This document shows positions 1 to 56,730 of a stretch of 56,730 nt of DNA, one piece after another (positions within the stretch are counted from its first letter, which is position 1; each line of letters begins with the position of its first letter). A program made the translations under genes and the position numbers. The notes under the pieces are model-generated. The model was not told the DNA's origin. It worked only from the letters and a program-made list of their open reading frames with translations, and made no database searches. This stretch comes from Nitrospira sp. (GTDB lineage: Bacteria > Nitrospirota > Nitrospiria > Nitrospirales > Nitrospiraceae), in assembly GCA_029865225.1 (NCBI GenBank), contig JAOUHJ010000014.1:1-56730 (forward strand), written 5' to 3'.

Positions 1-598
1 ATATTTTGGTGACCGGCCCAGCCTCTTCCTTTGTGACCGCACGGAAAGGTTGAGTGAGGGGTGTCACGACTAGGCGGAGTATGCCGTCTCCGCGCGGCAC
101 ATAGCCGGGACGGGCGATCTCGAGTTCAGCGCGGAACCCCATGTCTCGAACTAGGGGAAGTAAGACGTGTTGGAGATGAAAAGCCGAAGGGGCAAAGTCC
201 TGAAACAGGCCCCCGTGCAATTCGACCGTGACTCGTGACCCGGCAAAGGCCAGGACCGGCAGGATGCCGAGAGCCAGCATGGTTGTCGAGCCGGCAGAGC
301 CAATGTCCCAATGGTAGTGTCTCCCGGTCTTGAGCTGGCTTGGCTGGAATGTGAATTCCTGCGAACCGTGGGCAAGCCCTTCCGTTCTTCCATCGACAAG
401 CTCGGCAATGGCCTCGACGACGCGGATGTGTTGTGGGCGTAACCCCGGCTTGTCTCGTTTAGCCCTCGCATTGACCATATGGATCGGCCGGCCTGTAAGG
501 GCAGAGAAGGCGACAGCCTGCCGCACAATGGTGCCGCTGCCGGAATAGCGGGAGCCGTCGATGGTCAGCATCGCGCTGGTGGCCTGGCGCAAGGTCAT
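1..598 (-). CDS. rtcA: RNA 3'-terminal phosphate cyclase, partial (3' end outside window)
   Basis: RtcA converts RNA 3'-phosphate ends to 2',3'-cyclic phosphates using ATP and acts in RNA repair and processing. Reading the minus strand from an ATG at 598 gives about 199 residues that stay open to position 1. The N-terminus carries the family pattern: IDGSRYSGSGTIVRQAVAFS, then SALTGRP, then KPGLRPQHIRVVEAIAEL, and a glycine-rich DIGSAGSTTMLALGILPVL segment. The active-site histidine lies in the C-terminal part beyond the window. A second in-frame ATG at 571 immediately precedes the conserved LTIDGS segment and is an equally good start. The gene is divergent from fbp and I see no rtcB or rtcR nearby. 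The gene may continue intact beyond the window; truncation here is only the window edge. Confidence 0.85.
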   Translation of the reverse strand, partial: MTLRQATSAMLTIDGSRYSGSGTIVRQAVAFSALTGRPIHMVNARAKRDKPGLRPQHIRVVEAIAELVDGRTEGLAHGSQEFTFQPSQLKTGRHYHWDIGSAGSTTMLALGILPVLAFAGSRVTVELHGGLFQDFAPSAFHLQHVLLPLVRDMGFRAELEIARPGYVPRGDGILRLVVTPLTQPFRAVTKEEAGPVTKI

Positions 599-882
599 GC
601 GAGTGTTAATCCAATTTCATGTGATGTCTACGAGTCAACGGCGTGGGTATCCCTGGGACAAGACTGGTGCAAAGCTTCTCCCACTGTTGCATCTTGCCTC
701 ATCGAACCATGCATCTCTGTAGCCGCCTACCCCAGCCATCGGATGTCTGTGCTTTAAATCTCCATACACCAAACCATGGGAATCTGTGAACGAATCGTCT
801 ATGAGCGCTGTGGCATCGGGATTGCTCAGTTTATATTCAGGCAAGAACTACGCTCATTGTTCTCCAGAAGAGGAGTATCACC

Positions 883-1989
883 ATGAAAGTTACCCTCAGC
901 ATCATCAAAGCCGATATCGGTTCGATCGGCGGTCATATTTGTCCCTCGCGGCAAGTGCTGGAAAGCGTTCGGAATCATATCGCCAAGCATGGCTCGGCTC
1001 TGTTGATCGACCACTATGTCAGCAGTACCGGTGACGATGTTGCAATCTTGATGAGCCACAAGCATGGCGCGGGACACGAAGCCGTCCATAAACTGGCTTG
1101 GGATGCGTTCCTCGCCGGGACCGCCGTGGCCAAACAGCAGGGGCTGTACGGTGCCGGTCAGGACCTGTTGAAAGACGCCTTTTCAGGCAATGTGCGGGGG
1201 ATGGGACCGGCAGTGGCGGAGATGGAATTCAACGAGCGGCCGAATGAACCCTTTCTCTTCTTCGCGGCCGACAAGACCGATCCCGGCGCCTTTAATCTCC
1301 CGCTTTATATGGCCTTTGCAGATCCCATGAATACACCGGGCTTGATCCTGGCACCCAGCATGGCGCAAGGCTTTCGCTTCGTCATCATGGATGTGAATCA
1401 TACGGAAGGTGACCGGATCATCGAGCTCAATACCCGGAAAGAACTGTACGAAATCGCCGCGCTGCTGCGCGACACCGAACGGTACGTCGTGGAATCGGTG
1501 TGGTCCGTCGCCAGCGGGGAACAAGCCGTGGTGGCATCCACCTCACGGCTGCATAACATTGCCGGGAAGTACACCGGCAAGGACGACCCGGTGATGCTGG
1601 TGCGGGTTCAGAAGGACTTCCCGGCAACGGGTGAAGTCATCGCGCCCTATGCCGTCGGTCCGTATGTGGCAGGTGGTATGCGTGGCTCTCACCAGATGCC
1701 CTTGATGCCGGTCCCGCTTCAGTCGGGCATCAGCTACTTCGATGGCCCTCCGGTGATCACCTGTGCCGCCTTCGCGATGCACGACGGACGGTTTACCGAA
1801 CCGGCGGACACGTTTGCCCATCCGTTCTGGAACCGAGTGCGGGACACCGTCTCCGACAAAGCCATCGGCATGCGACGCCAAGGGTTCTTCGGCGCGGCCA
1901 TGCTGCCCATGGCGGAATTGGAGTATACCGGCATCATGGAGAATCTAAAGGCGCTGGAACCACGATTCCATGTGCGCACCGGTTCGTGA
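883..1989 (+). CDS. fbp: Fructose-1,6-bisphosphate aldolase/phosphatase (archaeal type)
   Basis: This bifunctional gluconeogenic enzyme (class V FBPase) condenses triose phosphates to fructose-1,6-bisphosphate and dephosphorylates it to fructose-6-phosphate in the cytoplasm. The 368-residue length matches the family. The N-terminus MKVTLSIIKADIGSIGGH is typical and carries early acidic and His metal ligands. The motif AGKYTGKDDPV places Tyr230 and Lys233 where the known aldolase Tyr/Schiff-base Lys pair (about 229/232 in the characterised archaeal enzyme) lies. Several Asp-rich metal-binding stretches (STGDDVA, AADKTDPGAF, MDVNHTEGD) are present. The start is supported by AGAGGAG followed by TATCACC before the ATG. 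The gene stands alone, divergent from rtcA and convergent with the Fe-S genes. The family is common in archaea and deep-branching or autotrophic bacteria and implies gluconeogenesis downstream of CO2 fixation. Confidence 0.95.
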   Translation: MKVTLSIIKADIGSIGGHICPSRQVLESVRNHIAKHGSALLIDHYVSSTGDDVAILMSHKHGAGHEAVHKLAWDAFLAGTAVAKQQGLYGAGQDLLKDAFSGNVRGMGPAVAEMEFNERPNEPFLFFAADKTDPGAFNLPLYMAFADPMNTPGLILAPSMAQGFRFVIMDVNHTEGDRIIELNTRKELYEIAALLRDTERYVVESVWSVASGEQAVVASTSRLHNIAGKYTGKDDPVMLVRVQKDFPATGEVIAPYAVGPYVAGGMRGSHQMPLMPVPLQSGISYFDGPPVITCAAFAMHDGRFTEPADTFAHPFWNRVRDTVSDKAIGMRRQGFFGAAMLPMAELEYTGIMENLKALEPRFHVRTGS

Positions 1990-2051
1990 TCAGACACAGC
2001 GCGAGCGTTCTGCGTCGAGCGATGGATCAAGGTGTGGAGTAAGACGACCTG

Positions 2052-2987
2052 TCACCGAAGAATCCCGCTCACGATCATCTCTATCGCTTGCTCCGGTGTG
2101 AGCCCACGCGCCATCAACGTTTCCAATTCTTTCTTATTCACACTGCCGATGGCCGCTTCGTGGGTGACCTTTGCTTCCGGGTGAAACACCCGCACGATGG
2201 GGATCGCGCTGGCATGTGCCCGGCCCTGCACGACTTCCATGCAATCGACGTGACCGCGGGCTCCTCGTGCATGGGCTTCAGTGATGCCGGTGATTTCTGC
2301 ACGGGCTTCGTCTTCGAGCACCACGCGCGTCTTGATCAGACCCCGTGAGCGTTCCCCTCGAAGAATGACGGCTTCCTTGAGCATGATCTGATCGGTCCTG
2401 TGAGCGAAGATCTTTGCGGTGAGTTCGGCGATGCCGTCTTCTTCCACTTCGACAAGATAATCGATGTCGAGATTGCCCACCGAACCGGATAGCAGCGAAA
2501 AGTCGGAGAAGTACCTCGCGCCTTTCCCGATCTTCACAGTCGCATGAGGGAGCACCAGCATGCCGCCGTGAGGGCCGTGGTAGTGGCCTTCCGTGTAGGT
2601 TAAGGACGCGCCGGGGCCGACGGCAATCGTGGCCTGCATGCGATGTTCTGCGGCGGTGGCGACAGGGAAAAGGCAATGGGAGAGCACGCGTGCCGTCGCC
2701 CTCTCTTCGACAAAGACGTCGATCTGAATGCGTTGACTGCCCGTCGGATGGGCCAGGCCGAAACACATGTGGATGGGCTGCACGATGGTCACGCCCGCTT
2801 GAATGGTCATTTTCCCCACGAGCGCCTCTGGAGTTTCTTCCACATCCAGTTGGAGACCTGGTACAGACCGTCGGCTCAGGATGCGATGGCCGTGTCCGAC
2901 GACATGCGCGATCTGCTCATCAGCGAGGATTGTCGGCTCCGCTCCGACCATCGGCAAGACACGAGCGAGTTCGTCAAGTTCGGACAT
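2052..2987 (-). CDS. SufB/SufD-family Fe-S cluster assembly scaffold (SmsB-like)
   Basis: This is the partner of the SufC ATPase and forms the scaffold on which Fe-S clusters are built. The protein is about 311 residues, much shorter than classical SufB or SufD (above 420). It has a beta-helix-like core with the C-terminal family signature KVTHEAAIGSVNKKELETL followed by MARGLTPEQAIEMIVSGIL. The His-Glu pair in THEAAIG corresponds to the conserved SufB C-terminal His-Glu. A single conserved-looking Cys occurs in GHVDCMEVVQGRA. The ATG at 2987 is chosen because GGAGAGG lies about 9 nt upstream; it overlaps the end of sufC by 14 nt, indicating translational coupling. An in-frame ATG at 3005 is the alternative. 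No second SufB or SufD, SufS or SufU is nearby, so the pair resembles the minimal SMS (SmsCB) type rather than full SUF. Confidence 0.85.
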   Translation of the reverse strand: MSELDELARVLPMVGAEPTILADEQIAHVVGHGHRILSRRSVPGLQLDVEETPEALVGKMTIQAGVTIVQPIHMCFGLAHPTGSQRIQIDVFVEERATARVLSHCLFPVATAAEHRMQATIAVGPGASLTYTEGHYHGPHGGMLVLPHATVKIGKGARYFSDFSLLSGSVGNLDIDYLVEVEEDGIAELTAKIFAHRTDQIMLKEAVILRGERSRGLIKTRVVLEDEARAEITGITEAHARGARGHVDCMEVVQGRAHASAIPIVRVFHPEAKVTHEAAIGSVNKKELETLMARGLTPEQAIEMIVSGILR

Positions 2988-3702
2988 ATCCGCAGACCTC
3001 TCCATCGCATCGGACGCACGTCCGTCCGCGAAAGTGTTCGATGACATGGGCGGGATCGCCGGAAAAAATGATCCGGCCGTTGCACAATTGGGAAGCCGAG
3101 TCGGCAATCGCTGCGACCTCTTCCTGATGAGTGATAAGCAAGACCGCCCCGCCGTGATCCTTGAGCACGCGGATGACGTTGATAATATGACTGATCGAGA
3201 GCATGTCGATGCCGGCGGTGGGCTCATCAAGGATGGCCAGCGTCGGCTTCATCGACAGGACGGAGGCGAGCTCCACTCGATGACGCTCGCCTCCACTGAG
3301 GGCTTTATCAACTCGCCGATTCAGGTAGCGATCGGGGTCCAGGCCGACTTGGAGCAGCGCCGGCTCTGGATCGAGCGAGGTACGGCCCAAGGTCAGGTAC
3401 TCGCGGATCGTGAGGCCTTCGAACCGAGCCGGTTCTTGCCAGGCGAGGGTCAAGCCCAACTTCGCTCGTTCATGCGTCTTAAGTGAGAGAAGGTCCGCAC
3501 CGTTGAACATCACGGTACCCGTCGTCGGCACATAGCCGTCACAACCCATGAGCAGGTAGGCAAGGGTGGTCTTGCCGGAGCCGTTCGCTCCGAGGAGAGC
3601 ATGGATTTCTCCCGGGTCGATTGTAAGACCGAGTCGATCGAGAATCCTCTGATCGCCCGCCGTGAAGGTCAGATTGCGAATGTCTAAGAGAGGAAGAGTC
3701 AC
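2974..3702 (-). CDS. sufC: Fe-S cluster assembly ATPase SufC
   Basis: This ABC-type ATPase powers Fe-S cluster assembly on its SufB/D-like partner, encoded by the overlapping downstream gene. All ABC motifs are visible: Walker A GANGSGKTT, the SufC-type Q-loop region TLAWQEPARFEGLTIREYL, signature LSGGERHRVELASVLSMKP, Walker B LAILDEPTAGID and the switch His in LLITHQEE. There are no transmembrane segments, as expected for this soluble subclass. The family normally begins just before the LLDIRNLTF strand, which points to GTG at 3702. In-frame alternatives are GTG at 3711, ATG at 3735 and TTG at 3759; none has a convincing ribosome site, so the start is uncertain by about 20 residues. It is the first gene of the pair; the roughly 300 bp upstream, shared with the BON gene, should hold the promoter. 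Confidence 0.9.
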   Translation of the reverse strand: MTLPLLDIRNLTFTAGDQRILDRLGLTIDPGEIHALLGANGSGKTTLAYLLMGCDGYVPTTGTVMFNGADLLSLKTHERAKLGLTLAWQEPARFEGLTIREYLTLGRTSLDPEPALLQVGLDPDRYLNRRVDKALSGGERHRVELASVLSMKPTLAILDEPTAGIDMLSISHIINVIRVLKDHGGAVLLITHQEEVAAIADSASQLCNGRIIFSGDPAHVIEHFRGRTCVRCDGEVCGYVRT

Positions 3703-3934
3703 AGTCCACACCACGCCTCTTAATTTCTTGTGCATCGTGCGTGCCGTGAGGCAACACAATCAGCAGGCGATTCCTCTAGGAGTCAGTCAACACAAACGTG
3801 GCGTTCTGCAGCAAGGGAACGAACTTGTGTGGGGAATTAGTCCCCACTTCAACCCCATTCTGAAATTTCTCGGTACAACTGGCGATCCTACTTCAGCCTA
3901 AACCATCAAGGACTTTGCGATGGTGAAGTGTGTG

Positions 3935-3966
3935 GCATCGTCATTGCTGAGCATCGTCATTGGTGA
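3935..3966. repeat. Tandem 16-bp repeat upstream of the BON gene
   Basis: Two adjacent 16-bp copies, GCATCGTCATTGCTGA (3935-3950) and GCATCGTCATTGGTGA (3951-3966), differ at one base. They lie 35-66 bp upstream of the BON start in the divergent intergenic region, where regulator sites would be expected. It may be an operator with two half-sites or simply a small duplication; nothing in the sequence decides this. Confidence 0.5.
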
Positions 3967-4000
3967 GGGAGAGTGCAGACCTGCGTAAGCGGTAACCCAC

Positions 4001-4741
4001 ATGAAGACCACCGCTGTGTCAGAACGAGATCGGATTCTAAAAGAAGTGCGTGCCGCCTTCGAGCGGGAGCCGCGCATTAACTTGCACAAGTGTCCGATTG
4101 GGATGGAATTTAGCGACGGGGTCCTCACCCTGGAAGGCGAGGTTGAACATGTTGCCGCGAAAAAGCTCAGCCTGGAGTTGGCGATCGCGGTGCAGGGCGT
4201 CACCGGGATTATCGACCGCCTCCGCGTCACCCCGGCAACACGTATGGGAGACGGAGCGATCTTGGATGCGGTACGTGATGCGTTGCTTCAGGAAACCGCC
4301 CTCATGAATTGCACGATCCGCCTAATCCGCAAGGGACAACTGGAAACCGTTCGAGAGGTCACCAACGAGCCTCATGGCTCGATCAGGGTTTCCGTAAACG
4401 ACGGGGTCGTGTTGCTCGACGACCATGTGACCGGGCTCACGCAGAAGCGGTTGGCCGGGGTGTTGGCCTGGTGGGTTCCAGGGAGCCGTGATGTCATCAA
4501 TGGGATGGAAGTCGTCCCGAGTCAGCCGGATTCGGATGAGGAGATCGCAAAGGCGGTTCGAATCGTCTTGAAGAAAGATCCGTTTGTGAACGAGGAACGA
4601 ATTCGTGTCATGGCGCAACGATCCGTGGTGACGTTGGAAGGCGATGTACCCTCCGCGCCGCAGAAAGAAATGGCCGAGTTCGATGCCTGGTATGTCTTCG
4701 GCGTGGATAAGGCGATCAATCGGTTGGAGATCCGTCCATAA
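4001..4741 (+). CDS. Triple BON-domain protein
   Basis: BON domains are small lipid- or ligand-binding folds found in osmotic-stress proteins (OsmY type) and some secretins. The 246 residues appear to contain three BON units, about 8-78, 85-165 and 170-246. Each shows the pattern of a helix, then a strand with a conserved Gly (DGVLTLEGEVEH, NDGVVLLDDHVTG, SVVTLEGDVPS) and a closing VxGV-like or NRLEI-type end. No signal peptide is visible at the N-terminus MKTTAVSERDRILKEV, so it is probably cytoplasmic, unlike OsmY. The gene precedes hsp20 by about 75 bp and probably shares its transcript, suggesting an envelope or protein-stress role. The ribosome site is weak, so the start is moderately certain. 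Confidence 0.8.
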   Translation: MKTTAVSERDRILKEVRAAFEREPRINLHKCPIGMEFSDGVLTLEGEVEHVAAKKLSLELAIAVQGVTGIIDRLRVTPATRMGDGAILDAVRDALLQETALMNCTIRLIRKGQLETVREVTNEPHGSIRVSVNDGVVLLDDHVTGLTQKRLAGVLAWWVPGSRDVINGMEVVPSQPDSDEEIAKAVRIVLKKDPFVNEERIRVMAQRSVVTLEGDVPSAPQKEMAEFDAWYVFGVDKAINRLEIRP

Positions 4742-4815
4742 TAAAGAGAGGAAGGGCGACATCACGCCGCCTGAGGATAGAAACCACAACAAACCCCCAG
4801 CAAGGAGGATGTGTC

Positions 4816-5313
4816 ATGGCCAAAGCAGAAGAAAAAGCCGTCGCCACCAAGAAACCGAGTGAAATCGCGTCGCGAGTGGAGGACATCGAGCATTGGATGG
4901 AGCGTTTCATGGACGACATGTGGCGGCGTCCATTTCCCAACCTGTTCGGACGGGACCGTTGGTTACCCCTCCGTCCGTTGTCGGTGCGTATGCCCTCACT
5001 CGATGTCTATGAGGAAGAAGACTCCGTGGTGGTCAAGGCCGAACTTCCCGGGATGAAGAAGGAAGATGTCGAAGTCAATCTCGCAGGGGAAACCTTGACC
5101 ATTAAAGGCGAGAAAAAAGACGAAAAAGAAGTGAAAGAGGACAATTACTATCGCCGTGAGCGGTCATACGGGTCGTTCTTGCGGAGCGTGGGTTTGCCTT
5201 GTGAAGTGAAGAGCGACGAAATCAAGGCTTCCTTCAAGGACGGTGTATTGGAAATCCGGATGCCGAAGACGGAGGAAGCGAAGAAGAAATCCGTCTCAGT
5301 GAAGATCGATTAG
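4816..5313 (+). CDS. Small heat-shock protein, Hsp20/alpha-crystallin family
   Basis: This is an ATP-independent holdase that binds unfolding proteins in the cytoplasm and passes them to DnaK/DnaJ. The protein is 165 residues. An N-terminal arm of about 55 residues contains a Trp/Arg-rich patch (MDDMWRRPFPNLFGRDRW). The alpha-crystallin domain spans roughly 55-150, with the typical VKAELPGMKKEDVEVNL, DNYYRRERSYGSFLRSVGLP and SFKDGVLEIRMPK strands, and the tail is lysine-rich. A strong AAGGAGG lies 7 nt before the ATG. The gene sits between the BON gene and Slp/DnaJ genes, an apparent stress cluster; dnaJ about 1.2 kb downstream would be its functional partner. I see no CIRCE element upstream. 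Confidence 0.95.
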   Translation: MAKAEEKAVATKKPSEIASRVEDIEHWMERFMDDMWRRPFPNLFGRDRWLPLRPLSVRMPSLDVYEEEDSVVVKAELPGMKKEDVEVNLAGETLTIKGEKKDEKEVKEDNYYRRERSYGSFLRSVGLPCEVKSDEIKASFKDGVLEIRMPKTEEAKKKSVSVKID

Positions 5314-5334
5314 TACCGTGTGAGGTCGGAGCGT

Positions 5335-5571
5335 ATGAATCTTCGATTCATGATTGGGTTGTGCGCGGTTGTGATCGGGGTATTCGGTGTGAGCCTCTGT
5401 CAGCCGCCGATACCCAGGATTGCCAAAGGCGGAGGACCCGCAGACGTGATTGTGTCCTCCATCAACGCCACAACGCAGGACATCCTCATGGTCTTAGAAC
5501 CCGCGGACCAGGCCATTCAGGTGCGAGATCTGGATGGCCTGCTCTCAAGCTTCTCGAAGCGCTCTCGTTAG
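5335..5571 (+). CDS. Small exported hypothetical protein
   Basis: This is a short protein of 78 residues that I do not recognise. The N-terminus (MNLRFMIGLCAVVIGVFGV) is a clear hydrophobic signal segment after one Arg, probably Sec-dependent. The mature part is small and polar with a possible amphipathic helix, and it ends in a basic SKRSR. The start chosen is ATG 5335, with GGAG just upstream; GTG at 5320 in the same frame would add five residues. It begins 21 bp after hsp20 and is likely co-transcribed. Function unknown. Confidence 0.55.
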   Translation: MNLRFMIGLCAVVIGVFGVSLCQPPIPRIAKGGGPADVIVSSINATTQDILMVLEPADQAIQVRDLDGLLSSFSKRSR

Positions 5572-5634
5572 TACGAGCTCAAGCGCTTAGAATTGTGTAA
5601 GGAACCAAGGGCTTCTCACCTTGTGCGTGGCTCG

Positions 5635-5724
5635 ATGTCTGAGTACTTGTTTGAAGCGATTGTCACGCTTGTGGTCGCGAGTGTGCTGGTTTGGATTTTT
5701 TGGCGAAAAGGAAAATCCGACTAG
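5635..5724 (+). CDS. Putative single-pass membrane microprotein (29 aa)
   Basis: An ATG-to-TAG frame encodes 29 residues: MSEYLFEAIVTLVVASVLVW followed by a basic tail ending RKGKSD. This is the layout of a single transmembrane helix with an acidic N-side and a cytoplasmic positive C-side. No strong ribosome site is visible upstream, so it is less certain than the two microproteins at 14045 and 16688, which it resembles in architecture but not in sequence. Confidence 0.35.
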   Translation: MSEYLFEAIVTLVVASVLVWIFWRKGKSD

Positions 5725-5913
5725 TCGATGAACGTTGCTCCATCGCCCAGCAGCTGTTGTCTGAAATTGGGGCAATCTCCCCCAATTTCCGTCCAGGCCA
5801 TCCATCATGGTACGAGCGGCTTTCCCTCAAACTTCTGCCGGTGACACATGAGATTCCGCTCGCGAGCTCGCTCGCGTTTTGGTCAGGCATTCCTCTTGCT
5901 GAACAAAGGTTGC

Positions 5914-6498
5914 ATGGATCTTCGACGTGCGACGAGCGTCACAAAAATAATTGCGGCTGTTCTCTCGATCCTAGGGGTTGTGGGATGCGGCGGTGTGCCG
6001 GTTGTACCACCCGATCTTCAGCAAAAAATCGAGCGAGATGTGTCATTTCAGCAAATAAAAGACTCGCCGCTCTCCTACAAAGGTCAGTTCGTCGTGGTTG
6101 GAGGAACCGTGCTTTCAGTCAAGCCGCTTAAACAGAACGGAACGCAGATCGAGGTTCTCCAACTTCCACTCGCGAGCGACTACGAGCCGCAAGGGCGACT
6201 GACAGATTCCCATGGGCGCTTCCTCGCGTTCCACAAAGAGTTTCTCGATCCGGCGACCATTCCTACCGGGACACGAGTCACGGTGGTGGGCGAAGTGACC
6301 GGTTCGACGACGCAGATGTTAGACGAGGTCGAGTATGCCTATCCGACGATCGATATTGCCTCGTTGACGGTTTGGCCTCCCAAGCTGCCGGCCTTCTGGT
6401 TCCATCCTTATCCATACTTCGGTGCCTATTGGGGACCGTACTGGGGGCCTTACTGGGGTCCTCCGCATTGGAGTCCATATGGATTAAGGAGAAGATGA
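5914..6498 (+). CDS. Slp-family outer-membrane lipoprotein
   Basis: Slp proteins are starvation- or stationary-phase-induced outer-membrane lipoproteins of unclear function. The chosen ATG gives 194 residues with a lipoprotein signal and lipobox VVGC (Cys25). The Slp-like body follows: VPPDLQQKIERDVSFQQIK, then a GQFVVVGGTVLSVKP strand, a GTRVTVVGEVTG strand, and the YPTIDIASLTVWP segment typical of the family. The C-terminus is unusual: an aromatic Trp/Tyr/Pro/Gly tail with three GPYWG units in tandem (about 165-190). An upstream in-frame ATG at 5848 would add 22 Arg-rich residues and spoil the signal peptide, so it was not used. Confidence 0.8.
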   Translation: MDLRRATSVTKIIAAVLSILGVVGCGGVPVVPPDLQQKIERDVSFQQIKDSPLSYKGQFVVVGGTVLSVKPLKQNGTQIEVLQLPLASDYEPQGRLTDSHGRFLAFHKEFLDPATIPTGTRVTVVGEVTGSTTQMLDEVEYAYPTIDIASLTVWPPKLPAFWFHPYPYFGAYWGPYWGPYWGPPHWSPYGLRRR

Positions 6499-6564
6499 CA
6501 TTGAAGCACGAGGCTACGGCATGACGATCGTGTATCTTCTCTAAGAGGGTGAGGAGCCATCCCA

Positions 6565-7713
6565 GTGCCAGAGGTCAACACGAAGAGGGATTATTACGAA
6601 GTGCTTGGTGTGAATCGAACCGCGACTCGCGATGAGATCAAGCATGCCTATCGGCAGTTAGCCTTGCAATACCATCCTGACAAGAACAAGGATCCCGACG
6701 CGGCGGCAAAGTTCCGTGAACTTGCGGAAGCCTATGCCGTGCTGTCCGACGATACCAAGCGAAAAGAATACGATACGACCGGCCATGCCGGCGTAAGTGA
6801 ACGGTGGTCGGCAGACGACCTCATGCGGGACTTCCAGTTCGGGGATTTCTTTGGAGGTCGGTTCGGCGATCTGTCGAGCATGTTTGGGGATTTCTTTGGG
6901 CGGCGCATGAGGCCCGGACCGGATGCGGCGAGAGGCGCGGATCTTCGCTACGATGTCGAGCTAACGCTGGAAGAAGCTGCTCGTGGCGGAGAGCGGGAGA
7001 TCCATCTCACACGATCAGAAAAATGTACGGATTGTGGAGGTAGCGGGGCCAAGGCCGGTACGAAGCCCTTGTCCTGTCCCGATTGTCGAGGAAGCGGACA
7101 GAAGCAAGACGTGAAGATGAGGAAGGATGTACGACTGGTCACCTTGACCACATGCGGGCGTTGCCAGGGACGGGGGCAGATCGTTGAATCTCCCTGTCCG
7201 TTCTGTCAGGGCAGCGGCTATCGATTTCTCCCACACGCGTTGAAGGTGAAGGTTCCGCCTGGAATCGACGACGGCATGCTCATTCGGTTGCCTGGCCAGG
7301 GCGAGGCGAACGCCAACGGCGGGCCTCCAGGCGATCTTCTCATCAGTCCTCATATCCGGCGGCATCCCTCGCTCGAACGTCATGGCGACGATCTCTATAT
7401 GGTTCAATCAATCACCTTTCCTGATGCGGCGCTCGGCAGAAAGTTGCGCGTGACGGGGTTGGGAGGAGAGACGCTGCAAGTCGCGATTCCGCCTGGAACT
7501 CAGAGCGGCACAGCGCTTCGGCTGAATGGGAAAGGCATGCCCAAGGTCGGAGAGAAAGGAAAGGGCGATCTCTTTGTCGTGGTGGAGGTGCGGACGCCTA
7601 CCGAGATGTCGGATCGTGAACGCGTACTCATGCAACAATTGGCTGAGCTGCAACAGTCTTCGACGCGCGATAAACCTCTCAAAGTCAAGCAACCAGGCTC
7701 GTCCATGTTCTGA
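6565..7713 (+). CDS. dnaJ: Chaperone protein DnaJ (type I Hsp40)
   Basis: This co-chaperone stimulates DnaK ATPase and delivers substrates. The 382 residues show the full type I layout. The J domain covers about 8-73, with the HPD triad in YHPDKNKD. A Gly/Phe-rich linker follows ([18 protein letters not shown]). Four zinc-finger repeats ([32 protein letters not shown]) span about 150-220, and then two beta-barrel substrate domains ([35 protein letters not shown]). Translation starts at GTG 6565, supported by GAGGAG 8-9 nt upstream. No dnaK or grpE is adjacent; its neighbours are the Hsp20 and BON stress genes, so this may be a second, stress-dedicated dnaJ rather than the housekeeping copy. 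Confidence 0.93.
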
Positions 7714-7960
7714 AGGCTGGATGTCTAAATGGGCCGTCAGGCAGCCGGTCTCTCTTTACCTCATCATCGCTTTTCTCAGGCCCGTAAACCGCCCATATTG
7801 ATGGTCTCAGGGAAACCCATTGGGGTAGCCGAGCCGTACAGTTTCATCGAGGCATGCTGATCTCCGATCGTTCTCACATGTGCCTGAAGGTAGACGTCCC
7901 TGACCAAAATTGAGGGCTTGCGGGACCTACGTAAGAAGACTAGAATTAAATTCTCTCGCC

Positions 7961-10900
7961 ATGAAACCCAAGGCCATCAAGAAAAAGCGTTGGGTAAGGG
8001 CAAGGCCACTTTCACCGGTCCTTCACCCAGGAGATCGGCAGGAACAGTCGGCCAAATCGGCAAAGGACGAGTTCTTCGCCGAAGCCTTTCGCCTGAGTCC
8101 CCACCCGATCGGTATCACGGAACTTGAGACCGGACGCTGTCTGGAGATCAATGACGCGTGTCTCGAGATCTTTGGTTTTCGTCGAGAAGAAGTCATCGGA
8201 AAGACCACGTTGATGTTGGGAATCTGGCCCGACCCTCTCGACCGTGCAAGACTCGTCGATCGACTTCGTGCTGAAGGGGCGGTCAGGAATCATGAAGTCT
8301 CCATGCGGATGAGGAATGGAGAATACCGACAGTTCCTCATCTCCACGAACATGATCACCCTCAAAGGGAAGGCGTGCATCCTCACGATCGGCAATGACAT
8401 CACAGAACGCAAGCAGGCCGAGGAGGCGCTTCGCCGGTTGAACGAGACGCTTGAACAGCGTGTCGACGAGCGCACGACGGCATTGAGGACGGTGCAAGCC
8501 AGGCAACAACTTCTGCTGACGTCCACTCCGGTGGTGCTCTACGCCTGTAAGGTGGACGGGGATTATGCCGCCACATTCGTCAGTGAGAACGTGGTGGAAC
8601 AGCTCGGGTACAGCCCGAAAGACTTCACCAGTCACTCGGACTTTTGGATGAGTCATATCCATCCCGATGATCGTGCGTATGTGTTGGCGGGTCTTTCGAG
8701 AACCTTTGAATATGGTCGTCATATCCACGAATACCGGTTCCTGCATAAGGATGGGGCCTATCGCTGGCTTCGCGATGAAGTCCGCCTGCTTCGCGATGAG
8801 GCGGGTGCGCCACTCGAACTCATCGGATTTCAGATCGACGTGTCCGACCAGAAACGGGCGAATGAAGCACTGCGCGAAGGCGAGGAACGGTTTCGTTTGT
8901 TCATCGAACACGCCCCTGCCGCGATCGCCATGTTTGACCGGGACATGCGTTATTTGGGGGCGAGTCGGCGCTGGATGGAGGATTATGGGCTCTACGGAGA
9001 TATTTTGGGTCGGTCCCACTATGACCTGATTCCTGATTTTCCGTCATGGTGGAAGGAAGTCCATCGTCGAGGTCTGACGGGAGAAATACTCAGTGCAGAT
9101 GAAGACAGCTTCGTCCGATCCGATGGCAGCATCCAGTGGATCACCTGGAATGTTCGCCCGTGGTACAGCGGGGATACGGTCGGCGGTATCGTGATTGCAA
9201 CTGAAGACGTGACGGCCCGTGTGGAAGCGAAGCGCGCCCTTCACGAGAGCGAGGAACGATCAGATCAGGTCATTCGCCTGGCGAACTTTGGGATTTTTGA
9301 TCATGACTACCGCGCCGGGACCGTCTACTGGTCGCCGGTGATGAGAGAAATGTACGGAGTCGGTCCCGATGAGCCGGCTTCTGTCGAAGGGTATCTCGCG
9401 CTCATCCATCCGGATGACCGAGAAGCGGTTGTGACGGCGATGAAGCTGACGAATAATTCAGTCAGTGACGATCTGAACCTGATGGAGCATCGTGTGGTGC
9501 GGCCCGACGGCAGTATCCGTTGGTTGAGCTTGCGATCATGGACGCTGTTTGACAACGAGGGAACAGATCGTCGTCCCACGCGGACCTTGGGAGCGATGAT
9601 CGACATTACGAAACGCAAACAAGCCGAGGAGGCACTGAAGCTCAGCGAGCGTCAATTTGCTTCCTTTATGGATAATTTGCATGGCTTTGCGTGGATCAAA
9701 GACGGTCAAGGTAAATATCTGTACGTCAATCGGCTCTTTCACGAATCTCTACTGGCAGGTTTAGATTGGAAAGAGAAGACCGCCCGTGAATTGTGGCCTG
9801 AAGAAATTGCCGAGCAGTACGAGAGAAGTGACAAGAAAGTGTGGGAGACTCGGATGCCGATGCACTCGGTCGCGCCGTTCATCCAGAATGGAAAAGTGCG
9901 ACATGCCCTCGTCAGCAAGTTTCCCATCGTTGATCACAAAGGGTCCCCTGCCCTGTTGGGTGGCGTAGCCGTCGATATCACTGAACGCCAACAAGCAGAG
10001 GAGCTGCTAAGACAGCAAGCGGACTTGCTGAATCAATCCCACGATGCCATTTTTGTGTGGAAGATCGGTGGAGGCATCGTGTATTGGAACCGCGGGGCGG
10101 AAGAACTCTATGGATGGCGATCGGATGAGGTGATTGGACGCAGCAGTCACGCCCTGCTCAACACGAGCCCTTCGACGACAACCAAAGAGATGGAAGCTCG
10201 CCTTGCGCAAGAGGGCCGGTGGTACGGTGAGATTACCCACATCGCCAAGGATGGCCGGCGGTTGATCGTCGAGAGTCGGCATGTGCGGGTCATGTACGGT
10301 GGCCAGGAGTACGCGCTGGAGTCCAATCGTGACATCACTGAACGCAAGCAAGCGGAAGAGGCGCTTCATCGGCAGCAGGTGCAGCTGGAGGAGCTGACCT
10401 CGAAGCTCCTGACGGCGCAAGAACACGAGCGACGACGAATCGCCCGGGATTTGCATGATGATGTGAGTCAGCGACTGGCGGCCTTGGTCCTGGAAGTCGC
10501 GTCGTTCGAGAACCATTCTTCGATCGTCCCGGCTGAACTGACGCAAGCGTTGATCACGTTGCGGCAAGGATTGGAACAGGTTTCGGACGATGTGCACAGC
10601 CTCGCCTACCGCCTTCATCCGTCACTCTTGGAGCATGCCGGACTGCGCCCGGCTGTCGAAGATCATGTCCAGCAGGTTGCTCGGCGCACGGGTCTGCCGA
10701 TCCGTCTCAAGATTGCCGGGGTTCCGACTGCTGTGTCTCTCGATCACGCCACCTGTCTCTTCCGGGTGATGCAGGAGAGTGTCCAGAACATCGTCAAACA
10801 CGCGCAGGCTACGCAGGCGACCGTCCGGCTTCGTGGGTCTTCCAAAGGGCTTGGGCTGTCCGTCCTAGACAATGGGAAAGGGTTTAACGTGGATGAAATG

Positions 10901-11041
10901 AGCGCCCATGAACAAGGTCTGGGGTTGAGTAGCATGGAGGAACGATTGCGGCAATTGCACGGGGTGTTCAGAATTCAGTCGAGACCGTCCCAAGGGACGA
11001 AGGTCTGTGCGTGGGTACCCTTTGAGGTGGAGGTCACATGA
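7961..11041 (+). CDS. Multi-PAS sensor histidine kinase (NarL/DesK type)
   Basis: This cytoplasmic sensor kinase has 1026 residues from ATG 7961. By eye there are six consecutive PAS/PAC modules over about residues 40-805, each closing with a D(I/V)(T/S)xRKQAEEAL-like linker (for example NDITERKQAEEALRRL). A HisKA_3 dimerisation domain carries the phospho-acceptor His832 in RRRIARDLHDDVSQRLAAL, and a HATPase domain contains DNGKGFNVDE and GLGLSSMEERL. No transmembrane segment is visible, so the signal is probably internal (redox, gas or small molecule). The final four bases overlap the start of the response regulator gene (ATGA), so the two are translationally coupled partners. The upstream in-frame start at 7910 lacks support. 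Confidence 0.93.
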   Translation: MKPKAIKKKRWVRARPLSPVLHPGDRQEQSAKSAKDEFFAEAFRLSPHPIGITELETGRCLEINDACLEIFGFRREEVIGKTTLMLGIWPDPLDRARLVDRLRAEGAVRNHEVSMRMRNGEYRQFLISTNMITLKGKACILTIGNDITERKQAEEALRRLNETLEQRVDERTTALRTVQARQQLLLTSTPVVLYACKVDGDYAATFVSENVVEQLGYSPKDFTSHSDFWMSHIHPDDRAYVLAGLSRTFEYGRHIHEYRFLHKDGAYRWLRDEVRLLRDEAGAPLELIGFQIDVSDQKRANEALREGEERFRLFIEHAPAAIAMFDRDMRYLGASRRWMEDYGLYGDILGRSHYDLIPDFPSWWKEVHRRGLTGEILSADEDSFVRSDGSIQWITWNVRPWYSGDTVGGIVIATEDVTARVEAKRALHESEERSDQVIRLANFGIFDHDYRAGTVYWSPVMREMYGVGPDEPASVEGYLALIHPDDREAVVTAMKLTNNSVSDDLNLMEHRVVRPDGSIRWLSLRSWTLFDNEGTDRRPTRTLGAMIDITKRKQAEEALKLSERQFASFMDNLHGFAWIKDGQGKYLYVNRLFHESLLAGLDWKEKTARELWPEEIAEQYERSDKKVWETRMPMHSVAPFIQNGKVRHALVSKFPIVDHKGSPALLGGVAVDITERQQAEELLRQQADLLNQSHDAIFVWKIGGGIVYWNRGAEELYGWRSDEVIGRSSHALLNTSPSTTTKEMEARLAQEGRWYGEITHIAKDGRRLIVESRHVRVMYGGQEYALESNRDITERKQAEEALHRQQVQLEELTSKLLTAQEHERRRIARDLHDDVSQRLAALVLEVASFENHSSIVPAELTQALITLRQGLEQVSDDVHSLAYRLHPSLLEHAGLRPAVEDHVQQVARRTGLPIRLKIAGVPTAVSLDHATCLFRVMQESVQNIVKHAQATQATVRLRGSSKGLGLSVLDNGKGFNVDEMSAHEQGLGLSSMEERLRQLHGVFRIQSRPSQGTKVCAWVPFEVEVT

Positions 11042-11691
11042 AGCGGCCGCGTATTTTGATGGCAGACGATCACGCCATTGTTCTGGCCGGGCTACGGAAG
11101 CTGGTCGAAGCCGAGGGTGAGGTCGTTGGGATGGTGGAAGATGGGCGTACGCTGGTCGACATGGCTCAGCAACTCCGTCCCGACATCGTCTTGCTCGATA
11201 TCTCGATGCCATTGCTGAATGGGCTGGATGCGGCACGTCAGTTGACCAAGTTGGTGCCGGAAAGCAAGCTCATTTTTCTGACCATGCATGCGACACCGAC
11301 CTATGCCACTGAAGCCTTTAAGGCCGGAGCCGCAGGGTATTTGATTAAGCGCTCAGCGGCGGTGGAGCTGAAGCAAGCGATTCAGGCGGTGATGCGAGGT
11401 CAACATTACATGACTCCGCTGATTACGAAGGATGTGTTGGCGGCCACACTGCAATCCCCGGATGGGCAACCAAGTAAGCCGCTCGTGACGTCCCTTACTC
11501 AGCGACAACGAGAAGTGCTCCAACTTGTCGCGGAGGGAAAGGGAACCAAAACGATCGCCGCCATTCTCAATATTTCCGTGAAAACCGTGGAATTCCACAA
11601 GTTTCGGATCATGGGTGAACTTAATCTGCATTCCACCGCCGAGCTTATTAAGTACGCTATCGCTGAAGGCCTCGTGAGCGTGTCGACCTAG
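11038..11691 (+). CDS. NarL/LuxR-family response regulator
   Basis: This DNA-binding response regulator of 217 residues is paired with the kinase it overlaps. The receiver domain (about 4-120) has the acidic pair in MADDHAIVLAGL, phospho-acceptor Asp54 in DIVLLDISMP, a Thr in FLTMHATPTY and Lys104 in GYLIKRSA. The C-terminal LuxR helix-turn-helix (about 150-210) is seen in LTQRQREVLQLVAEGKGTK, then ISVKTVEFHKFRIM. All phosphotransfer residues are present, so it should be phospho-activated. Targets are not deducible from the window; the small gene downstream is a candidate. Confidence 0.95.
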   Translation: MKRPRILMADDHAIVLAGLRKLVEAEGEVVGMVEDGRTLVDMAQQLRPDIVLLDISMPLLNGLDAARQLTKLVPESKLIFLTMHATPTYATEAFKAGAAGYLIKRSAAVELKQAIQAVMRGQHYMTPLITKDVLAATLQSPDGQPSKPLVTSLTQRQREVLQLVAEGKGTKTIAAILNISVKTVEFHKFRIMGELNLHSTAELIKYAIAEGLVSVST

Positions 11692-11900
11692 GTTTAGACC
11701 GGAGGCAGCTGGCTGGATGGGTCTTCAGGTCATTGCGAAGCGCACCTAATCACTAGTAAGATACCTCCTTCTTTCTAGAAACTTCCCTAGTTCACAGAAG
11801 TCGTACGAACTCGTTAAGATTCCGTATAGTTCGGTACCGACTTAGTTTAGAGAATGAAATGACTGACACAAAGAAAAGCTCCTGTGCCGAAGAGGGATCT

Positions 11901-12161
11901 ATGAGGGTTTCAGCTATCATAGACCGCGTCTATCATGCGCTGGAGGAATTCGGTGCCAGCTGTTCGATGGAGGAAGTTGTTGGGCTTTGTCCCGATCTGA
12001 CGTGGAATCAGGTATATTTGGCCATCGATTACTTGAACAAGACAGGAAAGGTTCGCGTGACGCTCGATCCAGATAGAACATACTCAGTTCAGGCCTACCC
12101 GGTCACAACCGACCCATCCCACGTATCTTCAAGACAAGGTCACGTTCAGACCCCTGCCTAG
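11901..12161 (+). CDS. Small hypothetical protein, winged-helix-like
   Basis: This small soluble protein has 86 residues from ATG 11901, where AGAGGGATCT gives a good ribosome site; an upstream in-frame ATG at 11859 would add 14 residues. The middle reads as helix-helix-helix-strand: IIDRVYHALEEFGASCSMEE, then LCPDLTWNQVYLAIDYLNKT, then GKVRVTLDPDRTYSV. This resembles a small winged-helix DNA-binding fold in which LTWNQVYLAIDYL would be the recognition helix. It lies about 200 bp after the response regulator and may belong to the same regulon. Function not established. Confidence 0.6.
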   Translation: MRVSAIIDRVYHALEEFGASCSMEEVVGLCPDLTWNQVYLAIDYLNKTGKVRVTLDPDRTYSVQAYPVTTDPSHVSSRQGHVQTPA

Positions 12162-12536
12162 CAGTCTTAGGAGACTCCGTCAGAATCAGTCTGCCAAGAG
12201 GGCAATCTCATTGTTTTTTCTCGGTGTGCCAGGTTTTGCCTCTTGCTACCGTTACACCGCACTGGTCCTCACTGCTAACCATAACAGGGCTGGCGAAGCT
12301 CAATCCTGCGAATGTGAACCAATCTTCGTCGGTTCATACCAGCGATCAGCCCTGCTATAGAAATTGTTGGAAAGCCGGCCATGGTTCCCAACCTCTTGAA
12401 AACCAGTCATTTTTTGTTGAACGCCTGTATAGTCTTGTCGGCAACACATCTGCCTCCTCACCTGCTCGCGTGATACCTCATAAACATGAGAGTGCACTGA
12501 AATCCAGGATGGAGGTTATGGTAGAGTGCCCGACCC
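12162..12536. other. Intergenic region, no gene found
   Basis: About 375 bp separate the small winged-helix-like gene from the saccharopine-dehydrogenase-like gene. Open frames here have no ribosome site and no protein-like composition. A T-rich run (GTTTTTT at about 12212) could end the upstream transcript, but I see no convincing stem before it. Confidence 0.4.
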
Positions 12537-13688
12537 ATGAAGGTCTTTGTTCTGGGAGTGGGGGCGACCGGCTCGCTCGTGGTCAAGCTGCTTAAGCGGC
12601 AAGGCCATTACGTGTCTTGCGGTGACCGTGATCCTATCCGTGCTCGAGAGTTCCTGGGCGGAAACTCCGATATTGTCATCCAACGCGTCAACGCCCGGAA
12701 CCTCCGCAGTGTCGTCAAGGCAGCCCAAGGATGCCATCTCCTGATCAATGCCTGCCCGGCTGTCTTGAACAAGGTCGTCATGCGTGCGGCTCTGCGATTG
12801 CGCGCCCATTACCTCGATACCGCGTCACATTTAAGGACTCACCCATTTCGACCGGAGCAGTTTTTCTTCGATAGACAATTCCGAGAAAAAGGACGATTGG
12901 CGCTCATCCACGCCGGAGTCGCGCCTGGATTGACGAATCTATTCGTTGCGCAGGCCGCAGCTGAACTTGATCGGCTGGACAAAGCAGAGGTCCGACTTTT
13001 TGAGGAAACGGCGTCTCAGAATCCTGTCTCACAGTGGTCGGCCGAGACCTCCTTTGAAGAAGCGGTGTCGCGCCCTGGTGTCTATCGTGACGGCCGTTTC
13101 GGTTTCGGTGCCCGATTCGGCGAGCGAGAACGGTTCAGGTTTCCCCCGCCAATTGGGCTGGTCGGTGTAGTTCTTGCCGCCCAAGACGAAGTTACGACTT
13201 TGCCTCGCGTCTTTCATCTTCAGAATGTGGACGCGAAAATCGGCGGGGCCGACATCGACCAACTTCGGCGATGGTATCGACAAGGGAAACTCACTCGGTC
13301 GCGCGGTCTCAGCCCGGTGCGATTCCCAGCGACGGCTTCTCCTCATACGATGATCAGAATGGTCCAGGGAGGGATTCTGCACAATGCTCGCTTTGCCGTG
13401 GCGGTGTTAGTCTACGGGTACAAGCGGGTGCGTCCTTGCCTGATCCGTTGGGATGCTCGGTTCCCTTCACTGTTCGCCTTGCGGCGCAGAAAACTCGCTT
13501 ACTCGCCAATTGCGTGGAGCACGGCGCATCTCGTGACCATGTTTGTCAAACATATGCCGCGCGGCCTGGTGGGTGTTCAAGTGCCTGAGGCCTTACCGGC
13601 TCGCACGCGACGGGCGATCCTGCACGATACCAGTTCATACGGCATTCGCATAAGCAGAACGGTAACAAACTGGAAGGTGCCGGAATAG
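12537..13688 (+). CDS. Saccharopine dehydrogenase-like NAD(P)-binding oxidoreductase
   Basis: The 383-residue protein belongs to the saccharopine dehydrogenase-like family, whose members reduce or oxidise amino acid or related adducts with NAD(P). The N-terminal Rossmann fold is clear: MKVFVLGVGATGSLVVKLLK with a GxGxxG-type loop, followed by an acidic residue pattern (SCGDRDP). The middle part has the family features LINACPAVLNKVVMRAA, HYLDTASH, and the conserved HAGVAPGLTNLFVAQAA. The C-terminal half is more divergent and Arg-rich, ending in an alpha/beta domain. It stands alone, with no lysine-pathway genes nearby, so the substrate is unknown. The ribosome site is weak. Confidence 0.75.
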   Translation: MKVFVLGVGATGSLVVKLLKRQGHYVSCGDRDPIRAREFLGGNSDIVIQRVNARNLRSVVKAAQGCHLLINACPAVLNKVVMRAALRLRAHYLDTASHLRTHPFRPEQFFFDRQFREKGRLALIHAGVAPGLTNLFVAQAAAELDRLDKAEVRLFEETASQNPVSQWSAETSFEEAVSRPGVYRDGRFGFGARFGERERFRFPPPIGLVGVVLAAQDEVTTLPRVFHLQNVDAKIGGADIDQLRRWYRQGKLTRSRGLSPVRFPATASPHTMIRMVQGGILHNARFAVAVLVYGYKRVRPCLIRWDARFPSLFALRRRKLAYSPIAWSTAHLVTMFVKHMPRGLVGVQVPEALPARTRRAILHDTSSYGIRISRTVTNWKVPE

Positions 13689-14044
13689 TTTCTGCCGACG
13701 ATTCAAGGTAGCTCTCCATTCCCTGATGCCGAGAAAAGCGAATAGCCCTTGTTGGAGACAGCAGATCGCGTAAGCCTCACGTTCACCCTCCCCCTCACCT
13801 TGCTCCAAGCTACTCATGCTAGACCCTGTGTCTAAACCAGTTGACAGTACCTCTTCTTCAGATTAAATTTGGGGCCGATATTGGTTCCCAGAGGTCCAGG
13901 GGCCGGGTTAGCGTTTGGCATCCGACGCTGTGGTGTCAGGCTTAACAGTTTGTTTCAGGGAGGATGTCTATCGGTCTCAGACTTGGGAAGTGTGCTGTGG
14001 TGTACTACTTCATCGTGTGATTGGTCCGGACGAAAGGAGTAGCT
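13689..14044. other. Intergenic region with ribosome site for microprotein
   Basis: About 355 bp hold no gene of normal size. The last part contains AAAGGAG about 5 nt before the ATG of the 27-residue microprotein, so the region should also hold its promoter. I could not identify promoter boxes with confidence. Confidence 0.4.
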
Positions 14045-14128
14045 ATGGATAGTACCTTCTTAATCTTTGTGGTCGTGATGCTCGTGATCTTCATCGGCGG
14101 TATCATCGTGTACAAGAAGAGCGTCTAG
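14045..14128 (+). CDS. Single-pass membrane microprotein (27 aa)
   Basis: A strong ribosome site (GAAAGGAGTAGCT before ATG) precedes a 27-codon frame. It encodes MDSTFLIFVVVMLVIFIGG followed by IIVYKKSV and TAG. It is one hydrophobic helix with an acidic N-terminus and a Tyr-Lys-Lys C-terminus, predicting N-out, C-in insertion. It is clearly related to the 26-residue product at 16608-16688 on the other strand: both begin MD, both have Gly near the end of the helix, and both end VYKKS plus one small residue. Small proteins of this type can tune membrane enzymes or sensors, but the target is unknown. The paralogy makes it more likely a real gene. Confidence 0.65.
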   Translation: MDSTFLIFVVVMLVIFIGGIIVYKKSV

Positions 14129-14324
14129 GCATCGTTTTACCTTGTCCCCACATCTTGTAAGTGGCTCAACACCCGATGCACCTTTGCCGCGCGAGCATTG
14201 GGTGTGCTGAGCGCAAGCTAATTGGTGTGCGATTTTCCTTTCGACGCACTCGCACGAGAGTGTTCGCGAGGCATACCAAGAGAAGTCACACGAAAACCAC
14301 CGAAGAGAGGAAGGCTCTTATCCG

Positions 14325-15248
14325 CTATTCTCGAATTGCCTTGGCTCGCTTTTGAAGGTAGGCGTTACGGACCGCTGCATAGAGATCCAGAGTCGACTCC
14401 TCCACCCCTTGAAACTTTTCCAAGTTCAGTGAACGATCATTCACGATTTCGGTTCCCCGTGCGGTGATCAGGATCAAGGAGGTCGTCACCCGATTATAAT
14501 GGGGGATCACAGAAGGAATTGCGTCGATCTCAATGATCGGGAACATCAACCAATAGACAGGGTTTAATGCAATATCGCCGACATACCCGACGAGGTCACG
14601 AACTGTATAGGGTTGCAGGAACGGCAACACGACATAGGGCCCTGGCTGGATCCCGTAGAATCCAAGTGTTTGGCCGGTATCTTCTTCTGGCGTCACGAGA
14701 CTGAGGTATTGCGCCACATCGAAAAATCCGCCGATCCCAGCGGTCGTGTTCACAACAAACCGTCCAGCTTCTATACCGGCTCCTTTAAATTTCCCCTGGA
14801 AAAGATTATTCATGAAACGTGGAGTCACGCGAATATTATAGAAGAAATTGCTGATGCCGACCTGGACGAGGTCGGGGACGACAACGTTGTAGCCCTTGGC
14901 CACCGGTTTCAGTAGCCAGCGATCAAACTGCCGGTTGAATTCAAACACTTTTGCATTAATTGGCTCCCAGGGATCGTATTCCTCAACGGTCTCCTCACCC
15001 GGTTCGGCAAAGGGATCAAACGGCTCATCCGAAGATTGATCGCCAACGGCTGTAAGGCTGGAGGACGAAGTTGGGGAGGCATCTGCGATAAGTACTGCCG
15101 AGGAGTTTTCCTCGACGTGCGGAACCTCGGAGCGCGTTGAGCCAGTCTGCACCGCACAACCGGCAAGCAGCACACATACACCGACAAGGACAAGTCCACC
15201 TATACTCCCCATCGACCGGGCCGGCCTACAACCAGTCTGTATTCGCAT
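14325..15248 (-). CDS. mlaA: Outer-membrane lipid asymmetry lipoprotein MlaA (VacJ family)
   Basis: MlaA removes mislocalised phospholipids from the outer leaflet of the outer membrane and hands them to the periplasmic carrier MlaC. The protein is 307 residues from ATG 15248. A lipoprotein signal ends in LLAGC (Cys31). An acidic, Ser-rich spacer of about 60 residues follows, longer than usual. The MlaA core has the signature YDPWEPINAKVFEFNRQFDR, then VPDLVQVGISNFFYNI, AGRFVVNTTAGIGGFFDVA, TGQTLGFYGIQPGPYVVLP and PYTVRDLVGYVGD. The ATG at 15260 lies directly on the AGGAGG site, so 15248 (12 nt spacing) was preferred. No mlaBCDEF genes are nearby. Confidence 0.92.
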   Translation of the reverse strand: MRIQTGCRPARSMGSIGGLVLVGVCVLLAGCAVQTGSTRSEVPHVEENSSAVLIADASPTSSSSLTAVGDQSSDEPFDPFAEPGEETVEEYDPWEPINAKVFEFNRQFDRWLLKPVAKGYNVVVPDLVQVGISNFFYNIRVTPRFMNNLFQGKFKGAGIEAGRFVVNTTAGIGGFFDVAQYLSLVTPEEDTGQTLGFYGIQPGPYVVLPFLQPYTVRDLVGYVGDIALNPVYWLMFPIIEIDAIPSVIPHYNRVTTSLILITARGTEIVNDRSLNLEKFQGVEESTLDLYAAVRNAYLQKRAKAIRE

Positions 15249-15533
15249 ACTTACCGTCATCCTCCTAGGAATCCATGAATCCACAGTGCCAGTGCGGCCT
15301 CGCACTGTACCAAAAGTCGAGTCGTGCGCCAATCTCTAATTTCTGAACCCTCTATCCAAACAAGAATATGGAACGCACACGCTTTCGTGTCATCATGGCA
15401 TTATGATTGCTTGATCATTCGTTGGCCAACACGGACCGCGTTCGTAACCGAGTCTGGCGTCTGGAACCGGGCATGTGCATAAACCGCCTGTAAGTTCCAG
15501 AACACCTCATGACAGTGGATAAGGAGGATGCCG

Positions 15534-16379
15534 ATGAAAGCCGTGATCGGAGTCGATGGCTCAAAATATTCGGAGTGGGCGCTGGGATGGCTGGGGCGGA
15601 TTCCCTTTCGTGTCGCACCTCGGGTGATGGCCATTCATACCATAGATTTCAATTCTGCTCGGACTCCGTTCGTCACGCATCCAACCGTGACCGGGTATGA
15701 ACCGGACGTCGGCGAGGCCATTCATCTCTTGGAGTCCCGGGCCAAGCGGGTAGAAACGGAAACGAAGCAGCGGTTGGAAGACCTGGGGTTGAATGGGTCA
15801 GTGCGTGTGGAGAAAGGGCAAATAGCACAGGCACTGTTGAAGCATGCCGGGGGTACCGCCTTGATCGTGGTGGGCAGCCGCGGCTTGGACGCGATCGATC
15901 GGTTCATGTTGGGGAGTGTCTCGACGGCGATAGCGCTGCACGCGTCATCTCCCGTCCTGATCATCAAGGAACCACCGCAAACCCTTCGGCGAGTGTTGGT
16001 GGCGACAGACGGCTCGGCATCATCCAGTAGGGCCATTCAGTTTTTGCTGAAACAGGTGAAAATTGATCCGGAGGCCGAACCAATCGTGATTCTGTTGGTT
16101 CATGTCATGCCCTTCTTGCGGTATACGGTCGTGAAGGAAGCGGGAGAAAAATTACTCGCGCGTGAGGCTGCCAGTCTCGAACGAGCCGGCTATCTGGTCA
16201 GACAAATCCCACGGGTAGGACCGGCGGCTGAAGAAATCTTGCGGGTGATGAGCCTTGAGCAGCCTGACCTGATCGTGACCGGAGCAAAAGGACGGAGTGC
16301 GGTGGCTCGTTTTCTCCAGGGAAGTGTCTCAACAAAGCTGATCCATCAGAGCGCGTGCTCGACTCTCATTGTTCGGTAA
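15534..16379 (+). CDS. Tandem universal stress protein (UspA x2)
   Basis: The 281-residue cytoplasmic protein contains two Usp domains, about 1-145 and 150-281. Each keeps the ATP-binding G-2x-G-9x-G(S/T) motif: VVGSRGLDAIDRFMLGSVS in the first and VTGAKGRSAVARFLQGSVS in the second. Each also has the N-terminal Asp strand (KAVIGVDGS; RVLVATDGS). Both halves therefore look competent for nucleotide binding, unlike many tandem Usps where one half has decayed. The start ATG 15534 lies 6 nt after AAGGAGG; the in-frame ATG at 15528 abuts it. The gene is divergent from mlaA, sharing an intergenic region of about 285 bp. Confidence 0.92.
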   Translation: MKAVIGVDGSKYSEWALGWLGRIPFRVAPRVMAIHTIDFNSARTPFVTHPTVTGYEPDVGEAIHLLESRAKRVETETKQRLEDLGLNGSVRVEKGQIAQALLKHAGGTALIVVGSRGLDAIDRFMLGSVSTAIALHASSPVLIIKEPPQTLRRVLVATDGSASSSRAIQFLLKQVKIDPEAEPIVILLVHVMPFLRYTVVKEAGEKLLAREAASLERAGYLVRQIPRVGPAAEEILRVMSLEQPDLIVTGAKGRSAVARFLQGSVSTKLIHQSACSTLIVR

Positions 16380-16607
16380 AGGGAGCCCCTCCAGCGCAGT
16401 ATGTGCTTACAGCCATCGGCGTTGCCACTCTGCCCCGCAAGATAAGCAGCATACTCACCGGAGGGACGAAGAATAGGTGAAAAACACCACCAACCAGCCA
16501 GAGGAAGAACCGTTCACGTTAGAGTCTTCAGCTTCCGCAGAAAGGCACTCCTCAGAGATTTGGAGGTTCTTTCCTTGACGAAGTCTTGGAGCTCCTCGTA
16601 TGGCGCG

Positions 16608-16688
16608 TTACGCACTCTTTTTGTACACGACGAGTCCGGCGATGAGGAGTATTCCCATCACTCCCATGAACATCCACAACATGTCCAT
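16608..16688 (-). CDS. Single-pass membrane microprotein (26 aa), paralogue of the one at 14045
   Basis: Reading the minus strand, AAAGGAGCGTTTT precedes an ATG at 16688. The frame encodes MDMLWMFMGVMGILLIAG, then LVVYKKSA and TAA. It is a Met-rich single transmembrane helix with the same C-terminal VYKKS tail as the product at 14045-14128. The strong ribosome site and similarity to a second independent locus argue for a real gene. It lies about 230 bp beyond the UspA gene, in convergent orientation. Function unknown; membrane-embedded regulator is a guess based on size alone. Confidence 0.65.
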   Translation of the reverse strand: MDMLWMFMGVMGILLIAGLVVYKKSA

Positions 16689-17326
16689 AAAACGCTCCTT
16701 TCGGTTAGTAACGATAGTGACTACGAGAGAGGGAATAGCAACTCCTGTGCGAGCAACACGAGAAGGAGGCTAGCCATAACGTTGCGACAATAAGTGTGTC
16801 TGAGCAGTACTGGGACGCACGGTTCGGGGAATTGTGGAGAATGTCCCCATAGTCGTCCAGTTGACTAGACAAATTTTGAGAAAGAACATCTTCTTGATAA
16901 GACCTTGGCCCAGACCCTAGCCAAGACATTCCTGCCTACAAAGAATAATGAGACGTAGAGATGACAACGCCCAGCTGCGGCAAGATAGCTCGAGTTACCG
17001 TCGACCATGACTCATTCGAGAAACGTATACGGCTGGCGCTTCCACTCACCGCCTGGCGATTGTTCATCTGGAAATTGAGGCTGGACAGTCATATCGGGTT
17101 GACTCCTTTCCAAAACGGTTTCTCTTCAACCCTCAAGTCACGTGGGACAGTACGAGGGTCGTCTGTCGCATTTTGCTACAGCGACATTCTTGTACCGTGG
17201 CAATTGGCTACGAATATCGGACTTTGCCGGGAGAAAACAACGACTATAAGGGGGCATGCCACGTGCGAGAGAGTTGACAGGAGGACCAAACGCAAGGCGA
17301 AGAGGGGTTGAGAGCAGTGATGATTC
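16689..17326. other. Intergenic region, no convincing gene
   Basis: About 640 bp between the microprotein and the efflux adaptor. The only sizeable frame (16961-17311, plus) has no ribosome site and an odd composition, so I do not call it. The region must hold promoters for the divergent microprotein and efflux genes. I found no clear metal-regulator palindrome. Confidence 0.4.
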
Positions 17327-18541
17327 ATGACTGACGGTCGTATGAAGCAGGACAACGAGAGACCATTCACCCAAGAGTTGATTCGCAGTTTAATGGTCTG
17401 TCTGATCATCGTAGTCGGGCTGGGTTGCGAGAACCGGTCCGCCGACACCACCACGATTAAGAAAGCTTCCTTTTCCTCGCAATCAGGGCTGTTGCGTCTG
17501 ACAACAGAAGAGGTATCCCGCATGCAGCTGGAACTTGTGCCGGTGGCGCAGGGGGAGCTTCTATTACACCGACAGTTTCCTGCAACCGTCCAAGCCAACC
17601 AAAACGAATTGGCCGAGGTCACGACCCTGATCCGTGGTCGGGTTGTGAAGGTCCATGTCGATGTTGGGCAGGACGTGAAGAAGGGTGCGCTGTTGGCGAT
17701 GCTCCACAGTGTGGACCTAGGCGTGGCGGAAGGAGAGTACCTGAAAGCTGGGGCGAGGGTGCATGAGGCGCAGTTGGCGTATCTTCGAGCCAAAGAACTG
17801 TACGAAAACAAGGCCATCAGTCTCGCCGAACTCCTGCGCCGTGAGGCCGCGATGAAGACCGCGCGAGCCGAAGTGCGTGAAGCACAAAACCGTCTGGAAC
17901 TGCTCGGTGTGCCTCAAAACGAGATCGACAGACTGGATCGGGACCATACGATTAAGGCCGACGTTTCGTTGCGCGCCCCGTTCGCCGGACGGGTGATCAC
18001 ACGCAACCTCACGCAGGGTGAAGTGGTTGAGACCGAGCAGAAGCTGTTTACCGTGGCGAATCTCACTGATGTGTGGGTGATCGGCAACGTACCGGAGAAG
18101 GACGTGCAATACATCCGAAAAGACCGGAAAGTCGACGTGATCCTGGCCGCTTATCCGCATGCCATTTTTTCGGGAACGATCACCTACATCGGCGATACGC
18201 TTAATCCGGCCACTCGTACTATGAGCCTACGGGTGACCGTGCCGAACCCGGATCGCCTGTTGAAACCGGAAATGTTCGCCATTGTCAGCGTGTACGGGAC
18301 CTCCAGCGAGGATGTGTTGAGCGTACCCCTCGCGGCTGTCCAAGACGGGCCTGACGGCAAGATGGTGTTTGTTCTACGGGAGCCTAGTGTCTTTGAGGTG
18401 CGGCCCGTGAAGTTAGGGCATGAAGAGGGAGACGTCGTCATGGTACTGGAGGGGGTCAAGGTTGGCGAGCAGGTTGTCACCAAGGGCTCTTTCGCACTCA
18501 AATCTCAAATGGAACGGGATAAGATCGAGCCCACGCCATGA
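17327..18541 (+). CDS. Heavy-metal RND efflux periplasmic adaptor (CzcB/CusB family)
   Basis: This membrane-fusion subunit links an inner-membrane HME-RND pump to an outer-membrane channel. The protein is 404 residues with a lipoprotein-like signal ending VGLGC (Cys34). A lipoyl/barrel-sandwich half follows (VTTLIRGRVVKVHVDVGQDV), then an alpha-helical hairpin of about 145-205 (YLKAGARVHEAQLAYLRAKE to QNRLELLGVPQNEID). Next come the returning lipoyl half (LRAPFAGRVITRNLTQGE), a beta-barrel (VWVIGNVPEKDVQYI; GTITYIGDTLNPATRTM) and a membrane-proximal domain. No N-terminal Met-rich or His-rich metal chaperone region is visible. The stop overlaps the pump start by four bases (ATGA), so the genes are coupled. 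An in-frame ATG at 17342 is an alternative start. Confidence 0.92.
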   Translation: MTDGRMKQDNERPFTQELIRSLMVCLIIVVGLGCENRSADTTTIKKASFSSQSGLLRLTTEEVSRMQLELVPVAQGELLLHRQFPATVQANQNELAEVTTLIRGRVVKVHVDVGQDVKKGALLAMLHSVDLGVAEGEYLKAGARVHEAQLAYLRAKELYENKAISLAELLRREAAMKTARAEVREAQNRLELLGVPQNEIDRLDRDHTIKADVSLRAPFAGRVITRNLTQGEVVETEQKLFTVANLTDVWVIGNVPEKDVQYIRKDRKVDVILAAYPHAIFSGTITYIGDTLNPATRTMSLRVTVPNPDRLLKPEMFAIVSVYGTSSEDVLSVPLAAVQDGPDGKMVFVLREPSVFEVRPVKLGHEEGDVVMVLEGVKVGEQVVTKGSFALKSQMERDKIEPTP

Positions 18542-21500
18542 TTGCCTCGCTTCTGGAATTTTCACTGCGGCAACGGATATTGGTCATCGGCTTGGCATGT
18601 CTGTTGTCCGTCGTCGGAGTGATTGCCTTTGAATCGATCCCGATCGATGCCTACCCCGATGTGACAAACATACAGGTGCAGGTGTTGACCGACGCGCCGG
18701 GCCTCTCGCCGGAGGAGGTAGAACGATTCATCACCTATCCCCTCGAAATCCAGATGACCGGCCTGCCTGGTTTAGCGGAAATCCGGTCGTTGTCTAAATT
18801 TGCGCTCTCCCAGATCACGATGGTGTTTGAGGACGAAGTCGATGTCTATCTTGCCCGCCAATTGGTGTTGGAACGGATGATCGCGGCGAAAGAACGATTA
18901 CCCGCAGGGATTGAGCCAGTGATGGCGCCGATCGCCACGGGTTTGGGCGAGGTTTACCAATATTATCTGGATGGGCCGCATGCCGCGGAGGGTGATCCCA
19001 AGCTTACGGAGGCGGAGTTGACGGAACAACGGACGATTCAAGACTGGGTGTTGCGTCCGCTGCTCAAGAGTGTGCCAGGGGTGATCGATGTGAACGGAAT
19101 GGGCGGGTTCGTGAAGCAGTATCAAGTCCTGGTCGATCCGGCCAAGCTGCTCAAGTACGACTTGACGCTCAACCACATCCATGAGGCGGTGGTGAAGAAC
19201 AATGCTAATGTTGGGGGCAACGTGTTGGAACGGCATGCCAACCGGTCAATCGTTCGTGGCCTTGGGTTGATCAAGGGTGTCGATGATATCGAGTCCATCA
19301 TCGTGAAGGAAGTCGGCGGTACACCGGTATTCGTGCGCGATGTCGCCGAGGTCCGTATCGGCCACGCCGTCCGTCATGGCGCGGTGGTGCTCAATGGTGA
19401 GCGGGAAGTCGTCGCTGGCATCGTGCTCATGCTTCGCGGAGGGAATGCCCGTCAGGTGGTCGAGGCGGTCAAGACGAAGGTGGATGATATCCAGCAGAAC
19501 AATATCCTTCCAGCCGGTACAAACCTGATCCCTTTCTATGACCGCATTGAGTTGGTGAATGCCGCCATTCACACGGTACGCGATGCCTTGATTGAAGGGA
19601 TTGTGCTGGTGGTCTTCGTCTTCTTTTTCTTCCTGGGCCATGTCCGCAGCGCCATCGTCGTGACTGTCACGTTGATCGTCACCCCTCTCGTGACGTTCAT
19701 CGTGATGGAACAGTTCGGGTTATCGGCCAACTTGATGACGCTGGGCGGCCTAGCCATCGCCATCGGCGAGATTGCAGATGGGTCGGTCGTCGTGGTCGAA
19801 AACGTCTATCGCCATCTCGCGCAGAGTAACGGCCTGAAGGCGAAGGACACGATCGAGGTGGTGTTGCGAGCCACCAAAGAGGTAGGACGTCCCATTCTCT
19901 TCGGGATCTTGGTTATCAGTGTTGTGTTCCTCCCGCTTATGACGCTGCATGGCATGGAAGGCAAAATGTTCGCGCCGTTGGCCTATACACTGGTGATCGC
20001 GCTTCTTGCTTCGGTTGTGGTGACGTTGACCTTGGCACCGGTACTTGCGTCGTTGTTCCTGCGCGGAGACCATCCGCAGGAAACGCGTCTGACTCGGTGG
20101 ATGAAGCACCGGTACTTGCCGGTATTAGAATGGACCCTACAACATCGCAAGGTCGTTCTGGTCGGTTCGACGGCAATCGTGCTTGCCAGTTTGACCCTCG
20201 TGCCCTTCATCGGGCGTGAGTTCATCCCTCTATTGGAGGAAGGTGCGCTCACCCCTCAAATCGTCCGTCTGCCGAGCGTGTCGCTCCCGGAATCCATCGA
20301 GATGGAAAAGCAGACCCATACAGCGATGTTGGAATTCCCAGAGGTTCGTATGGCCGTGAGCAAAATCGGGCGGCCGGAAATCGCTTATACGCCTGAAGAA
20401 CCATTCGAGAGCGATCCGGTAGTGACCTTGCACGACCGAAGCACCTGGAAGACGGCCAGGACGCAGTCGGGACTGACCGACGCCATTAGGAAAAAATTGG
20501 CTGAGATTCCTGGTATTTCCGTGCTCATGAGCCAGCCGATTCAGGAACGGGTGGATGAGCTAATCTCCGGCATCAGGACCGAATGTGCGATCAAGCTGTT
20601 CGGCGACGACCTCGACGTTCTGTGGCACAAAGCGGAGGAGATCGCGTCTTTGCTGCAGCAGATTAAGGGTGTCAAAGACATCAAGGTCGAACAGACTTCC
20701 GGACAGCCCTATCTGACCATTGACATCGACCGGCAGAAGATCGCCCGGTTCGGCATCAACGTGGCCGACGTGCAGGAGATCATCACCACGGCGATCGGTG
20801 GGAAGCCGGCGACGCAGGTCTATGAAGGTGAGCGGCGGTTTCAGCTCATCCTGCGATTTCCGGAGCCGTATCGGAACAGCGTCGCGAGCGTCGGAGAAAT
20901 TCGGGTGAAGGCCGTCTCCGGTGCCTTGATCCCAATGAGCGATCTTGCAACCATCGAAATGCGGGAAGGACCGGTTCGCATCAGCCGTGAACAGGTGAAG
21001 CGCCGCATTTATATCGGATTCAATGTTGTCGGGCGGGACATCGGCGGCGTCGTGGATGAAGGCAGGAAGAAGATGGCGACGCAGGTCCATCTGCCGGTGG
21101 GATACAGCGTCGTGTGGGGCGGGGCATTCGAGAACATGGAACGGGCGAACACGCGCCTCATGATTGTGGTGCCCATCACGCTGGGACTCGTCTTCTTCCT
21201 GTTGTTTTGGGCGTTCCATTCTTTGCGCTATGCCACGTTGATTATCGTCAATCTTCCCTTTGCATTGATCGGCGGTGTGGTTTCTTTGTGGTTGACCGGG
21301 CAGTACCTGAGCGTGCCGGCCTCCGTTGGATTCATCGAGCTGTTTGGACTTGCAGTTGGGAACGGGATCATCCTCGTCTCGTATATCAACCAGCTGCGCT
21401 ATGAAGGCAGGCAGGTGGAGGAGGCGATTCTGACCGGGTGTAGTCTGCGTCTTCGCCCGGTCGTGATGACCATGATGACCACGTTGCTGGGCCTCCTGCC

Positions 21501-21669
21501 GCTGGTGCTGGCGCAAGGGATTGGCGCCGAAGTTCAGCGGCCGCTTGCGACGGTCGTGATCGGGGGGCTCTTCACTTCGACAGCGCTGACGCTCGTTGTC
21601 CTACCAGTACTCTATAGTCTCTTTGGGGGACGTGAGATGAGCCAGGAAGAGGCGCCGGAATGGGTCTGA
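18538..21669 (+). CDS. Heavy-metal efflux RND pump (CzcA/CusA family)
   Basis: This proton-driven inner-membrane transporter exports metal ions through a tripartite complex. At 1043 residues it has the family length, with 12 expected transmembrane segments and two large periplasmic loops (about 35-340 and 560-870). The N-terminus (RQRILVIGLACLLSVVGVIA, IPIDAYPDVTNIQVQVLTDA) is the standard HME opening. The TM4 region reads AIAIGEIADGSVVVVENVYR. It keeps the proton-relay Asp and the VEN triad, but fits neither the CzcA-like DFGx3DGA nor the CusA-like AIGx3DAA class exactly, so the metal is undecided. No outer-membrane factor gene is found on either side, so a channel must be borrowed from elsewhere. 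Confidence 0.93.
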   Translation: MIASLLEFSLRQRILVIGLACLLSVVGVIAFESIPIDAYPDVTNIQVQVLTDAPGLSPEEVERFITYPLEIQMTGLPGLAEIRSLSKFALSQITMVFEDEVDVYLARQLVLERMIAAKERLPAGIEPVMAPIATGLGEVYQYYLDGPHAAEGDPKLTEAELTEQRTIQDWVLRPLLKSVPGVIDVNGMGGFVKQYQVLVDPAKLLKYDLTLNHIHEAVVKNNANVGGNVLERHANRSIVRGLGLIKGVDDIESIIVKEVGGTPVFVRDVAEVRIGHAVRHGAVVLNGEREVVAGIVLMLRGGNARQVVEAVKTKVDDIQQNNILPAGTNLIPFYDRIELVNAAIHTVRDALIEGIVLVVFVFFFFLGHVRSAIVVTVTLIVTPLVTFIVMEQFGLSANLMTLGGLAIAIGEIADGSVVVVENVYRHLAQSNGLKAKDTIEVVLRATKEVGRPILFGILVISVVFLPLMTLHGMEGKMFAPLAYTLVIALLASVVVTLTLAPVLASLFLRGDHPQETRLTRWMKHRYLPVLEWTLQHRKVVLVGSTAIVLASLTLVPFIGREFIPLLEEGALTPQIVRLPSVSLPESIEMEKQTHTAMLEFPEVRMAVSKIGRPEIAYTPEEPFESDPVVTLHDRSTWKTARTQSGLTDAIRKKLAEIPGISVLMSQPIQERVDELISGIRTECAIKLFGDDLDVLWHKAEEIASLLQQIKGVKDIKVEQTSGQPYLTIDIDRQKIARFGINVADVQEIITTAIGGKPATQVYEGERRFQLILRFPEPYRNSVASVGEIRVKAVSGALIPMSDLATIEMREGPVRISREQVKRRIYIGFNVVGRDIGGVVDEGRKKMATQVHLPVGYSVVWGGAFENMERANTRLMIVVPITLGLVFFLLFWAFHSLRYATLIIVNLPFALIGGVVSLWLTGQYLSVPASVGFIELFGLAVGNGIILVSYINQLRYEGRQVEEAILTGCSLRLRPVVMTMMTTLLGLLPLVLAQGIGAEVQRPLATVVIGGLFTSTALTLVVLPVLYSLFGGREMSQEEAPEWV

Positions 21670-21841
21670 GGAAATGCCTTCGAGAGGGAGGGTAGGAAAA
21701 AGGTCAACAGTGCCGCCATAGTCTGGCATTGATCTTGTAGGCATTTTGGGGTAAGCCTGCCCGTGCCGTCCAGGCTTGTTAAGGCTCCAGCCGACGAGAC
21801 CGAATTCACGGTTCTATATAGAGATGGGGAGGAGGGTTCCC

Positions 21842-23113
21842 ATGAGAGACCTGCTGGTGAGAGTGATCTTGCTGTGCCTCTTTGTGGCTTCAGGGACGGT
21901 CGTGCATGCAACCGGCGTCGGAGACCAGGACTTTGCGACGAAAGGTGCAGCTCTGCTGAAACAAAAACAGTATGCGGAGGCGCGGAGTGTGTTGGAAGCC
22001 GGCCTGCTGAAAGATCCGTCGAATAAGCAAGCCCATTTCTACCTAGCAGAGGCTTGTCGAGGTATGAAATCCTGGGTCTGTGCAGAAAAACATTACGAGA
22101 CTGCGATAGAGCTGGAGCTGGATGTCTCTATAGCGAGTGGATCGACGGTCTCTCGTCTGCCAGTGCCAAGACACAAAGCCTGGCAATTGCATAATGACGC
22201 GAAGGTGTGGCGGTTACTGGAGGAAGCGAGGGGTCTGCTTGTCGGTGGGCGGGGTCAGCCAGAGAAGATGAAATTGGCACAGAACGCGTTGGACAAGGCC
22301 AACGAACTGGGTTTCAGCGATGAGCAACGGCCCATCCATGAATACTTGCTCACGAAGCTCCCGGGGCAGCGAAAGGTCGGTCCGAAGCCTGACGGCTTGT
22401 CGGCACAAGGAGCGCTACCGGAAGATCCACGAGAAGCGCCGATGGTCCTGGTGCCGGCCGGGGAATTTTCCATGGGGAGTACCATGGGAGATGACGAAAA
22501 GCCCGTCCATCGTATCTATCTCAACGCCTTCTACATAGACAAGTATGAGGTGACGGTAGGACAGTATGCCAAGTATTTGCAGGCAACGGGCATGGAGGAG
22601 CCTTCAGACTGGAACATTATGAATCAAGCGCAACATCGCAAACGCCCAGTCGTCAACATCAATTGGTCGGATGCTGCCACGTTTTGCAAATGGGCGGGCA
22701 AGCGCCTGCCGACTGAAGCGGAGTGGGAAAAAGCGGCACGGGGAACGGACGGGCGTATCTATCCCTGGGGTGACGAAGCACCGACTCGGCTCCACGCGAA
22801 TTTTGGCAAAAAGGAATGGGACAACCATCTCGCCTTAGTTCCGGGCGGGTCGTTCGAAATGGGTAAGAGTCCTTATGGCATCTATGACATGGCAGGCAAT
22901 GCCTGGGAATGGGTCAATGACTGGTATGAACATGACTATTACAAGAAGAGCCCAGCGAAGAATCCGCAGGGACCGACAAAGGGTGAGTCTAAAGTGGTGC
23001 GGGGCGGGTCCTGGCTCTATGTTCCCGATTTTTTACGCACCGCGTTCCGTTTTAATGCAGAACCGTCCGGTCGACACTTCGGCTATGGGTTCCGCTGCGC
23101 CAAGACCCCGTAA
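21842..23113 (+). CDS. Exported TPR plus formylglycine-generating-enzyme-like (SUMF1/PvdO) protein
   Basis: The 423-residue protein starts at ATG 21842, 6 nt after GGGAGGAGGG. It has a cleavable signal (LLVRVILLCLFVASGTVVHA), then a short TPR-like helical part of about 30-150 (KGAALLKQKQYAEARSVLEA, NKQAHFYLAEACRG). The FGE-sulfatase fold spans about 195-423: MVLVPAGEFSMGSTMGDDEK, YIDKYEVTVGQYAKYL, VNINWSDAATFCKWAGKRLP, TEAEWEKAARG, YPWGD, GIYDMAGNAWEWVNDWY, VVRGGSW, and GYGFRCAKTP. The paired Cys of true sulfatase-activating enzymes is not evident near the end (one Cys in FRCA), and no sulfatase gene is nearby. A non-enzymatic or other PvdO-type role is therefore possible. It is exported to the periplasm. 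Confidence 0.88.
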   Translation: MRDLLVRVILLCLFVASGTVVHATGVGDQDFATKGAALLKQKQYAEARSVLEAGLLKDPSNKQAHFYLAEACRGMKSWVCAEKHYETAIELELDVSIASGSTVSRLPVPRHKAWQLHNDAKVWRLLEEARGLLVGGRGQPEKMKLAQNALDKANELGFSDEQRPIHEYLLTKLPGQRKVGPKPDGLSAQGALPEDPREAPMVLVPAGEFSMGSTMGDDEKPVHRIYLNAFYIDKYEVTVGQYAKYLQATGMEEPSDWNIMNQAQHRKRPVVNINWSDAATFCKWAGKRLPTEAEWEKAARGTDGRIYPWGDEAPTRLHANFGKKEWDNHLALVPGGSFEMGKSPYGIYDMAGNAWEWVNDWYEHDYYKKSPAKNPQGPTKGESKVVRGGSWLYVPDFLRTAFRFNAEPSGRHFGYGFRCAKTP

Positions 23114-23164
23114 CCTGAGTCTGTTGGATTGATGAGCGACCGGGGTAGACCTTTGGGGTTCGAC

Positions 23165-23617
23165 TCAGCGATATTTGGCAAAACAGATCAAGTCGAGGTG
23201 GTCATAATGGTCAGGCAAAATGGTTTCGGCTTTGTAGCCGAGATTGAGGAAGAATTGAATATTTCTGGCCGTACGCAGCATGGTGCAGGCGTAAATTTTA
23301 TGGGCATCGGTTGTCACTCGCTCAATCTCACGGATCAACGCTTTCCCAACCCCTCGAGATTGAGACGCCGGACTCACGGAGAGCAACCGAATCACGCAGA
23401 CGCCGGCCACCGTCCAAAAGCGCACGGAGCCGACGATCTCTCCGTTTGCCTCGGCCACGAGGATATGCTTCTCTCTCGCATCGTCTTTCAGACTTTCGAG
23501 GGTTTCCGTCGTCCATCCGCTCAGTTTGTAGACGCCGGCATATTCGCCAAACGCAGCCTGTTGCACCTGGAGAAGAGCGGGAAAATCGTCTTCGGTTGCC
23601 GGTCTGATGTGAACCAC
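23165..23617 (-). CDS. GNAT-family N-acetyltransferase
   Basis: The 150-residue cytoplasmic enzyme is predicted to transfer an acetyl group from acetyl-CoA to an amine. The GNAT fold is complete: VVHIRPATEDDFPALLQVQQ at the N-terminus, a central strand EANGEIVGSVRFW, the acetyl-CoA pyrophosphate loop in VSPASQSRGVGKALIREIER, and the C-terminal NIQFFLNLGYKAETI. The start is GTG 23617, with AGGAG 7 nt upstream; longer in-frame options reach 23743 but begin with unstructured sequence. The gene lies on the minus strand between plus-strand genes. The substrate is unknown; the fold resembles ribosomal-protein or small-molecule acetyltransferases. Confidence 0.88.
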   Translation of the reverse strand: MVHIRPATEDDFPALLQVQQAAFGEYAGVYKLSGWTTETLESLKDDAREKHILVAEANGEIVGSVRFWTVAGVCVIRLLSVSPASQSRGVGKALIREIERVTTDAHKIYACTMLRTARNIQFFLNLGYKAETILPDHYDHLDLICFAKYR

Positions 23618-23766
23618 GACAGAGCTCCTGGGGCAAGGACGGTCCCCGTACTTCATAACGGAAGGGAACAAGATTCGCAAGGACGATTGACGGCATTCCG
23701 ACAGGGACGAAAGAGCATCCCTGGGGGTGCCATGGTATTCCATCAGAGGACGTAAAGGGAGGATTC

Positions 23767-24252
23767 ATGCTGAAGGAAGTTGCAGGAGATATCTTACGGT
23801 CAAAGACCGAAATGGTCGCGCACGGTGTTGCTCCGAACGACAACTATGCAAACGGCCTGGCATTGGCCCTAAGAGAACAGTGGCCAGCCATGTATAAGGA
23901 TTTCAGGCATTATTGCCAAACGTTCACGCCAAAGACCGGGGGGTTGTGGGCCTGGGCGGGTGCCGGCGGCGTACGAATTGTGAGTCTCTTTACGCAGGAA
24001 CCAGCGCCCAGCCATGGGTCCAGACCGGGGAAAGCCACGATCGAAAACGTCAATCATTGTCTTAAGGCTCTTGCTCAGTTGATCGAAAGCGAGAAGATCA
24101 AGAGTGTCGCACTCCCTCGGTTGGCGACTGGTGTGGGCGGCCTCGACTGGAAAGACGTCAAGCCGTTGATCGAGAAACATCTCGGCCACTTGTCCATCCC
24201 GATCTACGTGTATTCCACGTATCACCCAGGTGTCCAAGCAAAGGAAGAATAA
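23767..24252 (+). CDS. Macro domain protein (ADP-ribose-binding, Poa1/TARG1-like)
   Basis: Macro domains bind ADP-ribose or remove it from proteins, nucleic acids or ADP-ribose-1''-phosphate. The 161-residue protein is a single macro domain: MLKEVAGDILRSKTEMVAHG, then GVAPNDNYANGLALALREQW, WAWAGAGGVRIVSLFTQE, and the phosphate-binding loop ALPRLATGVGGLDWKDVKPL. The LPRxxxGxGGLDW motif is characteristic of the Poa1p/ALC1/TARG1-like branch. The usual GDI Asp is present (AGDI). There is no DarT toxin gene beside it, so a DarTG-type pair is not supported here. The ribosome site GGGAGG lies at about 8 nt. Confidence 0.9.
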   Translation: MLKEVAGDILRSKTEMVAHGVAPNDNYANGLALALREQWPAMYKDFRHYCQTFTPKTGGLWAWAGAGGVRIVSLFTQEPAPSHGSRPGKATIENVNHCLKALAQLIESEKIKSVALPRLATGVGGLDWKDVKPLIEKHLGHLSIPIYVYSTYHPGVQAKEE

Positions 24253-24314
24253 CGCCACGCGGTCCTGTCGAAGCGGCTCGGTCAGGAGTGGATTGGAGTA
24301 GAGAGGGAATCCAA

Positions 24315-25496
24315 ATGCCATTAGTTCCTCAAGATCTCTATGACCGGCTGGTGGTGGTGCGAAGAGATCTGCATCGATATCCGGAATTGAGCTGGCAGGA
24401 GTCACGGACAGCCAGCGTCATCAGCACGTTTCTTCACAGCCTTGGGGTTCAAAGCCGCACCAATGTCGCGGGTCACGGAGTCGTGGCCGAGATTCCTGGG
24501 CCTGCCGGGGTGCCTTGCGTGGTGCTCCGGGCCGACACCGACGCATTGCCGATTCAGGAAGAGACTGGTCTTGAGTTCGCCTCAGTGCATGACGGAGTCA
24601 TGCATGCCTGCGGCCACGACGGACACACGACGATGTTACTTGGTGCTGCTGCACTGCTTGTGCAGGAGAAAGATCTGCCGGCGCCGGTGCGATTGATCTT
24701 TCAGCCGGCTGAAGAAAAAGGGTCCGGCGCCATCGCGATGATCCAGGAAGGCGCACTCGATGGGGCCGGCCTCATTTTCGGAGGCCACCTGGATCGCCAT
24801 TACCCGCCCGGCGCCATTGTGGTGAGTGAAGGGGCCGTCAACGCATCCTCCGATAACTTTACCGTTGAGATCATCGGACAAGGCGCGCATGGTGCCAGAC
24901 CGCACGAAAGCATCGATGCCGTGATAGTCGGGAGCCTCATGATCATGGCCTTACAAACCATCGTCTCGCGTGAGGTTGATCCGTCTCGTCCCTCGGTGGT
25001 GTCGGTCGGTCAGTTTCATGCCGGGACGGCACCCAATGTGATTGCCGGACAGGCCAAACTGGAAGGGACAGTACGAGCCCAAGATCCGACGGTACGCCGA
25101 CAATTACTGAGCTCGATTCGTCGTATTGCAGAATCGATCGCGCAGCTCCATGGGGCGAAGATCCAGATCACCGTCACGGAAGGGACGCCGCCGCTCATCA
25201 ATCATCCGGAGATGGCAACCCTCGTGCGTCGTGCCGCAACCGAGACCGTTGGGGAGGAACATGTGCTGCCGCTGAAGACCGCCAATATGGGGGCGGAAGA
25301 TTTTAGCTATTACCTGGAAAAGATTCCGGGCGCCTATGTCCGATTCGGCAGCCAAGTTCTGGGTCGGGAAGGCTATCCGGCGCATTCCAGTAAGTTCGAT
25401 TTCGATGAAGGAGCGTTGGCTGTTGGAGCAGCGTATTACCGGGCAGTTGCCAAAATCGCAGGTCGGCAATTGAACCAGCAAGTGGCGGCCAATTGA
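24315..25496 (+). CDS. M20D-family amidohydrolase (IAA-amino-acid/hippurate hydrolase-like)
   Basis: This metal-dependent amidohydrolase of 393 residues cleaves N-acyl amino acids or related amides in the cytoplasm. Family features in order: VRRDLHRYPELSWQE, VVLRADTDALPIQEETGL, the metal ligands in MHACGHDGHTTMLLGAA, the catalytic Glu pair in FQPAEEKGSGA, GGHLDRHYPPG, a dimerisation insert of about 175-290 containing GQGAHGARPHESIDAV, and the late ligand region YPAHSSKFDFDEGAL. In the family the segment here written GGHLDR is usually GLHVxP, so this copy is slightly divergent at a ligand neighbourhood. The start ATG 24315 follows AGAGAGGG. A GNAT fusion gene follows 17 bp later, suggesting co-transcription. 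Confidence 0.9.
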   Translation: MPLVPQDLYDRLVVVRRDLHRYPELSWQESRTASVISTFLHSLGVQSRTNVAGHGVVAEIPGPAGVPCVVLRADTDALPIQEETGLEFASVHDGVMHACGHDGHTTMLLGAAALLVQEKDLPAPVRLIFQPAEEKGSGAIAMIQEGALDGAGLIFGGHLDRHYPPGAIVVSEGAVNASSDNFTVEIIGQGAHGARPHESIDAVIVGSLMIMALQTIVSREVDPSRPSVVSVGQFHAGTAPNVIAGQAKLEGTVRAQDPTVRRQLLSSIRRIAESIAQLHGAKIQITVTEGTPPLINHPEMATLVRRAATETVGEEHVLPLKTANMGAEDFSYYLEKIPGAYVRFGSQVLGREGYPAHSSKFDFDEGALAVGAAYYRAVAKIAGRQLNQQVAAN

Positions 25497-25513
25497 TCAA
25501 CGCCTGATGTCCG

Positions 25514-27142
25514 ATGATTCGAGTCAGGGAAGCTCGGGAAGAAGACGTCGGCCAGATTCGCGAGATCTTTCTCGCGGTGTACGGGACGGATTATCCGCAT
25601 CGCGAACTCTATGACGAACTCTGGCTGAAACGTTCCGTCTTTACCGATGACGCGCTCATACTGGTGGCGGAGGATACCGACTCAGGTCGCGTGATCGGCA
25701 CCGCCTCGGTCCTGTTCGACTTCGGTGCCCATTCTGATCTGGTCGGAGAGTTCGGTCGTCTTGCCGTGCATCCCGAGTATCGTCGGATGCAGGTTGGAAA
25801 GTTGCTCATGGACCGGCGGCTCGAGGCCATCAGAAACCGCCTTCACGTCGGCCTTGTGGTGGCTCGGACCGTCCATCCCTATGCCCAGCGCATCAGTCTC
25901 GCGCAGGGATTCATTGCGACGGGCTTTCTGCCGCTCAAGCACCTCTTCCGTCACCGCGAAAGCTTTGCGCTGCTGGCTCGGTATTTCGGGGATGCTCTGG
26001 CCCTACGCCGCAATAATCCGCGCATCATCCCAGAGGTCCATGCCTTGGCGAATCTCGTGATGAACCAACCTTCACTCACTCCAGACTTTATCGTGGACGA
26101 GGACTCCGCATCCTATCCAGCAGGCGGCGACTATCATCTTGAACAGATGCAGGCCGAAGGGTATCCGGCGTTGCTCCGAATCGAACGAGGCCGAGTGAGG
26201 AATCGCGAGATTTTCGGACCGATGCGACTGGACTATGGTTTTTTCAAACTGCAGTCTCGCCAGACGAATTACTTTCTTGCCCGAGCAGGCGGTCAAGTCG
26301 TTGGAGCGGTCGGTTATACCATGGATCCGGTGGAACATACGGTTCGGGTGTTTGAGTTGATCGCGCTTGCCGACGATGTCGTGCGCTTTCTTCTGGCCGA
26401 ACTCGAACGAAAGTGTCGGGAAGAGATGGCGATCGAGTATATTGAAATTGATGTCAGCGCCTATGCGCCGCGTATGCAGCGGACGTTGCTGGAGCTGAAT
26501 TTTCTTCCGGTCGCCTATGTGCCCGCCATGGTGTTCTACCAGGTCGAACGACTCGACATCGTGAAGATGGTGCGTTTGAACGCGTTACAAGACTTGGGAT
26601 CTCTTGGTCTGACCGAACCGGTCCAGGCCATAGCCGATGTGGTGATGAGGGGGTTTTCCACGTGCGTCATCGCTCCCCGAATGGCACAGGCAATCAGAGA
26701 AGTCCCGTTGTTTCATGGGATGAACACGGAACAGGCGACGAGGTTAGCCGGAGTCTGCTCGGTGAAGAACATTGAGGCAGGGGAGCGACTCTTTACTAAA
26801 CACGAGCCGGCCGATCGGCTCTATCTGGTGCTTCATGGGCGTCTCGCGATCAGCGGTGCATCTCCCTCCGACATCATTGGATCTATCCACACTGGAGAGA
26901 CCTGTGGCGAAGTGTCACTCCTCTCTGCGAGGCCCCACTCAGCCACGGCCAGGGCTGTGAATAACCTCGAGGTGGCGGAGCTGCATCGGCGAGATCTGGA
27001 GGAACTCATTCGGCGTCGCCCCGATATCGGCGTCATCATCTATCGAAATTTGGCCGTCGGACTTGGAGACAAGCTCCTGCGCTCAGGAGATCGGAAGCAG
27101 AATCAAGCGAGGAGTGAAGACGAACGCCTTCCCCTTGCATAG
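25514..27142 (+). CDS. Fusion of GNAT acetyltransferase, GNAT-like domain and cyclic-nucleotide-binding domain
   Basis: This 542-residue protein has an unusual domain order. An N-terminal GNAT domain (about 1-150) carries the acetyl-CoA loop region EFGRLAVHPEYRRMQVGKLL. A second, degenerate GNAT-like half (about 195-355) reads YFLARAGGQVVGAVGYTMDP and LNFLPVAYVPAMVFYQVER. A C-terminal cNMP-binding domain (about 395-510) contains ERLFTKHEPADRLYLVLHGR and the phosphate cassette GEVSLLSARPHSATARA. In that cassette the Arg that normally contacts the cyclic phosphate (PR-A/S-A) appears as His (PHSA), so ligand binding may be changed or lost. Mycobacterial Pat is a known cNMP-regulated acetyltransferase, but with the reverse domain order; whether this is analogous is inference. 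Confidence 0.85.
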   Translation: MIRVREAREEDVGQIREIFLAVYGTDYPHRELYDELWLKRSVFTDDALILVAEDTDSGRVIGTASVLFDFGAHSDLVGEFGRLAVHPEYRRMQVGKLLMDRRLEAIRNRLHVGLVVARTVHPYAQRISLAQGFIATGFLPLKHLFRHRESFALLARYFGDALALRRNNPRIIPEVHALANLVMNQPSLTPDFIVDEDSASYPAGGDYHLEQMQAEGYPALLRIERGRVRNREIFGPMRLDYGFFKLQSRQTNYFLARAGGQVVGAVGYTMDPVEHTVRVFELIALADDVVRFLLAELERKCREEMAIEYIEIDVSAYAPRMQRTLLELNFLPVAYVPAMVFYQVERLDIVKMVRLNALQDLGSLGLTEPVQAIADVVMRGFSTCVIAPRMAQAIREVPLFHGMNTEQATRLAGVCSVKNIEAGERLFTKHEPADRLYLVLHGRLAISGASPSDIIGSIHTGETCGEVSLLSARPHSATARAVNNLEVAELHRRDLEELIRRRPDIGVIIYRNLAVGLGDKLLRSGDRKQNQARSEDERLPLA

Positions 27143-27264
27143 CCGAATGTTGTAGGCGGGATATGACCGACCTTTCGTCGGGAGTTGTGGGTGCAGCCTC
27201 GCCTCGACGTTGAACAAGGATGTATACACCTGGGACGGCTGGTCCGGGAGTGAGCTAGTACCGT

Positions 27265-27462
27265 TCAGGCGGCTTCACGGCGTCGTTCAGAGTCTCTGGG
27301 TCTCCTTGACCTTTGGAGGACACGTTTATTATTTCGGATCACATCGTCGACGATCATTCCACAATTGACGCACCGCCAGCCATGAAAGTTGGACGAAGAA
27401 CCGGTCTGGATTGCGAAGCTGTCGTCGCGGACGGCAAGGCCGTTACATCGCATGCAATTCAT
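27265..27462 (-). CDS. Small zinc-ribbon protein
   Basis: The 65-residue protein has two Cys pairs, MNCMRCNG at the start and WRCVNCGMIVDD around residues 30-36, making a likely four-Cys zinc ribbon. A basic, Arg-rich C-terminal tail follows (RSRRPRDSERRREAA), suggesting nucleic-acid contact. The ATG at 27462 has CAGGAGATGAACG upstream and overlaps the stop of the preceding small gene (ATGA), so the two are coupled. I do not recognise a named family. Similar tiny Cys4 proteins act as transcription or RNA-binding accessories. Confidence 0.65.
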   Translation of the reverse strand: MNCMRCNGLAVRDDSFAIQTGSSSNFHGWRCVNCGMIVDDVIRNNKRVLQRSRRPRDSERRREAA

Positions 27463-27773
27463 CGTTCATCTCCTGATAGATTGTCTTGTTCAACCCGAGG
27501 AGCTGGGTTGTAGATTCTGCTTTTCTGTGTCGTGCGCTCAATCCGAGCGGTGCGCAACAACGCCGTACCGTCACGGAAGCCGAGCATGTATCGATCTTGG
27601 ATCTCTGGAGGGCACGAGCGGTAGTCTTCAGTGTGGTCACAATTCAACAAGGCATCACGCAGTCCGTGCTCTTCGGCTCGCCACCCGTCCACCTCTGGTT
27701 CCGTACGAGCCTGTGCAATCTGGCGTCTGCACCAGTTAATGCGAATGGAGATGGGGTCTGTTGTCCGTTCCAT
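27459..27773 (-). CDS. Hypothetical protein overlapping the zinc-ribbon gene
   Basis: The 104-residue soluble protein is rich in charged residues and Trp, Arg and Cys: ISIRINWCRRQIAQARTEPE, then WRAEEHGLRDALLNCDHTED, then PPEIQDRYMLGFRDGTALL. The first half looks like a two-helix hairpin. A GGGGGTG site precedes the ATG. The four-base overlap with the zinc-ribbon gene indicates a two-gene operon. I do not recognise the family; the repeated RxxE patterns could be a nucleic-acid or protein interface. Confidence 0.5.
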   Translation of the reverse strand: MERTTDPISIRINWCRRQIAQARTEPEVDGWRAEEHGLRDALLNCDHTEDYRSCPPEIQDRYMLGFRDGTALLRTARIERTTQKSRIYNPAPRVEQDNLSGDER

Positions 27774-28242
27774 GGTTCACCCCCATAGGTGCCCGAGAAT
27801 ATCTTCAGAATATGGAAAAGCAAGTTGAATGCCATGGCAGGAAGCATCCAGGAAAAGCGTTGTGATCTGCGCTCGCAGTATTCCAGTTTGTACGTAATTG
27901 TAACGAGTTACAGCCTAGAGTCGCATCGGTAGCGATAAGAAGTGCGGATGCCAGCGCCGGCGATGGATCTGTAGGAGGTGAAGGGTGCGGAGATTAGTGT
28001 TTCATAATGATACTAGGTAAAACACTGGCTCGAAGGTCTAGAACCTTAAGGGGTGAGGGAGGCGAAGGATTCAAAGGCGACCAGTTTCCCATGCCGGCCA
28101 TCGCATTGGGATCAAAGTCATGGTGCCTGTGCGTGGCAGATCGTAATGGAGTATAGTGGTCGCCATGAATCTCGGGCTGAAACGACATGGGCCGTGTATT
28201 GAATGACTAATGATCAATCGGTTTGTGGAGCAAGGAGTGACT
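27774..28242. other. Intergenic region with short palindrome and possible leader
   Basis: About 470 bp between the small minus-strand genes and the CBS gene. It holds an inverted repeat TGTAACGAGTTACA at 27899-27912 (6-bp arms, 2-bp centre), the size of a regulator site. It also holds a perfect AGGAGGT followed by a GTG and an 11-codon frame ending at 28020. Whether that frame is translated is unknown. No larger gene is visible. Confidence 0.4.
27899..27912. promoter_or_regulatory. Candidate operator palindrome
   Basis: TGTAAC-GA-GTTACA is a perfect 6+6 inverted repeat, 126 bp upstream of the ATG of the 104-residue gene and about 330 bp before the CBS gene. Its form fits a dimeric regulator site; no cognate regulator can be named. 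Confidence 0.3.
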
Positions 28243-29079
28243 ATGACTGAGTATGGGGGCGGAGCCGTTCAAGATTTTATGCATCGTTACCTGGAAGTGG
28301 TTCCTCGCAATTCAACGATTGTAGCTGCGGCCGAGAGGATGAGTGTTCGGCGGATCGGTTGCCTGCTCGTGGAGTCGGATGATCCCACAAGAGGTCCGAT
28401 CGGGATCGTGACGGAGGCGGATCTCGTACGGAAGGGGCTTGCGGAGGGCTTAGATCCAATGGCCACGAAGGTGGATCACGTTATGGTGAGCCCAATCTTG
28501 ACGATTGCCGGCGAGCGCACCATGTTGGATGCCAGTCAGTTGATGGAAACCCATCATGTGCGTCACCTTTGTGTGGAGGAGGCCGGTGAGATCGTCGGCA
28601 TCATGTCCGTGCGGGATCTCGTGCGATCGTTTGTGGATGCGGAAAGCGGTCCAGTCTGCGACCTTGATAAGGTATACCGTCCGCTGAGTGTCCTGATGGC
28701 GACCACGATTGCGACCATCCAGAGCGATGCCTGCCTTCGTGCATCAGCTGAGCTTATGCGAGACAGGCGAATGGGTTCATTGCTGACGATCGAGGCCGGC
28801 GAGATCGTCGGTATCGTGACCGAACGCGATTTGGTTTGGAAAGGGCTTGCCGGCAGCCGGGATCTGGGCGGCACTCACGTGAGTGCTGTGATGAGTTCTC
28901 CACTACTGGGCATCGATGTTAATCGCACCATACGCGATGCCAGCAAAGCGATGGCCGAACAGAGTGTCCGTCACTTGGCCGTGACGGAAAACGGCAAGAT
29001 CGTCGGGGTCCTCTCTGTACGGGACTTGGTGAAAATGGTCTCCATCAGGGATCGGCCCAGATTTCTCGGTAAGACATGA
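28243..29079 (+). CDS. Four-CBS-domain protein
   Basis: CBS domains pair to bind adenosyl nucleotides such as AMP, ATP or SAM and act as energy or ligand sensors. The 278 residues contain four CBS motifs in two Bateman pairs, about 5-65, 75-135, 145-205 and 215-275. They show the repeated GIVTEADLVRKGL, GIMSVRDLVRSF, GIVTERDLVWKGL and GVLSVRDLVKMV ends. No enzyme or transporter domain is attached. The ATG at 28243 follows AAGGAGTGACT, a strong ribosome site, and is preferred to the in-frame ATG at 28210. It is convergent with the M48 protease gene. A regulatory role is likely but the partner is unknown. Confidence 0.9.
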   Translation: MTEYGGGAVQDFMHRYLEVVPRNSTIVAAAERMSVRRIGCLLVESDDPTRGPIGIVTEADLVRKGLAEGLDPMATKVDHVMVSPILTIAGERTMLDASQLMETHHVRHLCVEEAGEIVGIMSVRDLVRSFVDAESGPVCDLDKVYRPLSVLMATTIATIQSDACLRASAELMRDRRMGSLLTIEAGEIVGIVTERDLVWKGLAGSRDLGGTHVSAVMSSPLLGIDVNRTIRDASKAMAEQSVRHLAVTENGKIVGVLSVRDLVKMVSIRDRPRFLGKT

Positions 29080-29196
29080 GAGGGAAGGAAGCGACTTCGT
29101 GGACTCTGGGTTGTTAACCGACAGTACAGTCCGCGCGAAGCCACCTTCGTCAGCCTACCCTCTGTAGCCATTGACCTGGTGACCAGGTGATCAAGT

Positions 29197-30141
29197 CTAC
29201 GCGGCGCCCATGCGTGACCGGAAGCGTTCGGTCAGGTAGGGAAACTTGCTGGCCTCTGTGTAGCGAGCCGCGACACCCTTCGCTCTGCCCAATCTTTCCG
29301 ACGTCGAGGGATGGGTTGAGAAGAACAGTGAATCCGCTGTCCCTTCCTGGCTCTGGAGGGTGGCGAGATAATCCCTGAGGCCGTTCGGATGATATCCCGC
29401 CCGATAGGCGAATTCGATGCCGTAGGTATCAGCTTCGAACTCCAGCTCCTTGTCGAGCCCTTTTTCAAACAACATATCTGTAGCCGCATCGATGACGTTC
29501 GAAAACAGCTGCGGATCCTTGTTCATGGCGCTCAGGCTGAACTCGGACACGTTCGCCAGGATTGTGCTTCGCTGGAGAGTCTTCAGCATATGTTTCTGCG
29601 TCACGTGCGCCACTTCGTGCGCCAGGACGCCGGCCAACTCCGCTTCGTTCTTGAGAGTCTTCAGCAATCCGATCGTGACGAAGATGTAGCCTCCAGGTGC
29701 CGCGAAGGCGTTCTGCTCCCTGCTGTTCAGAATGGCAAAGCGGTAGGTGAGTTCGGGCCGGTCGGAAACCTCCGCGACGGTTTTCCCGACCAGATTGACA
29801 TAGGTCGTGAGCGTTTCATCCTTGTATTCGCCGCCGAATCGGTTGAACGCCTCAATAGCGACGGCCTGGCCGATGGCGATCTCTTCTTCAACTCCGATCG
29901 GTTGGAGTGATTGAACGGCTTTGAGCCCCTTCTTGAAAAGACCGATATCCTTTTCCTTTGCCCCCAGCAATCCTCCGAGTCCATCGACCAACCCCTTGGG
30001 TTCTCCAGGCTGAGCTTGTCCCGTCCTTTGACTTTGCTTCTTTTCGGCAGATGGCTTGACTAATTGATCGAGAAAACTCCACGACCGATCGGCAGCCCCC
30101 ATAATTAAAACGATCGATAGTGTCGCAAGGGCCCATTTCAT
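29197..30141 (-). CDS. M48-family metalloprotease (exported)
   Basis: This zinc endopeptidase resembles the periplasmic BepA/LoiP group that checks outer-membrane protein assembly. The 314 residues begin with a signal peptide (MKWALATLSIVLIMGA). The zinc motif is HEVAH (His175, Glu176, His179), with a third ligand Glu in KELEFEADTYG (about 234-236). The segment QNAFAAPGGYIFVTIGLLKT is typical of the family. No TPR tail is present, unlike BepA. The ATG at 30141 has GGAGGTTGATC upstream and begins 2 bp after the SH3 gene stop, so it is the last gene of the five-gene operon starting at 42621. Confidence 0.92.
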   Translation of the reverse strand: MKWALATLSIVLIMGAADRSWSFLDQLVKPSAEKKQSQRTGQAQPGEPKGLVDGLGGLLGAKEKDIGLFKKGLKAVQSLQPIGVEEEIAIGQAVAIEAFNRFGGEYKDETLTTYVNLVGKTVAEVSDRPELTYRFAILNSREQNAFAAPGGYIFVTIGLLKTLKNEAELAGVLAHEVAHVTQKHMLKTLQRSTILANVSEFSLSAMNKDPQLFSNVIDAATDMLFEKGLDKELEFEADTYGIEFAYRAGYHPNGLRDYLATLQSQEGTADSLFFSTHPSTSERLGRAKGVAARYTEASKFPYLTERFRSRMGAA

Positions 30142-30143
30142 GA

Positions 30144-30659
30144 TCAACCTCCAGAAAATTCACCGACCGACCCTTCTCGCTGGAATTTGAGAAGATCTTC
30201 CCTGGAGATGGCACGGTCTTCCATTTTCTGCACTGCATTTCTGCTTGCGGGATCGATTTGTTTGGACTCGGCGTAATGCTCCGAGGTTTCTTTCAAGCCT
30301 CTGATGCTCCCCCCGGTGCTTGCCTCGCGAGCCGCGATGCGGGTCTCACCCGTCAATCCTGACAGCATGTCTCCCCCCCCTCCGCCGCCGACCTTCTGAT
30401 CGCTCAACTTGAACTTGAAGACCCACCCGGTCTTGCCGGACTGAGCCCGTATCTTATAATGGCGATCGCTTTTTTCGAGGACACGAACCTGATCTCCCAG
30501 ACGAAGCGTGTCCACCACCCGGGACATCGGCGACTTTTCCTCCGTCACCTTCACCTCATCCTTGCTGACGTACATCGTCTGGGCCGAGAGAAGACTGGGA
30601 ACCAGCAGCACCAATCCCACGATCGCCGTTGTAATAGATCGTCTCACTGCAAGCATCAT
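30144..30659 (-). CDS. Exported SH3-domain protein
   Basis: The 171-residue protein has a signal peptide (SITTAIVGLVLLVPSLLSA) and a bacterial SH3-type domain of about 28-88: TMYVSKDEVKVTEEKSPMSR, VVDTLRLGDQVRVLEKSD, GKTGWVFKFKLSD. A poly-glycine linker of six Gly follows, then a helical C-terminus (ETSEHYAESKQIDP). Bacterial SH3 domains often bind peptidoglycan or proteins. The Gly linker is encoded partly by a run of eight G on the coding strand (30373-30380), a possible slippage site. GAGGAG precedes two possible ATGs, 30659 and 30656. It starts 17 bp after the giant CHAT gene and belongs to the same operon. Confidence 0.85.
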   Translation of the reverse strand: MMLAVRRSITTAIVGLVLLVPSLLSAQTMYVSKDEVKVTEEKSPMSRVVDTLRLGDQVRVLEKSDRHYKIRAQSGKTGWVFKFKLSDQKVGGGGGGDMLSGLTGETRIAAREASTGGSIRGLKETSEHYAESKQIDPASRNAVQKMEDRAISREDLLKFQREGSVGEFSGG

Positions 30660-30676
30660 CGTCTCCTCACGCTAGA

Positions 30677-33600
30677 TTACCGATAATCTCCCACCAATGC
30701 CAGCCCTGCCCAGTAGGCCGGGTGCGGGAATTCCTTCTTGACCAACAATTGAGCTTGGCGAAGACTTGTCGCCTTATCCATCTTGGCGTAGTTGCGATAG
30801 AAGTGCTTCATCAGCACGGAGGTAGCTAGATCGTCCACGCGCCACAGGGCCGACACCAGAGCGTGGGTCCCGGCGTAGATAAAGGCCCGATTCAGGCCGA
30901 TCAACTCTCCGGCCTCCAGTTTGCCCAGACCTGTCTGACAGGCGCTCAGGGTGACGAGATCCGCCTGAATGTTCAAACCGAAGACCTCCCGCACCGTAAG
31001 CCGGCGATTGCTCGGATTCTGGGAGGCCAGCCAGAGTGACGACAGCAAGGGGTTGAGGTCATCAAACTCTCCATGGGTCGCCAAGTGGATGACCCCGTAG
31101 TTCGCGATGTTGTCGACGATCCATTCCTTCGTTGCCTTGGCTCCTACCAGGACGTCAAGGTCGGGAAAGTCCCACCGGATGCTACGGGCCTCAAGCTCCG
31201 CCAGCGGGAGCTGGTAGTTATAATTGCCGAGGTCAGGATTTCCGATCGCGAGCACCTTCGTGAGCTTGGTTGCGCTCCGCTTGGCGAAGGTGAACTGCAA
31301 CACCGAAGCCGCCGGGGAGTAGAACAGCGGGTAGGTGTCGATCAGGGCTCCCTCAGGACCGGAAAGGGCGGCGAAGGACAGGAAGTGCAGTGGTCCGTCC
31401 GGAATAATCCCCAAATAGCGGAGGCCAACCAGATCCGCCAAGGCCGGGGCGATCAACAATTTGGAGAGACGTCCCAGCTCCTCGGAGACGGACTCCAGGC
31501 GTTGCACCCGCTCACGATAGGCACGGACTAGTAGCTCGATCTCCCCTGCGGCAGTTGGAACCTCAAAAAACTTCGTGCCCGAGGCAGTCACCAGCCAGAT
31601 ATAGACTTTATCCCCGGTCACCTTGTACGACAGAAGTCCGACACCCGGCTCGAGCAGCGCCTGCACCTGGTCCTGCCTCAATGGATCGACGGCCACAAAA
31701 CTGCTCAGTTGCGGGCTACTCCGCTTCAGTTGCACTAATGCCTCTTCGTAGGCCGCTTTTGTCTTGCGCACTCGGTCCACGAGATCCTGAGGAGGGGCTG
31801 CGAACGAAGCGAGCTCACGCGACGATGCATCTAGTTGGGCCTGCAAGGTCATGACCTGGTCGAGCTCTTGTTGATCCCTCTCCGTTTTTACCTTGAGCTT
31901 CTGATTTCCTAACAGGTCGATGAAGCTCCTCGATCGTGACCGCTCGAGATAATTGAAGGCCTCTCCAGGACGTCCGAGTTCGATCAGGAGGGTGATCGTG
32001 TCACGGTACAGATCCTCAGTCTTCGTCTGAAAACTGTTGCGAAACTCCTCGATCTTGAGAGCGGCGCGCATGCTTTCGACGATTCCCACTGCATCGGCGT
32101 ACCGGCCGACCGCCTCCTCCTTCCTTCCGATCAAGCGAAGCACGGCGCCGTGCCCGGCTGCCGCACGCCACAGGACTTCTTTCATATGGTGCCGCTTGGA
32201 GAGGTCGTAGGTGCGTTGATAGTAGTCGATTGCCGCTTCGTAACCACCGGTTTCTCGATGGACGTTGCCGAGCTCTAGTAGAGCCTTGGCCCAGTTATCG
32301 ACATTGTTGATCGCAGCGCTGTGCCGCTCCGCCGCTTCAAAATGCGCTCGCGCATCGGCATGGCGGCCCAGCTTCATGAGAGAGATGCCGATATTACGAT
32401 GGTCGTAACCCAATCCCCATCGGCTGTTCATCTTCTCGTCGATGATCTTGGCGAGTGTGAACTGTTCAATGGAAGCCTCAATCTGGCCCCGGTCACGCAG
32501 CATGAGCCCAAGATTGTTGTGAGAGGAGGCTCTTTCAGTCTTGATGTCCACTCGCTTCGCGGTGGACAACGCCTGCTCCGCATAGACCAGCGCCTTGTCC
32601 AGGTCGTTGAGGGTCCAGTAGAGAAGCGCCTTGGTGTTTGCGATCATGATGGGAAGCTGAGGATCATGAGATGTTTCAGCTTCCTTGGTTGCAGCATCGA
32701 GGTGATCGAACGCCTCTTGATACCGTCCCCTGAACCAACACGTATTGGCCAAGTACAGCGATCCAGTCGCCAGTACAAAGGGATCTTTGATTTCCTCACC
32801 GATGCGGCGTCCTTCGATATAATTCCGATCAGCCTCATCGAACAGGCCGGTCTTCTCATAGGTCAGGCCGATCTCGTACAACGTCTCCGCTTGCAGGCGA
32901 CGCGCTCCTTGGTCCTTATAGATAGCCAACGCAGCCGTAAACCCCTCGCGGGCGCGCTCGTACCGACCAAGACGGAGATAATCGATTCGGCCAATCCGGC
33001 GGTGCTGCATCGCCATATCCTGTACCTCTCCCAGCTCTTGATACAGTTGCAAGGATTGTCCGAATGCATCGAGGGCATCCTCGTAGACGCCCATGTTCTC
33101 CTTCACCACTCCCAGGGTGGCGATGCCCTCGGCGAGGCGATCGAGCTCATCCTGCTTGCGCCACAGGGCGATGGCGGATTCGAGATGTTTGATGGCCGAT
33201 TCGAACTCCTCCAGCCTGGAGTAGAGAATGCCCAACCGGTACAGGGCCCCTGGTTTGGCCCGTTCATCTCCGGTCTGATCGATATGCTCGACGAGCTTTG
33301 TCTGGTGAAAGACGGCCGTCCGATAGTCGCCGACCCTGAAGGCGGTGTCGACCGCCACATCCGTCAGCTTGCGGAAGTCTTGGACTGCCTCGGTGAAACG
33401 GAGAAGAGAAAGGGCGTCTTCAGCACGGTGCAGTGCGGCTTCGTACCTTTCTGCCCGGTAGGCGGCGACCGTCTCAGCCACAGCATGCGTATATTCGAAG
33501 GCGGCAAAGGCCGCCTTCTGATCCTGGTCCATACCGACATATCCATAAACCTGAACCGACCCGTTGGTCGGATGTTTCTCTGTGGCCGACACAGCACGAG

Positions 33601-36600
33601 ATGCGGTCATGGCTGCCTGGTCCGTTCGTTGCCATTGCACATGGCTCATGAACGATTCCACGAAGGCCCTGCCTTCCTTGGGCAGTAAGCCGGTCGCCAC
33701 GACGACATGGGCAAACCCTGTTCGAATAAGAGCCGGTGCGAGAATCAAGCGGATCGCTTCTCGATCGATCCCAGGATCCAGAATGATGGCGGTATGACGA
33801 AGTTTTTCAAACAGGCCGGCAAGTGGAACTGAGTTGCGCACGCCCAGCTCGGAACCGACGACAAAGCCATTGTTCTGATGTGGGCCGACCGTGACCAATA
33901 CGTGCCGTCCCGCGAGCAACGCCCTGTCCCGGTCCATGTCACCAGTCAGAGAGGCGATGGAGAACTCAGTCCCAAGGCTTTCTTCCTTCAGCGGAAGGTT
34001 CCCGGCGACAGCAACTCTGGAGGTGAACAACGTCCGGAGATGATAGGCGTTGAGCACGTCATAGACCGTCGCAACTTCCACAATGGTCGCCTTCTTCGGG
34101 AGAAGAGGTGTTACCAACGGCCGCAGATCAGACGAAACGGAGAGATAGATGGCTGTGGCCTGGTCGATCGACAATTCAGAGCCGGTCAGACCCAGTGGTT
34201 GACCTTCCGATCGTGGGACACGCATATGCCGCGCGGTGCTGCCATCATGAAGAAACAGGTGCAGGCTGTTCAATCCCGGCACGACCTTGAGGTACGGGGT
34301 GGAAGGACTGACTACAGTGGATACAACATGGGGGGACGGCTCGTATTGATATAAGTACGAGACCGACCAGGGATGCTCCTCCTGCAGGGCAAAGAGCAGG
34401 TCTTGAAAGTTGGCGGAGAGCCCGTCCAGGTCTTGAGGCCGTCCTTCTTGGATGGCGTGCTGCATCTGCTGAAAGATCATCCTGAGCTCGTCCGCGTAGT
34501 CCCCGAGGCCGGTCAGGAAGAAATCGGTCCCAAGCCGGTCGTACAGTTGAACCGCCACCTTTCGCATCGCGAGCTGCTCGCTGATCGAAAAAGCCTGCTC
34601 AATGTCTCCACGCTCCGCCAGGAGATCGGTGATGAGCGCGGTCAGCCTGTCGTGCAACGGCAGCGTACCCAGTCCGATGGGTCGCGAGAGGACTTGGGGT
34701 GGCAACGCCAAGAGCCTTTTCACCGACTGTCTGAGCAAGGGTTCTCGCTTCTCCGCTTGGTCGACCTGCTCTGCTTCCAGCAACGGAGGCAGCCAGGAAG
34801 CGGCCGAAGGGCGCTCATTCAGAAGATCGGCCACCTCGGTCTTCAACTGCTCACGGACGGCGACCTTCCCGGTCTCTTCTGCGAGGTCGAAGAGATTCAG
34901 TTTCAGCATGAGGCGCGCATGCGCCACTTCTTCTGGGGACAAGACGTGTTCCGTTTCCACAAGATGGAGCGCCGTTCGCAAGAACGAGACAGCATCTTGT
35001 CGCGCTCGGTACACCCGATAGAGATCCTGCGTGCTGTCCTCTACTGAACGGCCTGATGCACCTTCCACGTAGTCCATGTCGGCAAGGAGACAAGAGACGT
35101 TCGCCAAGAGATAGAGGATCTGACGATCCGGTTTCGTCTCTTGCAGGACCCCCTGCAGTCCATCGACAAGGGTCTCAATCAACGAGGGCTTCACGGTTGA
35201 GCCGGCCAGACGACGTTCCAAGGCCAGGCGTGAAAGATTGTAAAGATTCACCTTTGTGCCATAGCTCAGACCCAGCTCACGTGTGCGGGTGAGGGACTGT
35301 TCCTGATATGCCATGCCGTCGTCGGTCTGCCCCAACGCGTGGCTGAGGACAGCCAATCTATTCAGTACCACCGCCTCTTCGGTCCGTGCCGAAACCGCTT
35401 GGAGCCCGGTTCCGCCGGCGGAAATCAACGCCAATTTCTTCAGGTAGTATTCCTTGGCCTGGGCCGGCTCCGACAGCTCCTCGTAGGTACGGGCGATATA
35501 GGTGAACATCAACTTCTCTTCCCCGCGACGATCGAAGCCGGATGCCGCTCCGCTGCCTGTCTCGCCAAGCGCAATCTGCACTTGCAGGAGTCCTTGTCCC
35601 CCCTCCTTCTGTTTCACGCCGAACTGGTGTAACGCCTCCAGGCTGTCGAGTTGGCTCTTTAAGGCCCGCTTGAGCGTGCTGCGTGAGAATGCCGAGTCGG
35701 TTATGCTCATGTTGTAGAGATTGACGCCGATGTTTCGTCGCAGGCGGACCAGGTTCGCGGTCGTGCCCATCCGGATGTTGAGATCCAAGGCCTCGGAAAA
35801 ATATTTGACCGCGCGCGAGTAATGGCCCGCATCCTGTAGTGATAGGCCGATTCGCTCAAGCAATTCCGCTGTGAGATCTTCCTTGTCCTTGGGCATGAGC
35901 ATGAGCGCCCGTTCATACTGGGCGATCGATTCCTCCGTTTTGCCTGTCTTGAAGCAGGCCTCCCCATAACTCTTCCGGTAGAGCAGCTCGCGCATGACAT
36001 CCCTGTCCGCTATCCCCGTTTCACTCCGGCGCGCATAGTGGCGGTAGGCCTCGGCGTAGTTGCCGAGTCCCATGTAGGTGTTGCCGAGATTTAACAGTAG
36101 ATTGCGCTCCACGTCAGGGAACTGGAAGCCGTCGTTGAGCTCGAGCGCGATTCGATACTCCCGTTCCGCTTGCTCCAAGGCGCCGGCTTTGCCCATGCGC
36201 TCAGCCTGCTCGTACGCCCATCCCAACGTCTGGTGAAAATACGATACCCTGGGATTTCTCTGGGTCGCCTTCTCGATCACCTCAATAACCCGCCCGATGT
36301 CGGGGGGGGTGGAATAGGAGAGCGCCAGCCCCAGACCATACCAGTACGAGGGACTGTCCGGAGCCTTGCCGGTGAGGTCTTCGTAGACGTGCCGGACCTC
36401 CTCTGTTTCCTTCAACATCACCTTTGTTTCGATATAACCTCGGTGGGCTTCAATCGAATCAGGATAGGTGTCGATTATCCCACGCAGGCGCTTGGTGGCG
36501 ATGCGGACTTCACCAAGTTCCCGTTTCCTGATCGCGCTTCGCACGGACTGTAGGACCGTGAGGTTCCGCGCCTGCTCAAGTTCCTCAAGGCTGCGTCCCG

Positions 36601-38434
36601 TGAGACCCGTGACCGCCTCGTAAGCTTTCGCAGCTTCTTCATACTGCTCTGCTGCCGTGAGCACCGCTCCCTTCTTCCGGTAGGCATCCGCCACCAGAGT
36701 CGTCTGGTCCGGAAACTCCTCAATAGCCCGGTCCAAGAGCTCGATGGTCCTGGCTGTCTCACCCCGCTCGTGGTAACGATCCGCAGCGCGCAGGAGGGCT
36801 GACGCGGCGAGATAGGGAAGCGCGCGGTGTCGATCAGCGAGTTCCGTTAAGGACGCGATGGCCTTTCGGAAATCTTCCGGTTGCTCGGCGATCCCTACGG
36901 CGCGCGCCACCGCACGACGTCCCCAGAAACTCTGTTCACCGAATGCGGTGATCACATCGATGAACACTTTCAGCAGTTTGTCCTCTTCACCGAGCCGCCG
37001 GTATACTTGTGCGCGGGCAAATAGGCCTTTGGCTCGAACTTCCTTGTCCTTGGCTTCGTCAACCCTGCTCAGGAAGGTCAGAGCCGTTAACGAATCGTCC
37101 GCCAGGAGATGGAGCCGACCGGCCTCCAAGAACGCAACGTCACGGACCGTATCGTCTTGTCCCTCGGCTGAGGCCGCAGCGAGAAGTTGCTTGGCCAGCC
37201 GATCGACCGTTTTCTTGATCTCGGCTGGACTCAGGAAGGGGACCTGCTCCTCCAGATCGATGACGGGCCACGAGAGACGATAGAGGACACCAAGCTTCCC
37301 CTGAGCGGATCGATAGCGAGCCAGGATCTCCTTGGCTGCCGCGTATCGCCGCGCCTCACGCAAGAGATCCACGAGCGCCAGGTCGAATTCGGTTTGCTCC
37401 GACAACGGAAGGTGCGGGGCAAGGTTTATAGAAATATTGGTGAGGGTGACCAGCGCAGCCTGTATCTCCCCTCGATCTAGCTGGATGGCAGCCAACTCAC
37501 GGGCGCGCGACATATTCGAATAGGTCTGCAAGAAATCAGATAGATGGAGCCGGAAGATGTCCTGCCGCTTCAGATCGGAGTAGTAGATGTAGTTCCCTGC
37601 AGCGGCTGGATAGAGATGAAATTCCTGGCCGGGGGTGAGACGGTACAAGGCCGTTCGTTCTCCGGTCGAAACATCCCATTTCAAGAGATAGAGAGAAGAT
37701 TCATCGTCCGCATCGACGGTGCCGTCTTGGTTCGTGTCTTCTTGATAACGGCAGAAGACCACTGTGTTCGCGTCGACGAAGGAGGGCCACGCATCCACGA
37801 ACTCGCCGCTCGTGAGGGAGAGCGGCTTGTCCGGCAAGGAAGGGTCGACAGCCAAGAGCTTCCGGCCGTCCGAGTAGACAATTCTCCCGCCGGGACCTAT
37901 GGCAAAGGAGAAGGCGCTCTCAACGATCTGTTCGGATTGCCTTGTTGCGAGGGACATGCTGACGATGCCTCGCGCACGTTTGTCGGGGGCTTCGCGCAGA
38001 AAGTACACCGTCTCTCCTTCGCCCCAGGCAGGCGCCAGGTCCCCGCCGGTCTCGTCGGTGAGACGAGTCTCCCTGCCGGTGGGGACATCAAGGAGAAAGA
38101 TGTCCCCACGAGGGTCGGTGCGATAGGACACGTACAGCAACGAACTTCCGTTCGCATTCAAGGCCGGTGACGTGTCCTTACCAGGATGGCTCGTCAATCG
38201 TCGGGGGAGCGAGAACATCCCCGCGAGAGACTTGAGCCAAATGTCAGCAGTTCCGTTTTGTTCAGAGACGAACGCCAGGAAGCGCCCGTCGGCGGAGGGA
38301 GATCCGGCGTAATCAAGCGCCGGATGCGCGGTGATCTTTTCGTCGGCACCGACGGAGCCGACACCGATGAGGAGGGTAAGCTGCAACGCCGTCGCTGACA
38401 ACGCTAGGAAGTGCGGTCGAATCGGCCTCCACAT
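30677..38434 (-). CDS. Giant exported TolB-propeller/TPR/CHAT protein (about 2585 aa)
   Basis: From ATG 38434 the protein has 2585 residues. A signal peptide (FLALSATALQLTLLIGVGSV) leads to a PD40/TolB-type beta-propeller (about 30-310; PSADGRFLAFVSEQNGTADI). The propeller includes an EF-hand-like loop DTNQDGTVDADD. Long TPR arrays occupy about 320-1300 and 1640-2200, with a degenerate CHAT-like module between them (about 1360-1600). The C-terminal CHAT caspase-like domain (about 2250-2585) keeps the catalytic His2454 in VIHLATHGEFDD and Cys2499 in TLSACQTGLGK. CHAT domains are caspase-like proteases or protease-like switches, usually activated through their TPRs. The N-terminal export signal makes this a periplasmic or surface version, which is unusual. 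It is the third gene of the operon. Confidence 0.9.
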   Translation of the reverse strand: MWRPIRPHFLALSATALQLTLLIGVGSVGADEKITAHPALDYAGSPSADGRFLAFVSEQNGTADIWLKSLAGMFSLPRRLTSHPGKDTSPALNANGSSLLYVSYRTDPRGDIFLLDVPTGRETRLTDETGGDLAPAWGEGETVYFLREAPDKRARGIVSMSLATRQSEQIVESAFSFAIGPGGRIVYSDGRKLLAVDPSLPDKPLSLTSGEFVDAWPSFVDANTVVFCRYQEDTNQDGTVDADDESSLYLLKWDVSTGERTALYRLTPGQEFHLYPAAAGNYIYYSDLKRQDIFRLHLSDFLQTYSNMSRARELAAIQLDRGEIQAALVTLTNISINLAPHLPLSEQTEFDLALVDLLREARRYAAAKEILARYRSAQGKLGVLYRLSWPVIDLEEQVPFLSPAEIKKTVDRLAKQLLAAASAEGQDDTVRDVAFLEAGRLHLLADDSLTALTFLSRVDEAKDKEVRAKGLFARAQVYRRLGEEDKLLKVFIDVITAFGEQSFWGRRAVARAVGIAEQPEDFRKAIASLTELADRHRALPYLAASALLRAADRYHERGETARTIELLDRAIEEFPDQTTLVADAYRKKGAVLTAAEQYEEAAKAYEAVTGLTGRSLEELEQARNLTVLQSVRSAIRKRELGEVRIATKRLRGIIDTYPDSIEAHRGYIETKVMLKETEEVRHVYEDLTGKAPDSPSYWYGLGLALSYSTPPDIGRVIEVIEKATQRNPRVSYFHQTLGWAYEQAERMGKAGALEQAEREYRIALELNDGFQFPDVERNLLLNLGNTYMGLGNYAEAYRHYARRSETGIADRDVMRELLYRKSYGEACFKTGKTEESIAQYERALMLMPKDKEDLTAELLERIGLSLQDAGHYSRAVKYFSEALDLNIRMGTTANLVRLRRNIGVNLYNMSITDSAFSRSTLKRALKSQLDSLEALHQFGVKQKEGGQGLLQVQIALGETGSGAASGFDRRGEEKLMFTYIARTYEELSEPAQAKEYYLKKLALISAGGTGLQAVSARTEEAVVLNRLAVLSHALGQTDDGMAYQEQSLTRTRELGLSYGTKVNLYNLSRLALERRLAGSTVKPSLIETLVDGLQGVLQETKPDRQILYLLANVSCLLADMDYVEGASGRSVEDSTQDLYRVYRARQDAVSFLRTALHLVETEHVLSPEEVAHARLMLKLNLFDLAEETGKVAVREQLKTEVADLLNERPSAASWLPPLLEAEQVDQAEKREPLLRQSVKRLLALPPQVLSRPIGLGTLPLHDRLTALITDLLAERGDIEQAFSISEQLAMRKVAVQLYDRLGTDFFLTGLGDYADELRMIFQQMQHAIQEGRPQDLDGLSANFQDLLFALQEEHPWSVSYLYQYEPSPHVVSTVVSPSTPYLKVVPGLNSLHLFLHDGSTARHMRVPRSEGQPLGLTGSELSIDQATAIYLSVSSDLRPLVTPLLPKKATIVEVATVYDVLNAYHLRTLFTSRVAVAGNLPLKEESLGTEFSIASLTGDMDRDRALLAGRHVLVTVGPHQNNGFVVGSELGVRNSVPLAGLFEKLRHTAIILDPGIDREAIRLILAPALIRTGFAHVVVATGLLPKEGRAFVESFMSHVQWQRTDQAAMTASRAVSATEKHPTNGSVQVYGYVGMDQDQKAAFAAFEYTHAVAETVAAYRAERYEAALHRAEDALSLLRFTEAVQDFRKLTDVAVDTAFRVGDYRTAVFHQTKLVEHIDQTGDERAKPGALYRLGILYSRLEEFESAIKHLESAIALWRKQDELDRLAEGIATLGVVKENMGVYEDALDAFGQSLQLYQELGEVQDMAMQHRRIGRIDYLRLGRYERAREGFTAALAIYKDQGARRLQAETLYEIGLTYEKTGLFDEADRNYIEGRRIGEEIKDPFVLATGSLYLANTCWFRGRYQEAFDHLDAATKEAETSHDPQLPIMIANTKALLYWTLNDLDKALVYAEQALSTAKRVDIKTERASSHNNLGLMLRDRGQIEASIEQFTLAKIIDEKMNSRWGLGYDHRNIGISLMKLGRHADARAHFEAAERHSAAINNVDNWAKALLELGNVHRETGGYEAAIDYYQRTYDLSKRHHMKEVLWRAAAGHGAVLRLIGRKEEAVGRYADAVGIVESMRAALKIEEFRNSFQTKTEDLYRDTITLLIELGRPGEAFNYLERSRSRSFIDLLGNQKLKVKTERDQQELDQVMTLQAQLDASSRELASFAAPPQDLVDRVRKTKAAYEEALVQLKRSSPQLSSFVAVDPLRQDQVQALLEPGVGLLSYKVTGDKVYIWLVTASGTKFFEVPTAAGEIELLVRAYRERVQRLESVSEELGRLSKLLIAPALADLVGLRYLGIIPDGPLHFLSFAALSGPEGALIDTYPLFYSPAASVLQFTFAKRSATKLTKVLAIGNPDLGNYNYQLPLAELEARSIRWDFPDLDVLVGAKATKEWIVDNIANYGVIHLATHGEFDDLNPLLSSLWLASQNPSNRRLTVREVFGLNIQADLVTLSACQTGLGKLEAGELIGLNRAFIYAGTHALVSALWRVDDLATSVLMKHFYRNYAKMDKATSLRQAQLLVKKEFPHPAYWAGLALVGDYR

Positions 38435-38447
38435 CACGTCCGCCTTC

Positions 38448-39038
38448 TCATCCTTGCGGTTTCTGAATCCATGTTCCTTCCTCCAGCTGCACGAAGTCGC
38501 CTGGGCGAGCACGATCACGATTGAGCGCGGCGAAGGTCCCCCGTATCTTTGGCATGTCCTGCTGGGTGAGTTTTTCGTTGGTCGCGAGGATCCGTTGCAT
38601 GAGGACCTCCCGGTCTGTGTTTTCTTCGTCCACGAGATTTGTTACGAACGATTGCCGGTCCGAGGCAATCTTGTCCGGCGCCACGATCGTGACACCCCCT
38701 ACGTTGTTCTCACCCAAGATCCCTTGAGCCTTGAGGCGATCGATGTCGTCTTTGTTGAAGGCGGACCGTTGCATGGCTCGGATCGCTGCCTCTTTCCCTG
38801 GAGGCAACGCGGGTCGCGCGACAAGTTTCCCTTCTGGGTCGATATACCGAACTGAAGCGACGAGGAGTACTTCCTGCGAGAGTTCTTGGTAGGTCCCCAG
38901 CACTTGGTTCTCAAGCGCCGTCTTTTCATCGACCACCGTGACTCCGACGAGCGGCCCGCTGCAGCCGAGTGCGGCCATCGAACAAAGCGCGAGGCACTGA
39001 CGAAACCACATGTTCCGAGGCGACCGAATGCGTGCCAT
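38448..39038 (-). CDS. DUF1318 (YdbL-like) lipoprotein
   Basis: The 196-residue protein has a lipoprotein signal ending AALGC (Cys26) and a C-terminal DUF1318 domain like E. coli YdbL: VDEENTDREVLMQRI, KLTQQDMPKIRGTFAALNRD, RARPGDFVQLEEGTWIQK. YdbL is about half this length and is not a lipoprotein, whereas its operon partner YnbE is a lipoprotein. Here an N-terminal region of about 95 residues (TVVDEKTALENQVLGTYQEL) carries the lipid anchor, so one protein may combine both roles. It starts 34 bp after the YdbH-like gene and ends 13 bp before the giant CHAT gene. ATG 39038 has GGGA about 6 nt upstream; 39011 and 39050 are alternatives. Confidence 0.8.
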   Translation of the reverse strand: MARIRSPRNMWFRQCLALCSMAALGCSGPLVGVTVVDEKTALENQVLGTYQELSQEVLLVASVRYIDPEGKLVARPALPPGKEAAIRAMQRSAFNKDDIDRLKAQGILGENNVGGVTIVAPDKIASDRQSFVTNLVDEENTDREVLMQRILATNEKLTQQDMPKIRGTFAALNRDRARPGDFVQLEEGTWIQKPQG

Positions 39039-39072
39039 GACGGTTCCCATCTGACCCAGCAAGGGCCTCTGT

Positions 39073-42000
39073 TCACTGCAAAACAAACTCACCCTCCTGA
39101 TCCACCCCGTAGTGCTCGGCCCCCACCACTTCCATGATACGCCGGATCATGTTCCAATGGGGAATGTTCTCTGTGAAGTTCTGAACCTGTTTGATCTGGC
39201 CGATCGGGATGCGGTCCATCTTGAATCGTGACAGCAGTCCTTCTTGGAACAGGATCTGCAAGCCGACCAGTCCCTTGGACAGGGTGACCTGCGCGGAGGA
39301 AGGATTCGCCAGCTTCACCGCGGAGCGTGCGCCGACGATCGAGGGGTTGGATCCCTTCTGGTCAAGGAATCGCAAGACTCGATCCAGTCCGTCTTGGCCT
39401 ATCCTGGACAGAGAGAGGTCCAGCTTGCTTCCACCGAGATCCAGGCGACCGCTGCTTGCATCGAAGAGGACCGACGCAGTCAGAGTCCCGTCGATCAGGC
39501 TGTCCCCCCGTATCTGCTCTGCCAGCGGCAACAGTCGATTCATGTCGATCCTCGTTGCTTCAAGGCGCATGTTCAGTCCGAAGCCCTTTCCTCCTGTGAG
39601 GACAACCTCGCCCCCAAGCCCTCCGTCAAGCATGGTCATAGCCAGATCCTGAAGGACGAATCGATTACGATCGAAGAAGAGACCGGCCGAGAGATCCTCA
39701 GCCTGCAGCGCTCCAGCCTCCACCTGCCTAATATGGATGTGTTGTCTTGAGGGTGATGCAGCCCGGAGATCAGGAAGCAGTCGCGTGGGGGTGAACGAGG
39801 ACTCGGGAGTATGGCCGTTGAGCGCCGGTATCCACTGGAAGACCTTCCGGACCTCGATCGCTCCATCGAACTCTTCGACATGGTTCGAGTCCTTGGTCAA
39901 CGACAGCCGACGAGGAAGCAGACTCAGGCGCACATCAAGAGGCCCACGCTCTCTCTTGAGCAGATTCATGCTGAATCCGGCGCGTCCCGATCCAATAAGG
40001 CCGTATGATCGGGCGACATCCTGAAACTTATCAAGGTCGATATTCGCGTTGGAACGCATCTTCACAAAGACAGGTCCGAGCAGTGTGGGCAATGGTTTGT
40101 CCTTCCGTGTCAGGAGGCGTTTGACTCCCGATACCTCCCCTTCCAGCTTCGCTTCTACACCGTCGGCGCCGACGATGAGCCGGTCAAGCGTGAGATCGTC
40201 AAAATCCTCGGCTGATAGTCCGAGATCGACCGACAATTTGTTGAGCTGTTTGATCGGAAGACCGCTTCCCATGTCGAGCCGATTCACCTGAACCTTCACC
40301 GAAGAGGTGATCTTCTGACGATCTTTGTGTTCCATGGAAATGCGGACCGCGCCATTGACGCCGGTGATTCTTTGGTCCCGGTACGCGCCGGCGATGTCGT
40401 GCATGTCCAAGTTCATGAAGGCCGTCACCGGAATCTGGAGTTCGGCGACCTGCTCCGGCCTCGGTATGGTGCCGGATCCACGGGCCTCCAGAGACAGGCG
40501 TCCGGAGGGTGCCACTTCAACAAGAGCTTGCACATCCGATCCCGATACATGGTTTCCAAGTCGGCCGATATTCAACGAGGGTATCGAGAGGTCCACGGAG
40601 AACTGCTGGTTCCGGGATCGAAACTCTCCCTTGATGATGCAATCCAGGAGGTCCTCGGCGGCGACCCGCAGCGACTTGAGACGGTATGACCCTTCCATGA
40701 TGTCCGCTTCGATATCGCTCGATGCCGTCATGCGATCGAGTCGTCCGCTGATGCCTGGCGCGAGGTATCGGGTATGGCGGGTTTCCATTTCAAGCCGGTG
40801 CGAGGCCGTGAGACGGCCTACTCCCATCTCGGGCGTGACGCGTCCCTTGAGTCGGCCGTTGAATTTCAGTAAGGCGGTCCCAAGCGCGAGCGATGCTCCT
40901 TGTTTCATCTCAGCGAGGCCTATCACGCCTGATAGCGTGGCCATCAATGACTCGGCCTTGGCCCTGTAGGTCGCATGCATATCAACGGCCATTCGGTCCA
41001 GTCTTCCTGATACATCCGAGGCTGCCAACGTTGCATGCAGACCAGCCGCCTGGAGAGAGGCATCCGCGCTGGCCCGTTGCGGTCGCAATTCGGGATCAAG
41101 CGTTCCGGTCAGGTCAAGCGTAAGCCGCTGGCGACCGCCTCGTGAAGCGAGCGTGATTCCTCCAATCACGGAGCGAGGTAGAGCCGAAAGAAGCTTCGTG
41201 ACATCGGTTTCGACGGAAGCCTTCATCCCGAAAGGGCGCTCATTCGCAACCCCATCGAGGGCTCCGACCTCACCGCTGGCAAGGAGATGCACTATGTCGC
41301 CGACGCGGGCCGCCACCTTGGCCAACGAGAAGGACATGTACGTCTCGTCCGCGGACGCGTCGATTTCAAGCTCGACCGGCTCCGAGACGGCCTGGCCGGA
41401 GGGCGGCAGGGTGGCAGATAGCGTGCCTGTCATCGTCATGTGAGCGGAGAGCCGCCCGGATTCGGCGCGATCGGCTTGAATCTCGACGGCAAGATTGCGC
41501 AGGGAGTTTGTCCCCGAGGACGCGGCCCTCGAATCAATCGACAAGTCAGCACGAATTGCGCGAGGCAGGTTAGCGCGGACAAGGGCCTCACCCGCATGCA
41601 AGCGAAATGACGTGGGCTCGAGGGCAAACTTGAACGCGGGAACGGTTCCTCGTATGTCGATGCCTCTGAGGTCCACCTCGACCGTTCCGTCAAAGCCTCT
41701 TTCAGTCTGACTTCCTTTGATTGTTCCCGTCGGCGAAATCGTGCCGGCCACGTGTGCGTCCATAAGCGGCGGAGGCAGAAAGGGTTGTGCCAACAGCAGG
41801 AGCCGTTGGAGGTCGATGTGCCCTTCCAGAACCGAGAGGGTCACTTCTCTGGAAGAGACCATATGATCGAGCTGGCCTTTCACGGAGAGACTCATGACCG
41901 GATCAGACCGGACATCCAGGCGTTGGATGACGAGTCGCTCTGCCGGGAAATCGACCGCCAGGACGAACTCGAGGTGCAGCGGAAACCGCAACTGTTGCTT

Positions 42001-42621
42001 GCGCAGGACGACCTCAATATCGGCGACGTCGAAGGTTCCCGACAGATCGCCCATATTGGGGCCTGCGCTGAGGCCGGCTTTCACATCAACATCGCGTAGG
42101 GTGAGCCGGAGGCCGTCTTGACCGGCTACGCTGATCTGAGAGTTTTCTATCCGAATGGTGTCGATGCCGACTGCGAGTGGGAGCGTGGGGAGAGTGGCCG
42201 GAGCGGGCGGTTTTGCGGAAGGTTCCGTCTCGGATTTGACGGGCAAACGAGTGAGATCGAGAAACACCTCGGCGCGGGTGAGCACCAGTTCGTTGACGGA
42301 GAGCTTTCCGTGGAGGAGATGCTGGAGATCATACCGAAGCACCAGACGGTCGAACCGGGCGAAGCGCGTTCCGTCCCGTTCCATCTCCACTGCGCCGAGC
42401 CGGATACCGCTCAGCAGCTCCCATTCCAGAGACGCGATCCGCACATGGCCCTGGAGTTGTTGCGAAAGAACGTGCTCGAGTTCCCGACGGACTTCTTCCG
42501 CAGGAAACCAGTACCGCACCGCCACAAGGACGCCCGCCAGCATGAGCACCAGAACGCCGCAGACGAGGGCCAGGATTTTGAGTATTTTCATTGCCGACCG
42601 TCGCCCCACCGTCTTGCGCAT
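39073..42621 (-). CDS. AsmA-like intermembrane protein, YdbH family
   Basis: The 1182-residue protein has one N-terminal transmembrane helix (ALVCGVLVLMLAGVLVAVRY) and a long beta-rich periplasmic body. This is the design of AsmA-clan proteins (TamB, YhdP, YdbH), which form hydrophobic grooves carrying phospholipids from inner to outer membrane. An AsmA-type opening (LSQQLQGHVRIASLEWELLS) is followed by repeated amphipathic strands. The C-terminus (KMDRIPIGQIKQVQNFTENI) fits the YdbH C-terminal domain. The next gene is YdbL-like, as in the E. coli ydbH-ynbE-ydbL operon, which strongly supports the assignment. There is no separate ynbE. ATG 42591 is an alternative start. It is the first gene of the five-gene operon. 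Confidence 0.85.
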   Translation of the reverse strand: MRKTVGRRSAMKILKILALVCGVLVLMLAGVLVAVRYWFPAEEVRRELEHVLSQQLQGHVRIASLEWELLSGIRLGAVEMERDGTRFARFDRLVLRYDLQHLLHGKLSVNELVLTRAEVFLDLTRLPVKSETEPSAKPPAPATLPTLPLAVGIDTIRIENSQISVAGQDGLRLTLRDVDVKAGLSAGPNMGDLSGTFDVADIEVVLRKQQLRFPLHLEFVLAVDFPAERLVIQRLDVRSDPVMSLSVKGQLDHMVSSREVTLSVLEGHIDLQRLLLLAQPFLPPPLMDAHVAGTISPTGTIKGSQTERGFDGTVEVDLRGIDIRGTVPAFKFALEPTSFRLHAGEALVRANLPRAIRADLSIDSRAASSGTNSLRNLAVEIQADRAESGRLSAHMTMTGTLSATLPPSGQAVSEPVELEIDASADETYMSFSLAKVAARVGDIVHLLASGEVGALDGVANERPFGMKASVETDVTKLLSALPRSVIGGITLASRGGRQRLTLDLTGTLDPELRPQRASADASLQAAGLHATLAASDVSGRLDRMAVDMHATYRAKAESLMATLSGVIGLAEMKQGASLALGTALLKFNGRLKGRVTPEMGVGRLTASHRLEMETRHTRYLAPGISGRLDRMTASSDIEADIMEGSYRLKSLRVAAEDLLDCIIKGEFRSRNQQFSVDLSIPSLNIGRLGNHVSGSDVQALVEVAPSGRLSLEARGSGTIPRPEQVAELQIPVTAFMNLDMHDIAGAYRDQRITGVNGAVRISMEHKDRQKITSSVKVQVNRLDMGSGLPIKQLNKLSVDLGLSAEDFDDLTLDRLIVGADGVEAKLEGEVSGVKRLLTRKDKPLPTLLGPVFVKMRSNANIDLDKFQDVARSYGLIGSGRAGFSMNLLKRERGPLDVRLSLLPRRLSLTKDSNHVEEFDGAIEVRKVFQWIPALNGHTPESSFTPTRLLPDLRAASPSRQHIHIRQVEAGALQAEDLSAGLFFDRNRFVLQDLAMTMLDGGLGGEVVLTGGKGFGLNMRLEATRIDMNRLLPLAEQIRGDSLIDGTLTASVLFDASSGRLDLGGSKLDLSLSRIGQDGLDRVLRFLDQKGSNPSIVGARSAVKLANPSSAQVTLSKGLVGLQILFQEGLLSRFKMDRIPIGQIKQVQNFTENIPHWNMIRRIMEVVGAEHYGVDQEGEFVLQ

Positions 42622-42954
42622 GATTCCGGGCGGTTGAGCGGCCTGCTCGCTGGGTGACGGATCACCATTGCTGACAGAGAGTAAATGACCCTCCCCTCGT
42701 ATTCAACAAGGCGAATGGCTCCATCCAAAATGTTACCGAGCGATAGCTCTCATCCTCCGCCCGCATGGTGCGGGGCCCGAGGATGGTGGGGATGGAGGAA
42801 GGCAGAATGGCACCACGATTGTGACAGGAGTATAGAGTATCTGATGGTGCTATGGCAGTACGATTAGAAGGCAAGACGATTCGGCTGGTTTCGGCGCGAC
42901 CACCCGAAGCCGAGCTGCGTGGATTCACACAGGCTCGGCCTCGCTCCTGGCGGT
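42622..42954. other. Intergenic region, likely promoter of the YdbH operon
   Basis: About 330 bp between the first gene of the five-gene operon and a minus-strand microprotein gene. No convincing coding frame; a 49-codon plus-strand frame from 42850 lacks a ribosome site. I could not identify promoter boxes reliably. Confidence 0.4.
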
Positions 42955-43104
42955 CTATTGAGCCCTCTTGCGGCGTTGAGACCCGTCAACTGCCCGGATG
43001 AGCGCCGCTTTTGGCGTGAAGGTCTTCATGGTCAAGTAGGACAGCAGGAAGACCGTCAATAGGGGGCCCATTGCGAGCGACCCTTCAACTAGGCTATTCA
43101 CCAT
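42955..43104 (-). CDS. Small membrane protein (49 aa)
   Basis: A minus-strand ATG at 43104 with AGAGGTGACGC upstream opens a 49-codon frame ending TAG. The product starts MVNSLVEGSLAMGPLLTVFL, has one hydrophobic helix of about 18 residues, and ends in a basic tail (QRRKRAQ). The clear ribosome site and membrane-protein composition support a real gene. It is about 330 bp upstream of the YdbH-like gene on the same strand and could be a leader gene of that operon. Function unknown. Confidence 0.5.
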   Translation of the reverse strand: MVNSLVEGSLAMGPLLTVFLLSYLTMKTFTPKAALIRAVDGSQRRKRAQ

Positions 43105-43212
43105 GCGTCACCTCTTTCTGGACCGCCGTTCTCGCGGCCCTACTTCGTGAGATCCACGGCTGGGGAAAAAGATTCATTTCTTCTAGCTAGTCGAAATTCA
43201 GTGAGGCGATGG

Positions 43213-43731
43213 GTGGGGAAGAAACTGAGTGCGGGCATCTTGCTTTACCGCCGGAGTGGGCAAAGGTTGGAAGTGTTTCTCGTCCATCCGGGGGGACCCT
43301 ATTGGGCGAGGAAGGATCACGGGGCCTGGTCGATTCCAAAGGGCGAGCACGGTGAAGGCGAGGATGCCTTGGTCGCCGCGAAACGGGAGTTTGCCGAAGA
43401 AACCAGCTCTCAGGTGACGGGATCGTTTCACCCGCTGGCGTCATTGACTCAGCCGAGCGGGAAAGTGGTGTCGGCCTGGGCCGTGGAAGGTGATCTGGAT
43501 CCCGCGACCGTCAGGAGCAACAGTTTCTCGTTGGAATGGCCGCCGCGTTCCGGGAGGAGGCAGGAATTCCCCGAAGTCGATCGTGGAGCCTGGTTCGACA
43601 TTCCCGCGGCATACGTCAAGCTCCAGGCCGGACAGAGTGGTTTTCTCGATCGGCTACAAGCGCTGCTGAAGGAGAAGGTCGTCGCGAAGCACGAAGCGGC
43701 TGACGATCGCACAGTCAGGGAGTTGCGATAA
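43213..43731 (+). CDS. NUDIX hydrolase
   Basis: NUDIX enzymes hydrolyse nucleoside diphosphates linked to another moiety, often for housecleaning. The 172-residue product begins at GTG 43213 (GAGG about 7 nt upstream; GTG 43201 is an alternative). It opens with KKLSAGILLYRRSGQRLEVF. The NUDIX box is complete apart from one change: GEHGEGEDALVAAKREFAEE followed by TS, where the usual Gly of the box end is Ser. The flanking WSIPKGE and FPEVDRGAWFD segments match the group of NUDIX proteins that resemble Ap4A or mutT-like hydrolases. The catalytic REFAEE core is intact, so activity is expected. Substrate unknown. Confidence 0.9.
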   Translation: MGKKLSAGILLYRRSGQRLEVFLVHPGGPYWARKDHGAWSIPKGEHGEGEDALVAAKREFAEETSSQVTGSFHPLASLTQPSGKVVSAWAVEGDLDPATVRSNSFSLEWPPRSGRRQEFPEVDRGAWFDIPAAYVKLQAGQSGFLDRLQALLKEKVVAKHEAADDRTVRELR

Positions 43732-43796
43732 GGTCAGCGATACCACTTAGACAGACCAGGTGCAGGACCGCGACCATTCCTGCCAGGGTCTGGCGC

Positions 43797-44711
43797 TCAC
43801 CCCATCAGCAGGGTAGCCAGCTCAGGCAACCAGGGGAGCGTCACGACACCTAGGCAAATGGACAGCGCCACGATCGACGCGACCAGCTCTTCATCAAGGC
43901 CTGTTTCCGCGGCGAAGATGATGGAGTTGACAGCCGAGGGCATCGCGGCTATCAGCATCACGACCGCACGCTCCAGGCCGGTCAAGTCCAGCAGGAACAC
44001 TGTGGCGAAACCGAGCAACAGCCCACCTCCCATTCGCACTACCACCCCCAGTGTCGCCAATCGCACGCTCCGGCGCACTGCGGAGAAACTGATCGTCAGA
44101 CCGAGTACCAAACTGGCGAGGGGCGTGGTGGTCAGGTGTAATGGTGTGAGCAGACTGATCAGCAAGGGAGGCAGGTGATAGCCCGATAATTTCAACGTAA
44201 GGATGCAGGCCAGCGCCCAGAGGGGGGGAGAGGAGAGGAAGCGTAAGGTTGCCGATGTTGTAGTGAGAGAGTGTGCACCATGCCAGACGGCTAAGCCATA
44301 GAGGACCGTGAGAGTCAGCGTGGATTGACCGAGGTCGAAGAGCACGGCTTGAGTCAGGCCTTCTTTGCCGAACGTGGCGAGGATAACAGGAAAGGCAAAG
44401 TACACGGAATTAATTGAACTGGTGGCCAACAGAAACCCACCTTTCGTTTTACGGGGAAGCTGCAGCAGAAGGGCTAGGAACCAGGAACAGACCACCATTG
44501 GAAGGGTGATGAGACAGGCGGCTAACGGGAGTTTCCAAGCTGTCTGTGCAAGTGGTACAGGATCCAGGGATACGAGGATTGTCGCTGGTAGACTCGCGGA
44601 GAACACAAACGTCGACAACCGTTCAGTGTGGCTCTTGGTCAGCACTGCCCACGATCGAAGGAAGGCTCCGAAGATGAAGATCGCGATGAAGGCCTGAAGA
44701 GAAAGCGGCAT
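43797..44711 (-). CDS. AEC-family transporter (auxin efflux carrier superfamily)
   Basis: This inner-membrane carrier of organic anions has 304 residues and about ten hydrophobic segments, the family layout. The first helix AFIAIFIFGAFLRSWAVLTK, the Asn/Ser-bearing crossover SSINSVYFAFPVILATFGKE, and the second-half crossover region AMPSAVNSIIFAAETGLDEE match the inverted-repeat structure, with conserved NSI/NSV motifs in each half. The C-terminal segment is LVASIVALSICLGVVTLPWL. It is convergent with the NUDIX gene. The substrate cannot be inferred from the neighbours. Confidence 0.88.
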   Translation of the reverse strand: MPLSLQAFIAIFIFGAFLRSWAVLTKSHTERLSTFVFSASLPATILVSLDPVPLAQTAWKLPLAACLITLPMVVCSWFLALLLQLPRKTKGGFLLATSSINSVYFAFPVILATFGKEGLTQAVLFDLGQSTLTLTVLYGLAVWHGAHSLTTTSATLRFLSSPPLWALACILTLKLSGYHLPPLLISLLTPLHLTTTPLASLVLGLTISFSAVRRSVRLATLGVVVRMGGGLLLGFATVFLLDLTGLERAVVMLIAAMPSAVNSIIFAAETGLDEELVASIVALSICLGVVTLPWLPELATLLMG

Positions 44712-44969
44712 GATGGCTGATGGATCAGAAGGGCATGATGCCTTCCTTATGTGGAAGATACAACCGGTTCAACCAAGAAGATTCGAACCTACCTCAAGCT
44801 CTTTATGAGTCCAACTACAACTCCAGAAAGTCCACATACCTCCGTTCCACACCATGAGGCAGAGGTGCTGAACAGACGGTCAGGATGATACCATCGCCGA
44901 TGACTCCGATCGTGCCATGGCTTATGAGAGGTGGGCATGGTCATCCATTAGAGAAGGGACGAATAAGGG

Positions 44970-46142
44970 ATGGACGGAACAGCACGACGATTCTTTGCCC
45001 CCTGCCCGCGGGGCTTGGAGGGGGTGCTTGAGCAGGAACTTCATGATCTCGGTGTCCCGGCCACATCAAGGACCGACGGCGGCGTCGGTTTCACCGCCCC
45101 CTGGTCGACGATGTATTGGGTCAATCTCAAGAGTCACATCGCCAGCCGTGTCCTCTGGGAACTCGGACGCAGCACCTATAACACGGAGGATGACGTCTAT
45201 CGCGCAGCCTATGCGCTCCCCTGGCCCGACTGGTTTGCGCCCTCGCAGACGATTAAAGTAAAAGTCAGCGCGCGCCGCTGCTCACTTCCCAGTCTGGATT
45301 TTCTCACCCTCCGGATCAAAGACGCCGTGTGCGACAAGTTCGTCGCCACGCGCCAGCGACGGCCCAGCGTCGATACGGAACGACCGCACATCAAGCTGGA
45401 CGCCTTTTTCGATCAGAGCACCGTCACCTTCTATCTGGACACTTCCGGCGAGCCGCTCTTCAAACGGGGCTACCGGATTGCGTCCGTTGAAGCGCCGTTG
45501 CGGGAAAATTTGGCGGCGGGGATTCTGAAACTCGCCGGCTGGACGCCGAATGACGTGCTGCTCGATCCCATGTGCGGGGGCGGGACCATCGCGCTTGAAG
45601 CCGCGTTGATGGCCCGCCGGATTCCGCCCGGTATTGCCCGGCGCTTTGCCTTCGAGCGGCTGCTGATCCACGATGCCAAACTCTGGGGCCGTCTGCGCGA
45701 AGCGGCGCTCGCCAAACGATTGGCCGAAGTTCCCGCCGCCATCTACGCGTCGGATCATGATCCCCCCGCGGTGAAGATTGCGCAGCGGGCGTTTCAGGGG
45801 GCGGGGGTCGTGGTCGATGTTCGGTTGAAACAGAGCGATATTCTGGATCTGGAAGCCCCGGCGGACCAGGGCATTATGTTCATCAACCCGCCCTACGGGG
45901 TTCGCTTGAGTCACACCGACGAACTGGCCTCGCTTTATCCCAAGCTGGGCGATTGGCTCAAACAGCGGTTCGCCGGATGGCGGGCCTATGTACTCACGGC
46001 CGACGCCCGCGTGCCGAAACTCATCGGCCTCGCCCCGTCAAAACGCATCCCGCTCTTCAACGGCGACCTGGAATGTCGGCTGTATGAATTCGTCATCGTC
46101 CCGGGTGGCGCCCGACGGCGGCTTGGGGCGAGGCAAGCCTGA
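44970..46142 (+). CDS. THUMP-domain class I SAM RNA methyltransferase (RlmL/TrmN-like)
   Basis: This predicted rRNA guanine-N2 or tRNA methyltransferase has 390 residues. A THUMP RNA-binding domain covers about 10-160 (FFAPCPRGLEGVLEQELHDL). The catalytic UPF0020 domain has motif I in LLDPMCGGGTIALEAALMAR, an acidic SAM contact in YASDHDPPAVKIAQ and the catalytic NPPY in MFINPPYGVRLSHTDEL. The last 33 codons (46042-46140) are duplicated 801 bp downstream. By eye its third codon positions are richer in G and C than those of its neighbours, hinting that this allele was brought in by recombination. The start ATG 44970 follows AAGGG at about 5 nt. Confidence 0.9.
   Translation: MDGTARRFFAPCPRGLEGVLEQELHDLGVPATSRTDGGVGFTAPWSTMYWVNLKSHIASRVLWELGRSTYNTEDDVYRAAYALPWPDWFAPSQTIKVKVSARRCSLPSLDFLTLRIKDAVCDKFVATRQRRPSVDTERPHIKLDAFFDQSTVTFYLDTSGEPLFKRGYRIASVEAPLRENLAAGILKLAGWTPNDVLLDPMCGGGTIALEAALMARRIPPGIARRFAFERLLIHDAKLWGRLREAALAKRLAEVPAAIYASDHDPPAVKIAQRAFQGAGVVVDVRLKQSDILDLEAPADQGIMFINPPYGVRLSHTDELASLYPKLGDWLKQRFAGWRAYVLTADARVPKLIGLAPSKRIPLFNGDLECRLYEFVIVPGGARRRLGARQA
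46042..46140 (+). repeat. Direct repeat, left copy (3' end of methyltransferase)
   Basis: This stretch inside the methyltransferase gene is repeated at 46843-46941, at a constant offset of 801 bp. A central block of more than 30 bases is identical except for one position, and other differences are mainly third codon positions. The two copies bracket the PIN/Phd-type toxin-antitoxin pair. Confidence 0.85.
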
Positions 46143-46175
46143 CTTGAGATCCTCAATCATGGATGATGAGTGTGG

Positions 46176-46562
46176 CTACCAGCGAGTTCGAACCGGATAT
46201 TGAGTGATCAGTGGGTCCGGTGTCAGGAGCAGGCAATCATGTTCGATGGCCTGGCAGATGAGCATCCGATCAAATGGATCCCGATGCAGAGCCGGAAGTT
46301 TGTGAAGATGAAGGACGGCTCGTTCGTTGAGCGGAAGCGCCGCAATCCCGTGTCGCTCCCGTTGCTCAACGATGAATCGCTCGATCGCGCTCGGCAGCGG
46401 TAGCTTGCCGAGCGCATACTTCACGGAGATTTCCCAGACAGACACCGCGCTGAGTAACATTTCGTTCGCAGGATTCGTGAAGATCTCCTTCGCGGTGGGA
46501 GACAGTTCTTTCGCTCCAGCGATGATCCACAAGAACGTACACGTGTCGAGCAGGCACCTCAC
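46176..46562 (-). CDS. PIN-domain ribonuclease toxin (VapC-like)
   Basis: This toxin of 128 residues is predicted to cleave RNA when freed from its antitoxin. The PIN acidic residues are in place: Asp6 in LLDTCTFLW, Glu44 in SVWEISVK, Asp95 and Asp98 in HRDPFDRMLI, and Asp116 in LLTPD. This places it in the common PIN subgroup paired with Phd-type antitoxins. The start overlaps the antitoxin stop by four bases, so the pair is coupled with antitoxin first. It lies antisense to and just beyond the methyltransferase gene, within the repeat-bounded segment. Confidence 0.9.
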   Translation of the reverse strand: MRCLLDTCTFLWIIAGAKELSPTAKEIFTNPANEMLLSAVSVWEISVKYALGKLPLPSAIERFIVEQRERHGIAALPLNERAVLHLHKLPALHRDPFDRMLICQAIEHDCLLLTPDPLITQYPVRTRW

Positions 46563-46804
46563 CCGTGCGGGCCTTCGAACGCTTCGAGCAGTTCGTCAGG
46601 CAGAGGTTCGAAAAAGGAATGGGGGACGGAGAATCGGCCCTTGGCTAGGCCGATCGGACGAGGCTGAACCGGATGTTCCGGCAAGGCCATGATCTCTGCA
46701 ACCGGATGATTGCGTTTGCATAGCAGAATCCGCTCTCCCGCCTTCAGCTTCGCCAGATACTTCGAAAGGTGAGTCTTGGCTTCATGAATGTTCAACTTAA
46801 TCAT
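46559..46804 (-). CDS. Phd/YefM-type antitoxin
   Basis: The 81-residue antitoxin neutralises the PIN toxin and should bind its own promoter. The N-terminal Phd fold is clear: MIKLNIHEAKTHLSKYLAKL, then GERILLCKRNHPVAEIMAL. The Pro-rich C-terminus (EHPVQPRPIGLAKGRFSVPH) would wrap the toxin. It overlaps the toxin gene by four bases. The upstream region, about 46805-46842, is short and borders the right copy of the direct repeat, so the promoter lies close to the repeat junction. Confidence 0.88.
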   Translation of the reverse strand: MIKLNIHEAKTHLSKYLAKLKAGERILLCKRNHPVAEIMALPEHPVQPRPIGLAKGRFSVPHSFFEPLPDELLEAFEGPHG

Positions 46805-46841
46805 GGCTAAAGACTAGACCAGGAAGTGAACTAAGTCAACC

Positions 46842-46943
46842 CAACGGATTCCCCTTCTCAACGGCGACCTGGAATGTCGGCTGTACGAATTCGTCATCGT
46901 CCCAGGCGGCGCCCGACGGAGGCTTGGGATGCAGAAAGCGTAA
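46842..46943 (+). pseudogene. Remnant of a methyltransferase 3' end
   Basis: A 33-codon fragment with its own stop (TAA at 46941-46943) encodes QRIPLLNGDLECRLYEFVIV and then PGGARRRLGMQKA. It matches the last residues of the intact methyltransferase ending at 46142, with mostly synonymous differences. It has no start and is a stranded gene end. The right copy of the direct repeat (46843-46941) lies within it. It shows that the preceding segment replaced or interrupted an earlier allele of the same gene. Confidence 0.8.
46843..46941 (+). repeat. Direct repeat, right copy
   Basis: Right partner of the repeat at 46042-46140, lying within the methyltransferase remnant. Together they define an 801-bp unit holding the toxin-antitoxin pair. 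Confidence 0.85.
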
Positions 46944-47020
46944 TGCCATTGGATCAAGCAACTGCCAATGTTGACAGAACCGAGCCTCGAACGTAGGCTG
47001 TGGCATTAACGGAGATTCAC

Positions 47021-47341
47021 ATGCAGGCAGTGTCCCGCCTCACCGCGCAACGAAGACTTCGCCGATACAGTGATGCCTTGAAGCAACAACTGCCCATGCT
47101 CAGGAGGCGTTTCCACGTCCAGTATCTCGGCCTCTTCGGTTCGTATGTTCAGGGCACTCCCCGGAGGCACAGTGCTCTCGACATCCTGGTGGACTTTTCG
47201 AAAACACCGAGCTTGTTCGAGTTCATCGAGCTTGAAGACTATTTGTCGGACCTCTTAGGCATCAAGGTCGACCTCGTCATGAAGGGCACGCTCAAGCCAC
47301 TGATCGGTCGCCGTATTCTCGACGAGGTCGTCGGGCTGTGA
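47021..47341 (+). CDS. mntA: MNT-type minimal nucleotidyltransferase (MntA antitoxin-like)
   Basis: The protein has 106 residues from ATG 47021 (ACGGAGATTCAC upstream); a GTG at 47000 is the alternative. The nucleotidyltransferase motif GSYVQGTPRRHSALDILVDF shows the Gly-Ser pair and two acidic residues of the catalytic triad, followed by a later Asp in IKVDLVMKG. MntA proteins AMPylate and silence the HEPN toxin HepT. The next gene overlaps by four bases and encodes a HEPN-like protein, as expected for this pair, but that partner is truncated. Catalytic residues look intact. Confidence 0.85.
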   Translation: MQAVSRLTAQRRLRRYSDALKQQLPMLRRRFHVQYLGLFGSYVQGTPRRHSALDILVDFSKTPSLFEFIELEDYLSDLLGIKVDLVMKGTLKPLIGRRILDEVVGL

Positions 47342-47559
47342 CGCGCAAAGGCGAGTTTCTCGATTATCTCACCGACATCCGGGATGCCACACAACATATC
47401 TCAGGGTTCATCGCGGGCATGGCCTGGGAGGAGTTTGCTCAGGATCAGAAAACCAGGTATGCCGTAGTCAGAGCGTTCGAGATCATCGGTGAAGCAGCAA
47501 AGAAGATTCCACCTGCCGTGCGCAAGCGGCATGTGAACGTTCCGTGGAAACAGCGGTAA
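47338..47559 (+). pseudogene. Truncated HEPN-domain protein (HepT toxin-like)
   Basis: The frame encodes 73 residues matching the first two thirds of HepT/DUF86 toxins: GEFLDYLTDIRDATQHISGF, then RYAVVRAFEIIGEAAKKIPP and NVPWKQR before the stop. Full members are about 110 residues and carry the RNase motif R-x4-6-H (MRDxLIH-like) after the PW segment. Here that part is missing because the frame stops at 47559 and the next gene begins 2 bp later. The toxin active site is therefore absent. Probably a decayed or recombined toxin gene next to an intact-looking antitoxin. Confidence 0.7.
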
Positions 47560-47560
47560 C

Positions 47561-47842
47561 ATGTCAAACAAAGCACGGCGTTCTACAGATCTTCCCAAAG
47601 CAGCGGTGGAGGCGTTACGGCGTGGGAACTTGATCGAAGCGATCAAGGTGGTTCGTCAGGAGCGGAATATCGGGTTCAAAGAGGCCAAGGAAGTGGTCGA
47701 GATCCATATCGCCTCTCAGCCGGCGCTCAAGAAGAAGATGGACAAGGTGCTTGTCACAGCGCAGCAGAAATTTGTCCGCTGGATGGTTGGATTTCTGGTA
47801 TTTGCCGTTGGCGTGGTACTACTCGTGATGCTGGGAAGGTGA
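47561..47842 (+). CDS. L7/L12-C-terminal-like membrane-anchored protein (paralogue 1)
   Basis: The 93-residue protein has an N-terminal helical domain resembling the ribosomal protein L7/L12 C-terminal fold: LPKAAVEALRRGNLIEAIKV, then VRQERNIGFKEAKEVVEIHI. A single C-terminal transmembrane helix follows (VGFLVFAVGVVLLVMLG). The soluble part faces the cytoplasm. A second protein with the same order is encoded at 49921-50205. The ATG follows the truncated HEPN stop by 2 bp, which is a recombination or coupling joint. Role unknown; such L12-like segments often mediate protein binding. Confidence 0.7.
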   Translation: MSNKARRSTDLPKAAVEALRRGNLIEAIKVVRQERNIGFKEAKEVVEIHIASQPALKKKMDKVLVTAQQKFVRWMVGFLVFAVGVVLLVMLGR

Positions 47843-48215
47843 ATCAGCGATCGTTCACAACGGCGAGACCTTCTACCTGGTCCTCGGGAATATTCTTCAA
47901 CTCATTGTGGTGGACCCGCCGATCCTCGAATTGCTCTATTCCCTCAGGAAATCCATTATCCTCGTTTCATTCGGCGAAGCTGGGCGTGTTGTGCGATCGA
48001 CTTACGGAAGAAGATGTTCGTGAATCTCGCGCAGCAGTCAACGCTTTCTGTGAGGTCAGAGACAAGATGAGATGGATACCCAGCAGGTTTTGCAGTACAC
48101 TGACTCCCCTCAATTGGGCAACGGAAAATTAACGTCGTACGAAGGGCTATTTCGTACACGGGGCATCATTCACGTTTCTTTAGAACAGACGATCGAGCGC
48201 CAGAGGAGGCAGCAG
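47843..48215. other. Intergenic region, no gene
   Basis: About 370 bp without a convincing frame. It ends in the AGAGGAGG ribosome site of the ferritin-like gene. I looked for the missing HEPN C-terminus here and did not find it. Confidence 0.4.
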
Positions 48216-48671
48216 ATGAACGGACAAGACACACAACGGGCGGTAGAGATTCTCAACCGAATTATGGAGCACGAGTTGGCCGGAGTGGTGCGCTATACCC
48301 ATTATTCGCTCATGATCTACGGCTATAACCGCATTCCTATCGTGTCGTGGCTCAAAAGTAATGCGAATGAGAGTCTTGCCCATGCGCATAAAGCCGGAGA
48401 ACTGGTCACCTTACTCGGTGGGCACCCGTCGCTAAAAATTGGGACGCTCTTGGAAACCGAGAAGCATGATGTGGGGGATATTCTGCGGGAAAGCTTGGAG
48501 CACGAGAAGGGTGCCATCGAAGCCTATTATGAACTGCTGAAAATTTCTGAAGGAAAGTCCGTCTTGTTGGAAGAATTTGCACGAGAGATGATCGTAGGTG
48601 AAGAGCTGCACCTTGACGAGGTGAACAAGATGCTGCGTAAGTCCGGTGATGTCGAGCCATTTCGCTCCTAA
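48216..48671 (+). CDS. Ferritin-like diiron protein (bacterioferritin family)
   Basis: The 151-residue four-helix-bundle protein has diiron-type residues: RIMEHELAGVVRYTHYSLMI, then NANESLAHAHKAGELVTLLG, then ESLEHEKGAIEAYYELLK, then EMIVGEELHLDEVNKML. Ligand-like Glu and His occur in each helix, so iron binding is expected. It could store iron, oxidise it or handle oxidative stress. The ATG at 48216 follows AGAGGAGG 6 nt upstream; the upstream frame from 48072 is not protein-like. Stands alone. Confidence 0.85.
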   Translation: MNGQDTQRAVEILNRIMEHELAGVVRYTHYSLMIYGYNRIPIVSWLKSNANESLAHAHKAGELVTLLGGHPSLKIGTLLETEKHDVGDILRESLEHEKGAIEAYYELLKISEGKSVLLEEFAREMIVGEELHLDEVNKMLRKSGDVEPFRS

Positions 48672-48761
48672 TCCTGCAAGCAGTCGGGAAAGACAATAGT
48701 TCCAACAATACCGTTCCCCTCATCGCATGGCGGGTGATGTGCTTCGTTGATGGAGGTGCCG

Positions 48762-49343
48762 ATGGGACGATGTGGCAAGGTGACAGCGAGTATTGGTCTA
48801 GGTCTGGTCTTGTGCTTGGTGTTGGTGGTGGGGGTAGTGTCGGCCAAGGTGCAGGTGCTATCGGAGACAACGTTGTTGGTGGGGGGAAAAAAAGTGACGG
48901 GACATAACGAGCTGGCCACTCATCCGATGGTGAAAGGCCTACTCGCGGCATTTGACCGCGCGGAATCGGCATTGAAGAAGGAAGATCTCAATGCTCTGAT
49001 GCAGTTCTATGCGCCGACCTATGACTATCATGGATTGAAAGCGAACGATGTACGGCGAATCTGGGGTGAGGTATTCGAGCACTACAAGGCTCTGGAATCA
49101 CTTCATCTGTTCTCCGATATCAAGATCACGCAGGAGGACAATGAGCTTCATGCGGAGGTCACCTGCACCGGTGGGTTGTATGGAACCGACGAACGCAGTG
49201 GGAACCGCATCACACTCGACAGCTGGTTTCGTGAGGTTCATTACCTGGTGAAGGTAGATGGTGTGTGGCGATTTCTCGGAAATGCCGGTGAGGTACCGAC
49301 CGGTGCACCCTTTGCCTCGGTGCCACATCACCCACTGTTCTGA
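48762..49343 (+). CDS. Exported SnoaL/NTF2-like protein
   Basis: The 193-residue protein has a signal peptide (ASIGLGLVLCLVLVVGVVSA) and an NTF2-like cone-fold domain of about 70-180. This includes LLAAFDRAESALKKEDLNAL, MQFYAPTYDYHGLKANDVRR and a WRFLGNAGE closing strand. The ATG at 48762 has GGAGG 5 nt upstream. The family covers small enzymes and binding domains, so a function cannot be assigned. It is exported, and its 3' end overlaps the convergent membrane-protein gene by 16 bp. Confidence 0.7.
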   Translation: MGRCGKVTASIGLGLVLCLVLVVGVVSAKVQVLSETTLLVGGKKVTGHNELATHPMVKGLLAAFDRAESALKKEDLNALMQFYAPTYDYHGLKANDVRRIWGEVFEHYKALESLHLFSDIKITQEDNELHAEVTCTGGLYGTDERSGNRITLDSWFREVHYLVKVDGVWRFLGNAGEVPTGAPFASVPHHPLF

Positions 49344-49771
49344 TGCATCGTGTCATTGTGAAACGATGCCTCTCGGAGTCGAGCGGTTATAGTCGGCATG
49401 ACCGCGAAGAATAAGAGGCTCATGTAGTAGGCAGTACCGGAAATAGGATCGCGGTTGAAAAAGACTCCCGCGGGTGACATTCCCCGGAGCAAGACCCCGA
49501 CAGCCAGGTCGGCCATCAGCACAAGCCCCATGGCAATGAATCCAATCGCCAAGGTTAAAGATGACCCGGGGTGATCGAGCCGGTGCACGACGATCCATCG
49601 GGCTGACATAACGATGACGACCAGCATTACCGGTATCTCCCAGAGCTCCGCCCTTCTTTCTCCGAGCAGCGGAACCAGGAAGAGAACTCGTCCCGTTCCC
49701 AGCATGAACCCCGCACCAAACACCACAAGGAAATAAAACACCCCTGTCTTGAGTATCTGCACAAGCCCCAT
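49328..49771 (-). CDS. Hypothetical inner-membrane protein (four helices)
   Basis: The 147-residue protein has about four transmembrane segments: LKTGVFYFLVVFGAGFMLGT, ELWEIPVMLVVIVMSARWIV, LTLAIGFIAMGLVLMADLAV, and GTAYYMSLLFFAVMPTITA. I do not recognise a named family. It is convergent with the NTF2-like gene, overlapping it by 16 bp. The start has weak ribosome-site support (GAGG close to the ATG). Confidence 0.65.
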   Translation of the reverse strand: MGLVQILKTGVFYFLVVFGAGFMLGTGRVLFLVPLLGERRAELWEIPVMLVVIVMSARWIVVHRLDHPGSSLTLAIGFIAMGLVLMADLAVGVLLRGMSPAGVFFNRDPISGTAYYMSLLFFAVMPTITARLREASFHNDTMHQNSG

Positions 49772-49920
49772 GCCTCATGATACGGGGGGGCAGTCGAAAA
49801 GGTGTAGTGGGGAGCGACGGGTGGGACGAATGCTGCCGTACCTCGCGCGATGATTGTGTTTCGGCGCCATCGAAATCAGGAAGACGCGGGCAGTGTGTTT
49901 CTGGTACACTCCCCTTCATT

Positions 49921-50205
49921 ATGAGTGAAGGAACTATTCAGCAGACTCTTCCCAAGAAGGCATTGGAAGCGCTGTCGCAAGGCGATAGGGAGGACGCGAT
50001 CAAGCAGGTCATGCTTGAAGGAAACCTCAGTCGGGAGGATGCGAGGGAGGTGGTCGCAAGTTTTCTGCTGACGCAACCTTCTCTGCTTCGGAGAATGAAG
50101 GACACTCAGTCCGAGACCAAATGGGGGCTCATGCGTTGGCTGATCCTGCTCCAGGCCATCGTGGTCGCTATTGGGTACTTCCTCTTTTTTCGAGACCAGT
50201 GGTGA
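49921..50205 (+). CDS. L7/L12-C-terminal-like membrane-anchored protein (paralogue 2)
   Basis: The 94-residue protein is related to the one at 47561-47842: a helical L12-like part (TLPKKALEALSQGDREDAIK, then NLSREDAREVVASFLL) and a C-terminal transmembrane helix (RWLILLQAIVVAIGYFLFF). The start is chosen so that LPKK aligns with LPKA of the paralogue; the ribosome site is weak. Both have QP at the end of the L12-like part. Role unknown. Confidence 0.65.
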   Translation: MSEGTIQQTLPKKALEALSQGDREDAIKQVMLEGNLSREDAREVVASFLLTQPSLLRRMKDTQSETKWGLMRWLILLQAIVVAIGYFLFFRDQW

Positions 50206-50806
50206 GTGAGCTCGTTTCCGCGGAAGCGTATCAATAGTCCGCAATCTCCCATCCTAACTCTCCCTCAACATCGTAGCGCCTTGATAGATTCGTGGTGCGC
50301 CTAGCATAGTCGACACGCCTTTTGGTGAGCATGGGGCCTGGATCGCGACGGCCTGTGAAATCCCCTTCATCTACAGGATGTTGGGGTGAGAATGTTTTGA
50401 GAATCTGCATATGGGGAGATAGGGTTACAGTGTCTGTGGTTCGGATAGGAGCGACCAAGACGATCGTCTTCTCGATAACTCACCGCTCCTGACCCATCAC
50501 CAAAATAATGCATCAAACCACTAGCAATTGCCTGCTCTATTCTGGTTATGATAACGGGCGTATTTAGGTGCTTCTGCCGAGAGGCGTGTTCTCACGGCGA
50601 TCCAGTGGTGAGCAAAGTAAGCGAATCGCAGATGGTGACTGAACGCTGGTGCCGAGATTTCGATCCGGAAGGTTGATAAGCATCAGTTCTCTACCAGGGA
50701 AGCGAGAGTTGGAACAACGGACAAAACCCGCTGTGAGGGTAGGATATTTGTCCAATGCTCTTCAGCTGGCGATAACGGCACAATAAGGCAAGTAAACATA
50801 ACGAGA
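50206..50806. other. Intergenic region, no gene found
   Basis: About 600 bp, the longest stretch without a gene. Open frames are short, lack ribosome sites and have unlikely composition. It precedes the HTH protein gene and could carry regulatory DNA or a small RNA, but I see no clear stem-loop or promoter. Confidence 0.4.
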
Positions 50807-51673
50807 ATGCAGAATACTGTCAGCAAGAGCCAGGTGATGGCTGATCACACGGTCACGGTGAGTCGCCTTGAGGAGGTTGTCTCGACGGCGGACGAATTTG
50901 ATCGAGTTGTCTCACAGGCCTTGCCGGTGCTGTTGGATCGGGCCACCGGATATACCAAGCGGTTCTTGCGGGAAACCGGTCAATGGAACGATGATATTGA
51001 GCATGAGAAATTTGCGCTGCGTTGGGGCTCCGAATATCTCGAGCGGTTTCTGGTCTGTGGACGTACTGAAGTTCCATGCCGGCCGTTATTTCTCTTCGAT
51101 TCGCTGGTGGCTAAGCAGCACAGTAAGCCGGAACCGTTTTGCTATCATCCGGACCTGTTGCGACCGCTGGGGAGGTTTCTGGACGGGCTTGTTGCGAGGG
51201 CAGTGGTCAGCCGTGATGCGTTGATCGCCTTGTATCACCACTCCTACGGATGGGGTCCTGGTGAAGTGATTGCGGCCACGGGACTCAATGGATTGGAAAG
51301 CCAACGCATCTATAAAAACTTTCGACGATGGCGTGACAGTGGATGGCAACGTACGATGGATGAGATGGGCCTCACGAAGGCTGAGTTGGCGGAATTGAGC
51401 AGTCAGCAACAACGTCATCGTCAACGATTCAACAGCGAGGGGGAGCGGCTGATCAGAGTTGCTCAGGCCCATTACCGGAAAAGTGAGCCGGATCATTATC
51501 CCTGTCTGTCGCGTTCACAATGGCGAGAGATGTTTACGCAAGGCTACGGGTGCGATTACCGAATTTGGCACCTCGCGCTGTGCCTAGACTGTGTGCAAAC
51601 CGCATGGGGCTTGGGCTCCAACGGGTCGTTGACCGAGGAAAAGCCACGTCTGGAGTTGCAGGTACGACCCTAG
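50807..51673 (+). CDS. HTH protein with sigma-region-4-like segment
   Basis: The 288-residue soluble protein is not one I recognise by name. Residues 136-178 (RDALIALYHHSYGWGPGEVI, then AATGLNGLESQRIYKNFRRW) follow the layout of sigma-70 region 4: a helix, a turn with Gly, a GxxExxxIY recognition-like helix and a basic end. The rest is helical, with several Trp and Cys pairs (SLVC; CLDCVQ). It precedes, by 64 bp, a gene for a membrane coiled-coil protein. An ECF-like sigma factor with its membrane regulator is one reading, but no region 2 is evident. An in-frame ATG at 50837 is an alternative start. Confidence 0.55.
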   Translation: MQNTVSKSQVMADHTVTVSRLEEVVSTADEFDRVVSQALPVLLDRATGYTKRFLRETGQWNDDIEHEKFALRWGSEYLERFLVCGRTEVPCRPLFLFDSLVAKQHSKPEPFCYHPDLLRPLGRFLDGLVARAVVSRDALIALYHHSYGWGPGEVIAATGLNGLESQRIYKNFRRWRDSGWQRTMDEMGLTKAELAELSSQQQRHRQRFNSEGERLIRVAQAHYRKSEPDHYPCLSRSQWREMFTQGYGCDYRIWHLALCLDCVQTAWGLGSNGSLTEEKPRLELQVRP

Positions 51674-51737
51674 GCGGGTCACCGAAGTATCCTGCACCGG
51701 ACAGGAAGATAGAGAGAAAGGAAGCACGGAGGTTGTT

Positions 51738-53006
51738 ATGGGGTACGAAGAGGATTTAGAAACATATCGATCACAACGCCTTCAATCATTGAGCAGCCAA
51801 CCCAGCCGATCGGTTCGTGGCGGGTCGGATCCGATTCAGGTGTATGTCAATGAGCGGCGCGTTGGTGAGCTTGAGGGGGTGGGAGTGGATGCCACTCTGC
51901 ACGTGAAGAACCTTGAGCACATCGAGACCATACAGCTTCGAACTGAAGACGGAACGCTCCTGGGAGGGTTGGTTGCACCAGAATATGGGTATCGGACCAG
52001 CCGTATCCAGGTATCGTCCGATGCGGTCGAGCTGTGTGTCCATAATACCGCCCAGGGAGGAGCGCTCAATGCGGCGTTTGTTCCCGCCCCGAGTTACTGG
52101 AGTCGAACTTGGAAAGCCCTCGCTGACGTAGCCGATAGGCTGGCAATACGGCGTCCGGATACGGCGATCGCGCACAGCATGCGAACCATTGCCTTCACTC
52201 AGGCGTTGTTGGCGATCCTGGTGGTGGGATTGGTGGTCGACCGAATGGCGATCTGGATGAGTCCGGAGCGAATGCTGGCTTCCGTCGGACAACCAGAGGC
52301 TCTGCGGACTGTCTCGGTGACTGAGATGGAAAAAGTCGAGCGGCAGTTGGGTGAGCTTGCGCGGATACAGGAGAAAGTCGGAACGGCCTTGGAGACCCAA
52401 CAGAAAGGTATGGCGCAACTCCACCAAACCATGGCTAAACTGTCCTCAAGCCACGAATCCGTGGCGTCCAGTGTCGTCATGGTTAAGGAAGAAATGGAGA
52501 AACGTCAGGAAGGCTCTGAGACTGATCGACCGATACAACGCCCTGTTAGCGACTTCGTACAGAAGGAGCAGCTTGAAGCGGCGATTAAGAGCCTGACTGT
52601 CGATAATGCTCGGTTATCAAACGAACTGGCCAGATTGGAAGAGCATAACCAGACTCTGTCGGCTAAGCTCCAGACGGCGAGCGTGAATGCCTCGAAGGCC
52701 GTCGCTCAAAACCCGGAGCGGTTGTTGGCGAGTCAGCCAGATGTGGAGAGTAAGAATCAATCGGTGCAGGCGGCCGAGAGTTCCCAGAACTCCCAGACGC
52801 AGCCGTTCCTCTTTTGGGTCACTTTCAGTGATGGAACGAGTCAGGAGCGTATCGATCAGTGGGTCCATGAAAAGAATGGGCGCAAAGGTGCTGTAAACGA
52901 AGGGTGGCAGGAAGTGCGGATTGTTCCCCCGGCAGTCCCTCCCGATCTATTTCTCGAGCAAATCAGAGGAGAGAAAATCGTCAAGGCCGCGCGGATCCGA
53001 GAGTAA
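51738..53006 (+). CDS. Single-pass membrane protein with coiled coil
   Basis: The 422-residue protein has a beta-rich N-terminal part (about 30-120; IQVYVNERRVGELEGVGVDA), then a basic stretch and one transmembrane helix at about 151-171 (IAFTQALLAILVVGLVVDRM). A long coiled coil (about 195-335; EKVERQLGELARIQEKVGTA) follows, then a compact C-terminal domain (about 360-422; FLFWVTFSDGTSQERIDQWV). The start ATG follows GAGGTTGTT at a short distance. Orientation is probably N-in, C-out. It may transmit a periplasmic signal to the HTH protein encoded upstream; this is inference from layout only. Confidence 0.6.
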   Translation: MGYEEDLETYRSQRLQSLSSQPSRSVRGGSDPIQVYVNERRVGELEGVGVDATLHVKNLEHIETIQLRTEDGTLLGGLVAPEYGYRTSRIQVSSDAVELCVHNTAQGGALNAAFVPAPSYWSRTWKALADVADRLAIRRPDTAIAHSMRTIAFTQALLAILVVGLVVDRMAIWMSPERMLASVGQPEALRTVSVTEMEKVERQLGELARIQEKVGTALETQQKGMAQLHQTMAKLSSSHESVASSVVMVKEEMEKRQEGSETDRPIQRPVSDFVQKEQLEAAIKSLTVDNARLSNELARLEEHNQTLSAKLQTASVNASKAVAQNPERLLASQPDVESKNQSVQAAESSQNSQTQPFLFWVTFSDGTSQERIDQWVHEKNGRKGAVNEGWQEVRIVPPAVPPDLFLEQIRGEKIVKAARIRE

Positions 53007-53419
53007 ATAAGTTGATCCGCGTGCCTAGCGTCGTGCTGGTGTTGTGGCGAAGGTCTTGGGCCATCGCGACAGCCAGGGCGGAGAAGGTCTATCCCTGTCT
53101 TTGAAGTCAGATGAATAAGAGGCGGTGATTCATACCTCCATCGAGCGAACGGGAATTGTAAGGCCGAATGGCAAGTCAACCTGGGGCGTCTGGACATATT
53201 TCGGTTGGGAGCCAGAGGTTTTGTCCGTTGAGTTGGAAAAGATGGGTGCGTAACATGACCTTCATTAGGAGGATACACGTAAGCAGCATGAGTGTCTCAC
53301 CCAACAGCCCATCGGTGATCACCCTTCAATCAACCAATCGCCCGGCACACACTAACACCTAACAGGTAAACAAGTTGACGACTGGTTAGCCTAGTTGATT
53401 ACGAGAGAAAGGAAGACAC
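53007..53419. other. Intergenic region, no gene found
   Basis: About 410 bp before the glycosyltransferase. A short frame after an AGGAGG (53264-53290) is not protein-like. The ribosome site GAGAAAGGAAG of the next gene lies at the end. Confidence 0.4.
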
Positions 53420-54547
53420 ATGAGAATCGCACAAGTAGCTCCGTTGTGGGAAAGCGTTCCACCGAAACTCTATGGAGGAACTGAGAGAATCGTTTCGTAT
53501 GTGACAGAAGAACTGGTTGCGATGGGGCATGATGTGACGCTGTTTGCCAGTGGGGACTCAGAAACGGCCGCGCGGCTTGAAGCGATTTCCCCACAGGCGC
53601 TCCGATTGAAGACAGGCCTCTTCAATCGGGATGCGTACTTGATGATGCTGCACGAACGGGGGCTTGGGTCAGCCCATGACTTCGATATTATTCATTCGCA
53701 CCTGGACTTCACCGGGTTTCCCTTAGCGCGAAGGAATCCCGTCCCAGTTGTGACAACCCTTCATGGTCGTTTAGACCTTCCGGAACTTGAGCCAGTCTAT
53801 CGGGAATTTTCTGAAATGCCCCTGGTTTCCATATCGGACGCGCAACGTCGACCGCTGCCTTGGGCCAACTGGGCTGGCACCATCTATCATGGGCTTCCGC
53901 GTAACATGTATTCCTTTCAGGAGAGATCCCAGGGGTACTTGGCATTTTTAGGGCGGATCGCTCCGGAAAAACGACCAGACCAGGCGATCGAGATCGCCAA
54001 ACGAGCTGGGATTCCCCTTCGCATTGCGGCAAAGGTTGACCCGTCGGACCGTATGTACTTTGAAGCCGAGGTTGAGCCATTGCTCAACCATCCGCTGATA
54101 GAGTTCGTGGGGGAAATCTCCGATGCCGAAAAAAACGAGTTCATCGGCAATGCAATGGCGCTGGTATGTCCCTACGACTGGCCTGAACCATTCGGGCTGG
54201 TGTTGATCGAAGCGTTTGCCTGCGGCACTCCGGTGGTCGCCTATCGGCGCGGCTCAATCCCGGAAATCATCGATCACAGTGTCACGGGCTACATTTGCGA
54301 CAATCTTGACGAGATGGTGGATGCTGTCGGTCAGGTTCCTCTCATTGATCGAAAGCAATGCCGAACAGCATTTGATGAACGGTTTACAGCGGATCGGATG
54401 GCCCGTGACTACGTGGCGTTGTATGAACGCCTTCTGCTCGAAGATGGGGCGATGCAAGCCCCACGAGGCATCGAATTTGGTCGATCAAGCAACGAGTCGT
54501 TCAAGTCCGCATCGCACTCATTTCCTGGAGGGCGCCGACATGTCTGA
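53420..54547 (+). CDS. GT4-family glycosyltransferase
   Basis: This retaining glycosyltransferase has 375 residues. The N-terminal Rossmann half begins MRIAQVAPLWESVPPKLYGG with the GGTER glycine loop and ELVAMGHDVTLFASGD. The C-terminal half has the GT4 donor-binding region: YLAFLGRIAPEKRPDQAIEI, then PYDWPEPFGLVLIEAFACGT with the E-x7-E motif (EPFGLVLIE), and PVVAYRRGSIPEII. It probably transfers a sugar from a nucleotide donor to a lipid, polysaccharide or metabolite. It overlaps the MFS gene by 8 bp, suggesting that the exporter handles a product or related compound; this is inference. Confidence 0.9.
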   Translation: MRIAQVAPLWESVPPKLYGGTERIVSYVTEELVAMGHDVTLFASGDSETAARLEAISPQALRLKTGLFNRDAYLMMLHERGLGSAHDFDIIHSHLDFTGFPLARRNPVPVVTTLHGRLDLPELEPVYREFSEMPLVSISDAQRRPLPWANWAGTIYHGLPRNMYSFQERSQGYLAFLGRIAPEKRPDQAIEIAKRAGIPLRIAAKVDPSDRMYFEAEVEPLLNHPLIEFVGEISDAEKNEFIGNAMALVCPYDWPEPFGLVLIEAFACGTPVVAYRRGSIPEIIDHSVTGYICDNLDEMVDAVGQVPLIDRKQCRTAFDERFTADRMARDYVALYERLLLEDGAMQAPRGIEFGRSSNESFKSASHSFPGGRRHV

Positions 54548-55859
54548 GGTTGTAACCGATTCAACGGAAGTCCCTTCCACCTCAGGCCGCAGGCGCGGCT
54601 GGGAGCTCGTCAAGACGAGAGACTTTGGTTTCTTGTTCGCGGGTCAGACGATCTCACAAATCGGTGACAGCCTCAACAAAGTGGCGTTGCTCTGGTTTGT
54701 CTACGATCTGACAGGATCGGCCCTCAAAATGACGATGGTCGGGTTGCTTCAAACCCTTCCGCCTCTCCTGTTTGGGCCATTGATCGGTGTGTATCTCGAT
54801 CGAGTTCGAAAGAAGCCGGTCATGATCACTGTCGACTTGCTTCGTACGCTCATGGTTCTCCTGATCCCTGTACTCTATGCAATGGGAGCCTTGACGCTTG
54901 ATAGGCTCTATGTCCTTGTCTTCGCGACGGCGATCTTCTCGACTGTGTTCGGGCCGGCTTTGACCTCGGCCGTTCCGTTGATCGTGCCTAAAGATCGGCT
55001 GGTTGCTGCCAATGCCCTGTTGCAAACCACGACCAATGTGGGTCTTCTGGTAGGGCCCGCCGTCAGCGGTCTCGGGATTGCGCTGATTGGGGCGCAAAAT
55101 GTGCTCTACGTGGACGCAGCGACGTTTTTCATCTCTGCTTTGTGCATATTCCCCATTCGGGTGCGGGAAACGTTTGACAGCATCCGCACAGCGAGCAATG
55201 GGCTCACGGAAGGCATCGCCAGTGATTTGATGGCGGGCTTCCGATTTGTATTTGTCGAGCAGAAGACGGTGATGCTCCTGATGCTCACGGCAACTCTCTA
55301 CAGTGTCGGCATCAGCGCGTTCATTTTTCTCCTTCCGGTCTTTGCCAAGGAAGTGCTCGGAGTAGGACCGATCCAACTTGGATGGCTGTGGTCGGCGCTT
55401 GGGGTTGGGATGCTCTTGGCCTCGTTGGTTCTCACCTCTGTGACGCAGGGCGATGTCCCTTGGCGCCTACGCTTCATGTCCGGTGCGTTGGCCATCGGCG
55501 GCCTCGCTGTTGCTGCACTCGGCTTCCTTGATGCCCCTATTGCTGCCGGAGCTCTGATCGCGGTGATCGGAGGGAGCACGGCCATGTTTACACCGTTGGT
55601 GTGGACGATGTTGCAAGAATTGACGCCCACGCATCTTCTCGGGCGAGTGTTTACAAGCTTTGCAACGGGAGGTATGGCGTCGTCGATGGCCGGGATGGCG
55701 GGTTTTGGATGGGCTGCGGATGCCATCGGACCTGCCGCGAGCTTAGGCGGTATCAGCATCATTCTTCTGATGACGGCGGCTACTGCATGGCTGTTCAGTT
55801 TCTACAAGTCGCATACACGAGGTTTAACGGTTGCCACGGCTGGATCCTTTTCGTCTTAA
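54540..55859 (+). CDS. MFS transporter (MFS_3, EntS-like)
   Basis: The 439-residue inner-membrane transporter has about twelve helices. It starts at ATG 54540, after GGAGGGCG, overlapping the glycosyltransferase end by 8 bp; an upstream extension in the same frame is an artefact of the overlap. Conserved features: DFGFLFAGQTISQIGDSLNK, the MFS A-like loop GPLIGVYLDRVRKKPVM, and PALTSAVPLIVPKDRLVAAN typical of the EntS-like subfamily. Members export siderophores or drugs using the proton gradient; the substrate here is unknown. Confidence 0.9.
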   Translation: MSEVVTDSTEVPSTSGRRRGWELVKTRDFGFLFAGQTISQIGDSLNKVALLWFVYDLTGSALKMTMVGLLQTLPPLLFGPLIGVYLDRVRKKPVMITVDLLRTLMVLLIPVLYAMGALTLDRLYVLVFATAIFSTVFGPALTSAVPLIVPKDRLVAANALLQTTTNVGLLVGPAVSGLGIALIGAQNVLYVDAATFFISALCIFPIRVRETFDSIRTASNGLTEGIASDLMAGFRFVFVEQKTVMLLMLTATLYSVGISAFIFLLPVFAKEVLGVGPIQLGWLWSALGVGMLLASLVLTSVTQGDVPWRLRFMSGALAIGGLAVAALGFLDAPIAAGALIAVIGGSTAMFTPLVWTMLQELTPTHLLGRVFTSFATGGMASSMAGMAGFGWAADAIGPAASLGGISIILLMTAATAWLFSFYKSHTRGLTVATAGSFSS

Positions 55860-55948
55860 ACCAGCCCGGCAGAGATATACAAAACAAGCCCACCCTCTCG
55901 TCACGAAATATCCTCAGGCTTCTTCCGATACCGAATTGACGGAATGTG

Positions 55949-55977
55949 CACAGCCCCCTGATCAACAGGGGGCTGTG
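55949..55977. terminator. Strong hairpin, candidate terminator
   Basis: CACAGCCCCCTG and CAGGGGGCTGTG form a perfect 12-bp stem around the five-base loop ATCAA. It lies 90 bp after the MFS stop. No U-rich tract follows, so it may work as a Rho-assisted or processing hairpin rather than a classical terminator. Confidence 0.55.
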
Positions 55978-56068
55978 TCGTGGTCTATGCAGATGACAGA
56001 GAAGCGGCAGCGGGTTAGAATGCGTGGGTGATCTTCACGCCATGGAGTTCATCAGGAGGAATTGCCCG

Positions 56069-56730
56069 ATGACCACGTCGTCACGAGCGCTGATTGCTTT
56101 GAGCCTGTTCTTGATCTGGCCGCTGGGTGCGCACTCTGAAGCATCCGAGGCCAACGAAAAAGAACAGGTGCCGGAAAAATCTGCACCAGGTGCCGTACAG
56201 GCACCGGCCGGATCCGACAGTCAGCCCGCGGCGCCAAAACCGGCCCCGGAAACGAAGCCGCATCCCCCGACAGCTCCCGTGCCGAAGAGCGAACCTCCAA
56301 CGGAACACAAAGAGGGCGTGCCGGTCAAGCCGGCGCCCGGTGCATCCCAGCTGCCTGCGGCCTCCGACGGCCAACCGGTGTCGCCAAAACCGGCCCCGGA
56401 CGTGAAGCCACCGCCTCAAGCTGTTCCCGTGCCAAAGAGTGATACGTCAACGGAGCATAAACATAAAGAGGGTGTGCCAGAAAAGCCTGCGTCCGACAGC
56501 CAGCCCATGGCCCCGAAACCGGTACCGGAAGCGAAGCCACAGGCGCCGGCTACTCCGGCATCGAAGAGTGAGGCCTCGACCGAGCACAAAGAGGGTGCGC
56601 CCAAAAAGCCTGCGTCCGACGGTCAATCCGCGCCACAGAAACCGGCGCAAGAAGCGAAACCACAGCCACCACCAGCACCTAAAACCAAGAATGAGGCGGC
56701 AACGGAACATAAAGAAGGTGCGCCGGAAAA
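56069..56730 (+). CDS. Exported Pro/Ala-rich repeat protein, partial (3' end outside window)
   Basis: From ATG 56069 (AGGAGGAATTGCCCG upstream) the frame stays open to the window end, about 220 residues. It starts with a signal peptide (RALIALSLFLIWPLGAHS). Four imperfect repeats of 41-50 residues follow, each with a SDSQP- or SDGQP-like start, a KPAPE-like Pro/Lys-rich middle and a TEHKEG(V/A)P end, for example STEHKEGAPKKPASDGQS. The composition is low-complexity Pro, Ala, Lys and Glu, so it should be an extended, unstructured periplasmic or surface spacer. Function unknown; the C-terminus, which may hold a folded domain, is not in the window. Confidence 0.75.
   Translation, partial: MTTSSRALIALSLFLIWPLGAHSEASEANEKEQVPEKSAPGAVQAPAGSDSQPAAPKPAPETKPHPPTAPVPKSEPPTEHKEGVPVKPAPGASQLPAASDGQPVSPKPAPDVKPPPQAVPVPKSDTSTEHKHKEGVPEKPASDSQPMAPKPVPEAKPQAPATPASKSEASTEHKEGAPKKPASDGQSAPQKPAQEAKPQPPPAPKTKNEAATEHKEGAPE

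Follow-up and report, generated by a model that had tools for sequence, protein, structure and literature searches.

One of the closest described systems is YdbH-YnbE-YdbL of E. coli, in which the AsmA-type protein has a beta-groove and is anchored in the inner membrane by its N-terminus; its gene lies directly upstream of a DUF1318 gene, and it has a lipoprotein partner. The same features recur in the locus reported here, which occupies 29197-42621 on the minus strand of the window, i.e. the whole stretch of 56,730 nucleotides of Nitrospira DNA that was analysed. However, the AsmA-like protein of this locus is not recognised by the YdbH model PF11739 and is longer than YdbH (1182 against 879 residues), the DUF1318 protein is itself the lipoprotein while E. 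coli has a separate one, YnbE, and the two genes are here linked to genes for CHAT, SH3 and M48 proteins. In E. coli too, it is an open question how the delivery of lipids to the outer membrane is sensed and regulated and what partners AsmA-type bridges require (PMC12977461). LPD-3 and Vps13 share the fold of the N-terminal 330 residues, but they are eukaryotic and cytosolic and lie between organelles, and the likeness is one of fold alone.

For the CHAT protein, several known proteins offer partial likenesses. The TPR-CHAT protease of Craspase (Csx29) also has a TPR array followed by a CHAT protease, whereas it is cytoplasmic and CRISPR-bound, with one CHAT domain and with neither propeller nor export signal. 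Separase likewise is a giant chain with long helical repeats and two caspase-like domains, one active and one degenerate; it is however eukaryotic and cleaves cohesin, while the protein studied here is exported and has its two domains several hundred TPR residues apart. DdvA (PDB 8rot, 8rw5) is another membrane-linked bacterial protein of the CHAT fold, and by sequence it matches the active domain only weakly (E 0.035). It differs in being titled a transmembrane anti-sigma factor in its structure entry. We know of no bridge genes beside that of DdvA. The nearest functional precedent is found in NlpI-Prc and LbcA-CtpA, where a periplasmic protease with a TPR lipoprotein scaffold responds to phospholipid transport by the AsmA family: overproduction of AsmA-family proteins in P. 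aeruginosa lowers CtpA activity, and phospholipid transport affects NlpI-Prc (PMC12569750). Those proteases are separate proteins of another family, unlinked to the bridge, while here TPRs and a cysteine protease form one chain in the bridge operon.

Within the open-licence literature on DUF1318, on CHAT in the periplasm and on AsmA with CHAT, we find no account of a bridge combined with a CHAT protein. Within that limited scope this agrees with the sequence-only reading of the locus, which knew of no described system of this composition. The families are each known and their combination appears undescribed; since the YdbL-type bridge module is recognisable, the system is not categorically new.

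The five genes and the probable bridge module

Open reading frames show five genes on one strand, separated by gaps of 34, 13, 17 and 2 bp when the starts are taken at 39038 (DUF1318), 38434 (CHAT), 30659 (SH3) and 30141 (M48). The layout described in the sequence-only reading is thereby reproduced in its gaps, reading-frame limits and sizes, and the TPR, CHAT, SH3, M48, DUF1318 and TolB-like parts that it named are borne out by domain scans. Scans for promoters and terminators gave results near shuffle expectation and are left unused.

The first gene (39073-42621, minus strand) encodes the AsmA-like protein of 1182 residues, for which the ATG at 42591 is the probable conserved start. The AlphaFold model, built from 14 sequences, has a mean pLDDT of 82 and a pTM of 0.52, with one N-terminal, predicted transmembrane helix (residues 8-38) followed by about 60 beta strands that form a groove. 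The N-terminal 330 residues match LPD-3 with a Z of 11.2 (rmsd 5.0, 309 residues aligned) and the N-terminus of Vps13 with a Z of 9.9 (rmsd 4.4, 170 aligned). In Foldseek the top matches are ApoB100 and LptD, lipid-handling proteins of unrelated families, and TamAB is also listed; no YdbH structure is among the fold matches, an absence which proves nothing. An N-terminal anchor, a chorein-like start and a long beta-groove are thus predicted together, as in bridge-like lipid transfer proteins, and this anchored fold suits an intermembrane bridge of the AsmA type. In sequence, matches to the AsmA, YhdP and DUF748 models cover the N-terminus only and stay below the cut-offs (38 bits against 46 for YhdP, 24.7 against 29.8 for AsmA), while the Chromatiaceae relative attains 30.2 bits with Pfam AsmA (cut-off 29.8). 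PF11739 matches neither the window protein nor four relatives, with E. coli YdbH at 3e-291 as the control, and hmmsearch of the family against PDB sequences returns nothing useful. Direct comparison with E. coli YdbH, YhdP and TamB yields no convincing alignment, the hhalign E-values being 0.08, 0.17 and 9e-4 (over 55 columns), and the name YdbH is therefore kept as a label only. Of the YdbH-type AsmA-like protein proposed earlier, then, the bridge-like fold is supported and the membership of the YdbH family by sequence is not. We consider it probable that this protein is a lipid bridge, and lipid transport by the system is likely.

The second gene (38448-39038, minus strand, with its ATG at 39038 inside an open reading frame of 38448-39092) encodes the DUF1318 (YdbL-like) protein, which matches PF07027 at 44.9 bits against a cut-off of 27 (1.8e-11). 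Its DUF1318 region aligns along E. coli YdbL up to the C-terminal ARPGxxVQxxxGxWxxK (hhalign probability 88%, E 3e-6). In the relatives read, a Cys follows the hydrophobic stretch with no Asp at +2, so that an outer-membrane lipoprotein is expected, and the DUF1318 lipoprotein of the earlier reading is thus supported in both YdbL domain and lipobox. After the lipobox Cys there is a motif TALENQVLG, whose general form T-x-L-E-x-Q-[VL]-[LM]-G is kept from Nitrospira to Myxococcota. At most loci the DUF1318 gene adjoins an AsmA-type gene. A separate small YnbE gene between the two is not seen, as no reading frame fits between 39073 and 39038, and the single DUF1318 protein seems to carry the roles of both YnbE and YdbL.

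The last two genes encode smaller exported proteins. The bacterial SH3 protein (30144-30659, minus strand; 171 aa) matches SH3_3 at 1.5e-7, and has a signal peptide by inspection and hydropathy. The M48 metalloprotease (29197-30147, minus strand; 316 aa) may start at the TTG at 30147, which overlaps the SH3 stop, or at the ATG at 30141, which leaves the 2-bp gap. It matches PF01435 with 110 bits against a cut-off of 20.3 (1.3e-31), and its HEXXH motif reads HEVAH, with HEVAH, HEIAH or HELAH in relatives. The nearest solved structure is 3c37 (1.5e-31), followed by BepA, the M48 protease of outer membrane quality control. Although M48 domain, HEXXH and export are common to both, an assignment to BepA was rejected, since the protein scores 103 bits against an equivalog cut-off of 570 and its 316 residues contain no TPR domain.

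The giant CHAT protein

The third gene (30677-38434, minus strand) encodes a protein of 2585 residues in the order propeller, TPR, degenerate CHAT domain, TPR and active-type CHAT domain. The N-terminal TolB-like beta-propeller region, at approximately 37541-38338, is detected by PD40 (2.2e-13), and the CHAT domain by PF12770 with 188.6 bits against a cut-off of 24 (2e-55). Nearly every relative read by inspection has an export signal: the Delta/Myxococcota proteins carry a lipobox, those of Nitrospirota and Pseudomonadota a signal peptide. The protein thus does not look like an independent cytoplasmic one, in line with its earlier description as exported.

The C-terminal CHAT domain (31480 down to 30686, residues 2319-2583) is the most conserved portion of the giant protein in the alignment of full-length relatives. 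Its dyad consists of His2454 (codon 31073-31075) and Cys2499 (codon 30938-30940), each kept in 25 of 25 full-length relatives, and by these residues the domain is a putatively active, intact His/Cys protease. The other domain, at about residues 1364-1636 (33527-34345), was found by fold. Modelled alone, residues of about 1215-1672 give a pLDDT of 88 and a pTM of 0.90, and the fold matches include separase (Z 17.2), DdvA (Z 17.2), TPR-CHAT (Z 17.0) and also gingipains. In the alignment of relatives the positions where the catalytic His-Gly and Cys would stand show no conservation, and no Cys is invariant, so we regard it as a degenerate protease domain; the window protein has neither His-Gly nor Cys at these places. 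Compared as profiles in hhalign, the degenerate and active domains give no sequence match (E 0.09), and their likeness is by predicted fold only. By fold, therefore, the chain holds a further caspase-like domain that lacks catalytic residues, in the manner of the separase tandem.

Other genes adjoin the CHAT gene in some lineages. In five Delta/Myxococcota genomes it directly follows, and often overlaps, a gene for a methyl-accepting chemotaxis receptor (MCP) with HAMP and MCP domains, as identified by Pfam in four and by reading of the frames in the fifth. Two Magnetococcales have hybrid kinases of the form GAF-HisKA-HATPase-receiver-receiver-Hpt just upstream of CHAT (L177:3445-6675 and L180:10105-13413).

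Distribution and inheritance of the gene set

Among the 79 Nitrospira genomes, the AsmA-like gene is present in 8 and the DUF1318 lipoprotein in the same 8, while a long CHAT gene is present in 9, the ninth being a fragment at a contig end. Five of them, including the window, have the full order AsmA-DUF1318-CHAT-SH3-M48 on one contig, with identities to the window of 48-84% in the relatives, and the other carriers fit this order up to contig ends or gaps. One genome (G155; loci L063 and L064) has its CHAT gene split over three frames, with X also in its AsmA-like protein; the split probably reflects assembly gaps. In a sample of 148 genomes across the phylum, the AsmA-like gene, the DUF1318 lipoprotein and a full-length CHAT occur only in G000 and G133, and no genome has just one of the three at that level.

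Searching 84,980 species with the DUF1318 alignment yielded 40 loci. The genome scan uses two exact peptide patterns and is expected to miss distant members. Overall, the gene set is found, in order or unlinked but co-occurring, in Nitrospira, other Nitrospirota, Ca. Nitrotoga (beta), a Chromatiaceae MAG (gamma), Magnetococcales (rearranged) and Myxococcota/'Deltaproteobacteria', and spans at least three phyla. The five-gene order itself is also present in several Nitrospirales/Nitrospirota, in Candidatus Nitrotoga BS (Betaproteobacteria) and in the Chromatiaceae MAG; the gene order in related genomes, on which the earlier reading had rested its test, is kept there and well beyond. Two genomes, G133 and Nitrotoga M5, have the last four genes together and the AsmA-like gene elsewhere in the genome. 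The Magnetococcales place SH3 and M48 ahead of AsmA-DUF1318, with CHAT directly after, after a gap, or nearby on the other strand. One Delta/Myxococcota group has the DUF1318 and AsmA-like genes facing each other with CHAT elsewhere, and a second Myxococcota group (n=7) has AsmA-DUF1318-CHAT head to tail with short overlaps. The SH3 and M48 neighbours are absent from most Myxococcota loci, which makes them accessory. At one Myxococcota locus (L199:4390-5220) CHAT is followed directly by a gene for an SH3 lipoprotein, and SH3 may have joined the bridge-CHAT system there independently.

Both the AsmA-like and the long CHAT proteins are present in all 24 tested genomes carrying the DUF1318 lipoprotein. 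Of 195 Myxococcota genomes, 14 have a long CHAT, all among the 19 with the DUF1318 lipoprotein (Fisher p 1.4e-17, overstated since the genomes are related); a fifteenth genome matched only with the generic C-terminal part and is left out of the count. The five-gene linkage is more than chance, for the set is kept across phyla; a chance run of same-strand genes is ruled out by the conservation with rearrangement and by the unlinked co-occurrence. In both the CHAT and the AsmA-like tree the two Nitrotoga, including the strain with unlinked genes, nest inside Nitrospirales with support of 0.99-1.0, which points to a joint transfer of the two genes into Nitrotoga. The two trees otherwise largely agree, the joint transfer being the exception. 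Correlations of pairwise distances (0.71-0.94) are not taken as proof, because species descent alone yields such values. We hold it highly probable that AsmA-like, DUF1318 and CHAT form one system.

Proposed mechanism and its rivals

Our main reading, to which we give a probability of about 0.42, is that the operon encodes one cell-envelope machine in which a protease is coupled to a lipid bridge. The AsmA-like protein would be anchored in the inner membrane and carry phospholipids or similar lipids along its hydrophobic groove across the periplasm, and the DUF1318 lipoprotein in the outer membrane would combine the jobs of YnbE as a tether and YdbL as a helper. The giant CHAT protein may act as a periplasmic scaffold whose propeller and TPRs hold partners by direct contact. 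Its first CHAT-fold domain, presumably inactive, would probably be regulatory or substrate-binding, as in separase, while the likeliest role of the last is to cleave a periplasmic or envelope protein in a manner coupled to the state of the bridge. Judging from their families, trimming or clearance of products would be the probable task of the M48 protease, and the SH3 protein probably holds the assembly on peptidoglycan. Against the main reading weigh the lack of a convincing match of the AsmA-like protein to PF11739 or to any AsmA protein of E. coli, the low pTM of its whole model and its top Foldseek matches to unrelated families, the linkage of CHAT to a chemoreceptor gene in place of the bridge in one Myxococcota/delta group, which may point to signalling, and the absence of SH3 and M48 from most Myxococcota loci. 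The coupling of the CHAT protease to the bridge is proposed on the precedent of NlpI-Prc and LbcA-CtpA, and taken for itself we regard it as tentative. More tentative still is the wider view of a dedicated machine in at least three phyla, in which the bridge and an exported separase-like protease would be physically coupled and regulated proteolysis beyond the cytoplasm would report on the flow of lipid or the integrity of the bridge. The combination of genes suggests a tie between outer-membrane lipid supply and protein cutting. It also offers a candidate partner set for AsmA-type bridges, defined by cross-phylum conservation, in which the protease can readily be mutated to an inactive form. 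In addition, it brings to the periplasm, a compartment in which proteases of this kind are little known, a separase-like protease that is intact and accompanied by a degenerate domain.

The CHAT protein might instead be mainly an assembly scaffold for the bridge, with proteolysis confined to its own maturation or to minor quality control. Most of its 2,585 residues are indeed propeller, TPR and degenerate CHAT domain, and the AsmA and CHAT genes are found in the same genomes even where they are not linked; but the catalytic residues invariant in all 25 relatives, in the best conserved part of the protein, make this rather doubtful. Another view is that, as proposed for GspN, the cargo moved or displayed by the AsmA-like protein is protein or lipoprotein and not bulk phospholipid, with CHAT processing it at the surface. 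It draws on the match of the N-terminus to the NCBIfam GspN_Lepto model (3.9e-11, below cut-off), on GspN being an AsmA-like protein that serves surface lipoproteins (PMC12802150), and on the gingipains among the fold matches of the degenerate domain. No secretion gene or conserved cargo gene is however seen at the loci read, and the DUF1318 protein YdbL has its gene next to that of YdbH, a phospholipid factor, so we consider this view unlikely.

The most concrete rival is a signalling device, in which the exported CHAT protein reports the envelope state to a membrane receptor (a chemoreceptor, hybrid kinase or anti-sigma factor) and the bridge is the object sensed. The MCP genes before CHAT, which in one Myxococcota/delta group take the place of the bridge linkage, speak for it together with the hybrid kinases of the two Magnetococcales and the likeness of the degenerate domain to DdvA, an anti-sigma factor by its PDB title. 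On the other hand, no conserved receptor, kinase or sigma gene is seen at the Nitrospira, Nitrotoga and second-group Myxococcota loci, and the rival is on balance quite unlikely. As CHAT proteases act in defence and conflict, e.g. in Craspase (PMC9935389) and in DGR-linked systems (PMC10907252), an envelope-damage or anti-phage device that kills the cell once the bridge comes under attack can also be imagined. Among PADLOC defence models only a generic TPR one matches, and the broad agreement of the CHAT and AsmA trees, with the joint transfer as the exception, contrasts with the fast turnover usual in defence islands; we hold this rival to be very improbable.

Some further features of the neighbourhood were noted. 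The operon adjoins a cluster resembling, by motifs, a [NiFe] hydrogenase operon with maturation genes at four loci of Nitrospira relatives. Elsewhere in the window, two plus-strand frames (7910-11041 and 18538-21669) each encode exactly 1043 residues, a size typical of RND efflux pumps. A CBS-domain-like gene (28210-29079, plus strand; about 70% identical) lies downstream of M48 in the window, while at five loci of Nitrospira relatives it is on the opposite strand and upstream of the AsmA-like gene, showing that either the operon or this gene was inverted or moved.
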